DNA of 64,000 nucleotides from Escallonia rubra. Taxonomy: Eukaryota > Streptophyta > Magnoliopsida > Escalloniales > Escalloniaceae. Both the position numbers and the translations under genes were made by a program. Numbering within the stretch: the stretch's first letter is position 1; each line of letters starts with the position of its first letter. The notes under the pieces were generated by a model. That model searched no databases. It saw only the letters and a program-made list of their open reading frames with translations, and was not told where the DNA came from. This document shows positions 1 through 64,000 of this stretch, one piece after another. The stretch lies in assembly GCA_033065855.1 (NCBI GenBank), contig JAVXUO010000908.1, positions 372,001 to 436,000 of the forward strand, given 5' to 3'.

Positions 1-1047
1 AATTTCCTTACTTTAGCTCGAAAGCTTTTGCCCCGAAAACCATTTCAGTAGCAAAATTCAACATCCGTTCCAGGAGTTCCATTGGTTTGTTAGCTTCATT
101 CTATCAGCGTCCGTAAGTCTGGAATAAGAGCAGCACCAGAAGAGATCATTCACATCGTCACTCTGAGGAGTCATACATAAAGAGCATGTATCATCCGTGA
201 TGCAGTTCCAATTCTTGAGACGACTTTTAGTCTTCAATCCTCCTTTGCAAAGCATCAAGAGGATAATAGAGCACTTCGGTATATTGCCATTGAATCATAC
301 TAATTTCCACTATAAAACACCTTGTTCTGCTTTGTTCTCAGCATCTTCCAAGCAGAGTTGACTGAAAATTTGCCATTCTTGGTTAAACTCCAGACAACTT
401 TGTCCTCACACAGCCCGCGGGGGGGGGGGGGGGGGGGTGTTGTTATGTGGTTCATGGCACTGTTTGAGAGTTAAAGCTCGAGCTAGAGGTAAATTCCACA
501 TCTGTTCAACCAGAATTGCAACCACTGTACAATCCCTCTCTAAACCAGAATCATAGATAATATGCCTGCCATTTATCAATAAGACTTCTCCCAGGCATCC
601 AATTGTCATACCAAAGCCATGTATCTTGACCATTGCCTCTTTTATGGTGCACAAACTGTTACATGGTCCTCCTTAGCTTACAATCTTACACCATGTCCAA
701 GATAGAACAGCAGGAGGTGTGAAAGTCCAAAAATGCAGTTGTTTAATGATATAAGTATGGCACCACTTCACCCATAATTTTTTTTATTTTTTATGAGCTA
801 AGTCCAACATATGCCTACAAATAACAGCTTTATTCCATTCCACCGATCCCTTAATGCCAAGGCCAGCCTCCTGTTTAGGGAGGGAAATATCCTTCCAGGA
901 TACCTTTGCCCCAGTACTTTTTATGTATCTTCCATGCCAAATGAATGCTCTAATTTTGGACTCAATTTGATGAATGATTTTCTTTGGCAAAATGACAATG
1001 GAACACCAATATACCTGCATGCTAATGAGCACATAGTAGCTAATTGA
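1..1047 (-). pseudogene. LINE (non-LTR retrotransposon) reverse transcriptase fragment, decayed
   Basis: The minus strand at 1032-784 reads like the C-terminal part of a plant LINE reverse transcriptase: the frame contains FIWHG, KVSWKDISLPKQEAGLGIKG and WNKAVICRHMLDL, the usual thumb/connection motifs of these elements. Further along the same strand, 258-58 contains CSLCMTPQSDDVNDLFWCCSYS, a cysteine-rich stretch typical of the zf-RVT domain that follows the reverse transcriptase. The pieces lie in different frames and are interrupted near 654-406, where a run of 19 G (419-437) also sits, so the element cannot make a working protein. The copy is truncated at the window edge. I see no endonuclease domain or poly-A tail inside the window. 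It belongs to the usual old LINE background of plant genomes. Confidence 0.75.
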
Positions 1048-1542
1048 ATCCTTCTAGCAAAAGACAGATACTTGGTTGCCCAACTATTAATTTTCTTGGT
1101 GAGCCTCTAAAGTAGTACTTGACAATCCAGTAGATGAAGCTTTGTAGATATAAGAGGTACTCCCAGATAGGAAAAACAGGGAATCTGCCAATTAGGATTC
1201 CTATGGTCTGAGTTACCTAAGTTGATAACTCTTCATTTACTCCAGCAAAGAACATTGAGCTTTTATTCACAGTTCTTTCATTAATTAGGTTGGAGGTCCA
1301 TCTTAACGTCAAAAACTTCAGCAAACCAACTCTCTGGTCATATGACTACTTCAAGTGGGTTAAATTACATGGCAATATCAGCGTCAAAACAAAGTAAATT
1401 CTTCTTTGGACAAAGATGCATCCAGGATTCACATTCTTCTTTTCTAAATCTTTTAAGCATACAAAACACCGTCTACTAAGATAACAAAGAAACACATCAT
1501 ACGAGAGATGTTGCTAGAGAAAGAGCCTCCCAGAGCTAATAC
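1048..1542. other. Intergenic, no gene seen
   Basis: AT-rich DNA between the LINE fragment and the hAT-like element. It may hold further decayed LINE sequence from upstream of the reverse transcriptase piece, but I see no motif that would support this. Confidence 0.5.
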
Positions 1543-2212
1543 CTAGAAAGTACCGACACCTCATATAGGTCGAGGTCTCAACAACACCTCCGGACACGTG
1601 TCCGACACCTCTTAGCGGCGTCGAATTTATTGATTTATTTTTTAATTACCGGACACCGTGTCAGACACCTCTTGAAGAAGTATCCACACGTATAGGACCA
1701 AAGTATGATATTTCAGGGATTTTTTTAGAAATGCACTTTGAAGCCCAACTAATCAGATCGACTCGGAAAAAGGTACCCTTTTTCTCTCTCTATCATTCTC
1801 TCTCTTTTTCTTCGTTTTGTTAACCAAAGCACCCAAGCTAACCAGTTCATAGGAAGATACGTCAGCATGTCTGACTTCATTTGCAGACCCATCTAGCTAC
1901 ATATGACATCTCCTTGATCCTTTTGTCCCATGTTCTTCTCTCTTGTTATTGTTGAGACATTCATGCTACTATTTTTCTTTCTCATCTGTTTTGAACGAAA
2001 TTTAGCTACTCAAATTGATGTTTATTCTTATTTTGTACATATTTAATACATATATTAAATGTGTGTATATATTTTATACAGAAATAAAATAAAAATATAT
2101 TAAAAAATTTAGCGGTGCCTGCCCTGTCCAAAATTTGTTTTTCTTTTTAAAATTGCGGTATCCGGACAGTCCGGTGAATGTCGGACGCAGTGTCCGTGTC
2201 CATGCTACCTAG
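1543..2212. mobile_element. Non-autonomous hAT-like TIR element with 8-bp target duplication
   Basis: The interval begins CTAGAAAGTACCGACAC and ends with the inverse of CTAGGTAGCATGGACAC; 12 of these 17 terminal positions match. It is flanked on both sides by GCTAATAC (1535-1542 and 2213-2220), an 8-bp direct repeat that looks like a target-site duplication. The subterminal regions are rich in GGACAC/GTGTCC motifs in both orientations. No coding capacity is visible in about 670 bp. An 8-bp duplication fits the hAT superfamily. The ends resemble the nested elements at 58.3-60.1 kb, so these are members of one repeat family. Confidence 0.7.
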
Positions 2213-2220
2213 GCTAATAC

Positions 2221-3896
2221 TAGTGTGTGGTAGCACAAGAATCATTTGTATGCCAGGATAATAACCCAATTACAATGACTTGCATTGCTATAAGTGCAAT
2301 TAAGAACAAAAATCCTTTTGTCAGACGTTTCCATATCAGTTCACAACTCAACCAGCCCAACTGAACTATAAGATCAGTTGGTGGAAGTATATATTAGTCA
2401 ATGATTACACACTGATGGACCTCTTGACACGTCTTGTAAACCCTCCGGCCTTCGTGAACAAGGGTTAGGCCCCATGTCGCTTTATGATGTTATGCTATTT
2501 AATGGCAATCGCGTGCAGAAAAAAAGCTTTTTTTCTTTTTAAGAAAGACAATTTGAACACAAAGCAGGACACCAATGGAACAAAAAGTAAGTTCGATACA
2601 AGAGGATTGTCATGTGCGCTCTTAACAAAGGATATATCGGCCAGAGCCCAGTTTGACATAGACTACATTAAGGAGCATGTAGCTGTTTTATCAGGGTTCT
2701 TAGAAGTACATATGCAGCAGGTATTTAATTTGCTTTCCATACTCAGGAAGAAACCAAGATACTTATCGCCACCAGCAGAAGCGAGTTACTGTCAAGTGCT
2801 TGTTCATTAATATCATCGAATAATCAAGAACTTGGATGAGCTTGATTGGACATAGTCATGCAGCTCAGTTAACGGACAACCAATATGATTGAAGCCGAGA
2901 AATAGGACTTCCCCTCCTCACATGTACAGGGTTCTCTAACATACGAAGTACCAAAATGGTTATGCTTATTTGTCTAGGTATCTTTTGTGCTTACTAGTTG
3001 TAAGTACGACCAATTCATAGTACAGAGTACAGACGTTTAACTTGGACTTGGTCCTCTTGTCCTCCTTCCCTTTCCGGTAATTTTGGATACAAATAACAAC
3101 CCAATGTCCTATTGAACAAAAGACAATGCTCATTCCTGACATCAAGCGGGTGCATATAACAATTGGCTCATAAAAAATTCAATATTTCATTTGTTAGACT
3201 TGCCCACAACAAGAAGCTAGTTCTACTGATAACATAAATACTTATCTTCCTATTCAGGAAGTGAAGGGGCTTCAAAATTAAATCATTTCTGCTATGCTAA
3301 TCATTCCAAAAGTTACTGGAATAATTTGTACGACACATGGCATGATGTTACCTGTGAAACGGCATTTATAAAGAGCAGAACACAACTAGTTTTAACCAAA
3401 AAGAAAAGAAATCCTACCAAGGACTTGAATATCTCAGTCGTATACATGTCTATACGCGCATATACAAATACTTCCATATCAAAAAAGTGCACTTGACATA
3501 CTCTCATAATTATCAAGTTTTTACTCAGTGCAATAACATAATCAAGACTACAGCTGTAACCATTTCTACAAAACTGTGACACTAGGAAACGAGGATCGGA
3601 TCCTCTACCGTTTTATTGAATTCGCAGTAGCAAAATCAGCCTATTATTCCTCTAAGCTTACAATATATGGTTAACATGAACAAGTAAATGTACCCAACAA
3701 AAACTAACTTACAGAATCTCGTAATTTCGCCAAATCATTCCTCCGACTTATTCGTTCCCCTCTTGTTCCCTCTTATCAATCCATTATCCTGCAATTTTTC
3801 CGAAACATCACCAGTGCCACCACAATTGAATATTCCTACTAACTTCCTAGTCCATAACTGCAGTAACTGGCAAAAATGTAAAAGCACACATTTCGA
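2221..3896. other. Intergenic, no supported gene
   Basis: This stretch lies between the hAT-like element and the 3' end of the small membrane-protein gene. A plus-strand frame at 2484-2810 (108 codons) has no recognised motif; its middle part (IKEHVAVLSGFLEVHMQQ), followed by a possible GT donor, looks somewhat protein-like, but nothing connects it to other exons. The part nearest 3896 is probably 3' UTR of the minus-strand gene. Confidence 0.4.
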
Positions 3897-4230
3897 TCAA
3901 AATACCTGGGGATCAGGTAAAGGCTTTCGCTTCTCAACATACCGGTATCGATCCAAAGCGGCGTTAAGAGCTGCCCTTTCCTGAAAGCAACAAAATTAGC
4001 GACATTTAGATGAAAACTGGGAGAATTGAAAGCAAGAAACAGATAGAATGGAAAATCGAGAGCACCTCTTGTTCTTTTCTGAGGACTTGGGAGGGTTTAA
4101 TCCACAGGAAGTAAGCTAGGGTTCCGGCCACGACCCATGAGGCTAAATTGGATCCTCCTCTCAGGCCTCCCATTGAATTGCCGACGAAGGACCTCACGTT
4201 CCCCAACGTTCTTCTCCAGCCGCTTGCCAT
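3897..4230 (-). CDS. Small single-pass membrane protein, plant-conserved type (82 aa)
   Basis: Two exons on the minus strand: 4230-4066 (55 codons) and 3980-3897 (28 codons including TGA). The intron has a consensus donor (GAG|gtgctc) and acceptor (ctttcag|GAA) and keeps the frame. The protein starts MASGWRRTLGNVRSFVGN, continues with a glycine-rich turn and a hydrophobic segment (about residues 30-46, ASWVVAGTLAYFLWI), and ends in a charged tail (ERAALNAALDRYRYVEKRK then PLPDPQVF). From memory this matches a short, strongly conserved plant family found with mitochondrial inner-membrane proteins; I could not confirm this, so the location is an inference. The last residues (VF) come from reading through a GT that could itself be a donor, so a third exon and a slightly longer C-terminus are possible. 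Confidence 0.7.
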
Positions 4231-5439
4231 TTGAGGACTAGTTAAGATTCAAACGGATACTGATTGGAATGTTGCAGGGGATCCTCAATACTGGGATTTA
4301 GGGTTTTGAAGTCAGGTCGTTCAGATTCCTTTCTTGCTCCCCACCTGATTTAGGACCAGTCTCTAATGACCGTCTTAGTTCTTCGTCGTGAATACTATAT
4401 AAACAGCGGGTTGAGTGATTACTATTCTCTAAATGGGAATAATTGCGCATAAAATCTGTTTGCGCGAGACATTCTTGGATTTTAACTTTGGACAGTTTTC
4501 CGGTGTAATTATCATTTAAATCCGTAATTTTTAGTAAAGGTTTAATAGCACACTCTAAATCCTGAGTATTTTTAGAAATTGCGGCAAAAATTTCAACGTA
4601 AATTATTAAGTAGCGAAAACTCAAAAGTTTTATAATGTCCACTCACTCGAAAGATTATGCTGAACGGTATTAAAAATTTGTTGGTGATGAAGGGCATTTT
4701 GTCTTTTCAATTCCCTTTAATCAAGTCCTTCGTTCTTTCTCCTCTTCCCACCTCTATTTCAGCTTTCCCCACCACCATTGCTAACACGTAACCCACTATC
4801 AGATTAAAGTTTTCTATTTTATGTGCTTTGTTACCAAACTTAGTCATAAGTCGTAAATACATATCATCACTACCACCTACGTATCGCACCACCACCCACT
4901 ATGGACAGCCATTGCCATAATCAGTGACGGAGGAGAGGCCGAGTGTCGGCAAGGACGCGATGCCGAACGCCAGTCGAGAAGGACGTGTCGAGCAGCTACG
5001 GTAGGGGAGATGCGAGCGGTGACTAGTGGAGGAGAGAGAGAGAAAGAGAAAGGAAAAGAAAAGAGAAATGACCATTCTACAATTCCTCTCTAATCTGCTT
5101 CAATCTCATCTTTGTAATTGGTTGACAAAGTAGTTGATGAAAGAATGAAAAGGAATGTAAAAAGACAGAAATATCCTTAATCACTAACGCATTCATTGAC
5201 AACCGTTAGTATAATCCTTCGATTAGAAGACATGACAAATCTTTAAGTTTTCACTGTCTAATCATGTAAAGTTTTAGCTCTAATTTATTAAAAAAAACCT
5301 CAAGATTTAAAATGCCTTTAATATGTATGACCTATTTAACCTATTATCTTAAATATTGTTTCTCTTCCCCTAGACTTTTCTATTCTCCACTCTCGGGATG
5401 TCTTATATTTCTAGTCTCATTGGGTCATTGTAACCAGCT
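4231..5439. other. Upstream region and intergenic DNA
   Basis: This contains the likely promoter of the small membrane-protein gene, then AT-rich DNA with a purine-only tract (about 5033-5067, GAGAGA and AAAGA). Minus-strand frames at 4298-4642 and 4707-4895 have no recognisable motif or splice context and look like chance frames. Confidence 0.4.
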
Positions 5440-6861
5440 GGATGACAATTACAACCAGCTGCTTGAGTTTGGCCACTGTTGCTCGCATTCTAGGAATCAT
5501 ATCCGCCTGAGAAGCATGTTAGATTTCAAAGCTACAAAAGTGCGGAAGTCAGTTTTTCAAGAGGAACTCCGAGTGAAGCAGCTTATTGAGTTTAGCAAAT
5601 GTGGGTAACCTTTTAGGAATCATATCCGCCTGAGAAGCTTATGTTAGACTTCGAAACGTTGCAGCAAGACATGGAGATATATCTAAATTTCAAAGAAGCG
5701 AAAATGTTTACCAATTATATCTCAACTTGCTGAAATATTGCCGGCAAATACCTCTACAAGCACTTAATGACTGAACCCTTGGTGGCACCGATTAAATCAC
5801 TAAAAGTCCTTCGAGAAGTGTTGTCGAAGATATTTAGCGGGGGGGTTTGTATCTCTAGTGGCCAGATTGCACCAAATAATTAGTAATTAAGACAAAAAAT
5901 GTCTTGTAAAGATCGGGCTTAAAACCGTAAGAAAAATAGCCTAGAACCATACCTTTAGCGTTAAGGTCAACAACATAGTCTTTTAAGTTTGAGAAATGTC
6001 GTAGCGAGTCTGCTGAGGGCGTACTTTGCACCAGTTAATACGTCCCAGGCGGGAGAGAAGCATAGCCTTAATGGTTGGGCACTCCTCTTGAAAGTGATTG
6101 GCGGTCCGCGTATGGATCCTTTATACTCCAGCAATTCCAGACTTTAAGCATTACAAATCTGAACCTCTTTGAACTTGTAACAACAATATATATTCAGGTG
6201 CTTCAGTTCAGATTGAGAAACGTGCGGCCACATCCAATGTTCAATCGAGATGGGCAGTAGCAATTAGGCATGTTAAATCGCTCGGGCCATAAGCAACCAG
6301 AAAAGATGTTCCGCAGATTGTCTTTCGTCAGAACAGCATTTCCGAGGGAGAGGGACATAAGAGAGCTGAAGTAGCCGAATTTGGAGGAAGAGAAGAGCCA
6401 AAGTGCAGGACTTCAACGATAAATGCTTCAGCGCGGAAAATTCTCTTCCTTCTTGACAGAACAGCCAATAAGGAAATTCTTAGAGCTTGTAATCTTGTGA
6501 GTGTATATAAGATATGGACAAGTTCAAGTTTTGGAATTTCTTCAGCAGCTACAAACTGAAACCATGGATCAAGGTCGTGACCATACTCACCACCCAATGG
6601 ATAATCAACCCTGCATGAGTCTATCCTTGCGTTGGCCTCGTGATGTTCCAAAACTTGATCTACCCACCTCATAAATTTGATCTTGTAGTACTGCCAAAAG
6701 TTAGGCGAATCATCATTAACTCTCATCATGCTTGCAAGATCAAAATTGAGGTTCAAACATCTCCTCCACAAGTGCATCCAACTTTTCGAAAGAATACTTG
6801 CCCTTGCTGCCTCTCTCGATGTCAACATCGAGAGAATGAAAAGGAGGACTTCGTCGGTCTA
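5440..6861 (-). pseudogene. F-box / LRR / FBD-type protein, broken
   Basis: Read on the minus strand, 6855-6700 encodes most of an F-box: DEVLLFILSMLTSREAARAS, then ILSKSWMHLWRRCLNLNFD. The usual DRISxLP start is missing and a stop lies just upstream. The frame continues to about 6400, where a shift is needed to go on with LRR-like sequence (FGYFSSLMSLSLGNAVLT, then DNLRNIFSGCL). A further shift near 6190-6140 leads to YKGSIRGPPITFKRSAQPLR and ALSRLATTFLKLKRLC (about 6135-5960), typical of the LRR-to-FBD part of plant F-box/FBD proteins. The rest is degenerate; 5495-5650 holds a partial direct repeat of about 118 bp. Intact members act as substrate adaptors of SCF ubiquitin ligases. With a truncated F-box and at least two shifts this copy looks dead. 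Confidence 0.75.
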
Positions 6862-8590
6862 TTTTTATAAATTCTAAGTCTAAGGAGTAAAGGACCTACT
6901 TCAATTTTTTCACTATGTATCATGCCCAGGTATAAGAATTGCCCGGGCCACCAACTTCAATTTTCTTCGCCAAGTTTCAGGCACAAACTTGCACCGGCCA
7001 CAAAGGTGCAGCCTAGCCCATAGGAGGCTGCGCCATTCCGATAGCAGACCAGAGAAGAAGAAGAAGAACAGGTGATGAATTTTTTAGATTCCCACTAAGC
7101 TCAAACCATGCAAAGCAAAAAACAAGACGCATAAAACTGTAAAAACAGAATCGAACAATAGCAGTTCTAACTAAACAATCTTCGGACCACAAGAGCAGAT
7201 AATTTTGTTAGAATCCAGAGATTTCATATAGAAACATGAGAGCTTGATGAATTCACTCACCTAACACATGGAAAGTATCCTGCCTGGTTACCATGCAGAT
7301 ATTACTTCTTTTTTTGGGCCCGCTGGACCAGTTTTGAACACACACATTAACAACAGTCTTGTGGGTGTATTAAATTGATGTAGGAGATAAATTGAACATG
7401 CACATACGGATCCACTATCCACAATGATTTTGCCAAAATGGCCAGCAAAGCCGCCTGGTCATCATTTTGAACCCATGTTCTTCTGGGGGCATGCTGCTGG
7501 GTTGGAGGGGCAGTGATGTGGCCCTAAATCGCATGAAAAACTGATGAGAAAGTGGGCAGACATAAGTGCGCACAGCCATGTGACACTACTACTTTCGTGT
7601 TGATTATTTGAGTTGATTCCGCGCTTAATTCTTTCTCACTGTCCAAGTATAAATCAGTCGATTTTGGTACGACTGTAAAACGTCATTTTCATATCAGAGA
7701 TGGCAATTTAGACAACCCATTTGATAAAACGTCATTTTCATATCTGAGATGGCAATTTAGACAACCCATTTGACGAAAGTCCATTTTCAAAATATCCCAT
7801 TTCAAACGCGAGTACAGTCCATAAAAAAGTTAGCAGTCATCTATCTACATCACTTGCTAGTGATCGATCACCTCTCACGGTCTTCGCAACAATGTTTACC
7901 GGTCATTTGGGTTGTAAGATTCAGTTGCTAATTTAGGTGTAGCAGCAATTCACATTCAAGTCAGTTCAACGTACAACAAGCAACACAACCAGGTCAAACA
8001 AAAATATGTGTTGTCCTGCACAAGGAAAATGCAAACGCTCATTCATATGATACCATCATGTGAGAAAGGACTCGAACAGAAATCTGTGTTGTCCTAAACA
8101 AAATTCTGGAATTCCAGCATGTACAACACGAAATAACAAGTTTCTGAATAGTAAAAAAAGGGAATTCAATAGTTTAATTTAGATAATTTATGGAAAAAGA
8201 CAATAATGCCCCCCAAAAGACCAAAAAAGACAGGAAAAAAGAAAGAATACAGGCAGGACAACTAACAAATATCAACAAACAATAAGCGGGTGCGCAATTC
8301 ACAATTGGGACAAACAGGGACCAATACTTGGGGGCTCCAATAATTAGAGTACCGGGGGGTAGGCAGCTTTCCCACACAGACCACCAACCATCAGGCATGT
8401 TAGCATCCAACAATTCTCGTGTCACATGCTTTGCCAACTTTACAGCAAGCAATAGCAATTAGCAAGTAGCGGCCTCACATGGGTATGGTTTGCTTCTCAG
8501 CCGCCCCAGCTTTGGTTCCATTTTTACCTCCCAGGAACTCTAAATGTCCACTTCCAGTTCTTTTTGAGTCATTGCGGGGGGTTCTTCCTC
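6862..8590. other. Intergenic DNA and HMGR 3' flank
   Basis: There is no supported gene. The part just below 8591 is the 3' UTR and downstream region of the HMG-CoA reductase gene. A minus-strand frame at 8458-8174 lies in this flank and has no homology I recognise. A 49-bp tandem duplication is listed separately. Confidence 0.5.
7677..7775. repeat. Tandem duplication, 49-bp period, two copies
   Basis: Two nearly identical adjacent copies start at 7677 and 7726 (AAAACGTCATTTTCATATC...). They differ at one base in the region compared (CAGAG against CTGAG). A partial third copy (GTCCATTTTCA) follows. Confidence 0.85.
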
Positions 8591-11404
8591 TTAACAGGCA
8601 ATTTTCGCGATGTCTCTGCTTGACCTGTTGTATTTCATGTGGCTCTTAACAAGCTGCCCAGCTGCAATAGCAGACATCAAGGAGAGCTCCCCGGCCAAAA
8701 CTGAACCAGCTACTATGGTGGCCAACAGCCTAGCGTTCGATCCTGGGGACTCTCTGCTAGCACCCTTCACTCCAAGTATGTTCAGGCATGCGGACTGAGA
8801 TGCAAGTTGGGTCCCCCCACCAACAGTACCAACCTGGAAGAAACAACTCTCTCAGTTAAATACTAGGAACTTCCAGGATGATTCAATAGATTCAGCCTAT
8901 TAAATCATTCACAATAACTGAACGGAGATAAGCAGAAAAAGCTGCATCTCTGGTTCCGTGATGGAGATATGGTATTCAAGAGATCACAGACTCCGCGTGA
9001 ACTGATCACGAGGTAAGGATCTAAAAATTGCAGGAGATCAAGAAACCGCCTATTACTGGATAGCCATTTAAACTATGTCTTTTAACATTCTTAAAAAATA
9101 TACGACCAAAACTAATGGCAGAATGAAACTTATAATGTGCAAGAGAAGAGCTGGGTTGTTGAAAATTCTTCTCTTGCATAGTACAAAAAGACTCTGGAAT
9201 CTTGGATACCTCAATAGAAGGCATCGTCACAGAAATGTGAAGATCCTTCCCATCGTTGATGGCCTCCATCATAGTTATGCAGTGCGAACTTTCGATATTT
9301 TGCGCTGGATCCTGCCCGGTGGCTATAAAAACTGCAGACACTATATTGGCAGCATGGGCATTGAAACCGCCAAGAGCACCAGCAACAGCAGAACCAGCAA
9401 GGTTCTTCAGCATGTTAAGCTCCACAAGGGCCGGAACAGTGGTTTTCAAAACCTTCTTCACCACCTCCTCACTGATAGTTGCCTCACAGACGACTGACTT
9501 TCCACGCCCTTCAATCCAATTTACTGCAGCCGGTTTCTTATCGGAACAAAAGTTTCCTGGGCAATTAAGAGATAATATGTGAAACCAATAAGGTCACCAT
9601 CAAGAAAACGTAAGACATACGGTGCTGAGAGAGAGAGAGAGAGAGAGAGACCACGATGCTTCATCAAAGTTTAAACCACCCTCTCAGTGGTGACTCCCAC
9701 CTTTCCAAATGTACCTGAAATCCATAAAGATTTCGATTGTCTATATGAACTTACCAGAGATGCCAATTACATCCATGTCTGGAAAATCGTTCTCAAGGAA
9801 GTCCAACACATTCTGCACACCCTTAGACACCATGTTCATCCCCATGGCATCGCCTGTGCTGCAGGTAAATCTAATGTAGAGATTTTTCCCTGCAATTGAA
9901 CATTGTATACCTTGCAGCCTTGCAAATCTGCTCGATCTACAATCAGAAAACATCCACTAATAAATTTAAGCCCTGGGATCGGTCACTAACAGCAATCCCC
10001 GAAACATAAAGCAGGCCTATATATCCATATAATAACGCATTGGTCATATCAGGCATAAGGTCAAAATTAAACACAACTAAAGAAAAGCTAAAGCTTTTGT
10101 TTCTACATGTATACATTTAAAGATTTCATTACAAAATACAGAGAAATTTACACCAAAATCAAACTTGTATGAACCAGATAATAAAGCAGAATCCAGTGTA
10201 GATAAGACTCAATAATTTAAGCAATGAGATTCAAAAACCTTAAACCATTTTAAGCAAAAGTTTAACCATTAAAGCAATATTTTCAAGGCATAACAAAGAA
10301 AGTCAAGAGATCTCCAACTCAAAAATCAAGGTAAATGAGCCTCTAATCAACTTGACGTTAAAACAAACATCACAGATGCGTAAAGATCACACGATTTGAA
10401 TTCTGGGAAAAAGAATAAAATGCTCACTTGTTGAAGACGACGGCCAATGTATCAAAATTAAGCGGGTCCTCAAGATAGAACTTCAACTCCGACGCCCTTT
10501 TTGCCGAAGCAAACCTAACAACCGGCGCTCTGGTCATCCCATCCCTCAACAAAATCCCCGTGGCACCACCGGAGGCGTATATCGCCTTGCAACCCCTGTT
10601 AGTACTCGCAACCAAACACCCCTCAGTCGTTGCCATCGGCACTAAATACTCGCAGCCGTTGAGCAACAATGGCCCCGCAATCCCCACCGGAATCTGCACA
10701 TAACCCACCGGCATCTCGCAACATTGCCCTAAAATCGAATCGTAATCAAATCCATCCAACGGCAACCCCACCAAAGACCTCTCCGTGATCCTCTGCACCG
10801 CCTCGCGCCGAATCGCCGCCGCGCGGTGGCAGTCTCCCAGCTTCGATTCGAGCGAGTATGACGGAATTTCACCGGAAACAACCGATTTCACGATATCTTC
10901 ATCCTCCTCGGACGCAAGAGCCGGGGGATGATCCATTAATTTCGGGGCGGGCAAGTCCAGGGCGGCGGGGCAGGGTGAAGGGCGGGGATGCTCGTAGTCG
11001 TCGGCGGCGACGACGTCGTCCCAGGAGGCGCGGGAGATGAAGGACTGGACGAAGTCGATGCCGAAGAAGCCGAGGAGGTAGATGAAGGATGCAATAAGGG
11101 AGGCGATGGCGGCGAGCTCGGAGAGGGTGACGACGTGGAGCGGGGTGGAGGAGCGGATCTTGTCGCGCCACCGGTGGAGGAGGTAGTAGGAGACGGAGAA
11201 GAAGAGGGTGAAGAAAATGCCGTTGGTTAGGTAGAGTGGGAGGGGGAGGGCGTCGGACGCCTTGGGGGTGGGGGAAGGGGAGCGGTTGACCTCGGGGGGC
11301 GCGTGGCTCTGGCCGCGGTGGTGGTGGTGGTGATGGTGGTGGTGGAGATGGTGGTTTGGAGGGGTGGGAGTGGGGAGAGGGGGCTTTCTCCGGCGGAGGT
11401 CCAT
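8591..11404 (-). CDS. HMGR: 3-hydroxy-3-methylglutaryl-CoA reductase
   Basis: Four exons on the minus strand: 11404-10428, 9936-9755, 9556-9210 and 8833-8591 (977, 182, 347 and 243 nt; 582 aa). All introns are GT-AG and the frame holds to TAA. The enzyme reduces HMG-CoA to mevalonate with two NADPH on the ER membrane, the committed step of cytosolic isoprenoid synthesis. The N-terminus is proline- and histidine-rich and is followed by two membrane segments ([20 protein letters not shown] and the [20 protein letters not shown] region). Catalytic features are present: Glu261 in TTEGCLVAS, Lys393 in [10 protein letters not shown], Asp469 in GQDPAQN and His567 in VKSHMKYN, plus NADPH motifs DAMGMN (355-360) and GTVGGGTQ. 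Ser573 in NRSS is at the position phosphorylated by SnRK1/AMPK-type kinases in known HMGRs. The four-exon layout matches plant HMGR genes. A GA microsatellite (9626-9650) lies in intron 2. Confidence 0.97.
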
Positions 11405-11671
11405 GAAGGAGTATTCCGGCGGAGAGAAAAAGGAAAAGGGAAGATTTTGTTGGGTTCTGAAAAAGGGAAGGAGGTGCGATCGTTACGGGAATTTGGGAGG
11501 AGAGGGTGAACTCATTTGCTACTTATTTGTAGTGCCAGCAGAATATATATTTATATATATAATTATTATATATTTACATTAATGATGACATGATGCGCTG
11601 GCCTGGCGTGGGGTGTACTGTAATGCAATGGACCCATCCACACACACACTTGACTTTCAATCGTACGGCAA

Positions 11672-11692
11672 CACGTGGTCGTTTTACACGTG
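11672..11692. promoter_or_regulatory. Paired G-box (CACGTG) upstream of HMGR
   Basis: CACGTG occurs at 11672-11677 and again at 11687-11692, 15 bp apart, about 270-290 bp upstream of the HMGR start codon. G-boxes are bound by bZIP and bHLH factors (light, ABA and jasmonate responses). A TATA-rich stretch lies nearer the gene (about 11538-11575). Function is inferred from motif and position only. Confidence 0.5.
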
Positions 11693-11862
11693 GGTCGTTC
11701 CATTCAGCGACTCGTTTGGATAAAATTTTTTCCTCCAATCTCTTCATTTTCCAACATGGCAAAGGTTGTAAATGCAGATTATCATTTTGAACTTGTAGAT
11801 TTCTTTAGTGTTAAGCTTGCTTGGAGTGACGTTACTCTTGCCTCCAAAATAAAATGGAAGGA

Positions 11863-12236
11863 GGTTCAAATATAGGCTTACACTCCACGTTGAAGGTCTA
11901 GCTAGTTACTATTTGATTTTTAAGTGAGAGACTCTAAAACGTTATTGTTATTAGCGAAATTAAAAAGTGAGACAACGTTCAAGCATTAGTTATAGCTCGA
12001 CCTATCAAGGCCTAGTTGCAGTCTAATGCTTACTTGGATGATCAACTATGGTTCAAATATCGGCTTACACTACACGTTCAAGGTCTAGTTACTATTTAAT
12101 TTTTAAGTGAGAGACTATAAAACATTATCGTTACTATCGAAATTAAAAAGTGAGACGACGTTCAAACATTGGTTACAGCTCGACCTATTAAGGTCTAGTT
12201 GCAGTCTAATGCTTACTTCGATGACCTAGTATGATT
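11863..12236. repeat. Tandem duplication, 187-bp period, two copies
   Basis: The first copy starts at 11863 (GGTTCAAATATAGGCTTACA) and the second at 12050 (GGTTCAAATATCGGCTTACA). Both continue through matching landmarks such as TTTTTAAGTGAGAGACT, AAATTAAAAAGTGAGAC and AGTTGCAGTCTAATGCTTAC. They differ by scattered substitutions and small indels. No coding frame is evident. Confidence 0.85.
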
Positions 12237-12687
12237 AGATAAATCTAGTAATTATGCATCGAAAACCTCACTGTTTGTTTAAGAAGACAAGATGCATTAA
12301 AGGGTGTTATATGGACGATTGCTGGTCGGTCAAATCATAGTGAGAAGCTCCACTATTTTTCTTCATTGGGGCTTTGAAGTGAAGGGGAATTTGTGAATTT
12401 GAAATGATTCAAAGAGAAGAGTGACAGGAAAAAGTAGAGTAGAGGCATCCTCTAGTGGTGGTTCTCACGATTCTGGAAGCAGAGCTGGCCTTTCTGGTGG
12501 GCCCAAAACGAGTCACTATTGGTTCGGTTATTTAACTACTCAGGGAAGAAGAAGTGTAAGACAACTTTAGTGGGCCACATAACGGTGCGAAGCAAGTCCA
12601 GATTAATGTCGATTACAATGCAAAGCAAAGTCCAGAGGTAATTTTGTTAAGCTTGGGCCTTGATGTTCTAGCTTTTTGCCGACACTT

Positions 12688-13062
12688 AGGTAGCGTTTGA
12701 AATCAATTAAATTTTTTATTTTCTTTTTTAATTTTTTAATTGAAAAAAAAAACGCGTTTGATACACAGTTTTTTTTTTCCCCCCTTTAATTTTGAAAATC
12801 AGTTTTAAAAATAGGACTGTTTTTTAAAATTCTCATTTTTTGAGTTTTGGATATCCAATTTTGGTTTTTGTTTTGAGGCTACCACCCTCCACTGCCACTG
12901 CCACCCTTACCTCTACCGCCACAACCCAGAGAAAAAATTCAAAATAAAAACTGTGTAATCAAACACCTATTTATTTTTGTAAAAGCTAAAAACTAAACTG
13001 CTTTTTATTTTTCTTTTTTTGAAAATTGGAAACAAAAACTATAAGTGATTTCAAACAGATCG
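12688..13062. mobile_element. MITE-like insertion in copy A of the duplication
   Basis: The interval is bounded by an 11-bp inverted repeat, GTTTGAAATCA at 12695-12705 and its inverse at 13046-13056. The A/T-rich interior is itself partly self-complementary. The corresponding place in copy B lacks it. Exact ends and target duplication were not resolved. Confidence 0.5.
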
Positions 13063-14181
13063 ATCTCTCCTTTCTTCTTGGATAAATTTTTGCTACTATC
13101 ATGACTGCTTGTAGGATGATTCTTTCAATCTCTCGTATAGCAATACTTAATAGCCGCCAAATTTATATTTAGTTGCATTTTTGCTAACAATTTTAACGAT
13201 AATTATTTTCAATACTTTATTAATATTATTAAATAAAAATCACAAAAATGCATCATAATTATTAATTATCACTGTACAAAGAGAATAGCCGCCAAAAATT
13301 TTCTTTTCTTTTCTCTCTACGTGGGAGCAATGGATTCTTGCAGCGTATCAGTGTTCAATTGAGCTCTAAAGCGGGGGAGACGTGTCATGTAACAATGAAA
13401 TGTTGGCATGCATTGCGTCACACACAAAATCGTGGTGAAGACAAGTGCCATTTGTATGCTTCAATGTGAAGATACCCGAATAAATGCGGCCACCACGTCG
13501 ACCAAGCAGCCCACCCTCAACCGGAAAAGGCATTGGCCAATCAGAGGGCCATGCACAGCCATGCATAAAGTAAAGGAATTGAACAGCCAGTAACAACGTT
13601 GGGAAACACTGACTTGACCACAATAACCACGAGGGCTACAAACCTATATATATAATTCTAAATCTTCAGCCCGTTATTTATTTATTTATTTATTTTACTA
13701 TTTTGATAGTTGGTACACCAAATTAATGTCGTGTATACGTGATTACTCGATTTCAAATTTACGAACTTCTCGTATTATTCTGAAGTAACCCACAGACATC
13801 CATGACCGAGTGAGGGGGGAGGGGTAGATTACTATTCCAAACCAACTTTTCGGTCAAATCACAGTGAGATTTCGTTCTTTCTCATTTGGGCCTTGAAGTT
13901 GAGATTTGAAGGGGAACTGTGAACCGGAATTGATTCCAAAATAAATAAACAGAGTAGAGGCCTCCTCGGGTCGTTGTTCTCACAATTTTGGAAGCAGAAC
14001 AGGCGTTTCTAGTGGGCCGAAAACAAGTTACCATTGGATCATTGATTTAGCCACTTAGGGAAGAAGTGTAAGGCAATTGTAGTGCGCCAGGCGGAGAACA
14101 AAATGTCGATTACAACGCAAGCAAGTCAAGAGATTGATTTTGCAAAGCTTAGCCTCTAATGTACTATTTTTTTGCTTATGT

Positions 14182-14718
14182 TAGGGGTGAGCACGGTTCG
14201 GTTTGAAGGCTGAATATTAAACCGAACTGACCAATCTCTGTTTGAAAAAAAAAAAGAACCATGGTTGAACAGTTCGATTTCTACGGGTTTGAACGAATAA
14301 GTTTGGGCCAAACTCAATTTCAAACAAGTTTAGGGCCTAAAAATTAATAACTTAGTACATGCTAATAAGTTCCAAAAAACTGAAATTTTTTATCATACGA
14401 TTAATAACACCTAGTGAGATGTAGGCGGCGAGTGAAAAATATGTGTTACAGTTAAGGGATTTAGGGTTTATCTCATATGAGTGATCAGATAACTAGGTTT
14501 AGTAAAAAGTAACTATGATTAGGTAAAAAATATATATATGTTATATTATATACGGTCGGTTCAATTTATATGGTTTAAAAAAATCTGAACCGAACTGAAT
14601 GTACGGTTTGAGAAAAAAAAATGATTAATTTTTAGATTAATTTAAAATTAAACATATTAATCAATTTAATTTTTACAATTGAATCAGTTTCAACTGTTAA
14701 ATGCTCGTAGGAGCCTTC
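14182..14718. mobile_element. Possible hAT-like MITE in copy B of the duplication
   Basis: It starts TAGGGGTGAGCACGGTTCGG, the usual start of a common plant hAT-type MITE family, and contains inverted GGTTCGGTT / AACCGAACTGA motifs. The right end (AAATGCTCGTAGG) matches only weakly. It is absent from copy A. Confidence 0.4.
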
Positions 14719-15578
14719 CTTAAACTTGGCCTCTGTTCTAGCTCCTGTCTTGAAGTGAATGAGAGTTCAATTCAGCTCTAGAATGGAGACGTACGTGTCT
14801 ACCAATTAAATGTTGGGCATGCATTGTCATACACAAAACTCTGCCATTTGTATGCTCTGCATACATTACGTTGCCAATTAAATGCCACCAGCCGACCAAG
14901 CAGGCAGCTCAGCCTTAATGGGAAATGGCATTGACCATTCTCTCTTCTCCGATAGGAGCTTGCTTTCTTCAGTGCCAGTTATGGCAGGGTATGACGAAAC
15001 CCTTTCCTGTACCATTATTTATTGGATTTGGACCTGCAAACAAAACTCGGGGATCAATGAGAGGGCCATGCACCGCCTGCATAAAGAACGTTATATACCC
15101 CGTCACAAAAGAGAAGCAGATCCTTTGGACCTCTTGTACGTTCAACGCGTGTACGATGCATTTGAATGTCCGACCGACATGGTAGTCTTCTTTTTGAAAA
15201 ATTATACGGAGTATTATTTAGACGGTCAGCAACAACTTTGAAAATTAACTTTACCACAATCACGAAGATGGCTACAAGCGTATAATTTCTGGATCTTCAA
15301 CCTCTTTTTTTTCTTGGTATATGTGTTGCTAGTTGGTACACCAAATCAATGCCATGTACGTCGACCACCACATATAACCATACAGGGGGCTAGGGCTCCA
15401 AATCTCAACCACCACATACCTCCTGCAAACCTTTCCCAAATAGAGAGACGGAGGATGACAGGATCTCGCTCAACGCCAGCCATAACCTCTTAAGGGCTCT
15501 AAGGCACCCAAAGCCCCTGTTAAGTCGTGGCTCAAAGCACCACACACATGTACATAATTACACAACCTCTGCGACAAG

Positions 15579-16040
15579 TAGAGTTGTAAATGAATCGAGT
15601 TGTTCATGAACTGCTCGTTGTTCGTTCTTCGAAAAATTCGTTCATGTTTGTTTGTATAATATACGAAATGAACATGGACAAAATATTAGAGCTCGTTTAT
15701 TAAACGAGCCGAGTATGAACATTTCAAAGCGTTCACGAATGTGTTCGTGAACAATTTGTCTGAATAATAACTTCATTATAATATGTTCAAAACTCAAAAG
15801 TCGTATAACTTAATTATAGTATAAATTAGTTTAAACTTAAAAGCCCTAAAATCACTTAGACATTTGGATCAAGTAATGTGTAGTTCTGGTTTAGAGTAAT
15901 TGTTTTGAACGAGAACACGAGTTTTCAAGTTCGAGTTCAAACAAAATTCTGAACATTAAAAGAACACGAACATGCCCTGAAACTAAACAAATGAGTTTGA
16001 ACATACTTCTCGGTTTGAACTCGGTTCGTATACAGCCCTG
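15579..16040. mobile_element. hAT-like MITE (CAGGGCTGTA-type ends)
   Basis: The left end TAGAGTTGTAAATGAATCGA pairs with the inverse of the right end, CAGGGCTGTATACGAACCGA, over about 22 bp with few mismatches. This CAGGGCTGTAAACGAACCGA-type terminus is common among plant hAT MITEs. The flanking 8-mers GCGACAAG and ACGGCAGG match at five positions and may be a decayed target duplication. The interior is rich in GAACA/TGTTC motifs and encodes nothing. Confidence 0.6.
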
Positions 16041-17126
16041 ACGGCAGGGGACTTCTTTGGGCACGTGGTTGCAAAAAGGGTGGTGGTGATGCACGTGATG
16101 GCGCATGATTGAGTAGCGAGGCGCACGGTTTGGTGTGGATAGATGTTGGTGACTTGCGTGGACAACTGCCTTTGTGTGTGTGTGTGTGTTGTTGCCCAGT
16201 TGTCACGGATTGACTTTGTTGTTGTTTTTATATTTGTGCATTATCTTTTGGGGTATGCTGTCGACTTTATTTTGACTTGTTATGTGTTTTCTTCACTTAT
16301 ATTGTTGTGATGTTATATCTGGGACATAATTATTTTCCTTGTGTATAGCTAGTGTCTGGTTAGGGAAAGGGCATGCTAATCTTTTATACAAATAGCCTCT
16401 TTTATACAGATAACCATTAGTAGAGATGCCTTGACATTAAAGCCAGTTTTTCTCTGGTCGTTCTCAATTATACAAGGAGACCTGGTCTATGTTCTGCTCT
16501 TTGTGTGCAGTTCATTGTTCGAAAGCGTAGTATTATGTAAATTTCTTTTTTATGTACTCTCTATCACGTGGTACTACATGTTATGTTTAGTAATGATATG
16601 ACTAGTATGATTTTTGTCCAAAGCAAGGGAGAGGGAGGGAGGGGGAGGGGGAGAGGGAGAGAGGGAGAGAGAGTATATGAGCCTTACAAAAAAATTTCCT
16701 ATTGACCAAGTCGTCATGTTAATTTTTTTATTTTTTTGATAACAACGAGAATGATATTGATATAAAAACGTTTTACATTATTGGGCATGTAAATATATCA
16801 TACAAATACACAACATAACGTAGGCAATGACATTATCCACGACTCAGTTACAAAAAAGATATATGAAACAAAAGATGAGCTCTAAGCCAATTAATAGAGT
16901 ATTAGCATAAGTGAACTGTTGGGTTAAACCTGCACCAGATTGTTATAAACCTGCACCAGATTGTTTGAAAGAGTGTTAACAGATAACCCAGCTCTACATT
17001 TTACATTGAACTTTGCAGTTGTCTTCTAACTCACTTATTAATTGCCAACTTTTAGCTGCCACGGAGAATCCAAAGGGAGAAAAGAGAGAAGACCACCACC
17101 ACTTCGTTTGCTAATTTCGCCTCTTG
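16041..17126. other. Intergenic region upstream of the first reductase gene
   Basis: There is no supported gene. It contains a GT run (about 16171-16190), a purine-only G/A tract (16622-16674) and a 21-bp tandem duplication (16926-16966, AACCTGCACCAGATTGTT twice). The last 90 bp are closely similar to DNA just upstream of the second and third reductase genes and should be the 5' UTR/proximal promoter. Confidence 0.6.
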
Positions 17127-20100
17127 ATGGCGGAGAAAGGGACAGTGTGTGTAACAGGGGCAGGAGGGTACGTAGCGTCGTGGCTGGTGAAGCTTCTCCT
17201 CTCTAACAACTACACTGTCCATGGCACCGTCAGAGATCCTGGTAGTTCCTTATTTGACCTCACTCCACTTTTCTTGTCTTGCTTCTTTGTGCATCGCTTT
17301 CTCCAAAGACGTCAACTTCTGTTAGTTTCTTCAACTTTTAACGATTTCTTATCAGTTAACAAATGTGGAACCAGTTCAACAGTCTGGGATTGTTTCAGGA
17401 AATAACCCGATTGTCTTAGATTTCCTCGTTTCCATTTAGTCACCGGTACAGATGATATGCTATTAGAATTTTTGAGTGGAAGATAGAATTAAGGGCTGGG
17501 CTGGTTTGGTTCCCCCGTTCTTGAATCCTAACCACGGAGGATGATTGGAAAATCTTTCATCTTTCTTATAGTCATTATACGCACTAGTTCAAGATGTGGT
17601 GGTTGGACCTAATATGATTGTTTAGGCATCAAAATGGAATCTATAAAAGATAAGCAAGACCGTCAATTCTTGTTTTTTTGTTTGTTTGTTGGGGTTTGGG
17701 GGGGGGGGGGGGGGGGGGTGTTGAGGCTGACCCAGAAATTGTAATGTTGTTCCCTGCGCATTAAATTATAAGCACAATGGTACGTCTTCACATATGATTG
17801 CGTAAGAGGGATATGATGGTACAGTGGTACTTGTTCCAAACCATGTTTGCATATGCTTCTCAATGTTTTCTCAGTTCACCATATGTTAAGTTATACTCCT
17901 GCCAGGTCCACATCTGCAATAGACAATTGCAATCTTTTCTATGTTTTAATAGTAACCTCTGATGAAGAACTAGTTTCATACTGTATAGGATTATATCCAT
18001 ATCAAACTGAGACTCAGAAAACACATGTAGAAGATGAGTGACCTGCACGAACACATCGCATTAATCAACTAACCTCAGGACCCAACAACTTGAAAAGAAG
18101 GACTAGTTCAATGAAATTAAACTTAACCAAAACCTGGCATTTGTTCCTCTCCTTGAACTACAGCTATCATAAAACCAAGCACCAATAGCGATAGTCAAAT
18201 TTAAGAATAGCCTTAGAGATTTCACTATTTCAGTGGTAGAGCTGGAGATACAAATGCAAAACAAGAGCAAAGTAGTGCCTCAATAGGAGACTTGATTGTG
18301 CGCACCTTAAAAGTTGCCCAAGAGACTAGACCAATATCTTTAAACTCACGATTAGATACAATTGCATATTTGGTTCGATGCACGTGAATTTGACACCTGT
18401 TTGACCAAACTATAGACTTTGTGAGCCATTGACCTTTGTTACCCGGTCGTAACAAATTACCCTAAGATGCAGTAGTGAAAATAAAAAGTTTTAGTACTCA
18501 TGCAAAGAAACGAAAAGACAATGGTAAATATCAATCGTACAGTTGCACTTCTAAGAAAAGGAAAAAAGAACAAAAAGTTTTCTCTATTCCACTGAAAGAA
18601 GAAAAGAAAAGGGAAACAGATGGCAAAATCCATGTTTTTGTCAACCAAACCACAGCATTCCGTGCAGAAACCAAAGTCAGATATTGAAGGTATCAAGAGT
18701 CATTGACCACAATGTTTTCATTCTAAATAAACTAATCGACTAAATTAGAACACTGCATTGATTCTAAGTGTACTATTTGACTAAATTAGATCAATCGAAA
18801 GCCTATAAACCAATGAAATCCACTAGTTGATAGCAATTAGCAACATCAGCAACATTAGCTCTCAGGCTGAAGGGTTGGGATGTTTGCTAAGTTATCACTC
18901 GCTGTAAAGGTCTAACTCTCAGGCAATTACAACATGTAACACTTCCCCTTACGTGCACTCCCCAGATAGCATGAGGGAAACAAGTCAATCAGATGTTGAG
19001 CTTCTCTATTTAGAACATACCTGATGATGAACACTGAGAAGAATTGAAATGCTTTTGAGCTGAAACAATTATTTCATTTGAATGTATACTGCAGGAGACG
19101 ACAAGTACATTCATTTGAAGAAACTTGAAAAAGCATCTGAGAAGTTGAAACTGTTCAAGGCAGACCTGCTCGATTACAACTCTCTCTCTCCAGTCATCAC
19201 AGGATGCCAAGGGGTGTTTCATGTAGCAAGTCCAGTTCCCTCCAGCACTGTACTAAATCCCGAGGCAAGATTATCTCTCACATTTAAGCTTGTTTGTGCA
19301 AATCACACATGCTAATATGCTGTTATTCAGGTGGAACTGATTGAGCCTGCTGTAAATGGTACACTCAATGTACTCAAGGCATGTTTTGAAGCCAATGTCA
19401 AGCGAGTTGTGTATGTATCTTCTGGAACTGCCGTTACGATGAACCCTAACTGGCCCAAGGGACGAGTGAAGGACGAGACATGCTGGTCTGACAAGGAATA
19501 CTGCAAAACAACACAAGTAAAGTAATTGATTAAATATCACCACTCTATAAACTTGTAACTCTATATTTTGTTTAACTCAGACTGCCTGGTTACCTGTTTG
19601 TACAGAACTGGTATTCTTTGTCCAAGACAGATGCAGAAAGCGAGGCTTGGGAGTTTGCAAAGAGAAGTGGGCTTGATATCGTAACTGTGTGCCCGACGCT
19701 TGTTTTCGGGCCAATGTTACAATGCACCACAAATGCTAGTAGTTTGGTTCTTATTAAGCTTCTGAAAGGTATGTAGTATGTACTCGTGTTACAGGCATCG
19801 TCAATTTGTTTGTTTAAGTAAATGTATGTTTTCTCGCCAAGAAATATGTAGACCCTTTTAACCCTTCAGTGGCAAATGGGTGTGAATTTAGTAGAAAACG
19901 GTGTGTATATTCAAAACTTCTCATTTTTGTACTTAGAAAGTTACAATTTACCCCTCAACTTTTTGATAATTATAATTTTGCCTCCCAAAGTTTGAAACTT
20001 TGAATATAGCCTTACTTCTATGCCCCTGCGTAGGTGCCTAAACGGTTGCCCAGACGGCCAAGGCGGTTTTTTTTGTTGTTGTCTCCACTTCGTCCTAGGA

Positions 20101-20820
20101 TGGAATGCTGGCGGGAGAGTGAGAGCGAAATGATTTGGACTTTTACTCGTCTTCTGTATCCTTTACCGTTCCAAAGTTTGCAGGCCTCGGTGGACCGATT
20201 TTTTTATGTCCCATTTTTTCGAGCATGGGTTTCACTTGAAATGACTTTTAATGATTGCCTTTTCTTCTTATTTGATAATGCAGAAGGATGCGAAAAAATG
20301 CAAGATACGTTTCGAAGACTTGTAGATGTGCGTGATGTAGCTGAAGCACTGCTGTTGGTATATGAGAGAACTGACACTGAGGGAAGATACATTTGCATGG
20401 CTCACATGATTAATACGGAGGACTTGGTGAAAATGCTGAGGAGCATTTTTCCTAATTGCAGCTATCCCAAGAGGTAAATTCTTTATCTTAATAATGCTTC
20501 TAAAGTAGGTATTATCTAAAAATAGTTTGGGCCCTTGGGTTTGTTGCATATTTAAACGCTGTGAAATATTGTGTAAAAATAATTGCGTCTTTTGGTTCAG
20601 ATCATCCATATATCCTCATCTCAATTATTTATCTGGTTTTCCTAATGTATTATTGCCTTCTTTTTCACGAACATTTACCATTGGCAGTTTTATCGCGGGA
20701 GAGGAAGCAGAGCCGCTCAGTTCAGAGAAATTGCAGAGGGTGGGTTGGAGTTACAGGCCGCTGGAAGAAACTCTCATTGATACTATTGAAAGCTATAGAT
20801 TGTCTGGAATTTTGGATTAG
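17127..20820 (+). CDS. Cinnamoyl-CoA-reductase-like SDR, copy 1 (318 aa)
   Basis: Six exons: 17127-17241, 19095-19264, 19331-19516, 19606-19768, 20284-20473 and 20688-20820. They join in frame from ATG to TAG. The product is an extended SDR with an N-terminal NADP-binding Rossmann motif [10 protein letters not shown] (Gly11, Gly14, Ala17), catalytic Ser126 (VYVSSGTAV) and Tyr160/Lys164 in NWYSLSK. The family reduces CoA esters or aldehydes in phenylpropanoid and related metabolism in the cytosol. Classical lignin CCRs have NWYCYGK; the form here is closer to the CCR-like (CRL) branch, so the substrate is open. Copies 2-4 have Cys after the catalytic Tyr while this copy has Ser. Intron 2 has a GC donor (GAG|gcaaga). 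Intron 1 carries a run of 21 G (17698-17718). The ATG is preferred to the TTG three bases upstream. Confidence 0.93.
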
Positions 20821-22766
20821 AACGGTATTTTTGTCACAGCTTTTGCGATTGAACTTCCATCAGGCATTCTCACGTCCAAACCTTCTATGCTATAGCAGAT
20901 CTTATGCTCCCACCACGATGCGTATGCTATGGGCTGTTCATATTAATGTTTTGAACTTTACTGCAGTTTGTTTACTTTTGGTAACGCTGTAACAGAGTGT
21001 AGTTTTCATCACTTGGTTTAATGACATAAACAATATTGCTGCTTTGGCTGCTTCCAGGCCACGTATCACGGCTAAGCATCTCTGTTCTTACTTCTCTGTT
21101 TTGGTTGAAGCTAACTGCGATGACTCATGACAGTGAGGACTTCTGAAAAGATTAGAAGTACCAACTTGTGAATTATCTAAGACTAACACGTTTGAAGGAG
21201 TCTGTGTCCACCATTCCAAGGTGGGTTCAATTACCGTCGGCGAGAGCCTAAAACATCAGCCATGCAGCCCTTGCGTGCTTTCTGTGTCATGATATGCACA
21301 GGGCATGCTATTATATGTTCATATGCATAATCAATTTTTTCCTCAAAATTCTAGTGCATTATCTTTGGAGAGAACCATGAGAAGGGCTGTTAAGATTTCT
21401 TCGTAAAAATTGGTCTTAAGCGCTTTGCTGAAGATCTCGGGTTTACAGTTGGCTTTTTATTTTGTCTTCTCGAAAGCTTATCTCCATCTAATGCGTTATC
21501 ATACCATGATATTGCTGTCTGGAGATGGAAGAACGCTCGCAGGCGGTTAGATCCGCTCTTCTTGGTTCCGATTTGCCCAGATCCGGTGAATGCAGTAGGA
21601 GATCTTTCCCCTAAAGCTTCCAATCTTTAAGGTACGGTCTTGGGAGGCCCTCTTTCGGTTTTCGTCAGATCCAGTTCTAACCACTGCAGCACCATGAGCT
21701 GCCGTCCTATTTTGGGAGCTTGGGATTTGACGCATCTTCTTTGTATCATTTCGTCTGGTTGTTCCTTATTTTGGTATGCACCTCTTATGTTCCGTCTGAG
21801 GCCTTGTTGGCCACTTTTAAGACCCTCTGTTCTCTATTCTCAATTTATGAAGTTTGATCGGGAAAGAAATATACGTGGTGTATCGCGCTTGAGACACTAC
21901 GGCCATAGCTATTCAAGTGGAATTTCAGCTCAATTACAGAGAAGAGTGGCAATAAATTGAGTTATGGAAGAAGAAGAAGGTAACGAGATGAGGGCAAGAG
22001 AGAGAAAGAGAGAGAACAGAAACAGCTTAGAGAGAGAAATAGGCATTGGTCATTGCATTTCACATTTTTCATATCCATTCTTCGCGGTGTTTCTCCCTTT
22101 TAAGGGTTGGTTACAACCGAAATTCAAACATTTAGAATATGAGCGGTAAATTCGAAGAAATTGGTCACTAAAGTAATCTAAAAAATTAAACTGGGCCAAA
22201 ACACTATCGTTCTCCTTTTGGCTCGTAATTCCTTCCTTCCAGCTAGTTTCTTGATCTTAATCCTCAGAGGAACCTTCGTCTGATGTGGATGTTGAGCTGA
22301 CATCTTCCTTGTTACCACTTCCTTTGTCCCGATATGTTACAATATATAAATAACTTTCTAGAAAGTGATATCGATACTAAAATACTAAAACCAACCAAAT
22401 GTCTTAACTTTAAACTTCCTTCAACCATCGGGAAAAATCAGTAATCCAACAATGAGCCCAAGTATAATGTATGATAAAAAGTCAAATTACTCGCTAATAA
22501 TTAATTTTTTCTATTGACCAAAAGTCATCAAATTAGTTGATCGATCATTTTCTTGCCGACAGAAAATTGAGCTAAAAAAAGGGTCAATTGAATACTAATT
22601 TGTTTTTTAGTAAGGGACTTTGTAGTTTGTAGACAATTGTAAAGTTGGAAGTAAATGTAAAGTTGGGTTATTAGGAGGTCAAATTTTTAGTTGCTTTGCT
22701 ACGGTGAATCGAAAGGGAGAAGAAAAACAAGACCACCACCGCTTCGTTTGCTAATTTCGCTCCTTG
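20821..22766. other. Intergenic region between reductase copies 1 and 2
   Basis: This holds the 3' UTR of copy 1, a block at about 21480-21700 that recurs downstream of copies 2 and 3, and the proximal promoter of copy 2 (from about 22660). The region 20474-21868 also recurs as the orphan segment at 30307-31368. Open frames here are short and have no recognised motif. Confidence 0.6.
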
Positions 22767-25700
22767 ATGGCGGATAAAGGGACTGTATGTGTAACAGGGG
22801 CAGGAGGGTACGTAGCGTCGTGGCTGGTGAAGCTTCTCCTCTCTAACAACTACACTGTCCATGGCACCGTCAGAGATCCTGGTATTTCCTTGTTTCTCCT
22901 CGCTCCACTTTTCTTGTCTTGCTTCTTTGTGCATCCCTTTCTCCAAGGACATCAACTTCTGTTAGTTTCTTCAACTTTTAATGATATCTTATCAGTTAAC
23001 AAATGTGGAAGCAGTTCAGCAGTCTGGGATTGTTTCAGGAAATGACCCGATTGTCGTAGACTTCCTTGTTTCCATTTAGTCAGCAGTACATATGCGAGTA
23101 GATTTTTTGAGTGGAAGATAAATTTAAGGGTTGGGCTGGTTTGGTTTTCCCATACGTTGAATCCTAACCATTGAGGAAAGTTGGAAATCTTTTATCTTTT
23201 CTTTGAGTCATTTCTAACTCCATAGGATTCATGGATATGCACAAGTTCAAGATTTGGTGGTTGAATCGAAGATGATTGATTAGGTATTAAAATTGAATCT
23301 ACAAGAGATAAATAGGACCGTCAAGTTTATTGTGCGTGTGTGCGCGCACGAGTTGGGGATTGGTGTTGGGGGGGGTGTTGTACCGAACTGGCCCTAATAA
23401 TATTGGCACTCCTAAAAGAGCTTTATGCACCCAAAGGGTTTTAACAGATAGGCGTTACTGATATTACCCTCTTGAAGATTCTTGTCTATATATTACTTAT
23501 CTGAACATACATCTTCTTAAAGCTGTTTCATTTTCTCACCTAGATCTGCGTTCTTCTTCTATCTGCATTTGGTGAACTGTTTTGGGGGTGGGAGTATCAA
23601 TTGCCGCATTTTTGTGGGTTGATAGGCCTCCAGGAAGTCCTTTCACTGCAATTGATTGAAAATTAAGTTGGAACCCCGGGGCATGTGGGGAATGCAATTT
23701 CATACAAGGATAAGGGGTGGCTTGCCTACAGATATATTCTTCTTTTCCTTGTCTTTTAAAAGCCAATAAGCCATCCTAGTAATCAGGATATATGAGACAT
23801 TAAACTGATACTGCTATGTAATTCAAGAACGCAGAAGTGCTTGTGGAAAAGGTTTATGAGACCACCCTCTATCAGTAACTTGACGTGTACAAAGGGACTA
23901 AAGCTGGTTGAGCGTAAAGTTAAACTGCATGTGCGGTGGTTCTTAAAATTATCGTCATTCCCATGAATACACACACGAGAACATATTTGGCAACTTCAAA
24001 CAGGAAGTAGTGGTTTAATTGCAATGTTGACACTGAATACTTTGCACTCCATCTCATGGTCTCTTTGCGTTGTAGCCTTACATGGCAGTTTGCATGATAT
24101 ACGTTTGACACTGAGCATTAGTGATGTGATCTGCCTAATTTGTCCTTCAACCAATGAAATTCACTAATTAAATTCAATATTAGCTCTCAGGCATCAATTC
24201 CTTTGATGGAAAGGGAATTTACTTGGTTGGGAGGTTTGGCAAGTTTTCCCTTGCTGTAAAGATTTAAACGTTCAGGCAATAAAAACATGTATATCATGCT
24301 CAACACTTTCCCACACATGCAATCTCCGGATAGCATGTGGGACATAAGTCAATTGGATGTTGAGCTTCTCTTTTTAGAACATACATGATAAAGAACACTG
24401 AGAAGAAATGTTTTTCAAGCTAAAGATTTTTTATATGGATATATACTGCAGAAGCTGATAAGTACATTCACTTGAAGAAACTTGAAAAAGCATCTGAGAA
24501 CTTGAAACTGTTCAAGGCAGACCTGCTCGATTACACCTCTCTATCTGCAGCCATCACAGGATGCCAAGGGGTGTTCCATGTAGCAAGTCCAGTTCCCGCC
24601 AGCACCGTACCAAATCCCGAGGCAAGATATCTCTAACATTGTAGTTTGTTTGTGCAAATCACACATGCTAATATGCTGTTATTCAGGTGGAACTGATTGA
24701 GCCTGCTGTGAATGGTACACTGAATGTACTTAAGGCATGTGTTGAAGCAAATGTCACGCGAGTTGTGTATGTATCTTCTGCAGCTGCCATTAGCATGAAC
24801 CCTAACTGGCCCAAGGGACAAGTGAAGGACGAGACATGCTGGTCTGACAAGGAATACTGCAGAACAACCAATGTAATCAACTGAATATCTCTATCTTGTA
24901 GACTTGCAACTCCGATTGATGCATTTTGTTTACTCAGACGGCCTGTTACCTGTTTGTACAGAACTGGTATTGTTTGTCCAAGACAGTAGCAGAAAGCGAG
25001 GCTTGGGAGTTTGCAAAGAGAAGTGGTCTTGATATCGTAACTGTGTGCCCAACACATGTTTTGGGGCCAATGTTACAAGGCACCACAAATGCTAGTAGTT
25101 TGGTTCTTATTAAGCTTCTGAAAGGTACGCACTTGTGTCACATGCATCAATTTGTTTCTTTAGGTAATGTATGTTGTCGTTTCTGTTTAGGTGTGAACCC
25201 ATTATGTCTATTTTCATACGTGTTTGGCACTTTGTGTATGGCTTAAAAGCATAAAATGACGAATCTAGCACTCAACTTAATAGGAAAAAAATACAGGAAG
25301 AGTAAACTGGTGACAGGGCACAGTCGAATGACCATTTTCAAGGATTTAGCCGTACATGGACTGAGTTTAAAAATCGGGCAAAGTACGAGGGAAAAAGTCG
25401 ATTAAACCCTAATTATTGTATCCTGACTTCACCGACACTTGACCAACCAAAATTGCATTTTTCCTATTAACTTTTTCTGGTCAAATGAACATGGCAAGGA
25501 AAGTATGATTCCTTTTCTCTTACGTCACTCTATTTCATTCTTCCCAAGAATCATTTTCCCAGGTGACAGTTGCGTTGTTTAGATCCCTATTCTTTTGATA
25601 TCAACGCGTAATATCTTTTGAGTTGTTGTGGACAGTGTTCTCTAAGCCAGTAAATTAAGCTTTCATCACCTAACATTGGAAAGTTAAAATTCACCATGAA

Positions 25701-27085
25701 ATATGTAGACCTGTTTAATCCTTTAGCGGCAGGGGTGTGGATATAGAAAAACAGGGTGTATAATTTATAGCTTCTCACTTTTGTCCTTAGAAATACAATT
25801 TACCCCTCAAGTTTTCTATTGTAATAATATTATGCCTAAAAATTTGAAACTTTTAAATATAGCCTTACTTCTACACGCCTGCCTAGGTGCCTAAGCCGTT
25901 GCTCAAGACGGCAAATGAATATCTCATGTCTCCTTAGAAAAAGCCGTTTCATCATTTTTCTACAGGCTACTGCCTGGTGGAAGCCCAAACAACTGGCTTG
26001 GACTATGCACTTTGAATACCATGCTCGTGCAATTCAAGCCCATGGCAACCACTGCCTTCCAAAATGTTCTACCTTTCAGTTACAGAATCTTACTGTGCAA
26101 ATGCTGAAACTTTCCAGCATTTACACCCTGATTCTACTCTTAAGCGGCAAAACATTGCTAGATTGCTTAGGAAAGTGGTTTTCACCTATAGCTTACCCAA
26201 TTGGTAGAATCTTTGTGCGAAACGATTGGATTGACGTTCAAACTAAAAGAGGATTTTTATGCAGGCTTGCACATGCATGCACGCAGGGCACAAAGCGCCT
26301 TTAATATCCGAGAGTCAAAGTAGGTCAACATTATGCAGTCAAAACTACCTACCAAAAAAGATACATATTCAGTATTCCAAAAGTCACAGCTCAATATTAT
26401 CAATCTGTTCGTGTACTGATCCCAGTAAAACAATGATGTTGAGGATTTTGACTGAAGCTGTTTAGACTTGAGGATTCGACAGAAGCTGTTTATACTGATT
26501 CCGAAATTACACTTCGTATAAAGGATGGAAACCTAGCAGGAGAATGAGAGCAAAATGAGTTTTACTTATCTTCTATATCATTTACTGTTCCAACGTTGCA
26601 GGCCTTAGTGAACCAATTTTTTTATAAATTCTTTTCAAGCATGAGATTTAAATTCTTTTCTTATTTGATCACACAGAAGGATACGAGAAAATGCAAAACA
26701 TGTATCGGATGATTGTAGATGTACGTGATGTAGCTGAAGCACTGCTTTTGGTTTATGAGAGACCTGACACCAAGGGAAGATACATATGCATGGCTCACAT
26801 GATTAATACAGAGGACTTGGTGAATATGCTGAGGAGCATTTTTCCTAATTACCGCTACCCAAAGAGGTAAATTCTTTCTTTACAAATAATGCTTCTAAAC
26901 TACGTACTATCACAAATCATTTCAAGTTAGCCCAAGCATTTAATGATGGCAGTTTTACCGAGGGAAAGGAAGAAGAGCAGCTCAGTTCAGAGAAATTGCA
27001 GAGGTTGGGTTGGAGTTACAGGCCGCTGGAAGAAACTCTTATTGATTCTATTGAAAGCTACAGAGCGTCTGGAATTTTGGATTAG
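22767..27085 (+). CDS. Cinnamoyl-CoA-reductase-like SDR, copy 2 (318 aa)
   Basis: Six exons: 22767-22881, 24452-24621, 24687-24872, 24962-25124, 26677-26866 and 26953-27085, with the same exon lengths (115, 170, 186, 163, 190, 133) and phases as copies 1 and 3. The Rossmann motif [10 protein letters not shown], the SS pair at 125-126 and NWYCLSK (Tyr160/Lys164) are intact, so it should be an active NADPH-dependent reductase of the CCR-like group. Intron 2 again uses a GC donor. Intron 4 (about 1.55 kb) contains the right end of a TIR element that is complete in copy 3. Intron 5 is short (86 bp), unlike copy 1. It is closest to copy 3 throughout exons, introns and flanks, which points to a fairly recent tandem duplication. 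Confidence 0.93.
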
Positions 27086-27629
27086 AATGGTATTTTGTTA
27101 CAGCTCTTGTGATTGAACTCCCATCAGGCATGTTCACATCCAAACCTTCTATGCTTTAACAGATTCTATGCTCCTTGGACTTACTGCCGTTTGTGTATTT
27201 TGGAAAGGTTATAACAGTGTGTAGTTTTTATCACTTGGTTTGATGACACAAACAACATTGCTGCTTTGGCTGCTTCCTGGGCATCTATCACTGCTAAGCA
27301 TCCCCGTTCTTATTTTCTCTTTTTGTGTATGAGGATTTCTGAGAAGATTAGAATGACTTCTTGTCAATGATCCATTACTAGCTTATGCTCCATCTAATGG
27401 GTTATCACCAACGTGATATTACTGTCTGGAGATGGAAGAACGCTCGCCCGTGGTTAGATCCGCTCTTCTTGGTTCGTATTTGCCCAGATACGATGAATGT
27501 AGTAGGATTTCATTTCCCTAGAGCTTTGAATCTTCAAGATCCTGCCTTGGGAGGCCCTCTTTCGGTCTTCATAAGATCCAGTTTTAGTCACTGCAGCATC
27601 ATGAGCTGCCATCCGATGCGGTGGATCGT

Positions 27630-28982
27630 TTTTAGTTACAATAATTCTTAATTAATTAATTAATCGTAATTTCTTTTTGATCTGTCTATATATATATATA
27701 TATATAAAAGCCGAAACTAAGAGAATGTGTCAAGTTATCGTTTATTTAGACACTTTCTTAGATCGCTACGTGAACTTTCTTATTTTGACTTTTTGAAACA
27801 TTTTGAATGTGCTTACTTTTATAATAATAATTTGGATTTATTTCTTCTCTCCTTCTCTCTCTTATCCAAATAGATTCGAAATTTTTTTTTTGCCATTTGA
27901 AATTTAACTAGTTGTATAGATTCTATATTTCTCTCTCTTCTATGTCAACATGTCACACCCAAAAAATTTATTTATATCTTTGCAATTCCATTAATTCCTA
28001 AATTCTGTCGAAAGTAATTCTTTTTATATTCCTTCAATCTTAAATCTTTTTTATTGTTTACATAAGTCCAATATTCTTGATTGGTTTTTCTCTAACTACC
28101 GTAATCTCCTTCCTTTCATTTGATTATATAGTTTAATCTCCCATTTTATGTTCAATCATTTATTATATATCTCTACTATTTTCTTCATGACCTTGAGTCA
28201 TACAAATCTCAACACAGGTTATTCTTATTAGTATCATCGTTATAATTCCTATTAGTTATGAGAGACTATGTTTATAATTTTACATATTAATTTTTATCTT
28301 CATTTGTTGCTAAAGCTAACAATTATTACTTAAGTTCATTTTTAACGACGAAAATTGGTAGGAGAACTCATATTAAAAGGTCAAAATAAACTTTCAATTA
28401 TTTTTTTGTCACTATCAATTTTGTTATTGTTATTAGGCATACAAGTGAAAGATCTCTCAATAAGTATCTTGATAGTTGTTACTCTTTGTGCAGTGCACAA
28501 GATCAAAATTGGTTAAGAAAGACTCTATAGATGTTTTTTCATGTTTACTCTTCTTTCATTTTTTTATTAGGAAAAATTTTGATTGCTATCCCCGGTTGAA
28601 GGAATCTTCATCCTACTCCCTATATAGCGACAATCAATCGTTTCTAAATATTTCTAGTGACTTTTATTTAGTGACGCTAAAAAAATTCTGCTAATAATTA
28701 TCACTGAAAGTGTTAGAATAAAGGCCAATAGACACATTTTGTGACTATTAATTGTCACTATACACGGGGTTGGAGGAAGATTCCTACAACCCAGGTATGA
28801 GTCAACGTTTGTTCTTTTTATTATATTTATCTCTCCACTAACTAATTTTTTTCTCTCCTGACGTACTTTCTTTCCTCACTGTCTCTTGAGGTAAAATGAG
28901 AAATTCATAAATTATAGTAACTCATATCCTAAATAAGCATGTAAGTCAAAATTGATCAAATAAAATGGGACGAAAGGAGTAC
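27630..28982. mobile_element. Stowaway-like element, left end lost
   Basis: The right end (GGGACGAAAGGAGTAC, inverse GTACTCCTTTCGTCCC) has the form of a Tc1/mariner Stowaway terminus. The matching left end with CTCCCTCCGT is present in the copy-3 flank but deleted here. A TA microsatellite (27687-27706) lies near the left side. There is no coding capacity. The flank of copy 1 has no insertion at the matching place. Confidence 0.5.
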
Positions 28983-29920
28983 ATAACAGTGGGAGTATGG
29001 GATTTGATGCATCTTTTATGTATCATCCCATCTGAGTTGTCCCTTATTTTGGTATTTCCAAAAGCTAGCAGCCCGTATGTGACTCTGCTTTCCTTCGAGT
29101 CCATCGTATTGATCATCTTTTGAGACCACCCATTTTGTATTTTTAATTTATGAAGTTTGATAAGGAAAAAAGTTATAAAAGAAAAAGATATTCAACCACA
29201 CGAAAATGATATTAATTAATACAAAAAGATTAAAACCAATTTCCAAACACTAAAACCACTACGAGAAGACTAAAAAAGTTCCTAAAACCATAGAGAAAAT
29301 CACTAATCCACGTGCTATTTAGCTACTACACAATGAGCCGCCCCATTAGCCAAAGTAGTTACAAGTTCAAACAAAACTTATATAATCATCGTAGTTCAAA
29401 CTGGTCCCAAAACTCAAAGGATGAAACTGAAAGTCCAAGCAATACCTTTCTAATCAATTTTTAAGACATTTTTTCCAATTTTTAAAATTGAAAAAAAAAG
29501 AGCAAAAAAAAAAAAAAACCGTGTCAAACGGCCCCTAAACATTGTTCTACCATTATTTTGACTTTGGCTTATACGTCCCTCACGTAAAGATAATTATTTG
29601 ACTCATCAGTTTTAACAAGTGGTATTTGAGACGTAATATTTTTTGCCGGTTAGATTAAAACCTTACGATTCTGTTATATTTCTCTACCGCAAAAAAAAAA
29701 AAAAAAATCGTGTTAATAAGTGATCACATGGGGGTTATCAGTATGATTCTGGTTCGACTTCTTTTGATCTAGGCGCCTTAACGGAACCCTTTCTTAATCC
29801 TAATTCCAAACGTTTAAAATTGTTAAATATTTAGTCTAAATGTTTAAAATGGTTAGATATATAGTAAAAATACTAAGAATCGGAACAAAACTAATCTCTA
29901 GTATAGAAAGGAACATTCGA

Positions 29921-30287
29921 CATACTCCATCTATCCCACATAATTTGATCTTTGTAAAAAAATAAAAAAACAAAAATTTGATCAACCCTCCCTTTTACGC
30001 CGTCCCACAAAATTGCTCATTTCCAAATTAAGAAGATTCCGTAGGTACTTTTACATATTTACCATTTTTTTACACTTTTTTTAATTTTATTTTTCTTTCC
30101 ACATTTAAATCTTCGTCAATTCATTTTCTCTCTCTACTTTTTACATTTAACACTTCACTAATTCATTTTTTTCTTTTCTTCTCCTATTTTCTCTAAAGGG
30201 AAGAATATAAAATATGTAATATATTACTTAAATCTTTAATCTATGTAAAAAAATAATTGATCAGATTATATGAGACGAATAAAATAG
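29921..30287. mobile_element. Stowaway-like MITE
   Basis: The left end TACTCCATCTATCCCACATA pairs with the right end (inverse TACTATTTTATTCGTCTCAT) over about 28 bp with mismatches, including the shared ATAAT.TGATC block. The TA at each end fits a mariner-type target. A shorter related copy lies at about 47503-47863. Confidence 0.5.
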
Positions 30288-30306
30288 TATTCATGTGGTG
30301 GATGAA

Positions 30307-31361
30307 TTCTTTATCTTAATAATGCTTTATCTTAATAATGCTTCTAAAGCATGTACTGGTATTATCTAAAAAAAGTTTCGGCCCTTGGGTTTGTTGCATA
30401 TTTAAACATTGTGAAATATTGTGTAAAAATAATTGCGTCTTTTGGTTCAGATCATCCATATATCCTCATCTCAATTATTTATCTGGTTTTCCTAATGTAT
30501 TATTGCCTTCTTTTTCACGAACATTTACCATTGGCAGTTTTATCGCGGGAGAGGAAGCAGAGCCGCAGTTCAGAGAAATTGCAGAGGGTGGGTTGGAGTT
30601 ACAGGCCGCTGGAAGAAACTCTCATTGATACTATTGAAAGCTATAAATTGTCTGGAATTTGGATTAGAATGGGATTTTGTTACAGCTTTTGCGATTGAAC
30701 TTCCATCAGGCATTCTCACGTCCAAACCTTCTATGCTATAGCAGATCTTATGCTCCCACCACGATGTGTATGCTATGGGCTGTTCATATTAATGTTTTGA
30801 ACTTTACTGCAGTTTGTTTACTTTTAGTAACGCTGTAACAGAGTAGTTTTCACACAAACAATATTGCTGCTTTGGCTGCTTCCAGGTCACGTATCACGGC
30901 TGAGCGTCCCCGTTCTTACTCCTCTGTTTTGGTTGAAACTGACTGCGATGACTCATGACAGTGAGGACTTCTGAAAAGATTAGTACCAACTTGTGAAATG
31001 ATCTAAGACTAGCACGTTTGAAGGAGTCTGTGTCCACCAAGGTGGGTTCAACTACTGCCGGCGGGAGCCTAAAACATCAGCTATGCGGGCCTTGCGTGCT
31101 TTCTGTGTGCACAGGGCACGCTATTATATGTACATATGCATAATCAATTTTTTCCTCAAAATTCTAGTGCATTATCTTTGGAGAGAACCATGAGAAGGGC
31201 TGTTAAGATTTCTTCGTAAAAATTGGTCCTGTTGCGGCAAAAGTCATGCACCCAGTCCTGGTAAACGGTGATACGTGAATGGCAGGCAAAAGCAGCTAAT
31301 GTTGGCCACTTTTAAGACCCTCTGTTCTCTATTTTCAATTTATGAAGTTTGATCAGGACAG

Positions 31362-31368
<7 letters not shown>
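30307..31368 (+). pseudogene. Orphan last exon of reductase copy 1 plus its 3' flank
   Basis: This segment is collinear with 20479-21868, that is, intron 5, exon 6 and downstream DNA of copy 1. The exon-6 relic (30538-30667) keeps the acceptor and most codons but has lost two bases (GAGCCGCAG against GAGCCGCTCAG), shifting the frame, and one more base near the stop. No exons 1-5 precede it. A 17-bp local duplication (TTTATCTTAATAATGC twice) sits just after the junction, and about 395 bp of the copy-1 flank (21413-21808) is replaced here by about 75 unrelated bases. Confidence 0.88.

Positions 31369-31398
<30 letters not shown>
31364..31398. repeat. TA microsatellite at the left edge of the MULE
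   Basis: A run of TA dinucleotides ends directly before the left inverted repeat of the Mutator-like element. The matching place after copy 1 (21868) reads ATATACGTGG, so the run expanded here or was the insertion target. Confidence 0.85.
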
Positions 31399-31399
<1 letters not shown>

Positions 31400-31753
31400 T
31401 TAATTACGCCATTGACCATTGAACTATTAGGCATATTTCATTTTGACCACTGGACTTACAATTGTGTCAAAGTGACCACTGATGTTTAAACTTTGTCCAA
31501 ATAAGGTCATTCCGTTCAGTAGAGCTTATCGGCGTTCCGTTAACTCCCTTTAGTGAGGGGTAACCACGTCATTTTGCCTATTATCTTCCCCTTTTCTTCT
31601 CTTCTTTCCCTCCATTCTTCTTTCCCTCCATATTTCTTTCCCGCCCAGCATCTCATCTCATTTTCCCTCCTCTTCTTCCACATCACAAGACATTCTACTT
31701 CTTCTTCCACAGCAAACAAAAAGAAAAAAAAAACCCAATCCACTCCTCCTTCC

Positions 31754-32146
31754 ATGGGTTGCTACTGTCGAAAGAGTCCAACAATTAAGACATCATGGAC
31801 CCCGAAAAACCCAGGAAGAAGATTCATGGCTTGCGGAGCTGAAAATGAAGATCCATGTGAGTATTTTATTTGGATTGATCCACCCATGTGTGAAAGGGCT
31901 GTGCAAATCATACCTGGACTGCTACGAAGGATCAATGGAAATGCTGAGGAGGTTCGAAGGCTTATGGTGCAAATTGAAGGTAAACAAGAGCAATTGGTGA
32001 CATATGAGAAGAAACTGAGAAGCTATCAATGGAAGGAAAAGATATTGTGGTTTGTCTTGTTGTGCTCATGGGTGTTCTTTGTAATGAACTTCAAGTCAAA
32101 AAGAACCGCAAACAACAGTTTGCTTTTGGAGATTGGAGAGTTGTGA
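31754..32146 (+). CDS. GRF-type zinc-finger protein with C-terminal TM segment (MULE second gene, 130 aa)
   Basis: A single-exon frame from the ATG at 31754 (context CCATGG) to TGA. The frame is open further upstream but without an ATG, and that part is low-complexity leader. The N-terminus holds a GRF-like zinc finger: Cys3 and Cys5, the NPGRRFMACG motif (19-28, Cys27) and CEYFIW with Cys35. Residues 63-95 are charged and heptad-like (coiled coil), and 97-113 (ILWFVLLCSWVFFVMNF) form a membrane segment. GRF fingers bind single-stranded nucleic acid in other proteins. Plant genomes hold many small proteins of this build, often annotated as uncharacterised At4g04775-like (from memory). Lying within MULE ends, it occupies the place that mudrB has in maize MuDR, but I see no similarity to MURB. 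Its role in transposition is unknown. Confidence 0.8.
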   Translation: MGCYCRKSPTIKTSWTPKNPGRRFMACGAENEDPCEYFIWIDPPMCERAVQIIPGLLRRINGNAEEVRRLMVQIEGKQEQLVTYEKKLRSYQWKEKILWFVLLCSWVFFVMNFKSKRTANNSLLLEIGEL

Positions 32147-32628
32147 TCTGGGTAACAATTTGTGTCTGGGGACTTGTGTTCTTTGTAATGTTAGTGTTTT
32201 TAATGTAATGTAATGGAAAGGGATGTGCATGTAATGGCAGCTGTAATGGAAAGAATATAATGGAAGCAGTTTGTTTGTTTGTGCTTAACAGTTTGTTTGT
32301 GCTTGATTGGGATGTAATGGAAAAACATGTAATGGAAGCAGCTGTAATGGAAAGAAAAAAATGGAAGCAGCTGTAATGTATGAATATTGTTGACTATAAT
32401 TGCTTCTGTTTCAAAATGGCATTTGTCAATGCTTCTTTACCAACATAACATCAATATTATTCTAAGGACAAATCTGCCTACCTACAGCTATAAAACAAAA
32501 GGCTGTAGAATGATATGTCCATAAAAGCTATAAGTTATCCACAGAAGACTCCATCTATCCCAACATGCTTCCTAAATCAAAAAGCTACAGCTATCCACAA
32601 AAGGCTTTAGTCTTCCCATGTACACAAG
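32147..32628. other. Region between the two MULE genes
   Basis: Short repeats of TGTAATGGAA and AATGGAAGCAG recur between 32200 and 32390. This is probably the shared 3' UTR/terminator zone of the convergent genes. Confidence 0.55.
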
Positions 32629-35600
32629 TTATCTCCTAACTGATTGTCTTGTTGTAGGTCTTGCTCCTTGGCTTGAAGTTGCTGTACTTGCACCTCCTGT
32701 TGCACATTGTTGGCCAGAAGTTGCATTGTTTCTCCTCACCTGTAAATCATAAAATAACTAAGGAATAAGTAATTCACATACAAAATATAGATGGCTAATA
32801 AGAAATAGGTTCAAACTCACTGGATATTTCTTCCTTCCAGCTTCAGGTTGTAGCCAACCTTTGGGGTTTGGATCTGTCACCTTCTTCTTCTTAGGCTGGA
32901 TTCTCTTTTCACTGCCTTGTGTAGTGCATCCTGCCTTCCCAGTGTTATGACCACCTGTAGCTGTCACCTTCCCCATGACCTTGCCCCGACCTCGATTCCC
33001 CTTCTTAGGTTCTCTTGTCTTTGGTTGACACCCTTGCCCCCTGCAACCCCTACTGTTGTGCCCAGCATTGCCACATTTGCTACAGGTGATAACCATTCCC
33101 TTTCTTCCTAATTTTCCAGCCCCATCAGGTAGACCCCTCTTAGGCTGTGTGACCTCATCCCAATCCTTCCTTCTTAGCTTCTTAGGCCTACCAGGTTGCT
33201 TATGATATATAGGTGGAAGAATGGTCCCTTTATTTGTTGGTTCCCAAAGGTTGGAACCACTAAGGGGGTTCACTAAGTAGTCATAGACTTTCTTAAAAGT
33301 TTCAACCCTAAAACACTCATCAACCCACTGCTCAGGTTCACCCCCATTCCCTCCATTAGCCATGTCATTGTAAATTGCTGAAATTGCATGTGCACATGGA
33401 ATTCCACATAAATCCCATTTTCTGCAGCTGCAAGTCTTGTTGTGCAGGTCAACCACATAACCTTCCCCACTTGCAGCCCTCACACTATATAGACTGCCAC
33501 CATTCCAAGCACAATTATAGTGGCAGGACTTCAACTTCAACTTCTCTAACTTAGCCTGAATCTTGGGACACAACAAACCATCCCACTTTTCCATCTCTTT
33601 TCTCTTCTTCACAATCCTTTGCATTACTTGATTTCTAATGTTCTCAAGGCATGTAATTATAGGTTTATCCCTAGCACTGACAATGGCCCCATTAAACACC
33701 TCACAGTAGTTATTTAGCAATAGATCACACCTGGTCTTCAGTGAGAAGTGAGATCTAGACCAATAATGGGGTGGGATCTTAGCTAAGTATTCATAAGCAC
33801 CTACACAGTCTTCTTTTATCTGTTGCATGCTTCTGCCAAAGTATATGGCATTGGGAGCCTTTGCAGCATTCCACATGGCATTCTTAAGATCTAAACTCCT
33901 AAACTGCTTCTTGAAATTTTTGTACATGTGCATGACACAATACCTCTGTTCACACAGAGGTAGAACTGTTTCTAGTGCTGTCAGCAAACCCTAAAAAAAT
34001 GATTAAATAAAGTAAACAAGTTAGTGGAAAATATTAAATAGCAAATAAGTTGAGAAATATAGTTAATGGTTGATTATTACCTTTTGTTGGTCTGAAATGA
34101 AAGTCCATTCACTTTGGTCCTCAATCTGTAAGTCTTCTTTTAAAAGGTTGATGAACCATTCCCAAGAGAGCATGTTTTCTGCCTCAACCACTGCCCATGC
34201 AAAGGGGTACATGCCATTATCAGGGTCAATACCCACTGCTGTCAACAGTTGTCCTGGGAAAGGACCTTTTAAAAAGCACCCATCAAGCCCCACAATTTTC
34301 TTACACCCTGTCTTGAACCCATTCTTCAGAGGGCCCAAACACATGTACAACCTTAAAAACCTAGGGAATTCTTCTCCAACTATTGGCTCACACAGCTTCA
34401 TAAGTGCAGTGGTCCCTGGATTGCACTTGGTCACCTCATTACAATAGTCCCATAAACCCTTAAATTGCTCCCTATAACTGCCATCAATCATATCTGCTGC
34501 CTTCCTTTTTGCTCTGTAAACTTTACTTCTAGAAACACCAGCTTCCAAATCTGTCCTAATAGTTTCTCTTATTGACTCAAGTGGCCATGTGGGGTTTGAT
34601 CTGAACTTCTCCAGGTATTTTTTGGATATCCAATCAGCTTTGATATGTTGGTTATAGTATACATGTGGGCAAATGTGCTCTTTATGATATGTCTTAACAA
34701 TTAAGCTATCTTTCTCAGCAAGCTTGGAAGCATATAAAACCCACTCACACTGTGGACTCCCATAACACTTTGCTCTAACCCTTTCTTTTTCATTTGTGTA
34801 CAATTTTATGTTTCTTCTAGTCAGGATTGCATGTTCTCTGATAGATTGCTTCAAGACACCTGCATTACCAAACAACTGACCTACACTAAATTTGGGCCTG
34901 CTCATGTCTACTTCAGGGTTAAACTGAACACAACTCCTCTTATCTTTGTCAACTTCATCCTCAGACATACTTGTCAAACTCCTTAGTTCATCAGAGTCAT
35001 CATAATCTGATGTCCTTTCTTGTTCCTCAGATTGTAGTACTGCTTGATCCCTGATGACCATGTCATTCCAATCTTCACCTACATCTACATTTGCATGGTA
35101 AAGATCTATATCTTCCTCAACCTCATACTCACTATCATATATATCATTAGGAGGGCAGTACTGTGAGTCATCTGAGTCACTATCATGCTCACTCTCATTC
35201 CCATGCCCACTCCCAATCTGTGAGTCATCTGAGTCACTATCATGCTCACTCTCATTCCCATGCCCACTCCCAATCTGATCAGTGTTTACATGCCCACTCT
35301 CATTCTGATCAGTGTTCACATGCTCACTCTCATTCCCATGCCCACTCCCAATCTGATCAGTGTTTACATGCCCACTCTCATTCTGATCAGTGTTCACATG
35401 CTCACTCTCATTCCCATGCCCACTCCCAATCTGATCAGTGTTTACATGCTCATGCTCTGAGTTGCTGTTAACAGTGTGTAACTCTTGCTCATTGGGATGT
35501 TCATTTTCACATGGGGGAAGAAGAAGCTGGGTAAACTTATTGTTCTCATAGTATGATGCATCCAGGTCATCCTGAGTACCTAATGGATGTTCATCACATA

Positions 35601-36381
35601 AATCAATCTCCTCAATTACAACTGATGAACCAGTTACAGGTGGAGGTACAAAATACTCCTCCACTGATGCACTTCCATGCTCAACATAGAATTCTACAAC
35701 ATTAACCTTTTTCTCAGTTATAACTCTTATTAGTTCCCTGATATCATCATCACCCCCTAGACCCCTCAACCCATTGTCAAGGCTCATCCCAGGAACCCTG
35801 TAATAATAAAACATCACCTCATGCCCATAACCGAACTCCTTTAACATTTCATCCACTTCATGCATTGACATCTTATCACACTCACAGTAATCGAAATAAT
35901 TAACAAGGCCATCAATGTAGTGCCTCTTTGGCATGTAAACAAACTCTCCACCACTGTGCAACTCAACTGTAAAGAAGTCTACTGACGTTCCTGTTTATAA
36001 GATATTTACTAATTAATACTCCAATTTCACGTTATAAAGTGCATATTATAGTAATTTCGAACAGCAAATTGCTATTCCCAAGCCCATAAACAAATAAGAA
36101 AAAAATTGAATTTAATTAACATAACAGCATGCATGCATTCTATATAAAAATTACTTCTAAGTATGTGTAAACAACATTATTTGTGAATCTGTATAAACAA
36201 TATTATTTGGGAATCTGTGTAAACAACATTATTTCATGGATCATGATTGTGTGGGTGGCTACATCAGGATTCGTGTCTATTTAAAAAACATATCACTAAA
36301 TCTAAAAAATGTATAGAAAAACTTACCGTAAAGATCGTGTGTTTCAAGATGGGTACCCTCTTCTCTAAGAACCCACGCCAT
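32629..36381 (-). CDS. MuDR-type (MURA) transposase, four exons (1081 aa)
   Basis: Exons on the minus strand: 36381-36327, 35990-34081, 33990-32821 and 32739-32629. Phases join exactly (55, 1910, 1170 and 111 nt). Exon 1 (MAWVLREEGTHLETHDLY) is inferred from a good donor (TACG|gtaagt) and an acceptor (aaacag|GAACG) that restores frame; without it the next exon lacks an ATG. Domains in order: N-terminal MULE region (VDFFTVELHSGGEFV); an acidic low-complexity repeat (about 195-290); a MuDR DNA-binding region starting RPKFSVGQLF; the MULE DDE catalytic domain with Asp588 (GLDGCFLKGPF) and Asp652 (FISDQQKG) and the NNYCEVFN motif (748-755); a SWIM zinc finger (CSCRKW, then CGIPCAH, 842-856); an AT-hook-like GRPKKLRR; and a CCHC knuckle (CSKCGNAGHNSRGC, 958-971). 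No stop or frameshift was seen, so it may be functional. Confidence 0.9.
35163..35450. repeat. Coding minisatellite in the transposase, 78-bp and 57-bp units
   Basis: On the minus strand the repeat encodes alternating blocks HVNTDQIGSGHGNESE and HVNTDQNESG (26-residue unit, about 2.5 copies), then IGSGHGNESEHDSDSDDSQ twice. The DNA copies are nearly identical and keep the frame. Confidence 0.9.
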
Positions 36382-36412
36382 TGCAATCTTTTATCTCCGT
36401 GGACTTTACTTG

Positions 36413-36650
36413 ATTCGAGTAAAGGAAACGACGATCTCCCTCTGAAAATCAAAGAAGATGGAAAGACAGAGAAAGAGGAGACGATGTGTGTCTTTGTAGA
36501 AACGAACAACAGGTAGAGTGACGAATTGATCGTTCTTCGAGTAAAGGAATAACGATCTCCCTCTGAAAATCGAAGAAGATGGAAGGACAGAGAAAGAGGA
36601 GACGAACTGTCTCTCTGAAGAAACGACGGACAGGTAGAGTGACGACTTTA
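36413..36650. repeat. Tandem duplication in the transposase upstream region, about 122-bp period
   Basis: Copies start near 36417 and 36539 (GAGTAAAGGAA, then CGATCTCCCTCTGAAAATC) and end with ACAGGTAGAGTGACGA. They lie just upstream of the transposase ATG, so they form its 5' UTR or promoter. Confidence 0.85.
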
Positions 36651-36812
36651 CCCTTCAAATTTGAAACTTAACGGATTTGTTCTCGACGGAACCTAACAGA
36701 ATGACCTTATTTGGACAAAGTTTAAACATCAGTGGTCACTTTGACACAATTGTAAGTCCAGTGGTCAAAATGAAATATGCCTAATAGTTCAATGGTCAAT
36801 GGCGTAATTAAC

Positions 36813-37092
36813 ACTTTCTAAAGACTAAAACCAACCAAATGTCTCAACTTTAAACTTCCTTCAACTATTGGGAAAAATCAGTAATCCAACAATGAGCCCA
36901 AGTATAATGTATGATAAAAAGTCAAATTACTCGCTAATAATTCATTTTTTCTATTGACCAAAAGTCATCAAGTTAGTTGATCGATCATTTTCTTGCCGAC
37001 AGAAAATTGAGCTAAAAAAGGGTCAATTGAATACTATTTTGTTTTTTAGTAAGGGACTTTGTAGTTTGTAGACAATTATAAAGTTCCAAGTA
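36813..37092. other. Distal promoter region of reductase copy 3
   Basis: Collinear with about 22373-22650 upstream of copy 2 (shared ACTAAAACCAACCAAATGTC and AATGAGCCCAAGTATAATGT). It was separated from its gene by the element at 37093-38738. Confidence 0.8.
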
Positions 37093-38738
37093 GGGAGCTG
37101 ATCCATTGAGAGCGCGGACAAAATGTGAGATCTTGCAAACGCGATCTGGCCGTCTACGACCGATCTGTGGACGGTCCAGATCTTTTTTTTACGTTTTTTT
37201 CAGTCTGTCCGCTATATTATGTAGCGGATAATTTTCTGACAAAAATACCCCTCTACTGTCCACTACATAATGTAGCGAACAAGATCACATATTTGAATTT
37301 GGTCTTATTTCTTCTGTTTTATGTCATTTGTATGTCAGAGAAAATTGGATCTGGAATACCATACTAGCGGCGAACACACTCTGTTTCTCTCTTCCTCATC
37401 TAATCTCATCTCCTCCTTTCTCTCTCTCTCTCTCTCTCCGTGTCTCACTTTCGTCGGCCACATAAGGCAAGTGTACGCGATTGTGGAGAAGGAGGAGGAC
37501 TAGGCGCGGCAGCGTGAGGCGATGTAAAAATGGGCAACGGCGGCATCTACGGCGATGGGTGGATTTCGGGACGGCGAGATCTTAGATAGATTAGATTTAG
37601 ATTTGGATTTGGGTTTGGTTTCGACGGCAAGATCATAAATTGGATTTGGGTTTGGTTTGGGCTTAAGATTAGATTTGGATTTGGATTAGGTTTGGGGTAG
37701 CGAAGGTTCGAATGGTGGTGGTTCAGGGAGGCAGAGTTCGAATGGTGGCGGCGATGGGTTCAGTGGTGGTTCGGGGAGGCAGAGTTCAGATGGTGGTGGC
37801 GATGGGTTCAGTGGCGGTGACAAAATGATGGTGCTGCCTAGCTGAGAGGTTGTGGTTTCTTGCTTATGGTGGAGGGCGGTGGTTCTGCCATGCCCATCGT
37901 TCTTTCATTTTATGCCGTCGCCAATTTGGGTTTTTATTTGAGTCTGTCATGAGCACTCACCGTAAGGGTTGCGTCGAATTTTTGGTTTGATGTTGGTTGG
38001 TCTGTTTGTTTTGGAAGCAACTGGCTTTTAGAGGTCAAGAGAATGTCTAGTTTCCGGTGGAGAATTTGGTCGAACTTTGGGTTTGACTGGGTTTGGCGGT
38101 TTAGTTTATGGAAAACCTTTTGTGGGTTTTTGGATTGGGCTCTTTGATCATCATCATCCGTTCTTCCTGCCGAGGTTTTTGCGCATATGGGAAACATATC
38201 CCTTGATTCCTGCAAATTCAAGTTCTCCTCCCATCACCGTGTAGAATGCCATCCAACTGTAACTTCCGGCAATCAGAGAGAGAGAAAGAGAGATAAGAAG
38301 AAGAAGAAGAAGAAGAAAGGAGGGGAGAGAAGGATGAGACAGAAAACAAAAAAGTGGTGAGAGAAAGAGAGAAAGAGTCGGACATTGATGGGAGAGAGAG
38401 AGAAACATCAAACATGTCAGAAAATTAATAAGGAGACAGAAAGAGTCAGTAAAAAAGTACTGCCTCCGTCCGCTATATAATGTAGCGGATGGTGCTGGAG
38501 GGTATTTTTGTCAAAAAATTATCTGCTACATAATGTAGCGGACGGACTTAAAAAAAACATAAAAAAGTACTGAGCTGGAGGGTATTTTTGTCAAAAAATT
38601 GTCCGCTACATTATGTAGCGGACGGGCTGAAAAAAAACGTAAAAAAAAGATCTGGACCGTCCACAGATCGGTCATGGACGGTCAGATCGCATTTACAAGA
38701 TCTCCCATTTTGCCAGCGCTCTCAATGGATCAGCTCCC
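37093..38738. mobile_element. Non-autonomous long-TIR element (MULE-like)
   Basis: The left end (GGGAGCTGATCCATTGAGAG) and right end are inverted repeats of at least 100 bp with few mismatches, and similarity continues for perhaps 200 bp. The subterminal parts carry five copies of a near-palindrome of about 22-23 bp (GTCCGCTACAT joined to its inverse) at about 37206, 37258, 38467, 38522 and 38601. The interior has CT-rich DNA, repeated GGATTTGGATT and GGTTCGAATGGTGG blocks, but no supported gene. The promoter of copy 2 is the empty site (22638-22650). The flanking TTCCAAGTA and TTGGGGAAGGGGTA may be a decayed duplication of 8-10 bp. Long TIRs suggest a Mutator-like element. Confidence 0.75.
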
Positions 38739-38861
38739 TTTGGGGAAGGGGTAAATGTAAAGTTGGGTTATTAGGAGGTCAAATTTTTAGTTGCTACGGT
38801 GAATCGAAAGGGAGAAGAAAAACAAGACCACCACCGCTTCGTTTGCTAATTTCGCTCCTTG

Positions 38862-41800
38862 ATGGCGGAGAAAGGGACTGTATGTGTAACAGGGGCAGGA
38901 GGGTACGTAGCGTCGTGGCTGGTGAAGCTTCTCCTCTCTAACAACTACACTGTCCATGGCACCGTCAGAGATCCTGGTATTTCCTTGTTTCTCCTCGCTC
39001 CACTTTTCTTGTCTTGCTTCTTTGTGCATCCCTTTCTCCAAGGACATCAACTTCTGTTAGTTTCTTCAACTTTTAATGATATCTTATCAGTTAACAAATG
39101 TGGAAGCAGTTCAGCAGTCTGGGATTGTTTCAGGAAATGACCCGATTGTCGTAGACTTCCTTGTTTCCATTTAGTCAGCAGTACATATGCGAGTAGATTT
39201 TTTGAGTGGAAGATAAATTTAAGGGTTGGGCTGGTTTGGTTTTCCCATACGTTGAATCCTAACTATTGAGGAAAGTTGGGAATCTTTTATCTTTTCTTTG
39301 AGTCATTTCTAACTCCATAGGATTCATGGATATGCACAAGTTCAAGATTTGGTGGTTGAATCGAAGATGATTGATTAGGTATTAAAATTGAATCTACAAG
39401 AGATAAATAGGACCGTCAAGTTTATTGTGCGTGTGCGCGCGCACGTGTTGGGGATTGGTGTTGTTGTGTGTTGTGGGGGGGGGCTGGTGTTGTACGGAAC
39501 TGGCCCTAATAATATAGGCACTCCTAAAAGTGCTTTATGCACCCAAAGGGTTTTAACAGATAGGCGTTACTGATATTGCCCTCTTGAAGATTCTTGTCTA
39601 TATATAACTTATCTGAACATACATCTTCTTAAAGCTGTTTCATTTCTCACCTAGATCTGCGTTCTTCTTCTATCTGCATTTGGTGAACTGTTTTGGGGTG
39701 GGAGTATCAATTACTGCATTTTTGCGGGTTGATAGGCCTCCAGGAAGTCCTTTCACTGTAATTGATTGACAATTAAGTTGGGACCCCGGGGGATGTGGGG
39801 AATGCAATTTCATACAAGGATATGGGGTGGCTTGCCTTCAGATATATTCTTCTTTTCCTTGTCTTTTAAAAGCTAATAGGCCATCCTAGTAATCAGGATA
39901 TATGAGACATTAAACTGATACTTCTATGTAATTCAAGAACGCAGAAGTGCTTGTGGAAAAGGTTTATGAGACCACCCTCTATCAGTAACTTGACGTGTAC
40001 AAAGGGACTAAAGCTGGTAGCGCGTAAAGTTAAACTGAAGTGCGGTGGTTCTTAAAATTATCGTCATTCCCATGAATACACACACGAGAACATATTTGGC
40101 AACTTCAAACAGGAAGTAGTGGTTTAATTGCAATGTTGACACTGAATACTTTGCACTCCATCTCATGGTCTCTTTGCGTTGTAGCCTTACGTGGCAGTTT
40201 GCATGATATACGTTTGACACTGAGCATTAGTGATGTGATCTGCCTAATTTGTCCTTCAACCAATGAATCCACTAATTAAATTCAATATTAGCTCTCAGGC
40301 ATCAATTCCTTTGATGGAAAGGGAATTTACTTGGTTGGGAGGTTTGGCAAGTTTTCCCTTGCTGTAAAGATTTAAACGTTCAGGCAATAAAAACATGTAT
40401 ATCATGCTCAACACTTCCCCACACGTGCAATCTCCAGATAGCATGTGGGACATAAGTCAATTGGATGTTGAGCTTCCCTTTTTAGAACATACATGATAAA
40501 GAACACTGAGAAGAAATGTTTTTCAAGCTAAAGATTTTTTATATGGATATATATACTGCAGAAGCTGATAAGTACATTCACTTGAAGAAACTTGAAAAAG
40601 CATCTGAGAACTTGAAACTGTTCAAGGCAGACCTGCTCGATTACACCTCTCTATCTGCAGCCATCACAGGATGCCAAGGGGTGTTCCATGTAGCAAGTCC
40701 AATTCCCTCCAGCACCGTACCACATACCGAGGCAAGATATCTTTAACATTGTAGTTTGTTTGTGCAAATCACACATGCTAATATGCTGTTATTCAGGTGG
40801 AACTGGTTGAGCCTGCTGTGAATGGTACACTGAATGTACTTAAGGCATGTGTTGAAGCGAATGTCATGCGAGTTGTGTATGTATCTTCTGGAGCTGCCGT
40901 TAGCATGAACCCTAACTGGCCCAAGGGACAAGTGAAGGACGAGACATGCTGGTCTGACAAGGAATACTGCAGAACAACCAATGTAATCAACTGAATATCT
41001 CTATCTTATAGACTTGCAACTCCGATTGATGCATTTTGTTTACTCAGACGGCCTGATTACCTGTTTGTACAGAACTGGTATTGTTTGTCCAAGACAGTAG
41101 CAGAAAGCGAGGCTTGGGAGTTTGCAAAGAGAAGTGGTCTTGATATCGTAACTGTGTGCCCAACACTTGTTTTGGGGCCAATGTTACAATGCACCACAAA
41201 TGCTAGTAGTTTGGTTCTTATTAAGCTTCTGAAAGGTACGCACTTGTGTCACATGCATCAATTTGTTTCTTTAGGTAATGTATGTTGTCGTTTTTGTTTA
41301 GGTGTGAACCCATTATGTCTATTTTCATACGTGTTTGGCACATTGTGTATGTATGCATTCATTTACATCTAAGTATGACTTATGTGGTGCCTACTTCCCT
41401 CTTAATGATTTTTACCCCTTACGTCTGTGCTCCCAGTCCTTTAAAAGATGAGGTAGGACAGGAGCGAAGTCACTGACAGCGAGATTTTGTAGATAGAATT
41501 CTCAACACCCCTCCCCCCCGTCCGCCCTGACCCAAGTAAAATCATTGAGTCATTCAAAGTAGGCAACATTTTAGACATTCTCTGAGAGGTTTCTCAGTGG
41601 GGGGCTTTTCTTGTTAGTCTATTGTGGAGCACTTTCTCGGTGCTTTGGCCCTTTTCACTGTGCTTCTACTTTGGTTGCCTCACTTCCCCTCTTTAACAAT
41701 AAGTGCGTAAAGCTACATGCTTGTGTACCTATATATTTGACGGGAACATACATACATACGGTTTTTTCCTTTGAAAAGGAGTTGAAGTTTTGGGGGTTTT

Positions 41801-44303
41801 TTTTTTTCCCATTTTTTCTCCCTCGTACTTTGCCCGGTTTTTCATTTCAGTCCCGTGCTGCTAAATCCTTGAAACTAATTGTTGTACTATGTCCTGTCAT
41901 CACTTTAGTCCCTCCATTTGTTAAAAACATGGGGGTACTTTTGTCCTTAAAAAATGCATCCCTCTCTCCTCTTTCTTCTTCATCTCCAGTCAACACACCA
42001 CCACTGACAGGGGCAACCACCACCACAGTTTGATCCATTACCTAGCAACACGGGATCTTGCCGCTTGTAGACATAATGTAAACCGTAGTGCAACTTCAAG
42101 ACTCAGAAAAAGAGGGAGGGGTTGGGGTGAAGGGCGATTTGAAACCCCACGGCGTCGCCGCAGAGGGAGGGGGTCAGAGGGAGATGGTGAACCAGGCGAC
42201 TTAACGGCTAGTGCGAGCTCGAGAAGGGAGGTGGAGGGGTTGCAGTGAAGGGCAATTACACGGCGCCAAGAGGGAGGGGGTTAGAGGCCGATGGCGAAGC
42301 TGCAGAAAGAGGAAGGGTTGGGGGGGGGGGGGGGGAGAGGGGAGGGGGGTTGGACTCATTGCCATATTAGGAACCCTAGGAACTGTGTCATGTACATGGC
42401 ATGTGCCATTTTTGGCTTAAAAGCATAAAATGACTAATCTAGCCCTCAACTTAATAGGAAAAAAATACAGGAGGAGTAAACTGGTGACAGGGCACAGTCG
42501 AATGACCATTTTCAAGGATTTAGCCGTACATGGACTGATTTAAAAAAGCGGGCAAAGTACGAGGGAAAAAACTCGATTAAACCCTAGTTATTGTATCCTG
42601 ACTTCACCGACACTTGACCAACCAAAATTGCATTTTTCCTGTGAACTTTTTCTGGTCAAATGAACATGACAAGGAAAGTATGATTCTTTTTCATTTACGT
42701 CACTCTATTTCATTCTTCCCAAGAATCATTTTCCCAGGTGACAAAGACGTAGTGTTTGTTGCGTTGTTTAGATCCCTATTCTTATGATATCAACGCGTAA
42801 TATCTTTTGAGTTGTTGTGGACAGTGTTCTCTAAGCCGGTAAATTAAGCTTTCATCCCCTAACATTGGAAAGTTAAAATTCACCATGAAATACGTAGACC
42901 TGTTTAATCCTTTAGCGGCAGGGGTGTGGATATAGAAAAACAGGGTGTATAATTTATAGCTTCTCACTTTTGTCCTTAGAAATACAATTTACCCCTTTTA
43001 GTTTTCTATTGTAATAATATTATGCCTAAAAATTTGAAAATTTTAAATATAGCCTTACTTCTACACGCCTGCCTAGGTGCCTAAGCCGTTGCTCAAGACG
43101 GCAAATGAATATCTCATGTCTCCTTAGAAAAAGCCGTTTCATCATTTTTCTACAGGCTACTACCTGGTGGAAGCCCAAACAACTGGCTTGGACTATGCAC
43201 TTTGAATACCATGCTCGTGCAATTCAAGCCCATGGCAACCACTACCTTGCAAAGTGTTCTACCTTTCAGTTACAGAATCTTACTGTGTAAATGCTGAAAC
43301 TTTCCAGCATTTACACTCTGATTGTACTCTTAAGTGGCAAAACATTGATAGATTGCTTAGGAAAGTGGTTTTCACCTATAGCTTACCCAATTGGTAGAAC
43401 CTTTGTGCGAAACGATTGGATTGACGTTCAAACTAAAAGAGGATTTTATGCAGGCTTGCACATGCATGCACGCAGGGCACGAAGCGCCTTTAATATTCGA
43501 GAGTCAAAGTAGGCCAACATTATGTGGTCAAAACTACCTACCAAAAAAGATACATTTTCAGTATTCCAAAAGTCACAGCTCAATATTATCAATCTGTTCG
43601 TGTTCTGATCCCAGTAAAACAATGATGTTGAGGATTTTGACCGAACCTGTTTAGACTTGAGGATTCGACAGAAGCTGTTTATACTGATTCCGAAATTACA
43701 CTTTGTATAAAGGATGGAAACCTAGCAGGAGAATGAGAGCAAAGTGAGTTGGACTTTTACTTATCTTCTATATCATTTACTGTTCCAAAGTTGCAGGCCT
43801 TAGTGAACCAATTTTTTTTTTAATTCTTTTCAAACATGAGATTTACTTGAAATGGCTGTTAATGGTTGCCATCACTTCTTATTTGATCACACAGAAGGAT
43901 ACGAAAAAATGCAAAACACGTATCGGATGATTGTAGATGTACGTGATGTAGCTGAAGCACTGCTTTTGGTTTATGAGAGACCTGACACCAAGGGAAGATA
44001 CATATGCACGGCTCACATGATTAATACAGAGGACTTGGTGAATATGCTGAGGAGCATTTTTCCTAATTACCGCTACCCAAAGAGGTAAATTCTTGCTTTA
44101 CAAATAATGCTTCTAAACTACGTACTATCACAAATCATTTCAAGTTAGCCCAAGCATTTAATGATGGCAGTTTTACCGAGGGAAAGGAAGAAGAGCAGCT
44201 CAGTTCAGAGAAATTGCAGAGGTTGGGTTGGAGTTACAGGCCGCTGGAAGAAACTCTTATTGATTCTATTGAAAGCTACAGACCGTCTGGAATTTTGGAT
44301 TAG
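38862..44303 (+). CDS. Cinnamoyl-CoA-reductase-like SDR, copy 3 (318 aa)
   Basis: Six exons: 38862-38976, 40562-40731, 40797-40982, 41073-41235, 43895-44084 and 44171-44303, with exon lengths identical to copies 1 and 2. The cofactor motif [10 protein letters not shown] and the catalytic Ser126, Tyr160 and Lys164 (NWYCLSK) are intact. It differs from copy 2 at few residues, for example PHTE instead of PNPE before intron 2 and SGAAVS instead of SAAAIS after VYVS. Intron 2 uses a GC donor. Intron 4 is about 2.66 kb because it contains a TIR element (41813-42571) and extra DNA. Its promoter is split by the 37093-38738 element, with the MULE further upstream, so expression may differ from copy 2. 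The reaction is inferred as for copy 1; the substrate is unknown. Confidence 0.93.
41813..42571. mobile_element. Long-TIR element in intron 4 of reductase copy 3
   Basis: The left end (CCCTCGTACTTTGCCCGG, then CTAAATCCTTGAAA and TGTCCTGTCATCACTTTAG) is the approximate inverse of the right end (CGGGCAAAGTACGAGGG) over about 120 bp with moderate divergence. The interior is G-rich, with a run of 16 G (42320-42335). Copy 2 intron 4 keeps only the right end (25260-25400). It is probably a non-autonomous Mutator-like element. Confidence 0.65.
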
Positions 44304-44872
44304 AATGGTATTTTGTTACAGCTCTTGTGATTGAACTCCCATCAGGCATGTTCACATCCAAACCTTCTATGCTTTTAACAGATTCTATGCTCTTAACAGA
44401 TTCTATGCTCCTTGGACTTACTGCCGTTTGTGTATTTTGGAAAGGCTATAACAGTGTGTAGTTTTTATCACTTGGTTTGATGACACAAACAACATTGCTG
44501 CTTTGGCTGCTTCCTGGGCATGTATCACTGCTAAGCATCCCCGTTCTTATTTTCTCATTTTGTGTATGAGAATTTCTGAGAAGATTAGAATGACTTCTTG
44601 TCAATGATCCATGACTAGCTTATGCTCCATCTAATGGGTTATAACCAACGTGATATTACTGTCTGGAGATGGAAGAACGCTCGCCCGTGGTTAGATCCGC
44701 TCTTCTTGGTTCGTATTTGCCCAGATACGATGAATGTGGTAGGATTTCATTTCCCTAGAGCTTTGAATCTTCAAGATCCTGCCTTGGGAGGCCCTCTTTC
44801 GGTCTTCATAAGATCCAGTTTTAGTCACTGCAGCATCATGAGCTGCCATCCGATGCGGTGGATCGTTTTTAC

Positions 44873-44937
44873 CACTCCCTCCGTTTTTAGTTACAATAAT
44901 TCTTAATTAATTAATTAATCGTAATTTCTTTTTGATT

Positions 44938-44987
<50 letters not shown>

Positions 44988-46260
44988 CCGAAACTAAGAG
45001 AATGTGTCAAGTTATCGCTTATTTAGATACTTTCTTAGATCGCTATGTGAACTTTCTTATTTTAACTTTTTGAAACATTTTGAATGTGCTTACTTTTATA
45101 ATAATAATTTGGATTCATTTCTTCTCTCCTCTCTTATATCCAAATAGATTCGATTTTTTTTTTTTTTTCATTTGAAATTTAACCAGTTGTATAAAGTTTA
45201 TATTTCTCTCTCTTCTTTGTCAACATGTCACACCCAAAAAATTTATTTATATCTTTGTAATTCCATTAATTCCTAAAAATTTCCGAAAGTAATTCTTTTT
45301 ATATTCCTTCAATCTTAAATCTTTTTTATTGTTTTACAGAAGTTCAATATTCTTCATTAGTTTTTCTCTAACTACCATAATCTCATTCCTTTCATTTGAT
45401 TATAAAGTTTAATCTCTCATTTTATGTTCAATTATTTATTATATATCTTTACTCTTTTCTTCATGACCTTGAGTCATACAAATCTCAACTCACAGATTAT
45501 TCTTATTAGTATCATCACTATAATTGCTATTAGTTATGAGAGACTATTTTTATAATCTTACATATTAATTTTCATCTTCATTTGTTGCTAAAGCTAACAA
45601 TTATTACTTAAGTTCATTTTTAACGACGAAAATTGGTAGGAGAACTCATATTAAAAGGTCAAAATAAACTTTCAATTATTTTTTTGTCATTATCAATTTT
45701 GTTATTGTTATTAGGCATACAAGTGAAAGATCTCTCAATAAGTATCTTGATAGTTGTTACTCTTTGTGCAGTGCGCAAGATCAAAATTGGTTAAGAAAGA
45801 CTCTATAGATGTTTTTTCATGTTTACTCTTCTTTCACTTTTTTATTAGGAAAAAATTTGGCTGCTATCCCGGTTGAAGGAATCTTCATTCTACTCCCTAT
45901 ATAGCGACAATCAATCGTTTCTAAATATTTCTAGTGACTTTTATTTAGTGACGCTAAAAAAATTCTGCTAATAATTGTCACTGAAAGTGTTAGAATAAAA
46001 GCCAGTAGAAACATTTTGTAACTATTAATTGTCACTATACACGGGGTTGAAGGAAGATTCCTACAACTCGGGTATGAGTCAACGTTTGTTCTTTTTATTA
46101 TATTTATCTCTCCACTAACTATTTTTTTTTCGCTTCTGATGTACTTTCTTTCTTTACTGTCTCTTGAGGTAAAATGAGAAATTCATAAATTATAGTAACT
46201 CATATCCTAAATAAGTATGCAAGTCAAAAGTGATCAAATAAAATGGGACGAAAGGAGTAC
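44873..46260. mobile_element. Stowaway-like element, both ends present
   Basis: The left end has CACTCCCTCCGTTTTTAGTT and the right end GGGACGAAAGGAGTAC. These are imperfect inverted repeats of the Stowaway type. The element is about 1.39 kb, long for a MITE, and encodes nothing recognisable. A TA run (44942-44983) lies near the left side and is about twice as long as in the copy-2 flank. Confidence 0.55.
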
Positions 46261-46610
46261 ATAACAGTGGGAGTACGGGATTTGATGCATCTTCTATGTA
46301 TCATCCCATCTGAGTTGTCCCTTATTTTGGTATTTCCAAAAGCCAGCAGGCAGCAGCCCGTATGTGACTCTGCCCCGTATGTGACTCTGCTTTCCTTCGA
46401 GTCCATCATATTGATCATCTTTTGAGACCACTCATTTTGTATTTTTAATTTATGAAGTTTGATAAGGAAAAAAGTTATAAAAGAAAATGATATTCAACCA
46501 CACGAAAATGATATTAATTAATACAAAAAGATTAAAACCAATTTCCAAACACTAAAAACACTACGAGAAGACTAAAAAGGTTCCTAAAACCATAGAGAAA
46601 ATCACTATTA

Positions 46611-46892
46611 GGCCACGTACGCTTATCATATTCGTTTTCTATTTTTAGCAATGATAATGAAAAAGATTCTTTTTTTGCGTACTTTTACCATTTTCTATTT
46701 TCGTTTTGGATAAAATTACTCAAATAGTAAAGGTGTTTTTAGCTTTTTTCACTCAAAACTTAAACCAATATAAGAAAAAATAGCTAATTTTTTTTTTATG
46801 AAAATGATAAAAGTACAGGAACGGATTTTCAAACTGAATATGAAAATCATGAAAATGAAAACAAAAAACAAATATGATAAGCGTACGGGGCC
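46611..46892. mobile_element. 282-bp TIR insertion downstream of reductase copy 3
   Basis: The interval starts GGCCACGTACGCTTATCATA and ends with the inverse of GGCCCCGTACGCTTATCATA, one mismatch in 20. The copy-2 flank (29325-29335, ATCACTAATCCACG) lacks it, which gives a clean empty site. TTA and TAA flank the two ends, so a Tourist/PIF-Harbinger-type MITE is plausible. Confidence 0.75.
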
Positions 46893-48154
46893 TAATCCAC
46901 GTGCTATTTAGCTACTACACAATGAGCCGCCCCATTAGCCAAAGTAGCTACAAGTTCAAACAAAACTTATATAATCATCGTAGTTCAAACTGGTCCCAAA
47001 ACTCAAAGGATGAAGCTGAAAGTCCAAGCAATACCTTTCTAATCAATTTTTAAGACATTTTTTCCAATTTTGAAAACTGAAAAAAAAGAGCAAAAAAAAA
47101 ACCCGTGTCAAACGGCCCCTAAACATTGTTCTACCATTATTTTGACTTTGGCTTATACGTCCCTCTCGTAAAGATAATTATTTGACTCATCAGTTTTAAC
47201 AAGTGGTATTTGAGACGTAATATTTTTTGCCGGTTAGATTAAAACCTTACGATTCTGTTATATTTCTCTACCACAAAAAAAAAAAAAAATCGTGTTAATA
47301 AGTGATCACATGGGGGTTATCAGTAGGATTCCGGTTCGACTTCTTTTGATCTAAGCGCCTTAACGGAACCCTTTCTTAATCCGAATTCCAAACGTTTAAA
47401 ATTGTTAAATATTTAGTCTAAATGTTTAAAATGGTTAGATATATAGTAAAAATACTAAGAATCGGAACAAAACAAATCTCTAGTATAGAAAGGAACATTC
47501 GACATACTCTCTCTATCCCATATAATTTGATCAACTTTCTCTTTTACGCCATCCCACAAAATTGCTCATTTTCAAATTATGAAAGATTCCGTAGATACTT
47601 TTACATATTTTTTACACCTTTTTAAATTTTATTTTTCTCTTCACATTTAAATCTTCATCAACTCATTTTATCTCATGACCCACATTCTTACACTTTTTTT
47701 ATTCATTTATCTTTTCACATTTAACACTTTACTAATTCATTTTTTTCCCTCCTGTCTCAGTTTATTCTCATAATCTCTTTAAAGGTAGAATGTAAATTAC
47801 GCAATATATCACTTAAATCTTTAATTTAAGTCAAAAAAAATTTGAACGGATAATATAGTATTTTTTTTTTGTTCCGAAGAAATAGTATTCATGTGGTGGA
47901 TGAACGACGACAGCCAACAAATCAGAAACTCTCTTAAATGTTCACGTCCAAAAGTAGTTGAGATAGACAAAAGGCATGTCTTTGATTGTATGTCCACCTG
48001 GCGATGCCTTGGCCGGTGGACCAAAGGGACGGTGATGTGATGAGTTTCAGACACAACTGAACATCTGACCTTAAAGGCTTTCAGAAGCTGCTGCTTTGAG
48101 AAAACTGGTTCTGTAGCCCGAGAGAGACAGAGAGACAGAGAGACAGACAGAACG

Positions 48155-51100
48155 ATGGGGGAGAGCGGGGAAAAACAAAGAGTGTGCGTAACAGGTGCAG
48201 GAGGGTACGTGGCATCGTGGGTCGTCAAACTTCTCCTCTCCAAAGGTTACATGGTCCATGGAACTGTTAGAGACCCCTGTATGTCTTCTTCTTCTCCTCC
48301 CCTGTATGTCTTCTTCTCAAGTGCTTGAAATCTTGACTGCCACAGGAACTTGCTACATCATCAGGCTCAAGAACTTCGTACAGTGGTGCAGTTGCGTGTT
48401 TTTGACAATTTATTCAAAATGAAGATGGCTTCTATGTGCACTTCTATCCGTTTAGCTTGAACTTGTATTTATTTTCGGCAAATTTTTTAGATAATTTATT
48501 TTTTGATGCCACCTCTGCCATTCCCCTCGAGCAGTATCGACCAAACATCAAATACGCACTTCAATTTCGTGTCCTTTTTTCCTATTGACCAACCACTAAG
48601 AAGAGAAAAATTACTACCTAGTATGGAGTTTGGACGATTCCAAAATCCTGTGTAGGTTTCTTAAGGTCACACTTGAGTAACAGGAACCTAGCAAAGCATC
48701 TGCAGTTATTCAAGAACGATCTTTCATCAATTAAATTATCAAGCAGCCTCTTGTTAATAAGTCAACTTTGATGGTCCTCAGCTGATGAAAAAAAGAATGG
48801 TCATCTGAAGAAGTTGGAAAACGCTGCAGAGAATCTGCAGCTCTTCAAGACAGACATGCTGGACTATGAAGGTCTTTGTGCTGCTGTCGCTGGTTGCACC
48901 GGAGTTCTTCACGTTGCCTCTCCGGTCCCTTGTCAGCGTGTGACAAATCCCGAGGCAAGATTTTTCCTCACCATAAAATTAACACTGAAGCTCTTTCTTT
49001 ACATCAAGAAAAGTGGTTGAAAATGAGTTAAATTAAAGCTCTTAGTAGCGAACATGTTAATGATGAATCTTGAAGGCTCAATTGCAGTTTTTCTATTTGA
49101 CTCTGGCTAATATATGGGTGAGCATCAGGTTGAACTGCTTGAACCAGCTGTAACCGGTACAAAGAATTTACTGAATGCATGCCTGAAGGCTAAAGTAAAG
49201 AAGGTTGTGGTTGTGTCGTCTGTTGCTGCTGTCTGTAGGAACCCTAACTGGCCCGCAGATCAGGCCATGGATGAAAGCTGCTGGACGGACATCGAGTATT
49301 GCAAGGGGATTGAGGTACGAAGTTACCAAGTTTATATCAACGCTTTCTCTATGTAATCATATTGCATTCAGACTTAAAAGTTATCCTAAAAGTGCACTAC
49401 TTAGTCTTTGAAGGTGCACAACTGAGGCATCCCATTAGCGTCACTAAGTTGTTGCTTCTTCCCCTCATAGCTTGTGTACCACTTTGAAAGCATATTTTAA
49501 ACCAACAAATTTGTACCAAATTAACGTTTTACCTTACATATTTTGATGTTCATGTGGTGCAAAAGAGTTTTCTCACTCCACGATTTCTAAACAGAACATT
49601 GTGTAAGTTTTGAATTTTTTGAGCATTCCAAAAGAAATAGGAACAAAGATATGAAATGAAGGGAGTATGTACTTATCATACCTAGTTACATTCGAGTATA
49701 TTTTGGCTTTCCAAACAACAGGCACATGTTTAGCCTTTTCAGCATGTGGCGCTGTATAACTGATTTTTCTATTCTCTAGATAAATACAAATTAATACCGT
49801 TTCTTATGTGGATATCCAGAACTGGTATTGTGTTTCCAAGACCATCGCAGAGGGTGAAGCATTGGGGTATACGAAGAGAAGCGAACTCAACATTGTAACA
49901 GTTTGCCCATCCATAGTTCTTGGGCCGATGCTGCAATCCACGTTAAACGCTAGTAGCTTATTTCTCTTGAACTACATGAAAGGTTTATGCTCATTTTATA
50001 GTGCTACATTTTCCATATATACCTTAAAAAGGCACAAATACCATGTTAGGTCACTGTGATCTAGACAGTGAGAATGAGCACAAAACCCTGGCAATGTGAC
50101 ACGGAGAGAATAGCAATTGATTACAATAACATTTTTCATGCTATAAGAACTTAAGGAGAGGAGGTATCTTCTTCTGTGCAATTGTGTTATACGGAGTAAG
50201 AGTAATAGCTACATTTGGAAGAGAAATTTGCGATGGCTTGCATTACTCGTGTTATAGTCATCGGTCCTGGCGTGCCTGGTCTCCTTGTGGTAGAACATTC
50301 TTGTACACCATTTGGTGTTGAAGGCTGTATAGGGCAATGGAATTCAAAACTATGGGAAGTGTTATTGGATTTCTTTACAGGCACAAATGGTTATATCTCG
50401 TCGAAAGACTGTCAATAATGGAGCATCATAATGATAAAAGCCAGGCCAATAACGATTTCAAATGAAAGTTTGGTGTAGCCATGAGGCTTTTTACTATGAA
50501 TTGCATTTTAATTTTTATGCTCTTACTTCCTATTTCTTTCCATTCGACCAGTGTAGAATTTTTTGTTAATTGCCAAATGGGATATCTGAAGGAGTGGTTT
50601 ATCTGGATTGGCATGCAAAGCAGATAAGGGTGATACAGTGGAAGATAAAGATTACGGCGTCGTAGATGTGCGCGACACTGCTGAGGCGATCCTCCTGGCA
50701 TATGAAAACCCTGAAGCAGAGGGAAGATATATATGTTCATCCTACGTGGTTCGAACGAGAGATCTGGTGGAAAAGCTGAAGAGGATGTTTCCAAATTATA
50801 ACTACCCTCAAAGGTAAGTAAGTTTAGCCATGTATTGAACCAAAGCTCAAACTTTCAAGTTCTCAATTGAAGGGTTCAAATAGACTAATGTCGCGGAACA
50901 TCATATTGCAAGCAGTTCAACAAGTAATTAAACTCCTTTAGAATGTACTTTACATTACACCATTCACTAAGATAGGTTACTCGAAACACGGGACTGCTAA
51001 AAGGACCATCAACAATGTGAATTAGTACTTCATTTTCTTGTCAGACTTACTCACTAGGTAACTCCAAAATATGACAGTTTTACTGAAGCAAAAGACAACC

Positions 51101-51213
51101 TGAAGCTGACTTCCGAGAAGCTGCAGAAATTGGGATGGAGATATAGGCCATTGGAAGAGACTATAGTCGACGCTGTTAAGAGTTATGAAGAAAGTGGCTT
51201 ATTGAGTCACTGA
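48155..51213 (+). CDS. Cinnamoyl-CoA-reductase-like SDR, copy 4, diverged (323 aa)
   Basis: Six exons: 48155-48278, 48782-48954, 49129-49314, 49820-49982, 50624-50813 and 51078-51213. They are in frame from ATG to TGA, with the exon boundaries and phases of copies 1-3 but slightly longer first, second and last exons. The protein starts [20 protein letters not shown] and keeps the Rossmann glycines and NWYCVSK (Tyr164/Lys168). Many residues differ from copies 1-3, so it is an older paralogue and may use another substrate within the CCR-like SDR group. Intron 2 again starts with GC (GAG|gcaaga). A tandem duplication of CCCCTGTATGTCTTCTTCT at the exon 1 boundary creates a second donor 25 bp downstream (48303|48304); its use would shift the frame. 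Confidence 0.93.
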
Positions 51214-53292
51214 GACTTAAAACTAGCCAACCTGTTCAGGCCAGGTTAAGAAAACAGATGTTCTTGTATCACTATCTCTGCAATGTTCCTCTGCCTTGCG
51301 ATGCCAATATCATGCTTTTTATTCTACTTTCTGTACAATAAAGATGACAAGCACATTAAGCATACGACGCTCAAAGCACGATTTCATTTTCGCATTTATG
51401 AGATTTCGCTCTGATGGTTTTCTAGCAACAATGACTGGGGCAGGTGCAGCCATTGAGATATTTTAGTTTCCTTGTTGGTTTAAGCTGCTACTCTCAGAAC
51501 CACGGTAACAATGAGGACACATCGTGGTCTACGATGCCTCAGAACGCGCGTAATGGGGGCAACCATCAGAACCACAGTCAAAGCTATTCGCTTGAAAATG
51601 GCTTTGACTACTGTATCCACCTAGACACCTGAGTCTCAAACTTCTTAGACATTGATTACGGATGTCACAATCTAATGCTTGGTTGCTTGCCCGATTCGAA
51701 AATTTGAAGGGATCAATATGTATAGTGAAGGGCCCTTTCTACTTTTTGTGTTATGTGACATTATTGATCGGCCATTAGACCAAGTACTAACTACTTTGAC
51801 GATTGATTGCTAAAACAAACACTTCGCAGTAATAATAAGATTGATACCCTCCCCAACCAATATTTGCGCATGCATTGCAAGTGAATTGAATTTCGGGTTT
51901 GAACCATTTGTCTTCAGTCGGAAATAGGATGCTGTTGGCAACTTCAAAATTCGAAATCAATAGCTGAATGCAAGAGAAAAACCATAAAGTTCATTTCAGG
52001 GCCACCCCACATACTCATGATGAGCGAGGGGCCCTCTATGGAACAACCAATTTTTAAGTTATGTCGATGAATTCATCGTATTTTCATGTTATTAAAATTT
52101 TACGTACAAAATCGAAAGAACTCGAGAGAACGTAAGGTTTCAAGCAAATAGGAATTTGGATAGTCGTGAATTAAGCGATGATGTTGTTAATAGACTTACG
52201 CTAGCTAAATTGGATTCGATACAGCACGAGGTGCCGAATGCCGATTCTATTAGTTCCGATAGCTTCCGTCAAGAGGTTCCACAATTCTTTGTCGAGCACC
52301 CAAGTCGTGGAAAGAAGGATGCATTCGTGCGGCCTAAGAGATTGCATAACCAATCTTATAGTTGGAAGCATAATGAATATGTTATTGTGAGATGACGTGT
52401 ATCAGGATGGATGAAGATTCTGCATTGACCGTGTATCGAGGGAGGTTTTGAACTAAGTGTGATATAAAGTTGAGTTGGATATTGTCTTACATCGAAAGTG
52501 AGAGAGAAATAATCTAGAAATATAAGACATTGTCACTAAATTCTTAAGCACCTGGCTAGCAGCTATGAGGGAAACAACGCCATTTGACGGGGTTGAGCTA
52601 CCTCGCATTGTGTTGACGAACATACAATTTGTTAAACAAGAATAAAGTTCTTAGGTAAAAGTTCACATAAACAAGAACTAGGATTGATGCATAATCCTAA
52701 ATGTGTTAAAATTGCACTTTTATTGGTTGACGTGCTCTCGTTTGTTATCACCATTAATAATTAGATGGCCTACGACTACTCCCCAAATAAAAATTTCTAG
52801 CGAAGGTAAACTATTAGTAAAGAAAAGACTAATCCGTATATTTTTCGGTGTTTGCATTCTACTTTTGCCTCAAAAAATTTTAGAAGGTATGTTACTAAAT
52901 GACATGATAAGCACCGCTATCATTTCAAGCCTCTGTTAAGAGTATAAAACGGAGTAAATTTTAAGTGAAGAGTTTTGAACACATTACTTACCATGACAAT
53001 TAACAAGGACGTGCAAATTTTAGCAAAATGTGATATGTCAAAACTTTTGCACACATGATCTACTCCATCTGTCCCAAATTATTTGATCAAGTTTGACTTG
53101 CACGTTTATTTATGATATATGACATATTTTATGAGTTTTTCATTTTCCCTCAAGAGAGGAAGGAAAGAGAAAAAAAGTGGAGCAGGAGAGCAAAATGAAT
53201 CGGTGGAAGATTAAACGTGAAGACTAAAATAAAATAAAAAATATATAAAAAGGATAAACATTGAACTGAGATAGTAAACAATAATGCATCAT

Positions 53293-53332
<40 letters not shown>

Positions 53333-54057
53333 GAATCCAAATAATTGATTACAATAGAGATTGTTGAAGGATCCAGAAAATTGTCATGTTTCGTTTTACC
53401 TGCTGAGGCGACGGCAGAAGATTTACTGAAAGAGGGAGGGGAAGTCCCATGTGGATGCCCCAGTTCCCTTCCAAGCTGTACGCTTGCTTTGTTCCAAAAA
53501 TGAGACTCCACCGAGCCAAAAGCCCTTTTCCCACTTCTTTTCTTCCTTCCTTCCTCTCGTAGTCGTACACACTCCCTCCCCTTCTGTAAATTGATCATCC
53601 CTCTTCATCATCATCATCATCATCATCATCAACTAAACAAATCAAAGCGAATTCCTCCTTTCTTCCCCTTTTGAGATACCCCCACCTCCATGCCCATGAA
53701 GATTCTCATACACCTTTTGTCCCTCAAGTGTTCCTCAACCTTTTCCTTCTCTGCTCTCCTCTACACCTGATCACCCCTCCTCCTTTTGACCTACTCCCTT
53801 TCCGCCTCAATTCTAGGGTTTTCTTTTTTTCTTTTTTTTCCCCTCCTTTCCCTTTCATTTCTCTGTCCAATTGGAATGATCCTTCGGTCTCTTGTTGTCT
53901 CCCTCTTTGTAAGCCGTGATCTCTTTCTTTTAAACCCAATTTAGCAAACCCCATACGGGGGTTTTTGTAGGGTTTTTTCGGTTTAAATCAACTGTACATA
54001 GATTTAATCCTTTCGAATCAGATTCCATTTCTTTGTGGATAATCACAAGTCTTTCTC
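51214..54057. other. Intergenic region and leader of the RNA-binding protein gene
   Basis: The first 150-200 bp are the 3' UTR of copy 4. At about 52110-52395 there is an open plus-strand frame of some 95 codons (NLDSRELSDDVVNRLTLAKL...) with a protein-like composition but no family I recognise. A Stowaway-like left end (TACTCCATCTGTCCCAAATT) lies at 53061, and a TA run at 53297-53329. The region 53605-54057 is CT-rich with a TCA run (53605-53632) and looks like promoter and 5' UTR of the next gene. Confidence 0.5.
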
Positions 54058-57000
54058 ATGGCGTATCAGCCGGGTCCGAGTTCAGGATCCAGCTCCAGTT
54101 CAGGGTTTCAGTTCTTGAATTCCCCTTTCGGGGATACCACTTTCACCAAGGTATTTGTAGGGGGGCTCGCTTGGGAGACTCAGAGTGAGACCATGCGACG
54201 TTACTTCGAGCAGTTTGGGGAGATCCTTGAGGCTGTTGTCATCACCGATAAGAACACTGGCCGATCCAAAGGATACGGTTTTGTGAGTTCTTGTTTCTTT
54301 TCATTATTATTGAATTGGGCTTTATCTCAAATGATTTTTTTTTACTTGGGTTTGGTCCCACGAGTTCCTGATTCTGATAAACTTTCAGCATTTGGGTGAA
54401 TTCTGCTTGCATTTCAAGATTATCACTTTTTTCCTGCGAGTGACTTGGTCTTCATTGGTATTTGTTTGGAGGGTTTAGGTGACTTTTCGGGACCCTGAAT
54501 CCGCTAAGAGAGCATGTGCTGATCCAACTCCAGTTATTGATGGTAGGCGGGCGAATTGCAATTTGGCTTCACTTGGACGGCCTCGCCCTGCTCTGCCTTA
54601 TGGTAAGATAGCTCACTTGGTTACAACTTGCAAGTGTTTGCACAGTAAAATTAATTTATAGTCCTTGTTTTTCGGTGCCAATATTGTATTGAAAGAAGAT
54701 TTTTCTTTTTTGTTTTGCTCTACTTTCCTTGTTTGTCTTTATGTGCATATTTAAACTATGCCAAGTAATTTATGCATCTTGATTGTCTGTATGTGCATCC
54801 TCATGCTTCTTGCACATTTGGATGTCTCCTCTTTGTAATTGTCATGGAATTGTCACTGCCTCCCCAAACTAGGAATGTGCTAAGGCTGGGCCGAGTTTAA
54901 GGAAAAGATACACAATCAAAAGGGAAGTTGATCTGATTAACACAGCCCTCTAAATGGATTAGAAGAATATGTACTAGCTGTTGTAACTCCATTTGTGAGA
55001 TCAGGGAATCAGAGAATGCTGTGAGAGCATGCGAGTTGAATCTTTGAGAACATGCCACCGTTGAAGAGCCTCTCTGAGAGTGGTAATGCATGTGATTCGT
55101 ATTCACGCTAAGTGAAGATATATGAACATAACTAACTTGGAATAGAACTTTTATATACGCATTTCTCATTTGGTGCCACACATGGCGTGCAATTAAAAAC
55201 AAGCTATGGTTGGGAGCCAGAACAGCTGTAACGTACATAATGTCCTTCCCGATATATTTGTTCTGTGTTTACTTACTCCCACTTCACGGATTCAGTATCA
55301 TGCGGTGGAGGTGAAGTTGTTAAATGCCAGGAAGTGAATTATTCAGTCTTAATTTAACCCACAATTAACATTTTTTTTTATATGGGCGTGTGTACTTGGT
55401 CTTTTGATCCGTTTGCAATGACAGTCATGCATTTGTCTATGCTGTTGTTATTTGTAGGACGTATTAGATCACCGGCACCTTATTCTGGAGGCGCACCAGC
55501 TGCCCGAGGGGCTTACATTGGAAATTTTGGCTATCATCAACCAGTTTCTTATGGCTATCAACAGGGATATATGTATCATCCATATGGGTGAGTTCTGCTT
55601 CTTAAAGCAAAAAGTTCACAGAATGGAGCACTTCAGAGTAGTCTCCTTAATTGAATGCATTTATAGCCTCCTAAGGAGTGAGGAGCTTACTTGTACCTAA
55701 AAAAGGAAGTGGAGAGCCTTAAATTCAATGAGCCACTTTCTGGAGTATTTAGCCACTTTCTGGAGTATAACATCTTGCATATTGCCCCTGCCTCTCCCTA
55801 CGAGTGAATACAATGTTAACGTACCAATGGACGAGCCATATTTTGATCTGTTCCATGGTAATGAAATGGCCAGATGAGTGCGCATATAATTGGAGGAAAA
55901 CTTGACTTTTTGGTTATTGATCTCTAACTATACCAATATTAGCATTTTTCAAATTCAAGCATATAACTATGACTCTACCAACTCCAGATACAACTTTTAT
56001 ATGGTTGAATCTATGTTCTTCGTTGGGTCTATACTGCACTCAAGAGAGTAGGGCATCAATGAGTCTTTTTTTCCTCAATCTTTTCTTATGAACTCTTCTC
56101 CTTCCAACGAAATATACCCCAAATTTTTCATGGTGGTATTTTTTCATATCCGGTGTTTAGTAACTCCCCCTACCATTACCTTGATTGCTAATTGATATGA
56201 ATAAAGCCTGATGAAATTGGGAAAAGGATGAGGGGCTTATGCTCTAGAAATTTTCATGCACAGGCTTAACATGACATTGTTGCATAGTAGCATATAGTAC
56301 TTTAAACAGTAGAAAGAAAGTCCATTTGATTTGGTTGTTAAATCCTAACCTGTCTTTTGTGGACATGCTGAGCTAAAGCCGTGATATTGCTCATTGTTTG
56401 GGCACCATAGTCCATGCTTTAATACTAGCTTAGGTGTTATTCATGTAAGTTTTCGTATCCAAGTGATATGCTCGTTTATCTGGTACTAAATTTTATTTTG
56501 AAATAGGCAATGACTTTTGATTTGCAGGTATGCAGCATATGGTCAAGAGTGCGTCTACCCACAGGTCAATAGCAATCCAAAATCCTGCAGTTGAATTTAT
56601 TTTTAAAAACAGTAAATTTTCTGAATTCTCTAGTAGTAACCTCCATGCACACAATAATAAGTTCCTTCAATGGATCTGTTAATTTTAGGGTGTTTACAAT
56701 CCTTATATGGGTCAGCAATACCTTCAGATATATGGAGCACCTGGAACAATGAATACAGCTATATATCCTTACAACCAATTGGCTCAGACTGTTCCAAGTG
56801 GTCATGGTTATACAGCATTACAGGGTGGTTATGCTTTGCCTGGTCATCAGATTATGCATTTTGGTGGCCCCAGTGTCAATGCAGTAACAACTACACCCAT
56901 ACCAACAATTCAAGCACCATACCATGCAGGCAAAATTCTCTTTCTTTAAAGCTTGTTCCTATTTACATATCAACTTACTTTGCATGCCATCAGTTGAAAG

Positions 57001-57273
57001 TGTCTTTTCATGATAAGGTGATCGTGTCAGCTTTAGGGCACACGCCTGTTTTTTTTTCCAATCAACAAGGATAGCTCTTTAGCACGTCAGGCACATATAG
57101 AGAGGCAACAAAAGTAGCTTGCTGAACAAAAACAAACAGAAAGATCTGATGTGAATCATGTTTCTGTGTTGGCAGGTGTGGCTACACCGGTTCCAGCACA
57201 ACCACAGTTTATATTTCCTGCTCATTCTCCTCAGTTCATGCAAGGTAGTGGTTCTGACCAAAATGCAGGGTGA
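54058..57273 (+). CDS. RRM-type RNA-binding protein (284 aa)
   Basis: Six exons: 54058-54282, 54479-54602, 55458-55587, 56528-56564, 56689-56929 and 57176-57273. They sum to 285 codons with correct phases. The single N-terminal RRM (about residues 30-107) has RNP2 VFVGGL (32-37) and RNP1 KGYGFVTF (71-78). It is followed by [13 protein letters not shown], typical of the plant single-RRM family related to vertebrate RBM24/RBM38. The C-terminal two thirds is a low-complexity Gly/Tyr/Gln/Pro region ([13 protein letters not shown] and similar) that may mediate condensation or protein contacts. It probably acts in mRNA processing or stability; targets are unknown. Intron 5 needs a GC donor (CATGCAG|gcaaaa). 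A further GT-AG intron lies in the 3' UTR (57287-57380). Confidence 0.93.
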
Positions 57274-57380
57274 GGGGTTGATCAAGGTGAGTAGCTTGAT
57301 TCACACCGGGCTTTAAAGCTCTATGTTCGCATCCTCTATTATAAGTTTTACTGGAGGATCGTGCCTCGATGTTATTGCAG

Positions 57381-58297
57381 GTGCCTTAGATTGCAGCAGG
57401 ATTAAGAGCAGCAGTACTGCTACTTCAGTGGCGGGCTTCGGATCTAGCCTGGCAAATTATCCATTTTGCATTCTAGAGGTACACGTTTCATTCTAAGCGC
57501 ACCTTACTGATATATGTCTACAATTTTTAGTCAAATGCACCGTACTGAGGGTGGCAGGCGAAATATAAGGGGCTCAATGTGGAGAACTGTAATTTGAGTC
57601 ACAGCTGTTGCAGTTTTAGACAATACTTCCTCCGTCTGGAAATCAAGAAAACTCTAGTTTTAACCCCGTGCGTTGCACAAGGGAGCGTTGTATAACAACT
57701 ATGATAATACATGTTAAGTTGGGTTATTTCAACAATTATCTTTTTCTACCTAGCATAATTCAATCTTGCCAAGACTCTTACGCAGATAGATCCAACTTTC
57801 CCGGAATGAAAGTAGTCATATCACGGGCTCAATTACGCTATGAAATAGAAATTATAAATATTAGCAACATTAACATAGAAGTCTAAAGGAATAAATACGT
57901 ATAAATTTTGCAATAACCAAAAGATTAATAAGTGAAGCAATTCAAATCCAATCAAAAGCAAAACTAAAAATTAGATAATAATTGAAGCAAATTTTCCTTT
58001 GAGAGGCTTGCCCCACAACTCTAAGGCCATGGCTCCAAAAGTTGTGATTTTGCCGCACCAATTGAAGCATAAAGAACGATATGGCAACATAAGTGAAATA
58101 TATCCTTTTGTTGGGGGGTGGGGGTTGGGGGTTGGGGGTTGGGGGGGGGGGGGGGCTGGGGGGAATCTGTGAGACGAAGGCATTAGTATTCTATGTGAAG
58201 AAAGTTGGAGAAAGAAAAGAAAGAGAAAAAGATGAGAGTAAAGAAAGAAAAATGGTTGCTCTGAGTAACCAGTTGCAATGGGCAAGTGATTGAGCAG
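57381..58297. other. 3' UTR of the RNA-binding gene and intergenic DNA
   Basis: The first 200 bp continue the 3' UTR. A Stowaway-like terminus (ACTTCCTCCGTCTGGAAATC) lies near 57626. The G-rich tract is listed separately. I see no gene. Confidence 0.5.
58113..58163 (+). repeat. G-quadruplex-prone G-tract cluster
   Basis: Six G-tracts (6, 5, 5, 5, 15 and 6 G) are separated by one or two bases. This satisfies the usual G4 motif on the plus strand many times over. Confidence 0.9.
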
Positions 58298-58835
58298 CTA
58301 TGAAGCACGGTTGCGGCACTTTGGGTGAAGCACTAGCTCCGGGTGCGCGTCCGGTTTTTTTCATTTATTTTTTAATGTCTTAAATAACGAGTGTGGCTCG
58401 AGTGCGTATCCGATGTGGAAAGGGCAGATCTGTGACCACCGACGACTCCATCGACCACCTTTTGCGACAATCAGCAAGGAATGTGAGAGGAGGGAGGAGA
58501 TTGGAGAGGAGGAGGAGGAGAAGGAAGAAGTACTCATCCGCAACCGAAGGCGGCGTGCGGCAAAGCGGGTGCGACTGGTTCCGGAGAAGAAGAAGAATAG
58601 AGGGAATCGATGTTGGCTGGAGATTGATCACCTATTTAAATGGTTGACTTTTGACATTTTATTTTAAGTACCCGATAATTAGGTCATTACTTAAACCAAC
58701 CCTAGTACTTCAAAGAAATAAGAGCTAGGTAGCACGGACACGGACACGGTGTTGGACACCGACACCGACGGGGACATCGGACACCGTAATTTTGAAAAAA
58801 TTAGATTTTGGACACCGCAGGACACCGTTATTTTT

Positions 58836-58889
<54 letters not shown>

Positions 58890-60136
58890 AATACATTCCA
58901 CAATCTAAAATAGCATACAATAATGAAAAGTCTGTTAAATTGGGGGGTTGTTTTGAAATTATTGTACATTTGTACTTGTATAGCTGATTTTGATTATGTT
59001 TGTATGAGTTGGGGTATTTTTATAAACTTATGGCACTAGTTTAGACAATAAGTTAACACGTGGGACCAAAGAAAGGCATAGAAACTTGGAAACTCTGACT
59101 CAGCAAAAAGACTTGTCTCTTGCAAATGAAAGGAATAAAAACTTGTCTCTTGCAAATGACTTTGACTCGAGTCTTGACAGAGGGAGAAAAAAAAATCAAG
59201 AGAACGACTTCAAACAGAGAGGGAAGGGACCTGTGGGTCAGCGACGGGATCGAGGATCTCCGGCGATGATGAAGTGAGCTCCGGCGACGGCGACGGCGAC
59301 GCAACAGCTGCTTCCGGCGATGGTGACGGAGACAGCGACTGGATCTGTCGGCGTAAGGCTTCAGAATGTTGGCGACCAGCTCCGGCGACAGCTCCAAGTC
59401 GGTAATGGCTCAGAAGGGCTTCCGTGAGGTGAGAGATAGCCCAGATAGGTGACGGCTGTAAGGTGAGTGAAACATATGGCAATGGTTCAGATTGGGGCAC
59501 AATTTGTTTTTGTAAAAAAACTCCACATATTATATTTATTACAGATTGGCCTCCCGAAATTAGTTCCAAAAATTCCAAAGTAACACCAAACGGTCTGACA
59601 CTGCACATTGCCGTGTCCGACACTCCTCGATGAAGTGTCCGACACGGTGTCGGAAAATAAAAAAAATTCCGACACCGATTGGCGGTGTCCGACACATGTC
59701 GGGCGGTGTCCAGAGGGTGTCGGGTGTCCGTCCGTTTAGGACACCAAACCTCCACCTAGGAGAGGTGTCCGTGCTTCAGAGAATAAGAGTAATACCACAT
59801 ACAAACTTTGTTATGTTCAGCTATACAATTTTAATATTTATAAAATAGCCCATTACACTTAATAAACTCTCACTAATTTGGTTGAAAACTTCAAAATTTA
59901 CAAATCATCCCATTAAACTTAAAACTTACTACTTGGGTTGAAATATTAATATTTTTTACATATATCTAATACATATATTGTGATTCTTAAAGTTCAAATT
60001 GTTTAGAAATTCAATACTAAGTGTACATAGTTAAAAAATTATTAACAAAATTTGCAGTAACCCCGCCGCACCCGTATCCTAAATTTTTAAAAATGTTGTA
60101 TCCGTACCCGCACCAGCACCTGTGTCCGTGCTTCAT
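58298..60136. mobile_element. hAT-like element, outer member of a nested pair
   Basis: It starts CTATGAAGCACGG and ends with its exact inverse (CCGTGCTTCATAG). It is flanked by TTGAGCAG on both sides (58290-58297 and 60137-60144), an 8-bp target duplication. Without the inner insertion it is about 774 bp. GTGCGCGTCCGG and CCGCACCCGTATCC motifs lie near the ends. It is non-coding. Confidence 0.85.
58725..59781. mobile_element. hAT-like element, inner member of a nested pair
   Basis: The ends CTAGGTAGCACGGACAC and (inverse of right end) CTCTGAAGCACGGACAC match at 14 of 17 positions. It is flanked by AATAAGAG (58717-58724 and 59782-59789). It sits inside the 58298-60136 element and shares the GAAGCACGG core with it. 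The interior has a TA run (about 58843-58888) and dense GTGTCCGACAC motifs near the right end. Frames on the minus strand (59210-59755 and 59053-59397) are low-complexity and not convincing genes. Confidence 0.85.
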
Positions 60137-60298
60137 AGTTGAGCAGTTACCTAAAGTATATCCTAAAATTTTGGATAGACTTGAGGAATCTGCTCAGTTA
60201 TTTTGATTTTTGAATAACTTGAATTTCAAAAAAACAAAAGAATTGGAGAAAAAATATGTTAAAGAAGAAAATTAAAGAGAATGTCTACATGGACAATG

Positions 60299-60400
60299 GA
60301 GAAATGGCAAGATTTTAGGGGTAGATAGAGGATATGGATTGAGAAATGGCAAGATTTTAGGGGTAGATAGAGGAGCTAGATTGAGAAGTGGCAAGATAAA
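60299..60400. repeat. Tandem repeat, 42-bp period, about 2.5 copies
   Basis: GAGAAATGGCAAGATTTTAG starts at 60299 and 60341, with a third diverged start at 60383 (GAGAAGTGGCAAGAT). Confidence 0.9.
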
Positions 60401-60515
60401 AGATGTGGAAGAAAAGGGGGAATAATTTATATGAATTAAACTTTTTTTATCCACGTGGCAAAAGAGGAGAGTGTCCACAGAGTCGGTGACGTAGCCACTT
60501 TCTCTCAGTTTCGGC

Positions 60516-60559
<44 letters not shown>

Positions 60560-60867
60560 TAGTTGAAGTCATACAGTTGCTCTAAGTAATGAAATGTGAT
60601 TATCTCGCATACCATAATTAGTCACTTGGAACTCAAGTACAACCATAATGCATAGTTTAATAGCATGAAGTAATCCTACTTGACACACTATGTTAGTTTA
60701 TAAATGTCACGTCGGCTCTATCTAATGTGACTCTTTGTTATTGAGTTCTGATTATTTAGGTCTTGTTTAGACTCTACAGTGTTTGAAATTTTGAATCAGA
60801 AGCATCGAATGCAACATTCGCTTTGGGAATGGTCCCAACCTTCCTCGCTTCATCCAAATCACAACCT

Positions 60868-60945
60868 AGTATTTTGGAAATTGAAAGTAATTACAACTGA
60901 TTAGAGAGTATTTTGGAAATTGAAAGTAATTACAACTGATTAGAG
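60868..60945. repeat. Tandem duplication, 39-bp period, two copies
   Basis: AGTATTTTGGAAATTGAAAG starts at 60868 and 60907. The two copies look identical. Confidence 0.9.
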
Positions 60946-63900
60946 ACAAAGCTTAATTCATTTATTAACAAGGCCAGAACTATGTTACGAGTACTGGTGT
61001 AGGATGCTCGACACCTCAGACAAGAATATCGTATATGCGTCCGACACTTCACGTAGAATATTATATATGCGTCCGACACTTCACGTGGGATATGCCACTA
61101 AGAACACTATCTTATATGTTTCTTTTGTTTCATGAACATTTTTGCTTCAAGATGAGTGAAATTTTTTATTGTAAAGAATGTATGCCATATCAGAAAACCA
61201 TTTCGCCCAAGGAGTAAATGAAAGATTTTAAAAAATTGGGAATATTTCCGTGTTTATGTACCGAGTTTACCTAACATACTGTAACTTTACCATAAAATGA
61301 AATATATTCAGGTCACTCCCAAATTCCCAAAGCTGCCTTATCTATTAAGCAAATAGAGTTCAATCATCTTCTCATGCCATTACTTGAAATTTTATGACTC
61401 CTTGTCAATATAATATGGTGATGCTAGAAAATAAAATTCCTTGTTTCAAGCATTGTCGTTTGAAGGAAAATGAGTTGCAGCATTGAGGTTTAAATGCTGT
61501 TCAAAAGTGAGAGTGGAGTTGCAGGTCAAATCGTTGCTGCCAGTAGATGTATCTATGTATACGCACACACATACACACTATATATGGAAAGAAGGGAAGT
61601 GCTAGTGGCACCTGTTACATTGTTTTGCTAAAAGCACATTGACGGTCGTGAAATTGGTTGCAGAGGGAGTGTGTAATTTACCTGTTTTATCGGTAGACAA
61701 GCAAGTACACATCACTCCTTTGACAATATTCGGAGATGCAGGTGAAGTGCTAGTGCTAGATCTCATTGCCTCCTCTTTATGGTGTAGTTCGAAACTTCTG
61801 CCTTTTAGATCTGCCTAGTGTCTAACTCCTCTTCAATTTTAAGCTTTTATCAATCTTTTTATGACGTGACTCAACAGTCCTATCCTGGGTTCGGTACGGT
61901 GAGGATTGCAAGTTTCATCGTCATTTAGGTGTGCTCCATAGGTGCAAGTTGTTGCTTGCTGTGTACCACCCTCTTCACTACTGCTATTGTTTTTATTAAG
62001 ATTAAAGCCATTACAAAAGACACGGGAAAAATGTGTTGGTGTGTACTCAACAAAACAGCCTAATGCAGATGTTACCTCTTTGCCGTTAACTTTTAAACGT
62101 GATAAAGATATTGGTACATGGTAAATTGAACTGTACGTAGTACGTCGGGAGGTGGGGATAGCCCAGGTAGGGCTGTTGGCTTTGTCTGTTCGTGAAATGG
62201 GTTGTTTTTCGCTTAGGCACACTTATTTGGGAAACTTTGCTGGAGCTAAATTTGTTGGTTCCTATCATTTTTGAAAGTTATCGAAAATAAGCTGCAGTAC
62301 ATAGAAAGGTAACGAACTTAAAATTTCAAATGCATAATTCGTACAAATTGACTAAATAGCAAGAACTAATATATACTATTCAACTCCTCTTTACTTTTTC
62401 CTTCACATTGAGGTGGCTCCTTGAAGTGTTGGTTGTATTCCAAGTACGCAGTGGTCACATGCTGACTTCATGAGGTTGTTCAAACTTCTGCCATATGCAT
62501 TTACCTCTGTGGTGGACCTAAGCCGGTGGTATTCTTGATGGCCAATTGCCTACTGTCTTCCTCTTGTGTCATTAAATGCGAGTCTGCTCTAACTTGACTG
62601 GATCGAGTAAAATCGATGTACTTTAAGTTGGAGTGGGTGTTGAATGTGCATAATTTCATCTTGGGTTGGTGTTGGTTAATTTTGAGTGCAGTAGAGATTT
62701 GCGGTCCAGAGACGTGTAGTCAACTAATCTACGCTTTTGTCTTCACTTTCTTGTGATAGTCATTGGGTTCGACCCAACGACTATATTGCCATCTAAATTA
62801 CTTTTCTCTAGTTATGCTCCGTTTCTCTCTCTTAAATAGCAAACATTGTGGTCTTGAATCGTGCAGGTCATTCATTGTCATGCTCACCAGAGAATTCATG
62901 TCCGAGTCGCTCCTGACAGTGGAGAAAGAAACATAGAAGACGCGGATTGCGCTTCCTATTGTGTATTTAAACCCTGACAGTCTACCAGTGTTTCGGATGA
63001 CTGGTAGAGAGTCGTGGATTAGTGGATGCTGGAACGGGTTCAGGCTCCCATGTGGAATAATACTCTGTTAAAACGGAAAATGTCAGAATCAAAATATGAT
63101 TCGTCTATAGTCCATCCCCAGCATTTTGGGTGCGTATATATAGTCTCTGGTGTCATTTGTTGGCGAGTCGTGTATATTATAGGGTAAAGGGTCAGTTTGT
63201 TTTTGTGCATAACAAGTGGTTTGACCTCAGATGGAAACTCATTCTGTAAATCATTTCATTGTGGCAGCCCTGACTTCAAATCATCAAAGAAGTTGCAGGT
63301 CTACAGTGTCAAGGAAAACGGAGCTTTTCCGTGTTTGTACATTATAGACACATTCTCTTTCCTCTACTCCTATTGTTCATTACCTCGAAAGTTGTTCGGG
63401 AACAATTGTCTGATCATTACAACTGCAGCAGACAATGGTCGTTTTGCTGTATTTGTCCCTGCCATTATATGTTTCACAAAAGAACTGCCTGATTACCCAG
63501 TTTGATATTTGCTTCTGCTATGACAAGTTCTTCAGTCAAGAGTTTTGTCGGACAAAATCAGAAGAAAAATGTAGTAGGTCTGGTCGTTTTTCATTTGCAT
63601 CATTTTCGTATCTAGTTAGGAAATATGGCTGTATATTATTATCATTTTTGATAAATTTTTAGCTATTTGTGTTTGACAATGGGTGAGAGGCGGCCGAAAA
63701 GGTAAAAGCGCATATAATGTTTGGGTTATATTTTTTCAAAATAAAAACATAAAAATAGTGAACTTCTACGTTAAAAATAATACTTTTGGTCATCATTATG
63801 AAAATTAAAAATGAGAATCGAAAACCAGCGGAGCCTTTTTTTCCTGCATTTCAATATCAGGAATATCCTTGCATTTATATGCACACGGTTCTTATTGTCT

Positions 63901-64000
63901 ATTGTTTGCACCAAAAAGCAGACAAAAAATAACAAAAAAAAAAAAAGCAGACAAAAAGATAATGAAGAATTAGTACACATCAAATCGCATCCTTGAAACC
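60946..64000. other. Intergenic, no supported gene
   Basis: The region is AT-rich. CGTCCGACACTTCACGT occurs twice (61039-61086), recalling the GTCCGACAC motifs of the hAT-like elements. Frames at 61839-62222 (minus) and 63197-63505 (plus) have no recognised motif. Just after GTGCAG at 62868 an open stretch of about 37 codons ends in TGA (62979); it might be a terminal exon but nothing upstream joins to it. Confidence 0.4.

Follow-up and report, generated by a model that had tools for sequence, protein, structure and literature searches.

A two-gene MULE with identical ends

The window that we analysed, a 64-kb stretch (64,000 nucleotides) of contig JAVXUO010000908.1 from Escallonia rubra, contains an element bounded by long terminal inverted repeats. 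Between them lie a transposase gene of four predicted exons and a shorter gene convergent to it (Table 1). An initial annotation, made from the sequence alone, had described the 114-bp ends as identical. Indeed, aligning the two ends gave 114 matches in 114 positions, with the outer coordinates exact at 31399 and 36812 and similarity lost just inside the repeats; in BLAST the match was longer, 118 bp with 99.15% identity. The element thus has the long terminal inverted repeats of the MULE superfamily.

The three tandem modules within the terminal repeat begin at repeat positions 15, 46 and 75. Of these, the second and third share 20 of 29 positions. The best 28-bp self-match in the repeat, which scores 20, was equalled in none of 500 dinucleotide shuffles, and none of 2000 shuffles contained at least two TGACCAYTG sites. 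It is a natural inference from this pattern that the array provides candidate binding sites for the transposase, which would bind the terminal modules, cut the element out and paste it elsewhere.

No further copy of the terminal repeat and no second copy of the element were found in the 64-kb window by BLAST at E≤0.01, and the best other match to the repeat alone had an E of 0.79. Matches in the window that passed this threshold were the element itself, its two ends, its internal repeats and a single 38-bp match (18594-18629, E 0.007) to DNA interior to the ends. On the plus strand of the spacer between the two genes, at 32184-32376, TGTAA occurs nine times and AATATAA once. Rfam gave no matches within the window.

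Table 1. Positions of the element, its parts and the surrounding features in the window
Feature	Positions	Strand	Description
Tandem segmental duplication, block 1	20477-30306
Reductase-like exon, block 1	26706-26867		cinnamoyl-CoA-reductase/DFR-like
Tandem segmental duplication, block 2	30321-47904
Reductase-like exon, block 2	43924-44085		cinnamoyl-CoA-reductase/DFR-like
(AT)16.5 tract	31364-31396		2 bp outside left end
Left terminal inverted repeat	31399-31512	+	114 bp, identical to right one
Three tandem modules, left repeat	31413-31501	+	31, 29 and 29 bp, each beginning TGACCAYTG; mirrored in right repeat
Second gene	31754-32146	+	130 aa; GRF zinc ribbon residues 3-42, hydrophobic stretch 97-115, short tail
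Spacer between convergent genes	32147-32628		482 bp
Tandem repeats, 15-bp units	32312-32353
Transposase exon 4	32629-32739	-	includes stop
Transposase exon 3	32821-33990	-	catalytic E, SWIM zinc finger, CCHC-like knuckle (motif only)
Transposase exon 2	34081-35990	-	N-terminal region, acidic linker, MuDR DNA-binding domain, first two catalytic D
Tandem repeats in acidic linker	35161-35449	-	57 and 78 bp, 100% identical, in frame
Tandem repeats, 26-bp units	36150-36235
Transposase exon 1 (predicted)	36327-36381	-	18 codons
Tandem duplication, 121-bp units	36414-36645		88% matches; upstream of predicted transposase start
Right terminal inverted repeat	36699-36812	-
Right flank	36813-36888		homology to unoccupied paralogous sites begins at its first base

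The transposase gene

The transposase had been proposed to be open across four exons, and this held: the joined exons encode 1081 amino acids with no internal stop. The three introns (336, 90 and 81 bp) all have GT...AG borders. Their splicing is predicted, and the short exon 1 is the most tentative part of the model. The product matches three Pfam families above their curated cut-offs: MULE (PF10551; E 9.6e-17, score 61.7 against a cut-off of 27.6), DBD_Tnp_Mut (6.1e-9) and SWIM (3.5e-8). Transposase_mut is barely above its cut-off (21.5 bits against 21). The PF10551 match and the presence of D588, D652 and E752, assigned by motif, which we take to be the catalytic residues, identify a DDE transposase of the MULE type. 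In addition, the protein has a CCHC-like knuckle, for which Pfam gives no match, and a SWIM-type CxCx(n)CxH motif.

The acidic linker that precedes the DNA-binding domain contains tandem repeats whose lengths, 57 and 78 bp, are both multiples of three. Their complete identity suggests a recent change of length in which the reading frame was kept. For the N-terminal region (35644-35988), which may have a PB1-like fold, Pfam gave a sub-threshold match only (E 0.07), and none of the 714 Foldseek matches to its single-sequence model, a poor one (pLDDT 51.6), reached an E of 0.001. A search of solved structures with a 214-aa stretch of the transposase returned one chance-level match (E 0.33), and NCBIfam had no match for the three proteins submitted. 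A 300-aa stretch had no matches among viral contigs, and none of the 48 pattern matches in prokaryote genome contigs was confirmed; both collections are uninformative on plants.

A local duplication provides a comparison for the insertion

The element lies in the second block of a tandem segmental duplication, which offers a built-in comparison for the insertion. Between the two blocks, 278 of 8840 aligned bases are substituted (3.1%), as counted from the six colinear rows of a nine-row alignment; the three dropped rows are matches between different repeats. Besides the reductase-like exon in each block, two more cinnamoyl-CoA-reductase/DFR-like exons lie outside the blocks, at 20313-20474 and 50659-50814.

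Block 1 contains no copy of the element. Since the element is present in one block only, it was probably inserted after the tandem duplication; alternatively, it may have been lost from block 1, where other sequence, 506 bp long, occupies the site. Ends dating from the duplication would be expected to have gathered 3.6 mismatches, and the chance of finding none is 0.028, a value computed after seeing the data. At plant substitution rates of 7e-9 and 1.3e-8 per site per year, the duplication is roughly 1.2-2.3 million years old and the ends are younger than roughly 1.0-1.9 million years (95%). Gene conversion, by which identical ends can also arise through homogenisation, would weaken both the 0.028 and the 1.0-1.9 million-year figures. 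The youth of the element, suggested in the initial annotation, is supported both by its identical ends and by its absence from a sister block that has diverged by 3.1%.

The insertion site

We found no target-site duplication at lengths of 6-13 bp with the ends shifted by -3 to +3; just two comparisons, 4/6 and 5/8, exceeded 60%. The 8-11 bp duplication of MULEs is therefore missing at this site, as is the 9-bp duplication for which the initial annotation had suggested looking. We nevertheless assign the element to the MULEs, because a target duplication is a property of the site and because other MULEs also lack one: MULEs without it are on record in PMC5907723, and a table in PMC6446971 gives 'No TSD' for one MULE group.

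The flanks point to change at the site. The right flank is ordinary sequence, matching two unoccupied and more distant paralogous sites at 17 of 20 positions (29238-29257) and 16 of 20 positions (46540-46559) from the first base outside the element, whereas the sequence just inside the right end matches the first of these sites at 7 of 20. When the 20-mer was shuffled 1000 times, a match as good as 17/20 arose once. To the left of the element, the stretch similar to the two unoccupied copies is 31309-31358 and stops before the AT tract, and similarity to block 1 (31300-31368, 95.7%) stops just within it. Between the flanks, the unoccupied copies have 71 bp (29167-29237 and 46469-46539) with no clear counterpart beside the element; as these copies are 82-84% similar to about 50 bp of the left flank, they give a likeness of the site, not its exact earlier state. 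Since the right flank is homologous from its first base and these 71 bp lack a counterpart, the left neighbourhood, together with any left-hand target duplicate, appears to have been replaced, whether at, before or after insertion. Judged from these alignments, the DNA beside the left end looks replaced; the left duplicate would have been lost as flanking DNA gave way to the AT tract, or might never have formed.

We also considered positions 21869-22380 of block 1 as the empty site, and rejected them: they hold 506 bp of other sequence (21874-22379), and homology stops 7 bp outside the element. This sequence lies at most 7 bp from the position that the MULE takes in the sister block, and its matches elsewhere in the window are just short and simple-repeat-like. 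The presence of 506 bp of unrelated sequence at the block 1 site indicates that this spot has changed more than once.

The AT tract could itself have been the target rather than a scar, if the element were a microsatellite-targeted MULE of the MuTAnT/SaTar kind that went into a TA tract or next to one and left no readable duplication. The tract lies 2 bp from the left end, and if the two ends were placed uniformly, at least one would come to lie within 5 bp of any of the six tracts of at least 20 bp in the window with a chance of 0.84% (computed after seeing the data). PMC4486113 and PMC5907723 describe MULEs with microsatellite flanks, some of which lack duplications. However, a TA microsatellite on both flanks, as in MuTAnT/SaTar, is not what we see: the right flank has no TA tract and is homologous to paralogous sites that are not TA, and the tips of the element do not start with the MuTAnT mask. 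We consider such targeting unlikely.

Both the missing target duplication and the rearranged flanking DNA would also fit an inactive relic whose young look comes only from homogenisation of the ends. Yet both genes are open, the recent tandem expansions in the transposase preserved the frame, and the element is absent from block 1, which makes a relic quite improbable. The identical ends and the open frame with D588, D652 and E752 agree instead with the earlier proposal of an apparently intact, autonomous element. We favour, with a probability of roughly 0.78, the reading that this is a structurally complete, probably autonomous plant MULE, the splicing of its transposase being predicted.

The second gene encodes a GRF zinc-ribbon protein

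As the initial annotation had stated, the second gene is convergent to the transposase. Its product matches PF06839 (GRF; E 9.2e-8, 32.5 bits against a cut-off of 25.9) and has cysteines at positions 3, 5, 27 and 35, presumably the ligands of a GRF zinc ribbon. Apart from this, Pfam gives just a sub-threshold match to DUF4419. The hydrophobic stretch, which has a mean hydropathy of 1.75, is close to the C-terminus. A model of low confidence (mean pLDDT 58.2) has a possible long helix at residues 64-128. The protein resembles a DNA-repair zinc finger: among solved structures, it comes closest to the GRF fingers of NEIL3 (phmmer, 9.4e-5 for the whole sequence), where the two matching stretches are singly weak (0.43 and 1.3). 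Two pattern matches to the protein in viral contigs, a collection uninformative on plants, were not confirmed.

A GRF partner is an unusual part of such an element, known here from one copy. Among the matches listed, we found no report in the open-access literature of a GRF gene within a MULE, and nothing on At1g43920. In passages of PMC7729826 and PMC11844115, a GRF protein appears apart from a transposase or transposon, and no MULE is named. PMC9168764 and PMC4486113 describe as still unclear why some MULEs have a second gene and what its function is. An intact element whose second gene encodes a recognisable fold of the single-strand-DNA-binding kind allows a concrete, testable helper hypothesis to be put forward.

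We give about even odds to the GRF protein being an accessory transposition factor, which would act at single-stranded intermediates or in regulation. A far more specific version, which we hold to be improbable, is that in this MULE lineage a dedicated, membrane-tethered GRF protein fills a mudrB-type helper role: it would bind the single-stranded DNA of excision or insertion intermediates and would hold the transposition complex to a membrane, for instance the nuclear envelope. Plant GRF proteins with hydrophobic tails are annotated as host genes; if this version were true, such 'host' genes would often be transposon genes.

The second gene could instead be a host GRF gene captured in the manner of Pack-MULEs, standing outside the machinery of the element. 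The gene is known from a single copy. Gene capture is well known in MULEs (PMC9168764), and GRF domains are present in host repair proteins (PMC9266487). However, the open reading frame is complete and needs no intron, and it has the convergent position relative to the transposase that the accessory gene has in MuDR and, according to PMC9168764, in type II Abermu elements. We regard capture as somewhat unlikely; if the element were an ordinary MULE with a captured gene, its value would be mostly for annotation.

Another role to consider is that of an anti-silencing factor, like VANC of the Arabidopsis VANDAL elements, acting on the non-coding tandem repeats of the element itself. Such repeats are present, with units of 26, 121 and 15 bp, and VANC targets form tandem repeats according to PMC10398659. 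The Pfam results, limited to GRF and the sub-threshold DUF4419, nevertheless speak against it, and a hydrophobic tail would be unexpected in such a factor. We judge this role to be very unlikely, and retain the accessory transposition factor as our working view.

Comparison with known MULEs

Maize MuDR (mudrA and mudrB) has long terminal repeats, a MURA-like transposase and a convergent second gene, and the present element shares all three. The initial annotation had likened the element to MuDR. This likeness stands for the convergent layout, as in the strict MuDR family, and for the layout only: the second gene here encodes a GRF zinc ribbon with a hydrophobic stretch, and the site has no 9-bp duplication.

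Type II Abermu MULEs likewise combine a transposase with an opposite-strand gene, ORFR, between the transposase and a terminal repeat (PMC9168764). This source calls ORFR unrelated to mudrB, and the term GRF is absent from its main text; the comparison with Abermu is by description, not by sequence. The same paper reports transposition of Os3378 and Muta1 in yeast.

MuTAnT/AutoMuTAnT and SaTar elements, according to PMC4486113 and PMC5907723, share with our element a position adjoining a TA microsatellite and an unreadable target duplication. Here, in contrast, the tract is on one side only, the tip sequence is different, and there are two genes as opposed to the single open reading frame of AutoMuTAnT.

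Arabidopsis VANDAL/Hiun elements are also MULEs with additional genes. Their vanB and vanC products are described in a passage of PMC6446971 as other, divergent proteins, with no mention of GRF, and it is by this description that we set them apart. The same survey reports other accessory open reading frames of MULEs, mostly PMD in plant groups, and the term GRF is absent from its main text.

Other features of the window

A second inverted-repeat element of about 1.65 kb (37092-38739; 109-bp arms, 93% complementary) lies 279 bp from the MULE in the same block, an arrangement that recalls the clustered SaTar MULEs (PMC5907723). It interrupts the block alignment opposite 22651-22653, and no clean target duplication was found at it. 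The alignment is also interrupted by a 284-bp stretch (46608-46891) with 39-bp inverted ends (46607-46645 and 46858-46896, 90%), which is missing at 29303-29305. With its 3-bp overlap at the empty site, it looks like a recent MITE. Each block has one imperfect long hairpin, MITE- or foldback-like (45847-46092 and 28594-28791; 99-nt and 75-nt arms, 76-77%, 48-nt loops). Farther away, pieces of an HMG-CoA reductase gene lie on the minus strand at 9024-11482, with PF00368 in two open reading frames, and the open reading frame at 6331-6858 has an F-box match exactly at the cut-off.
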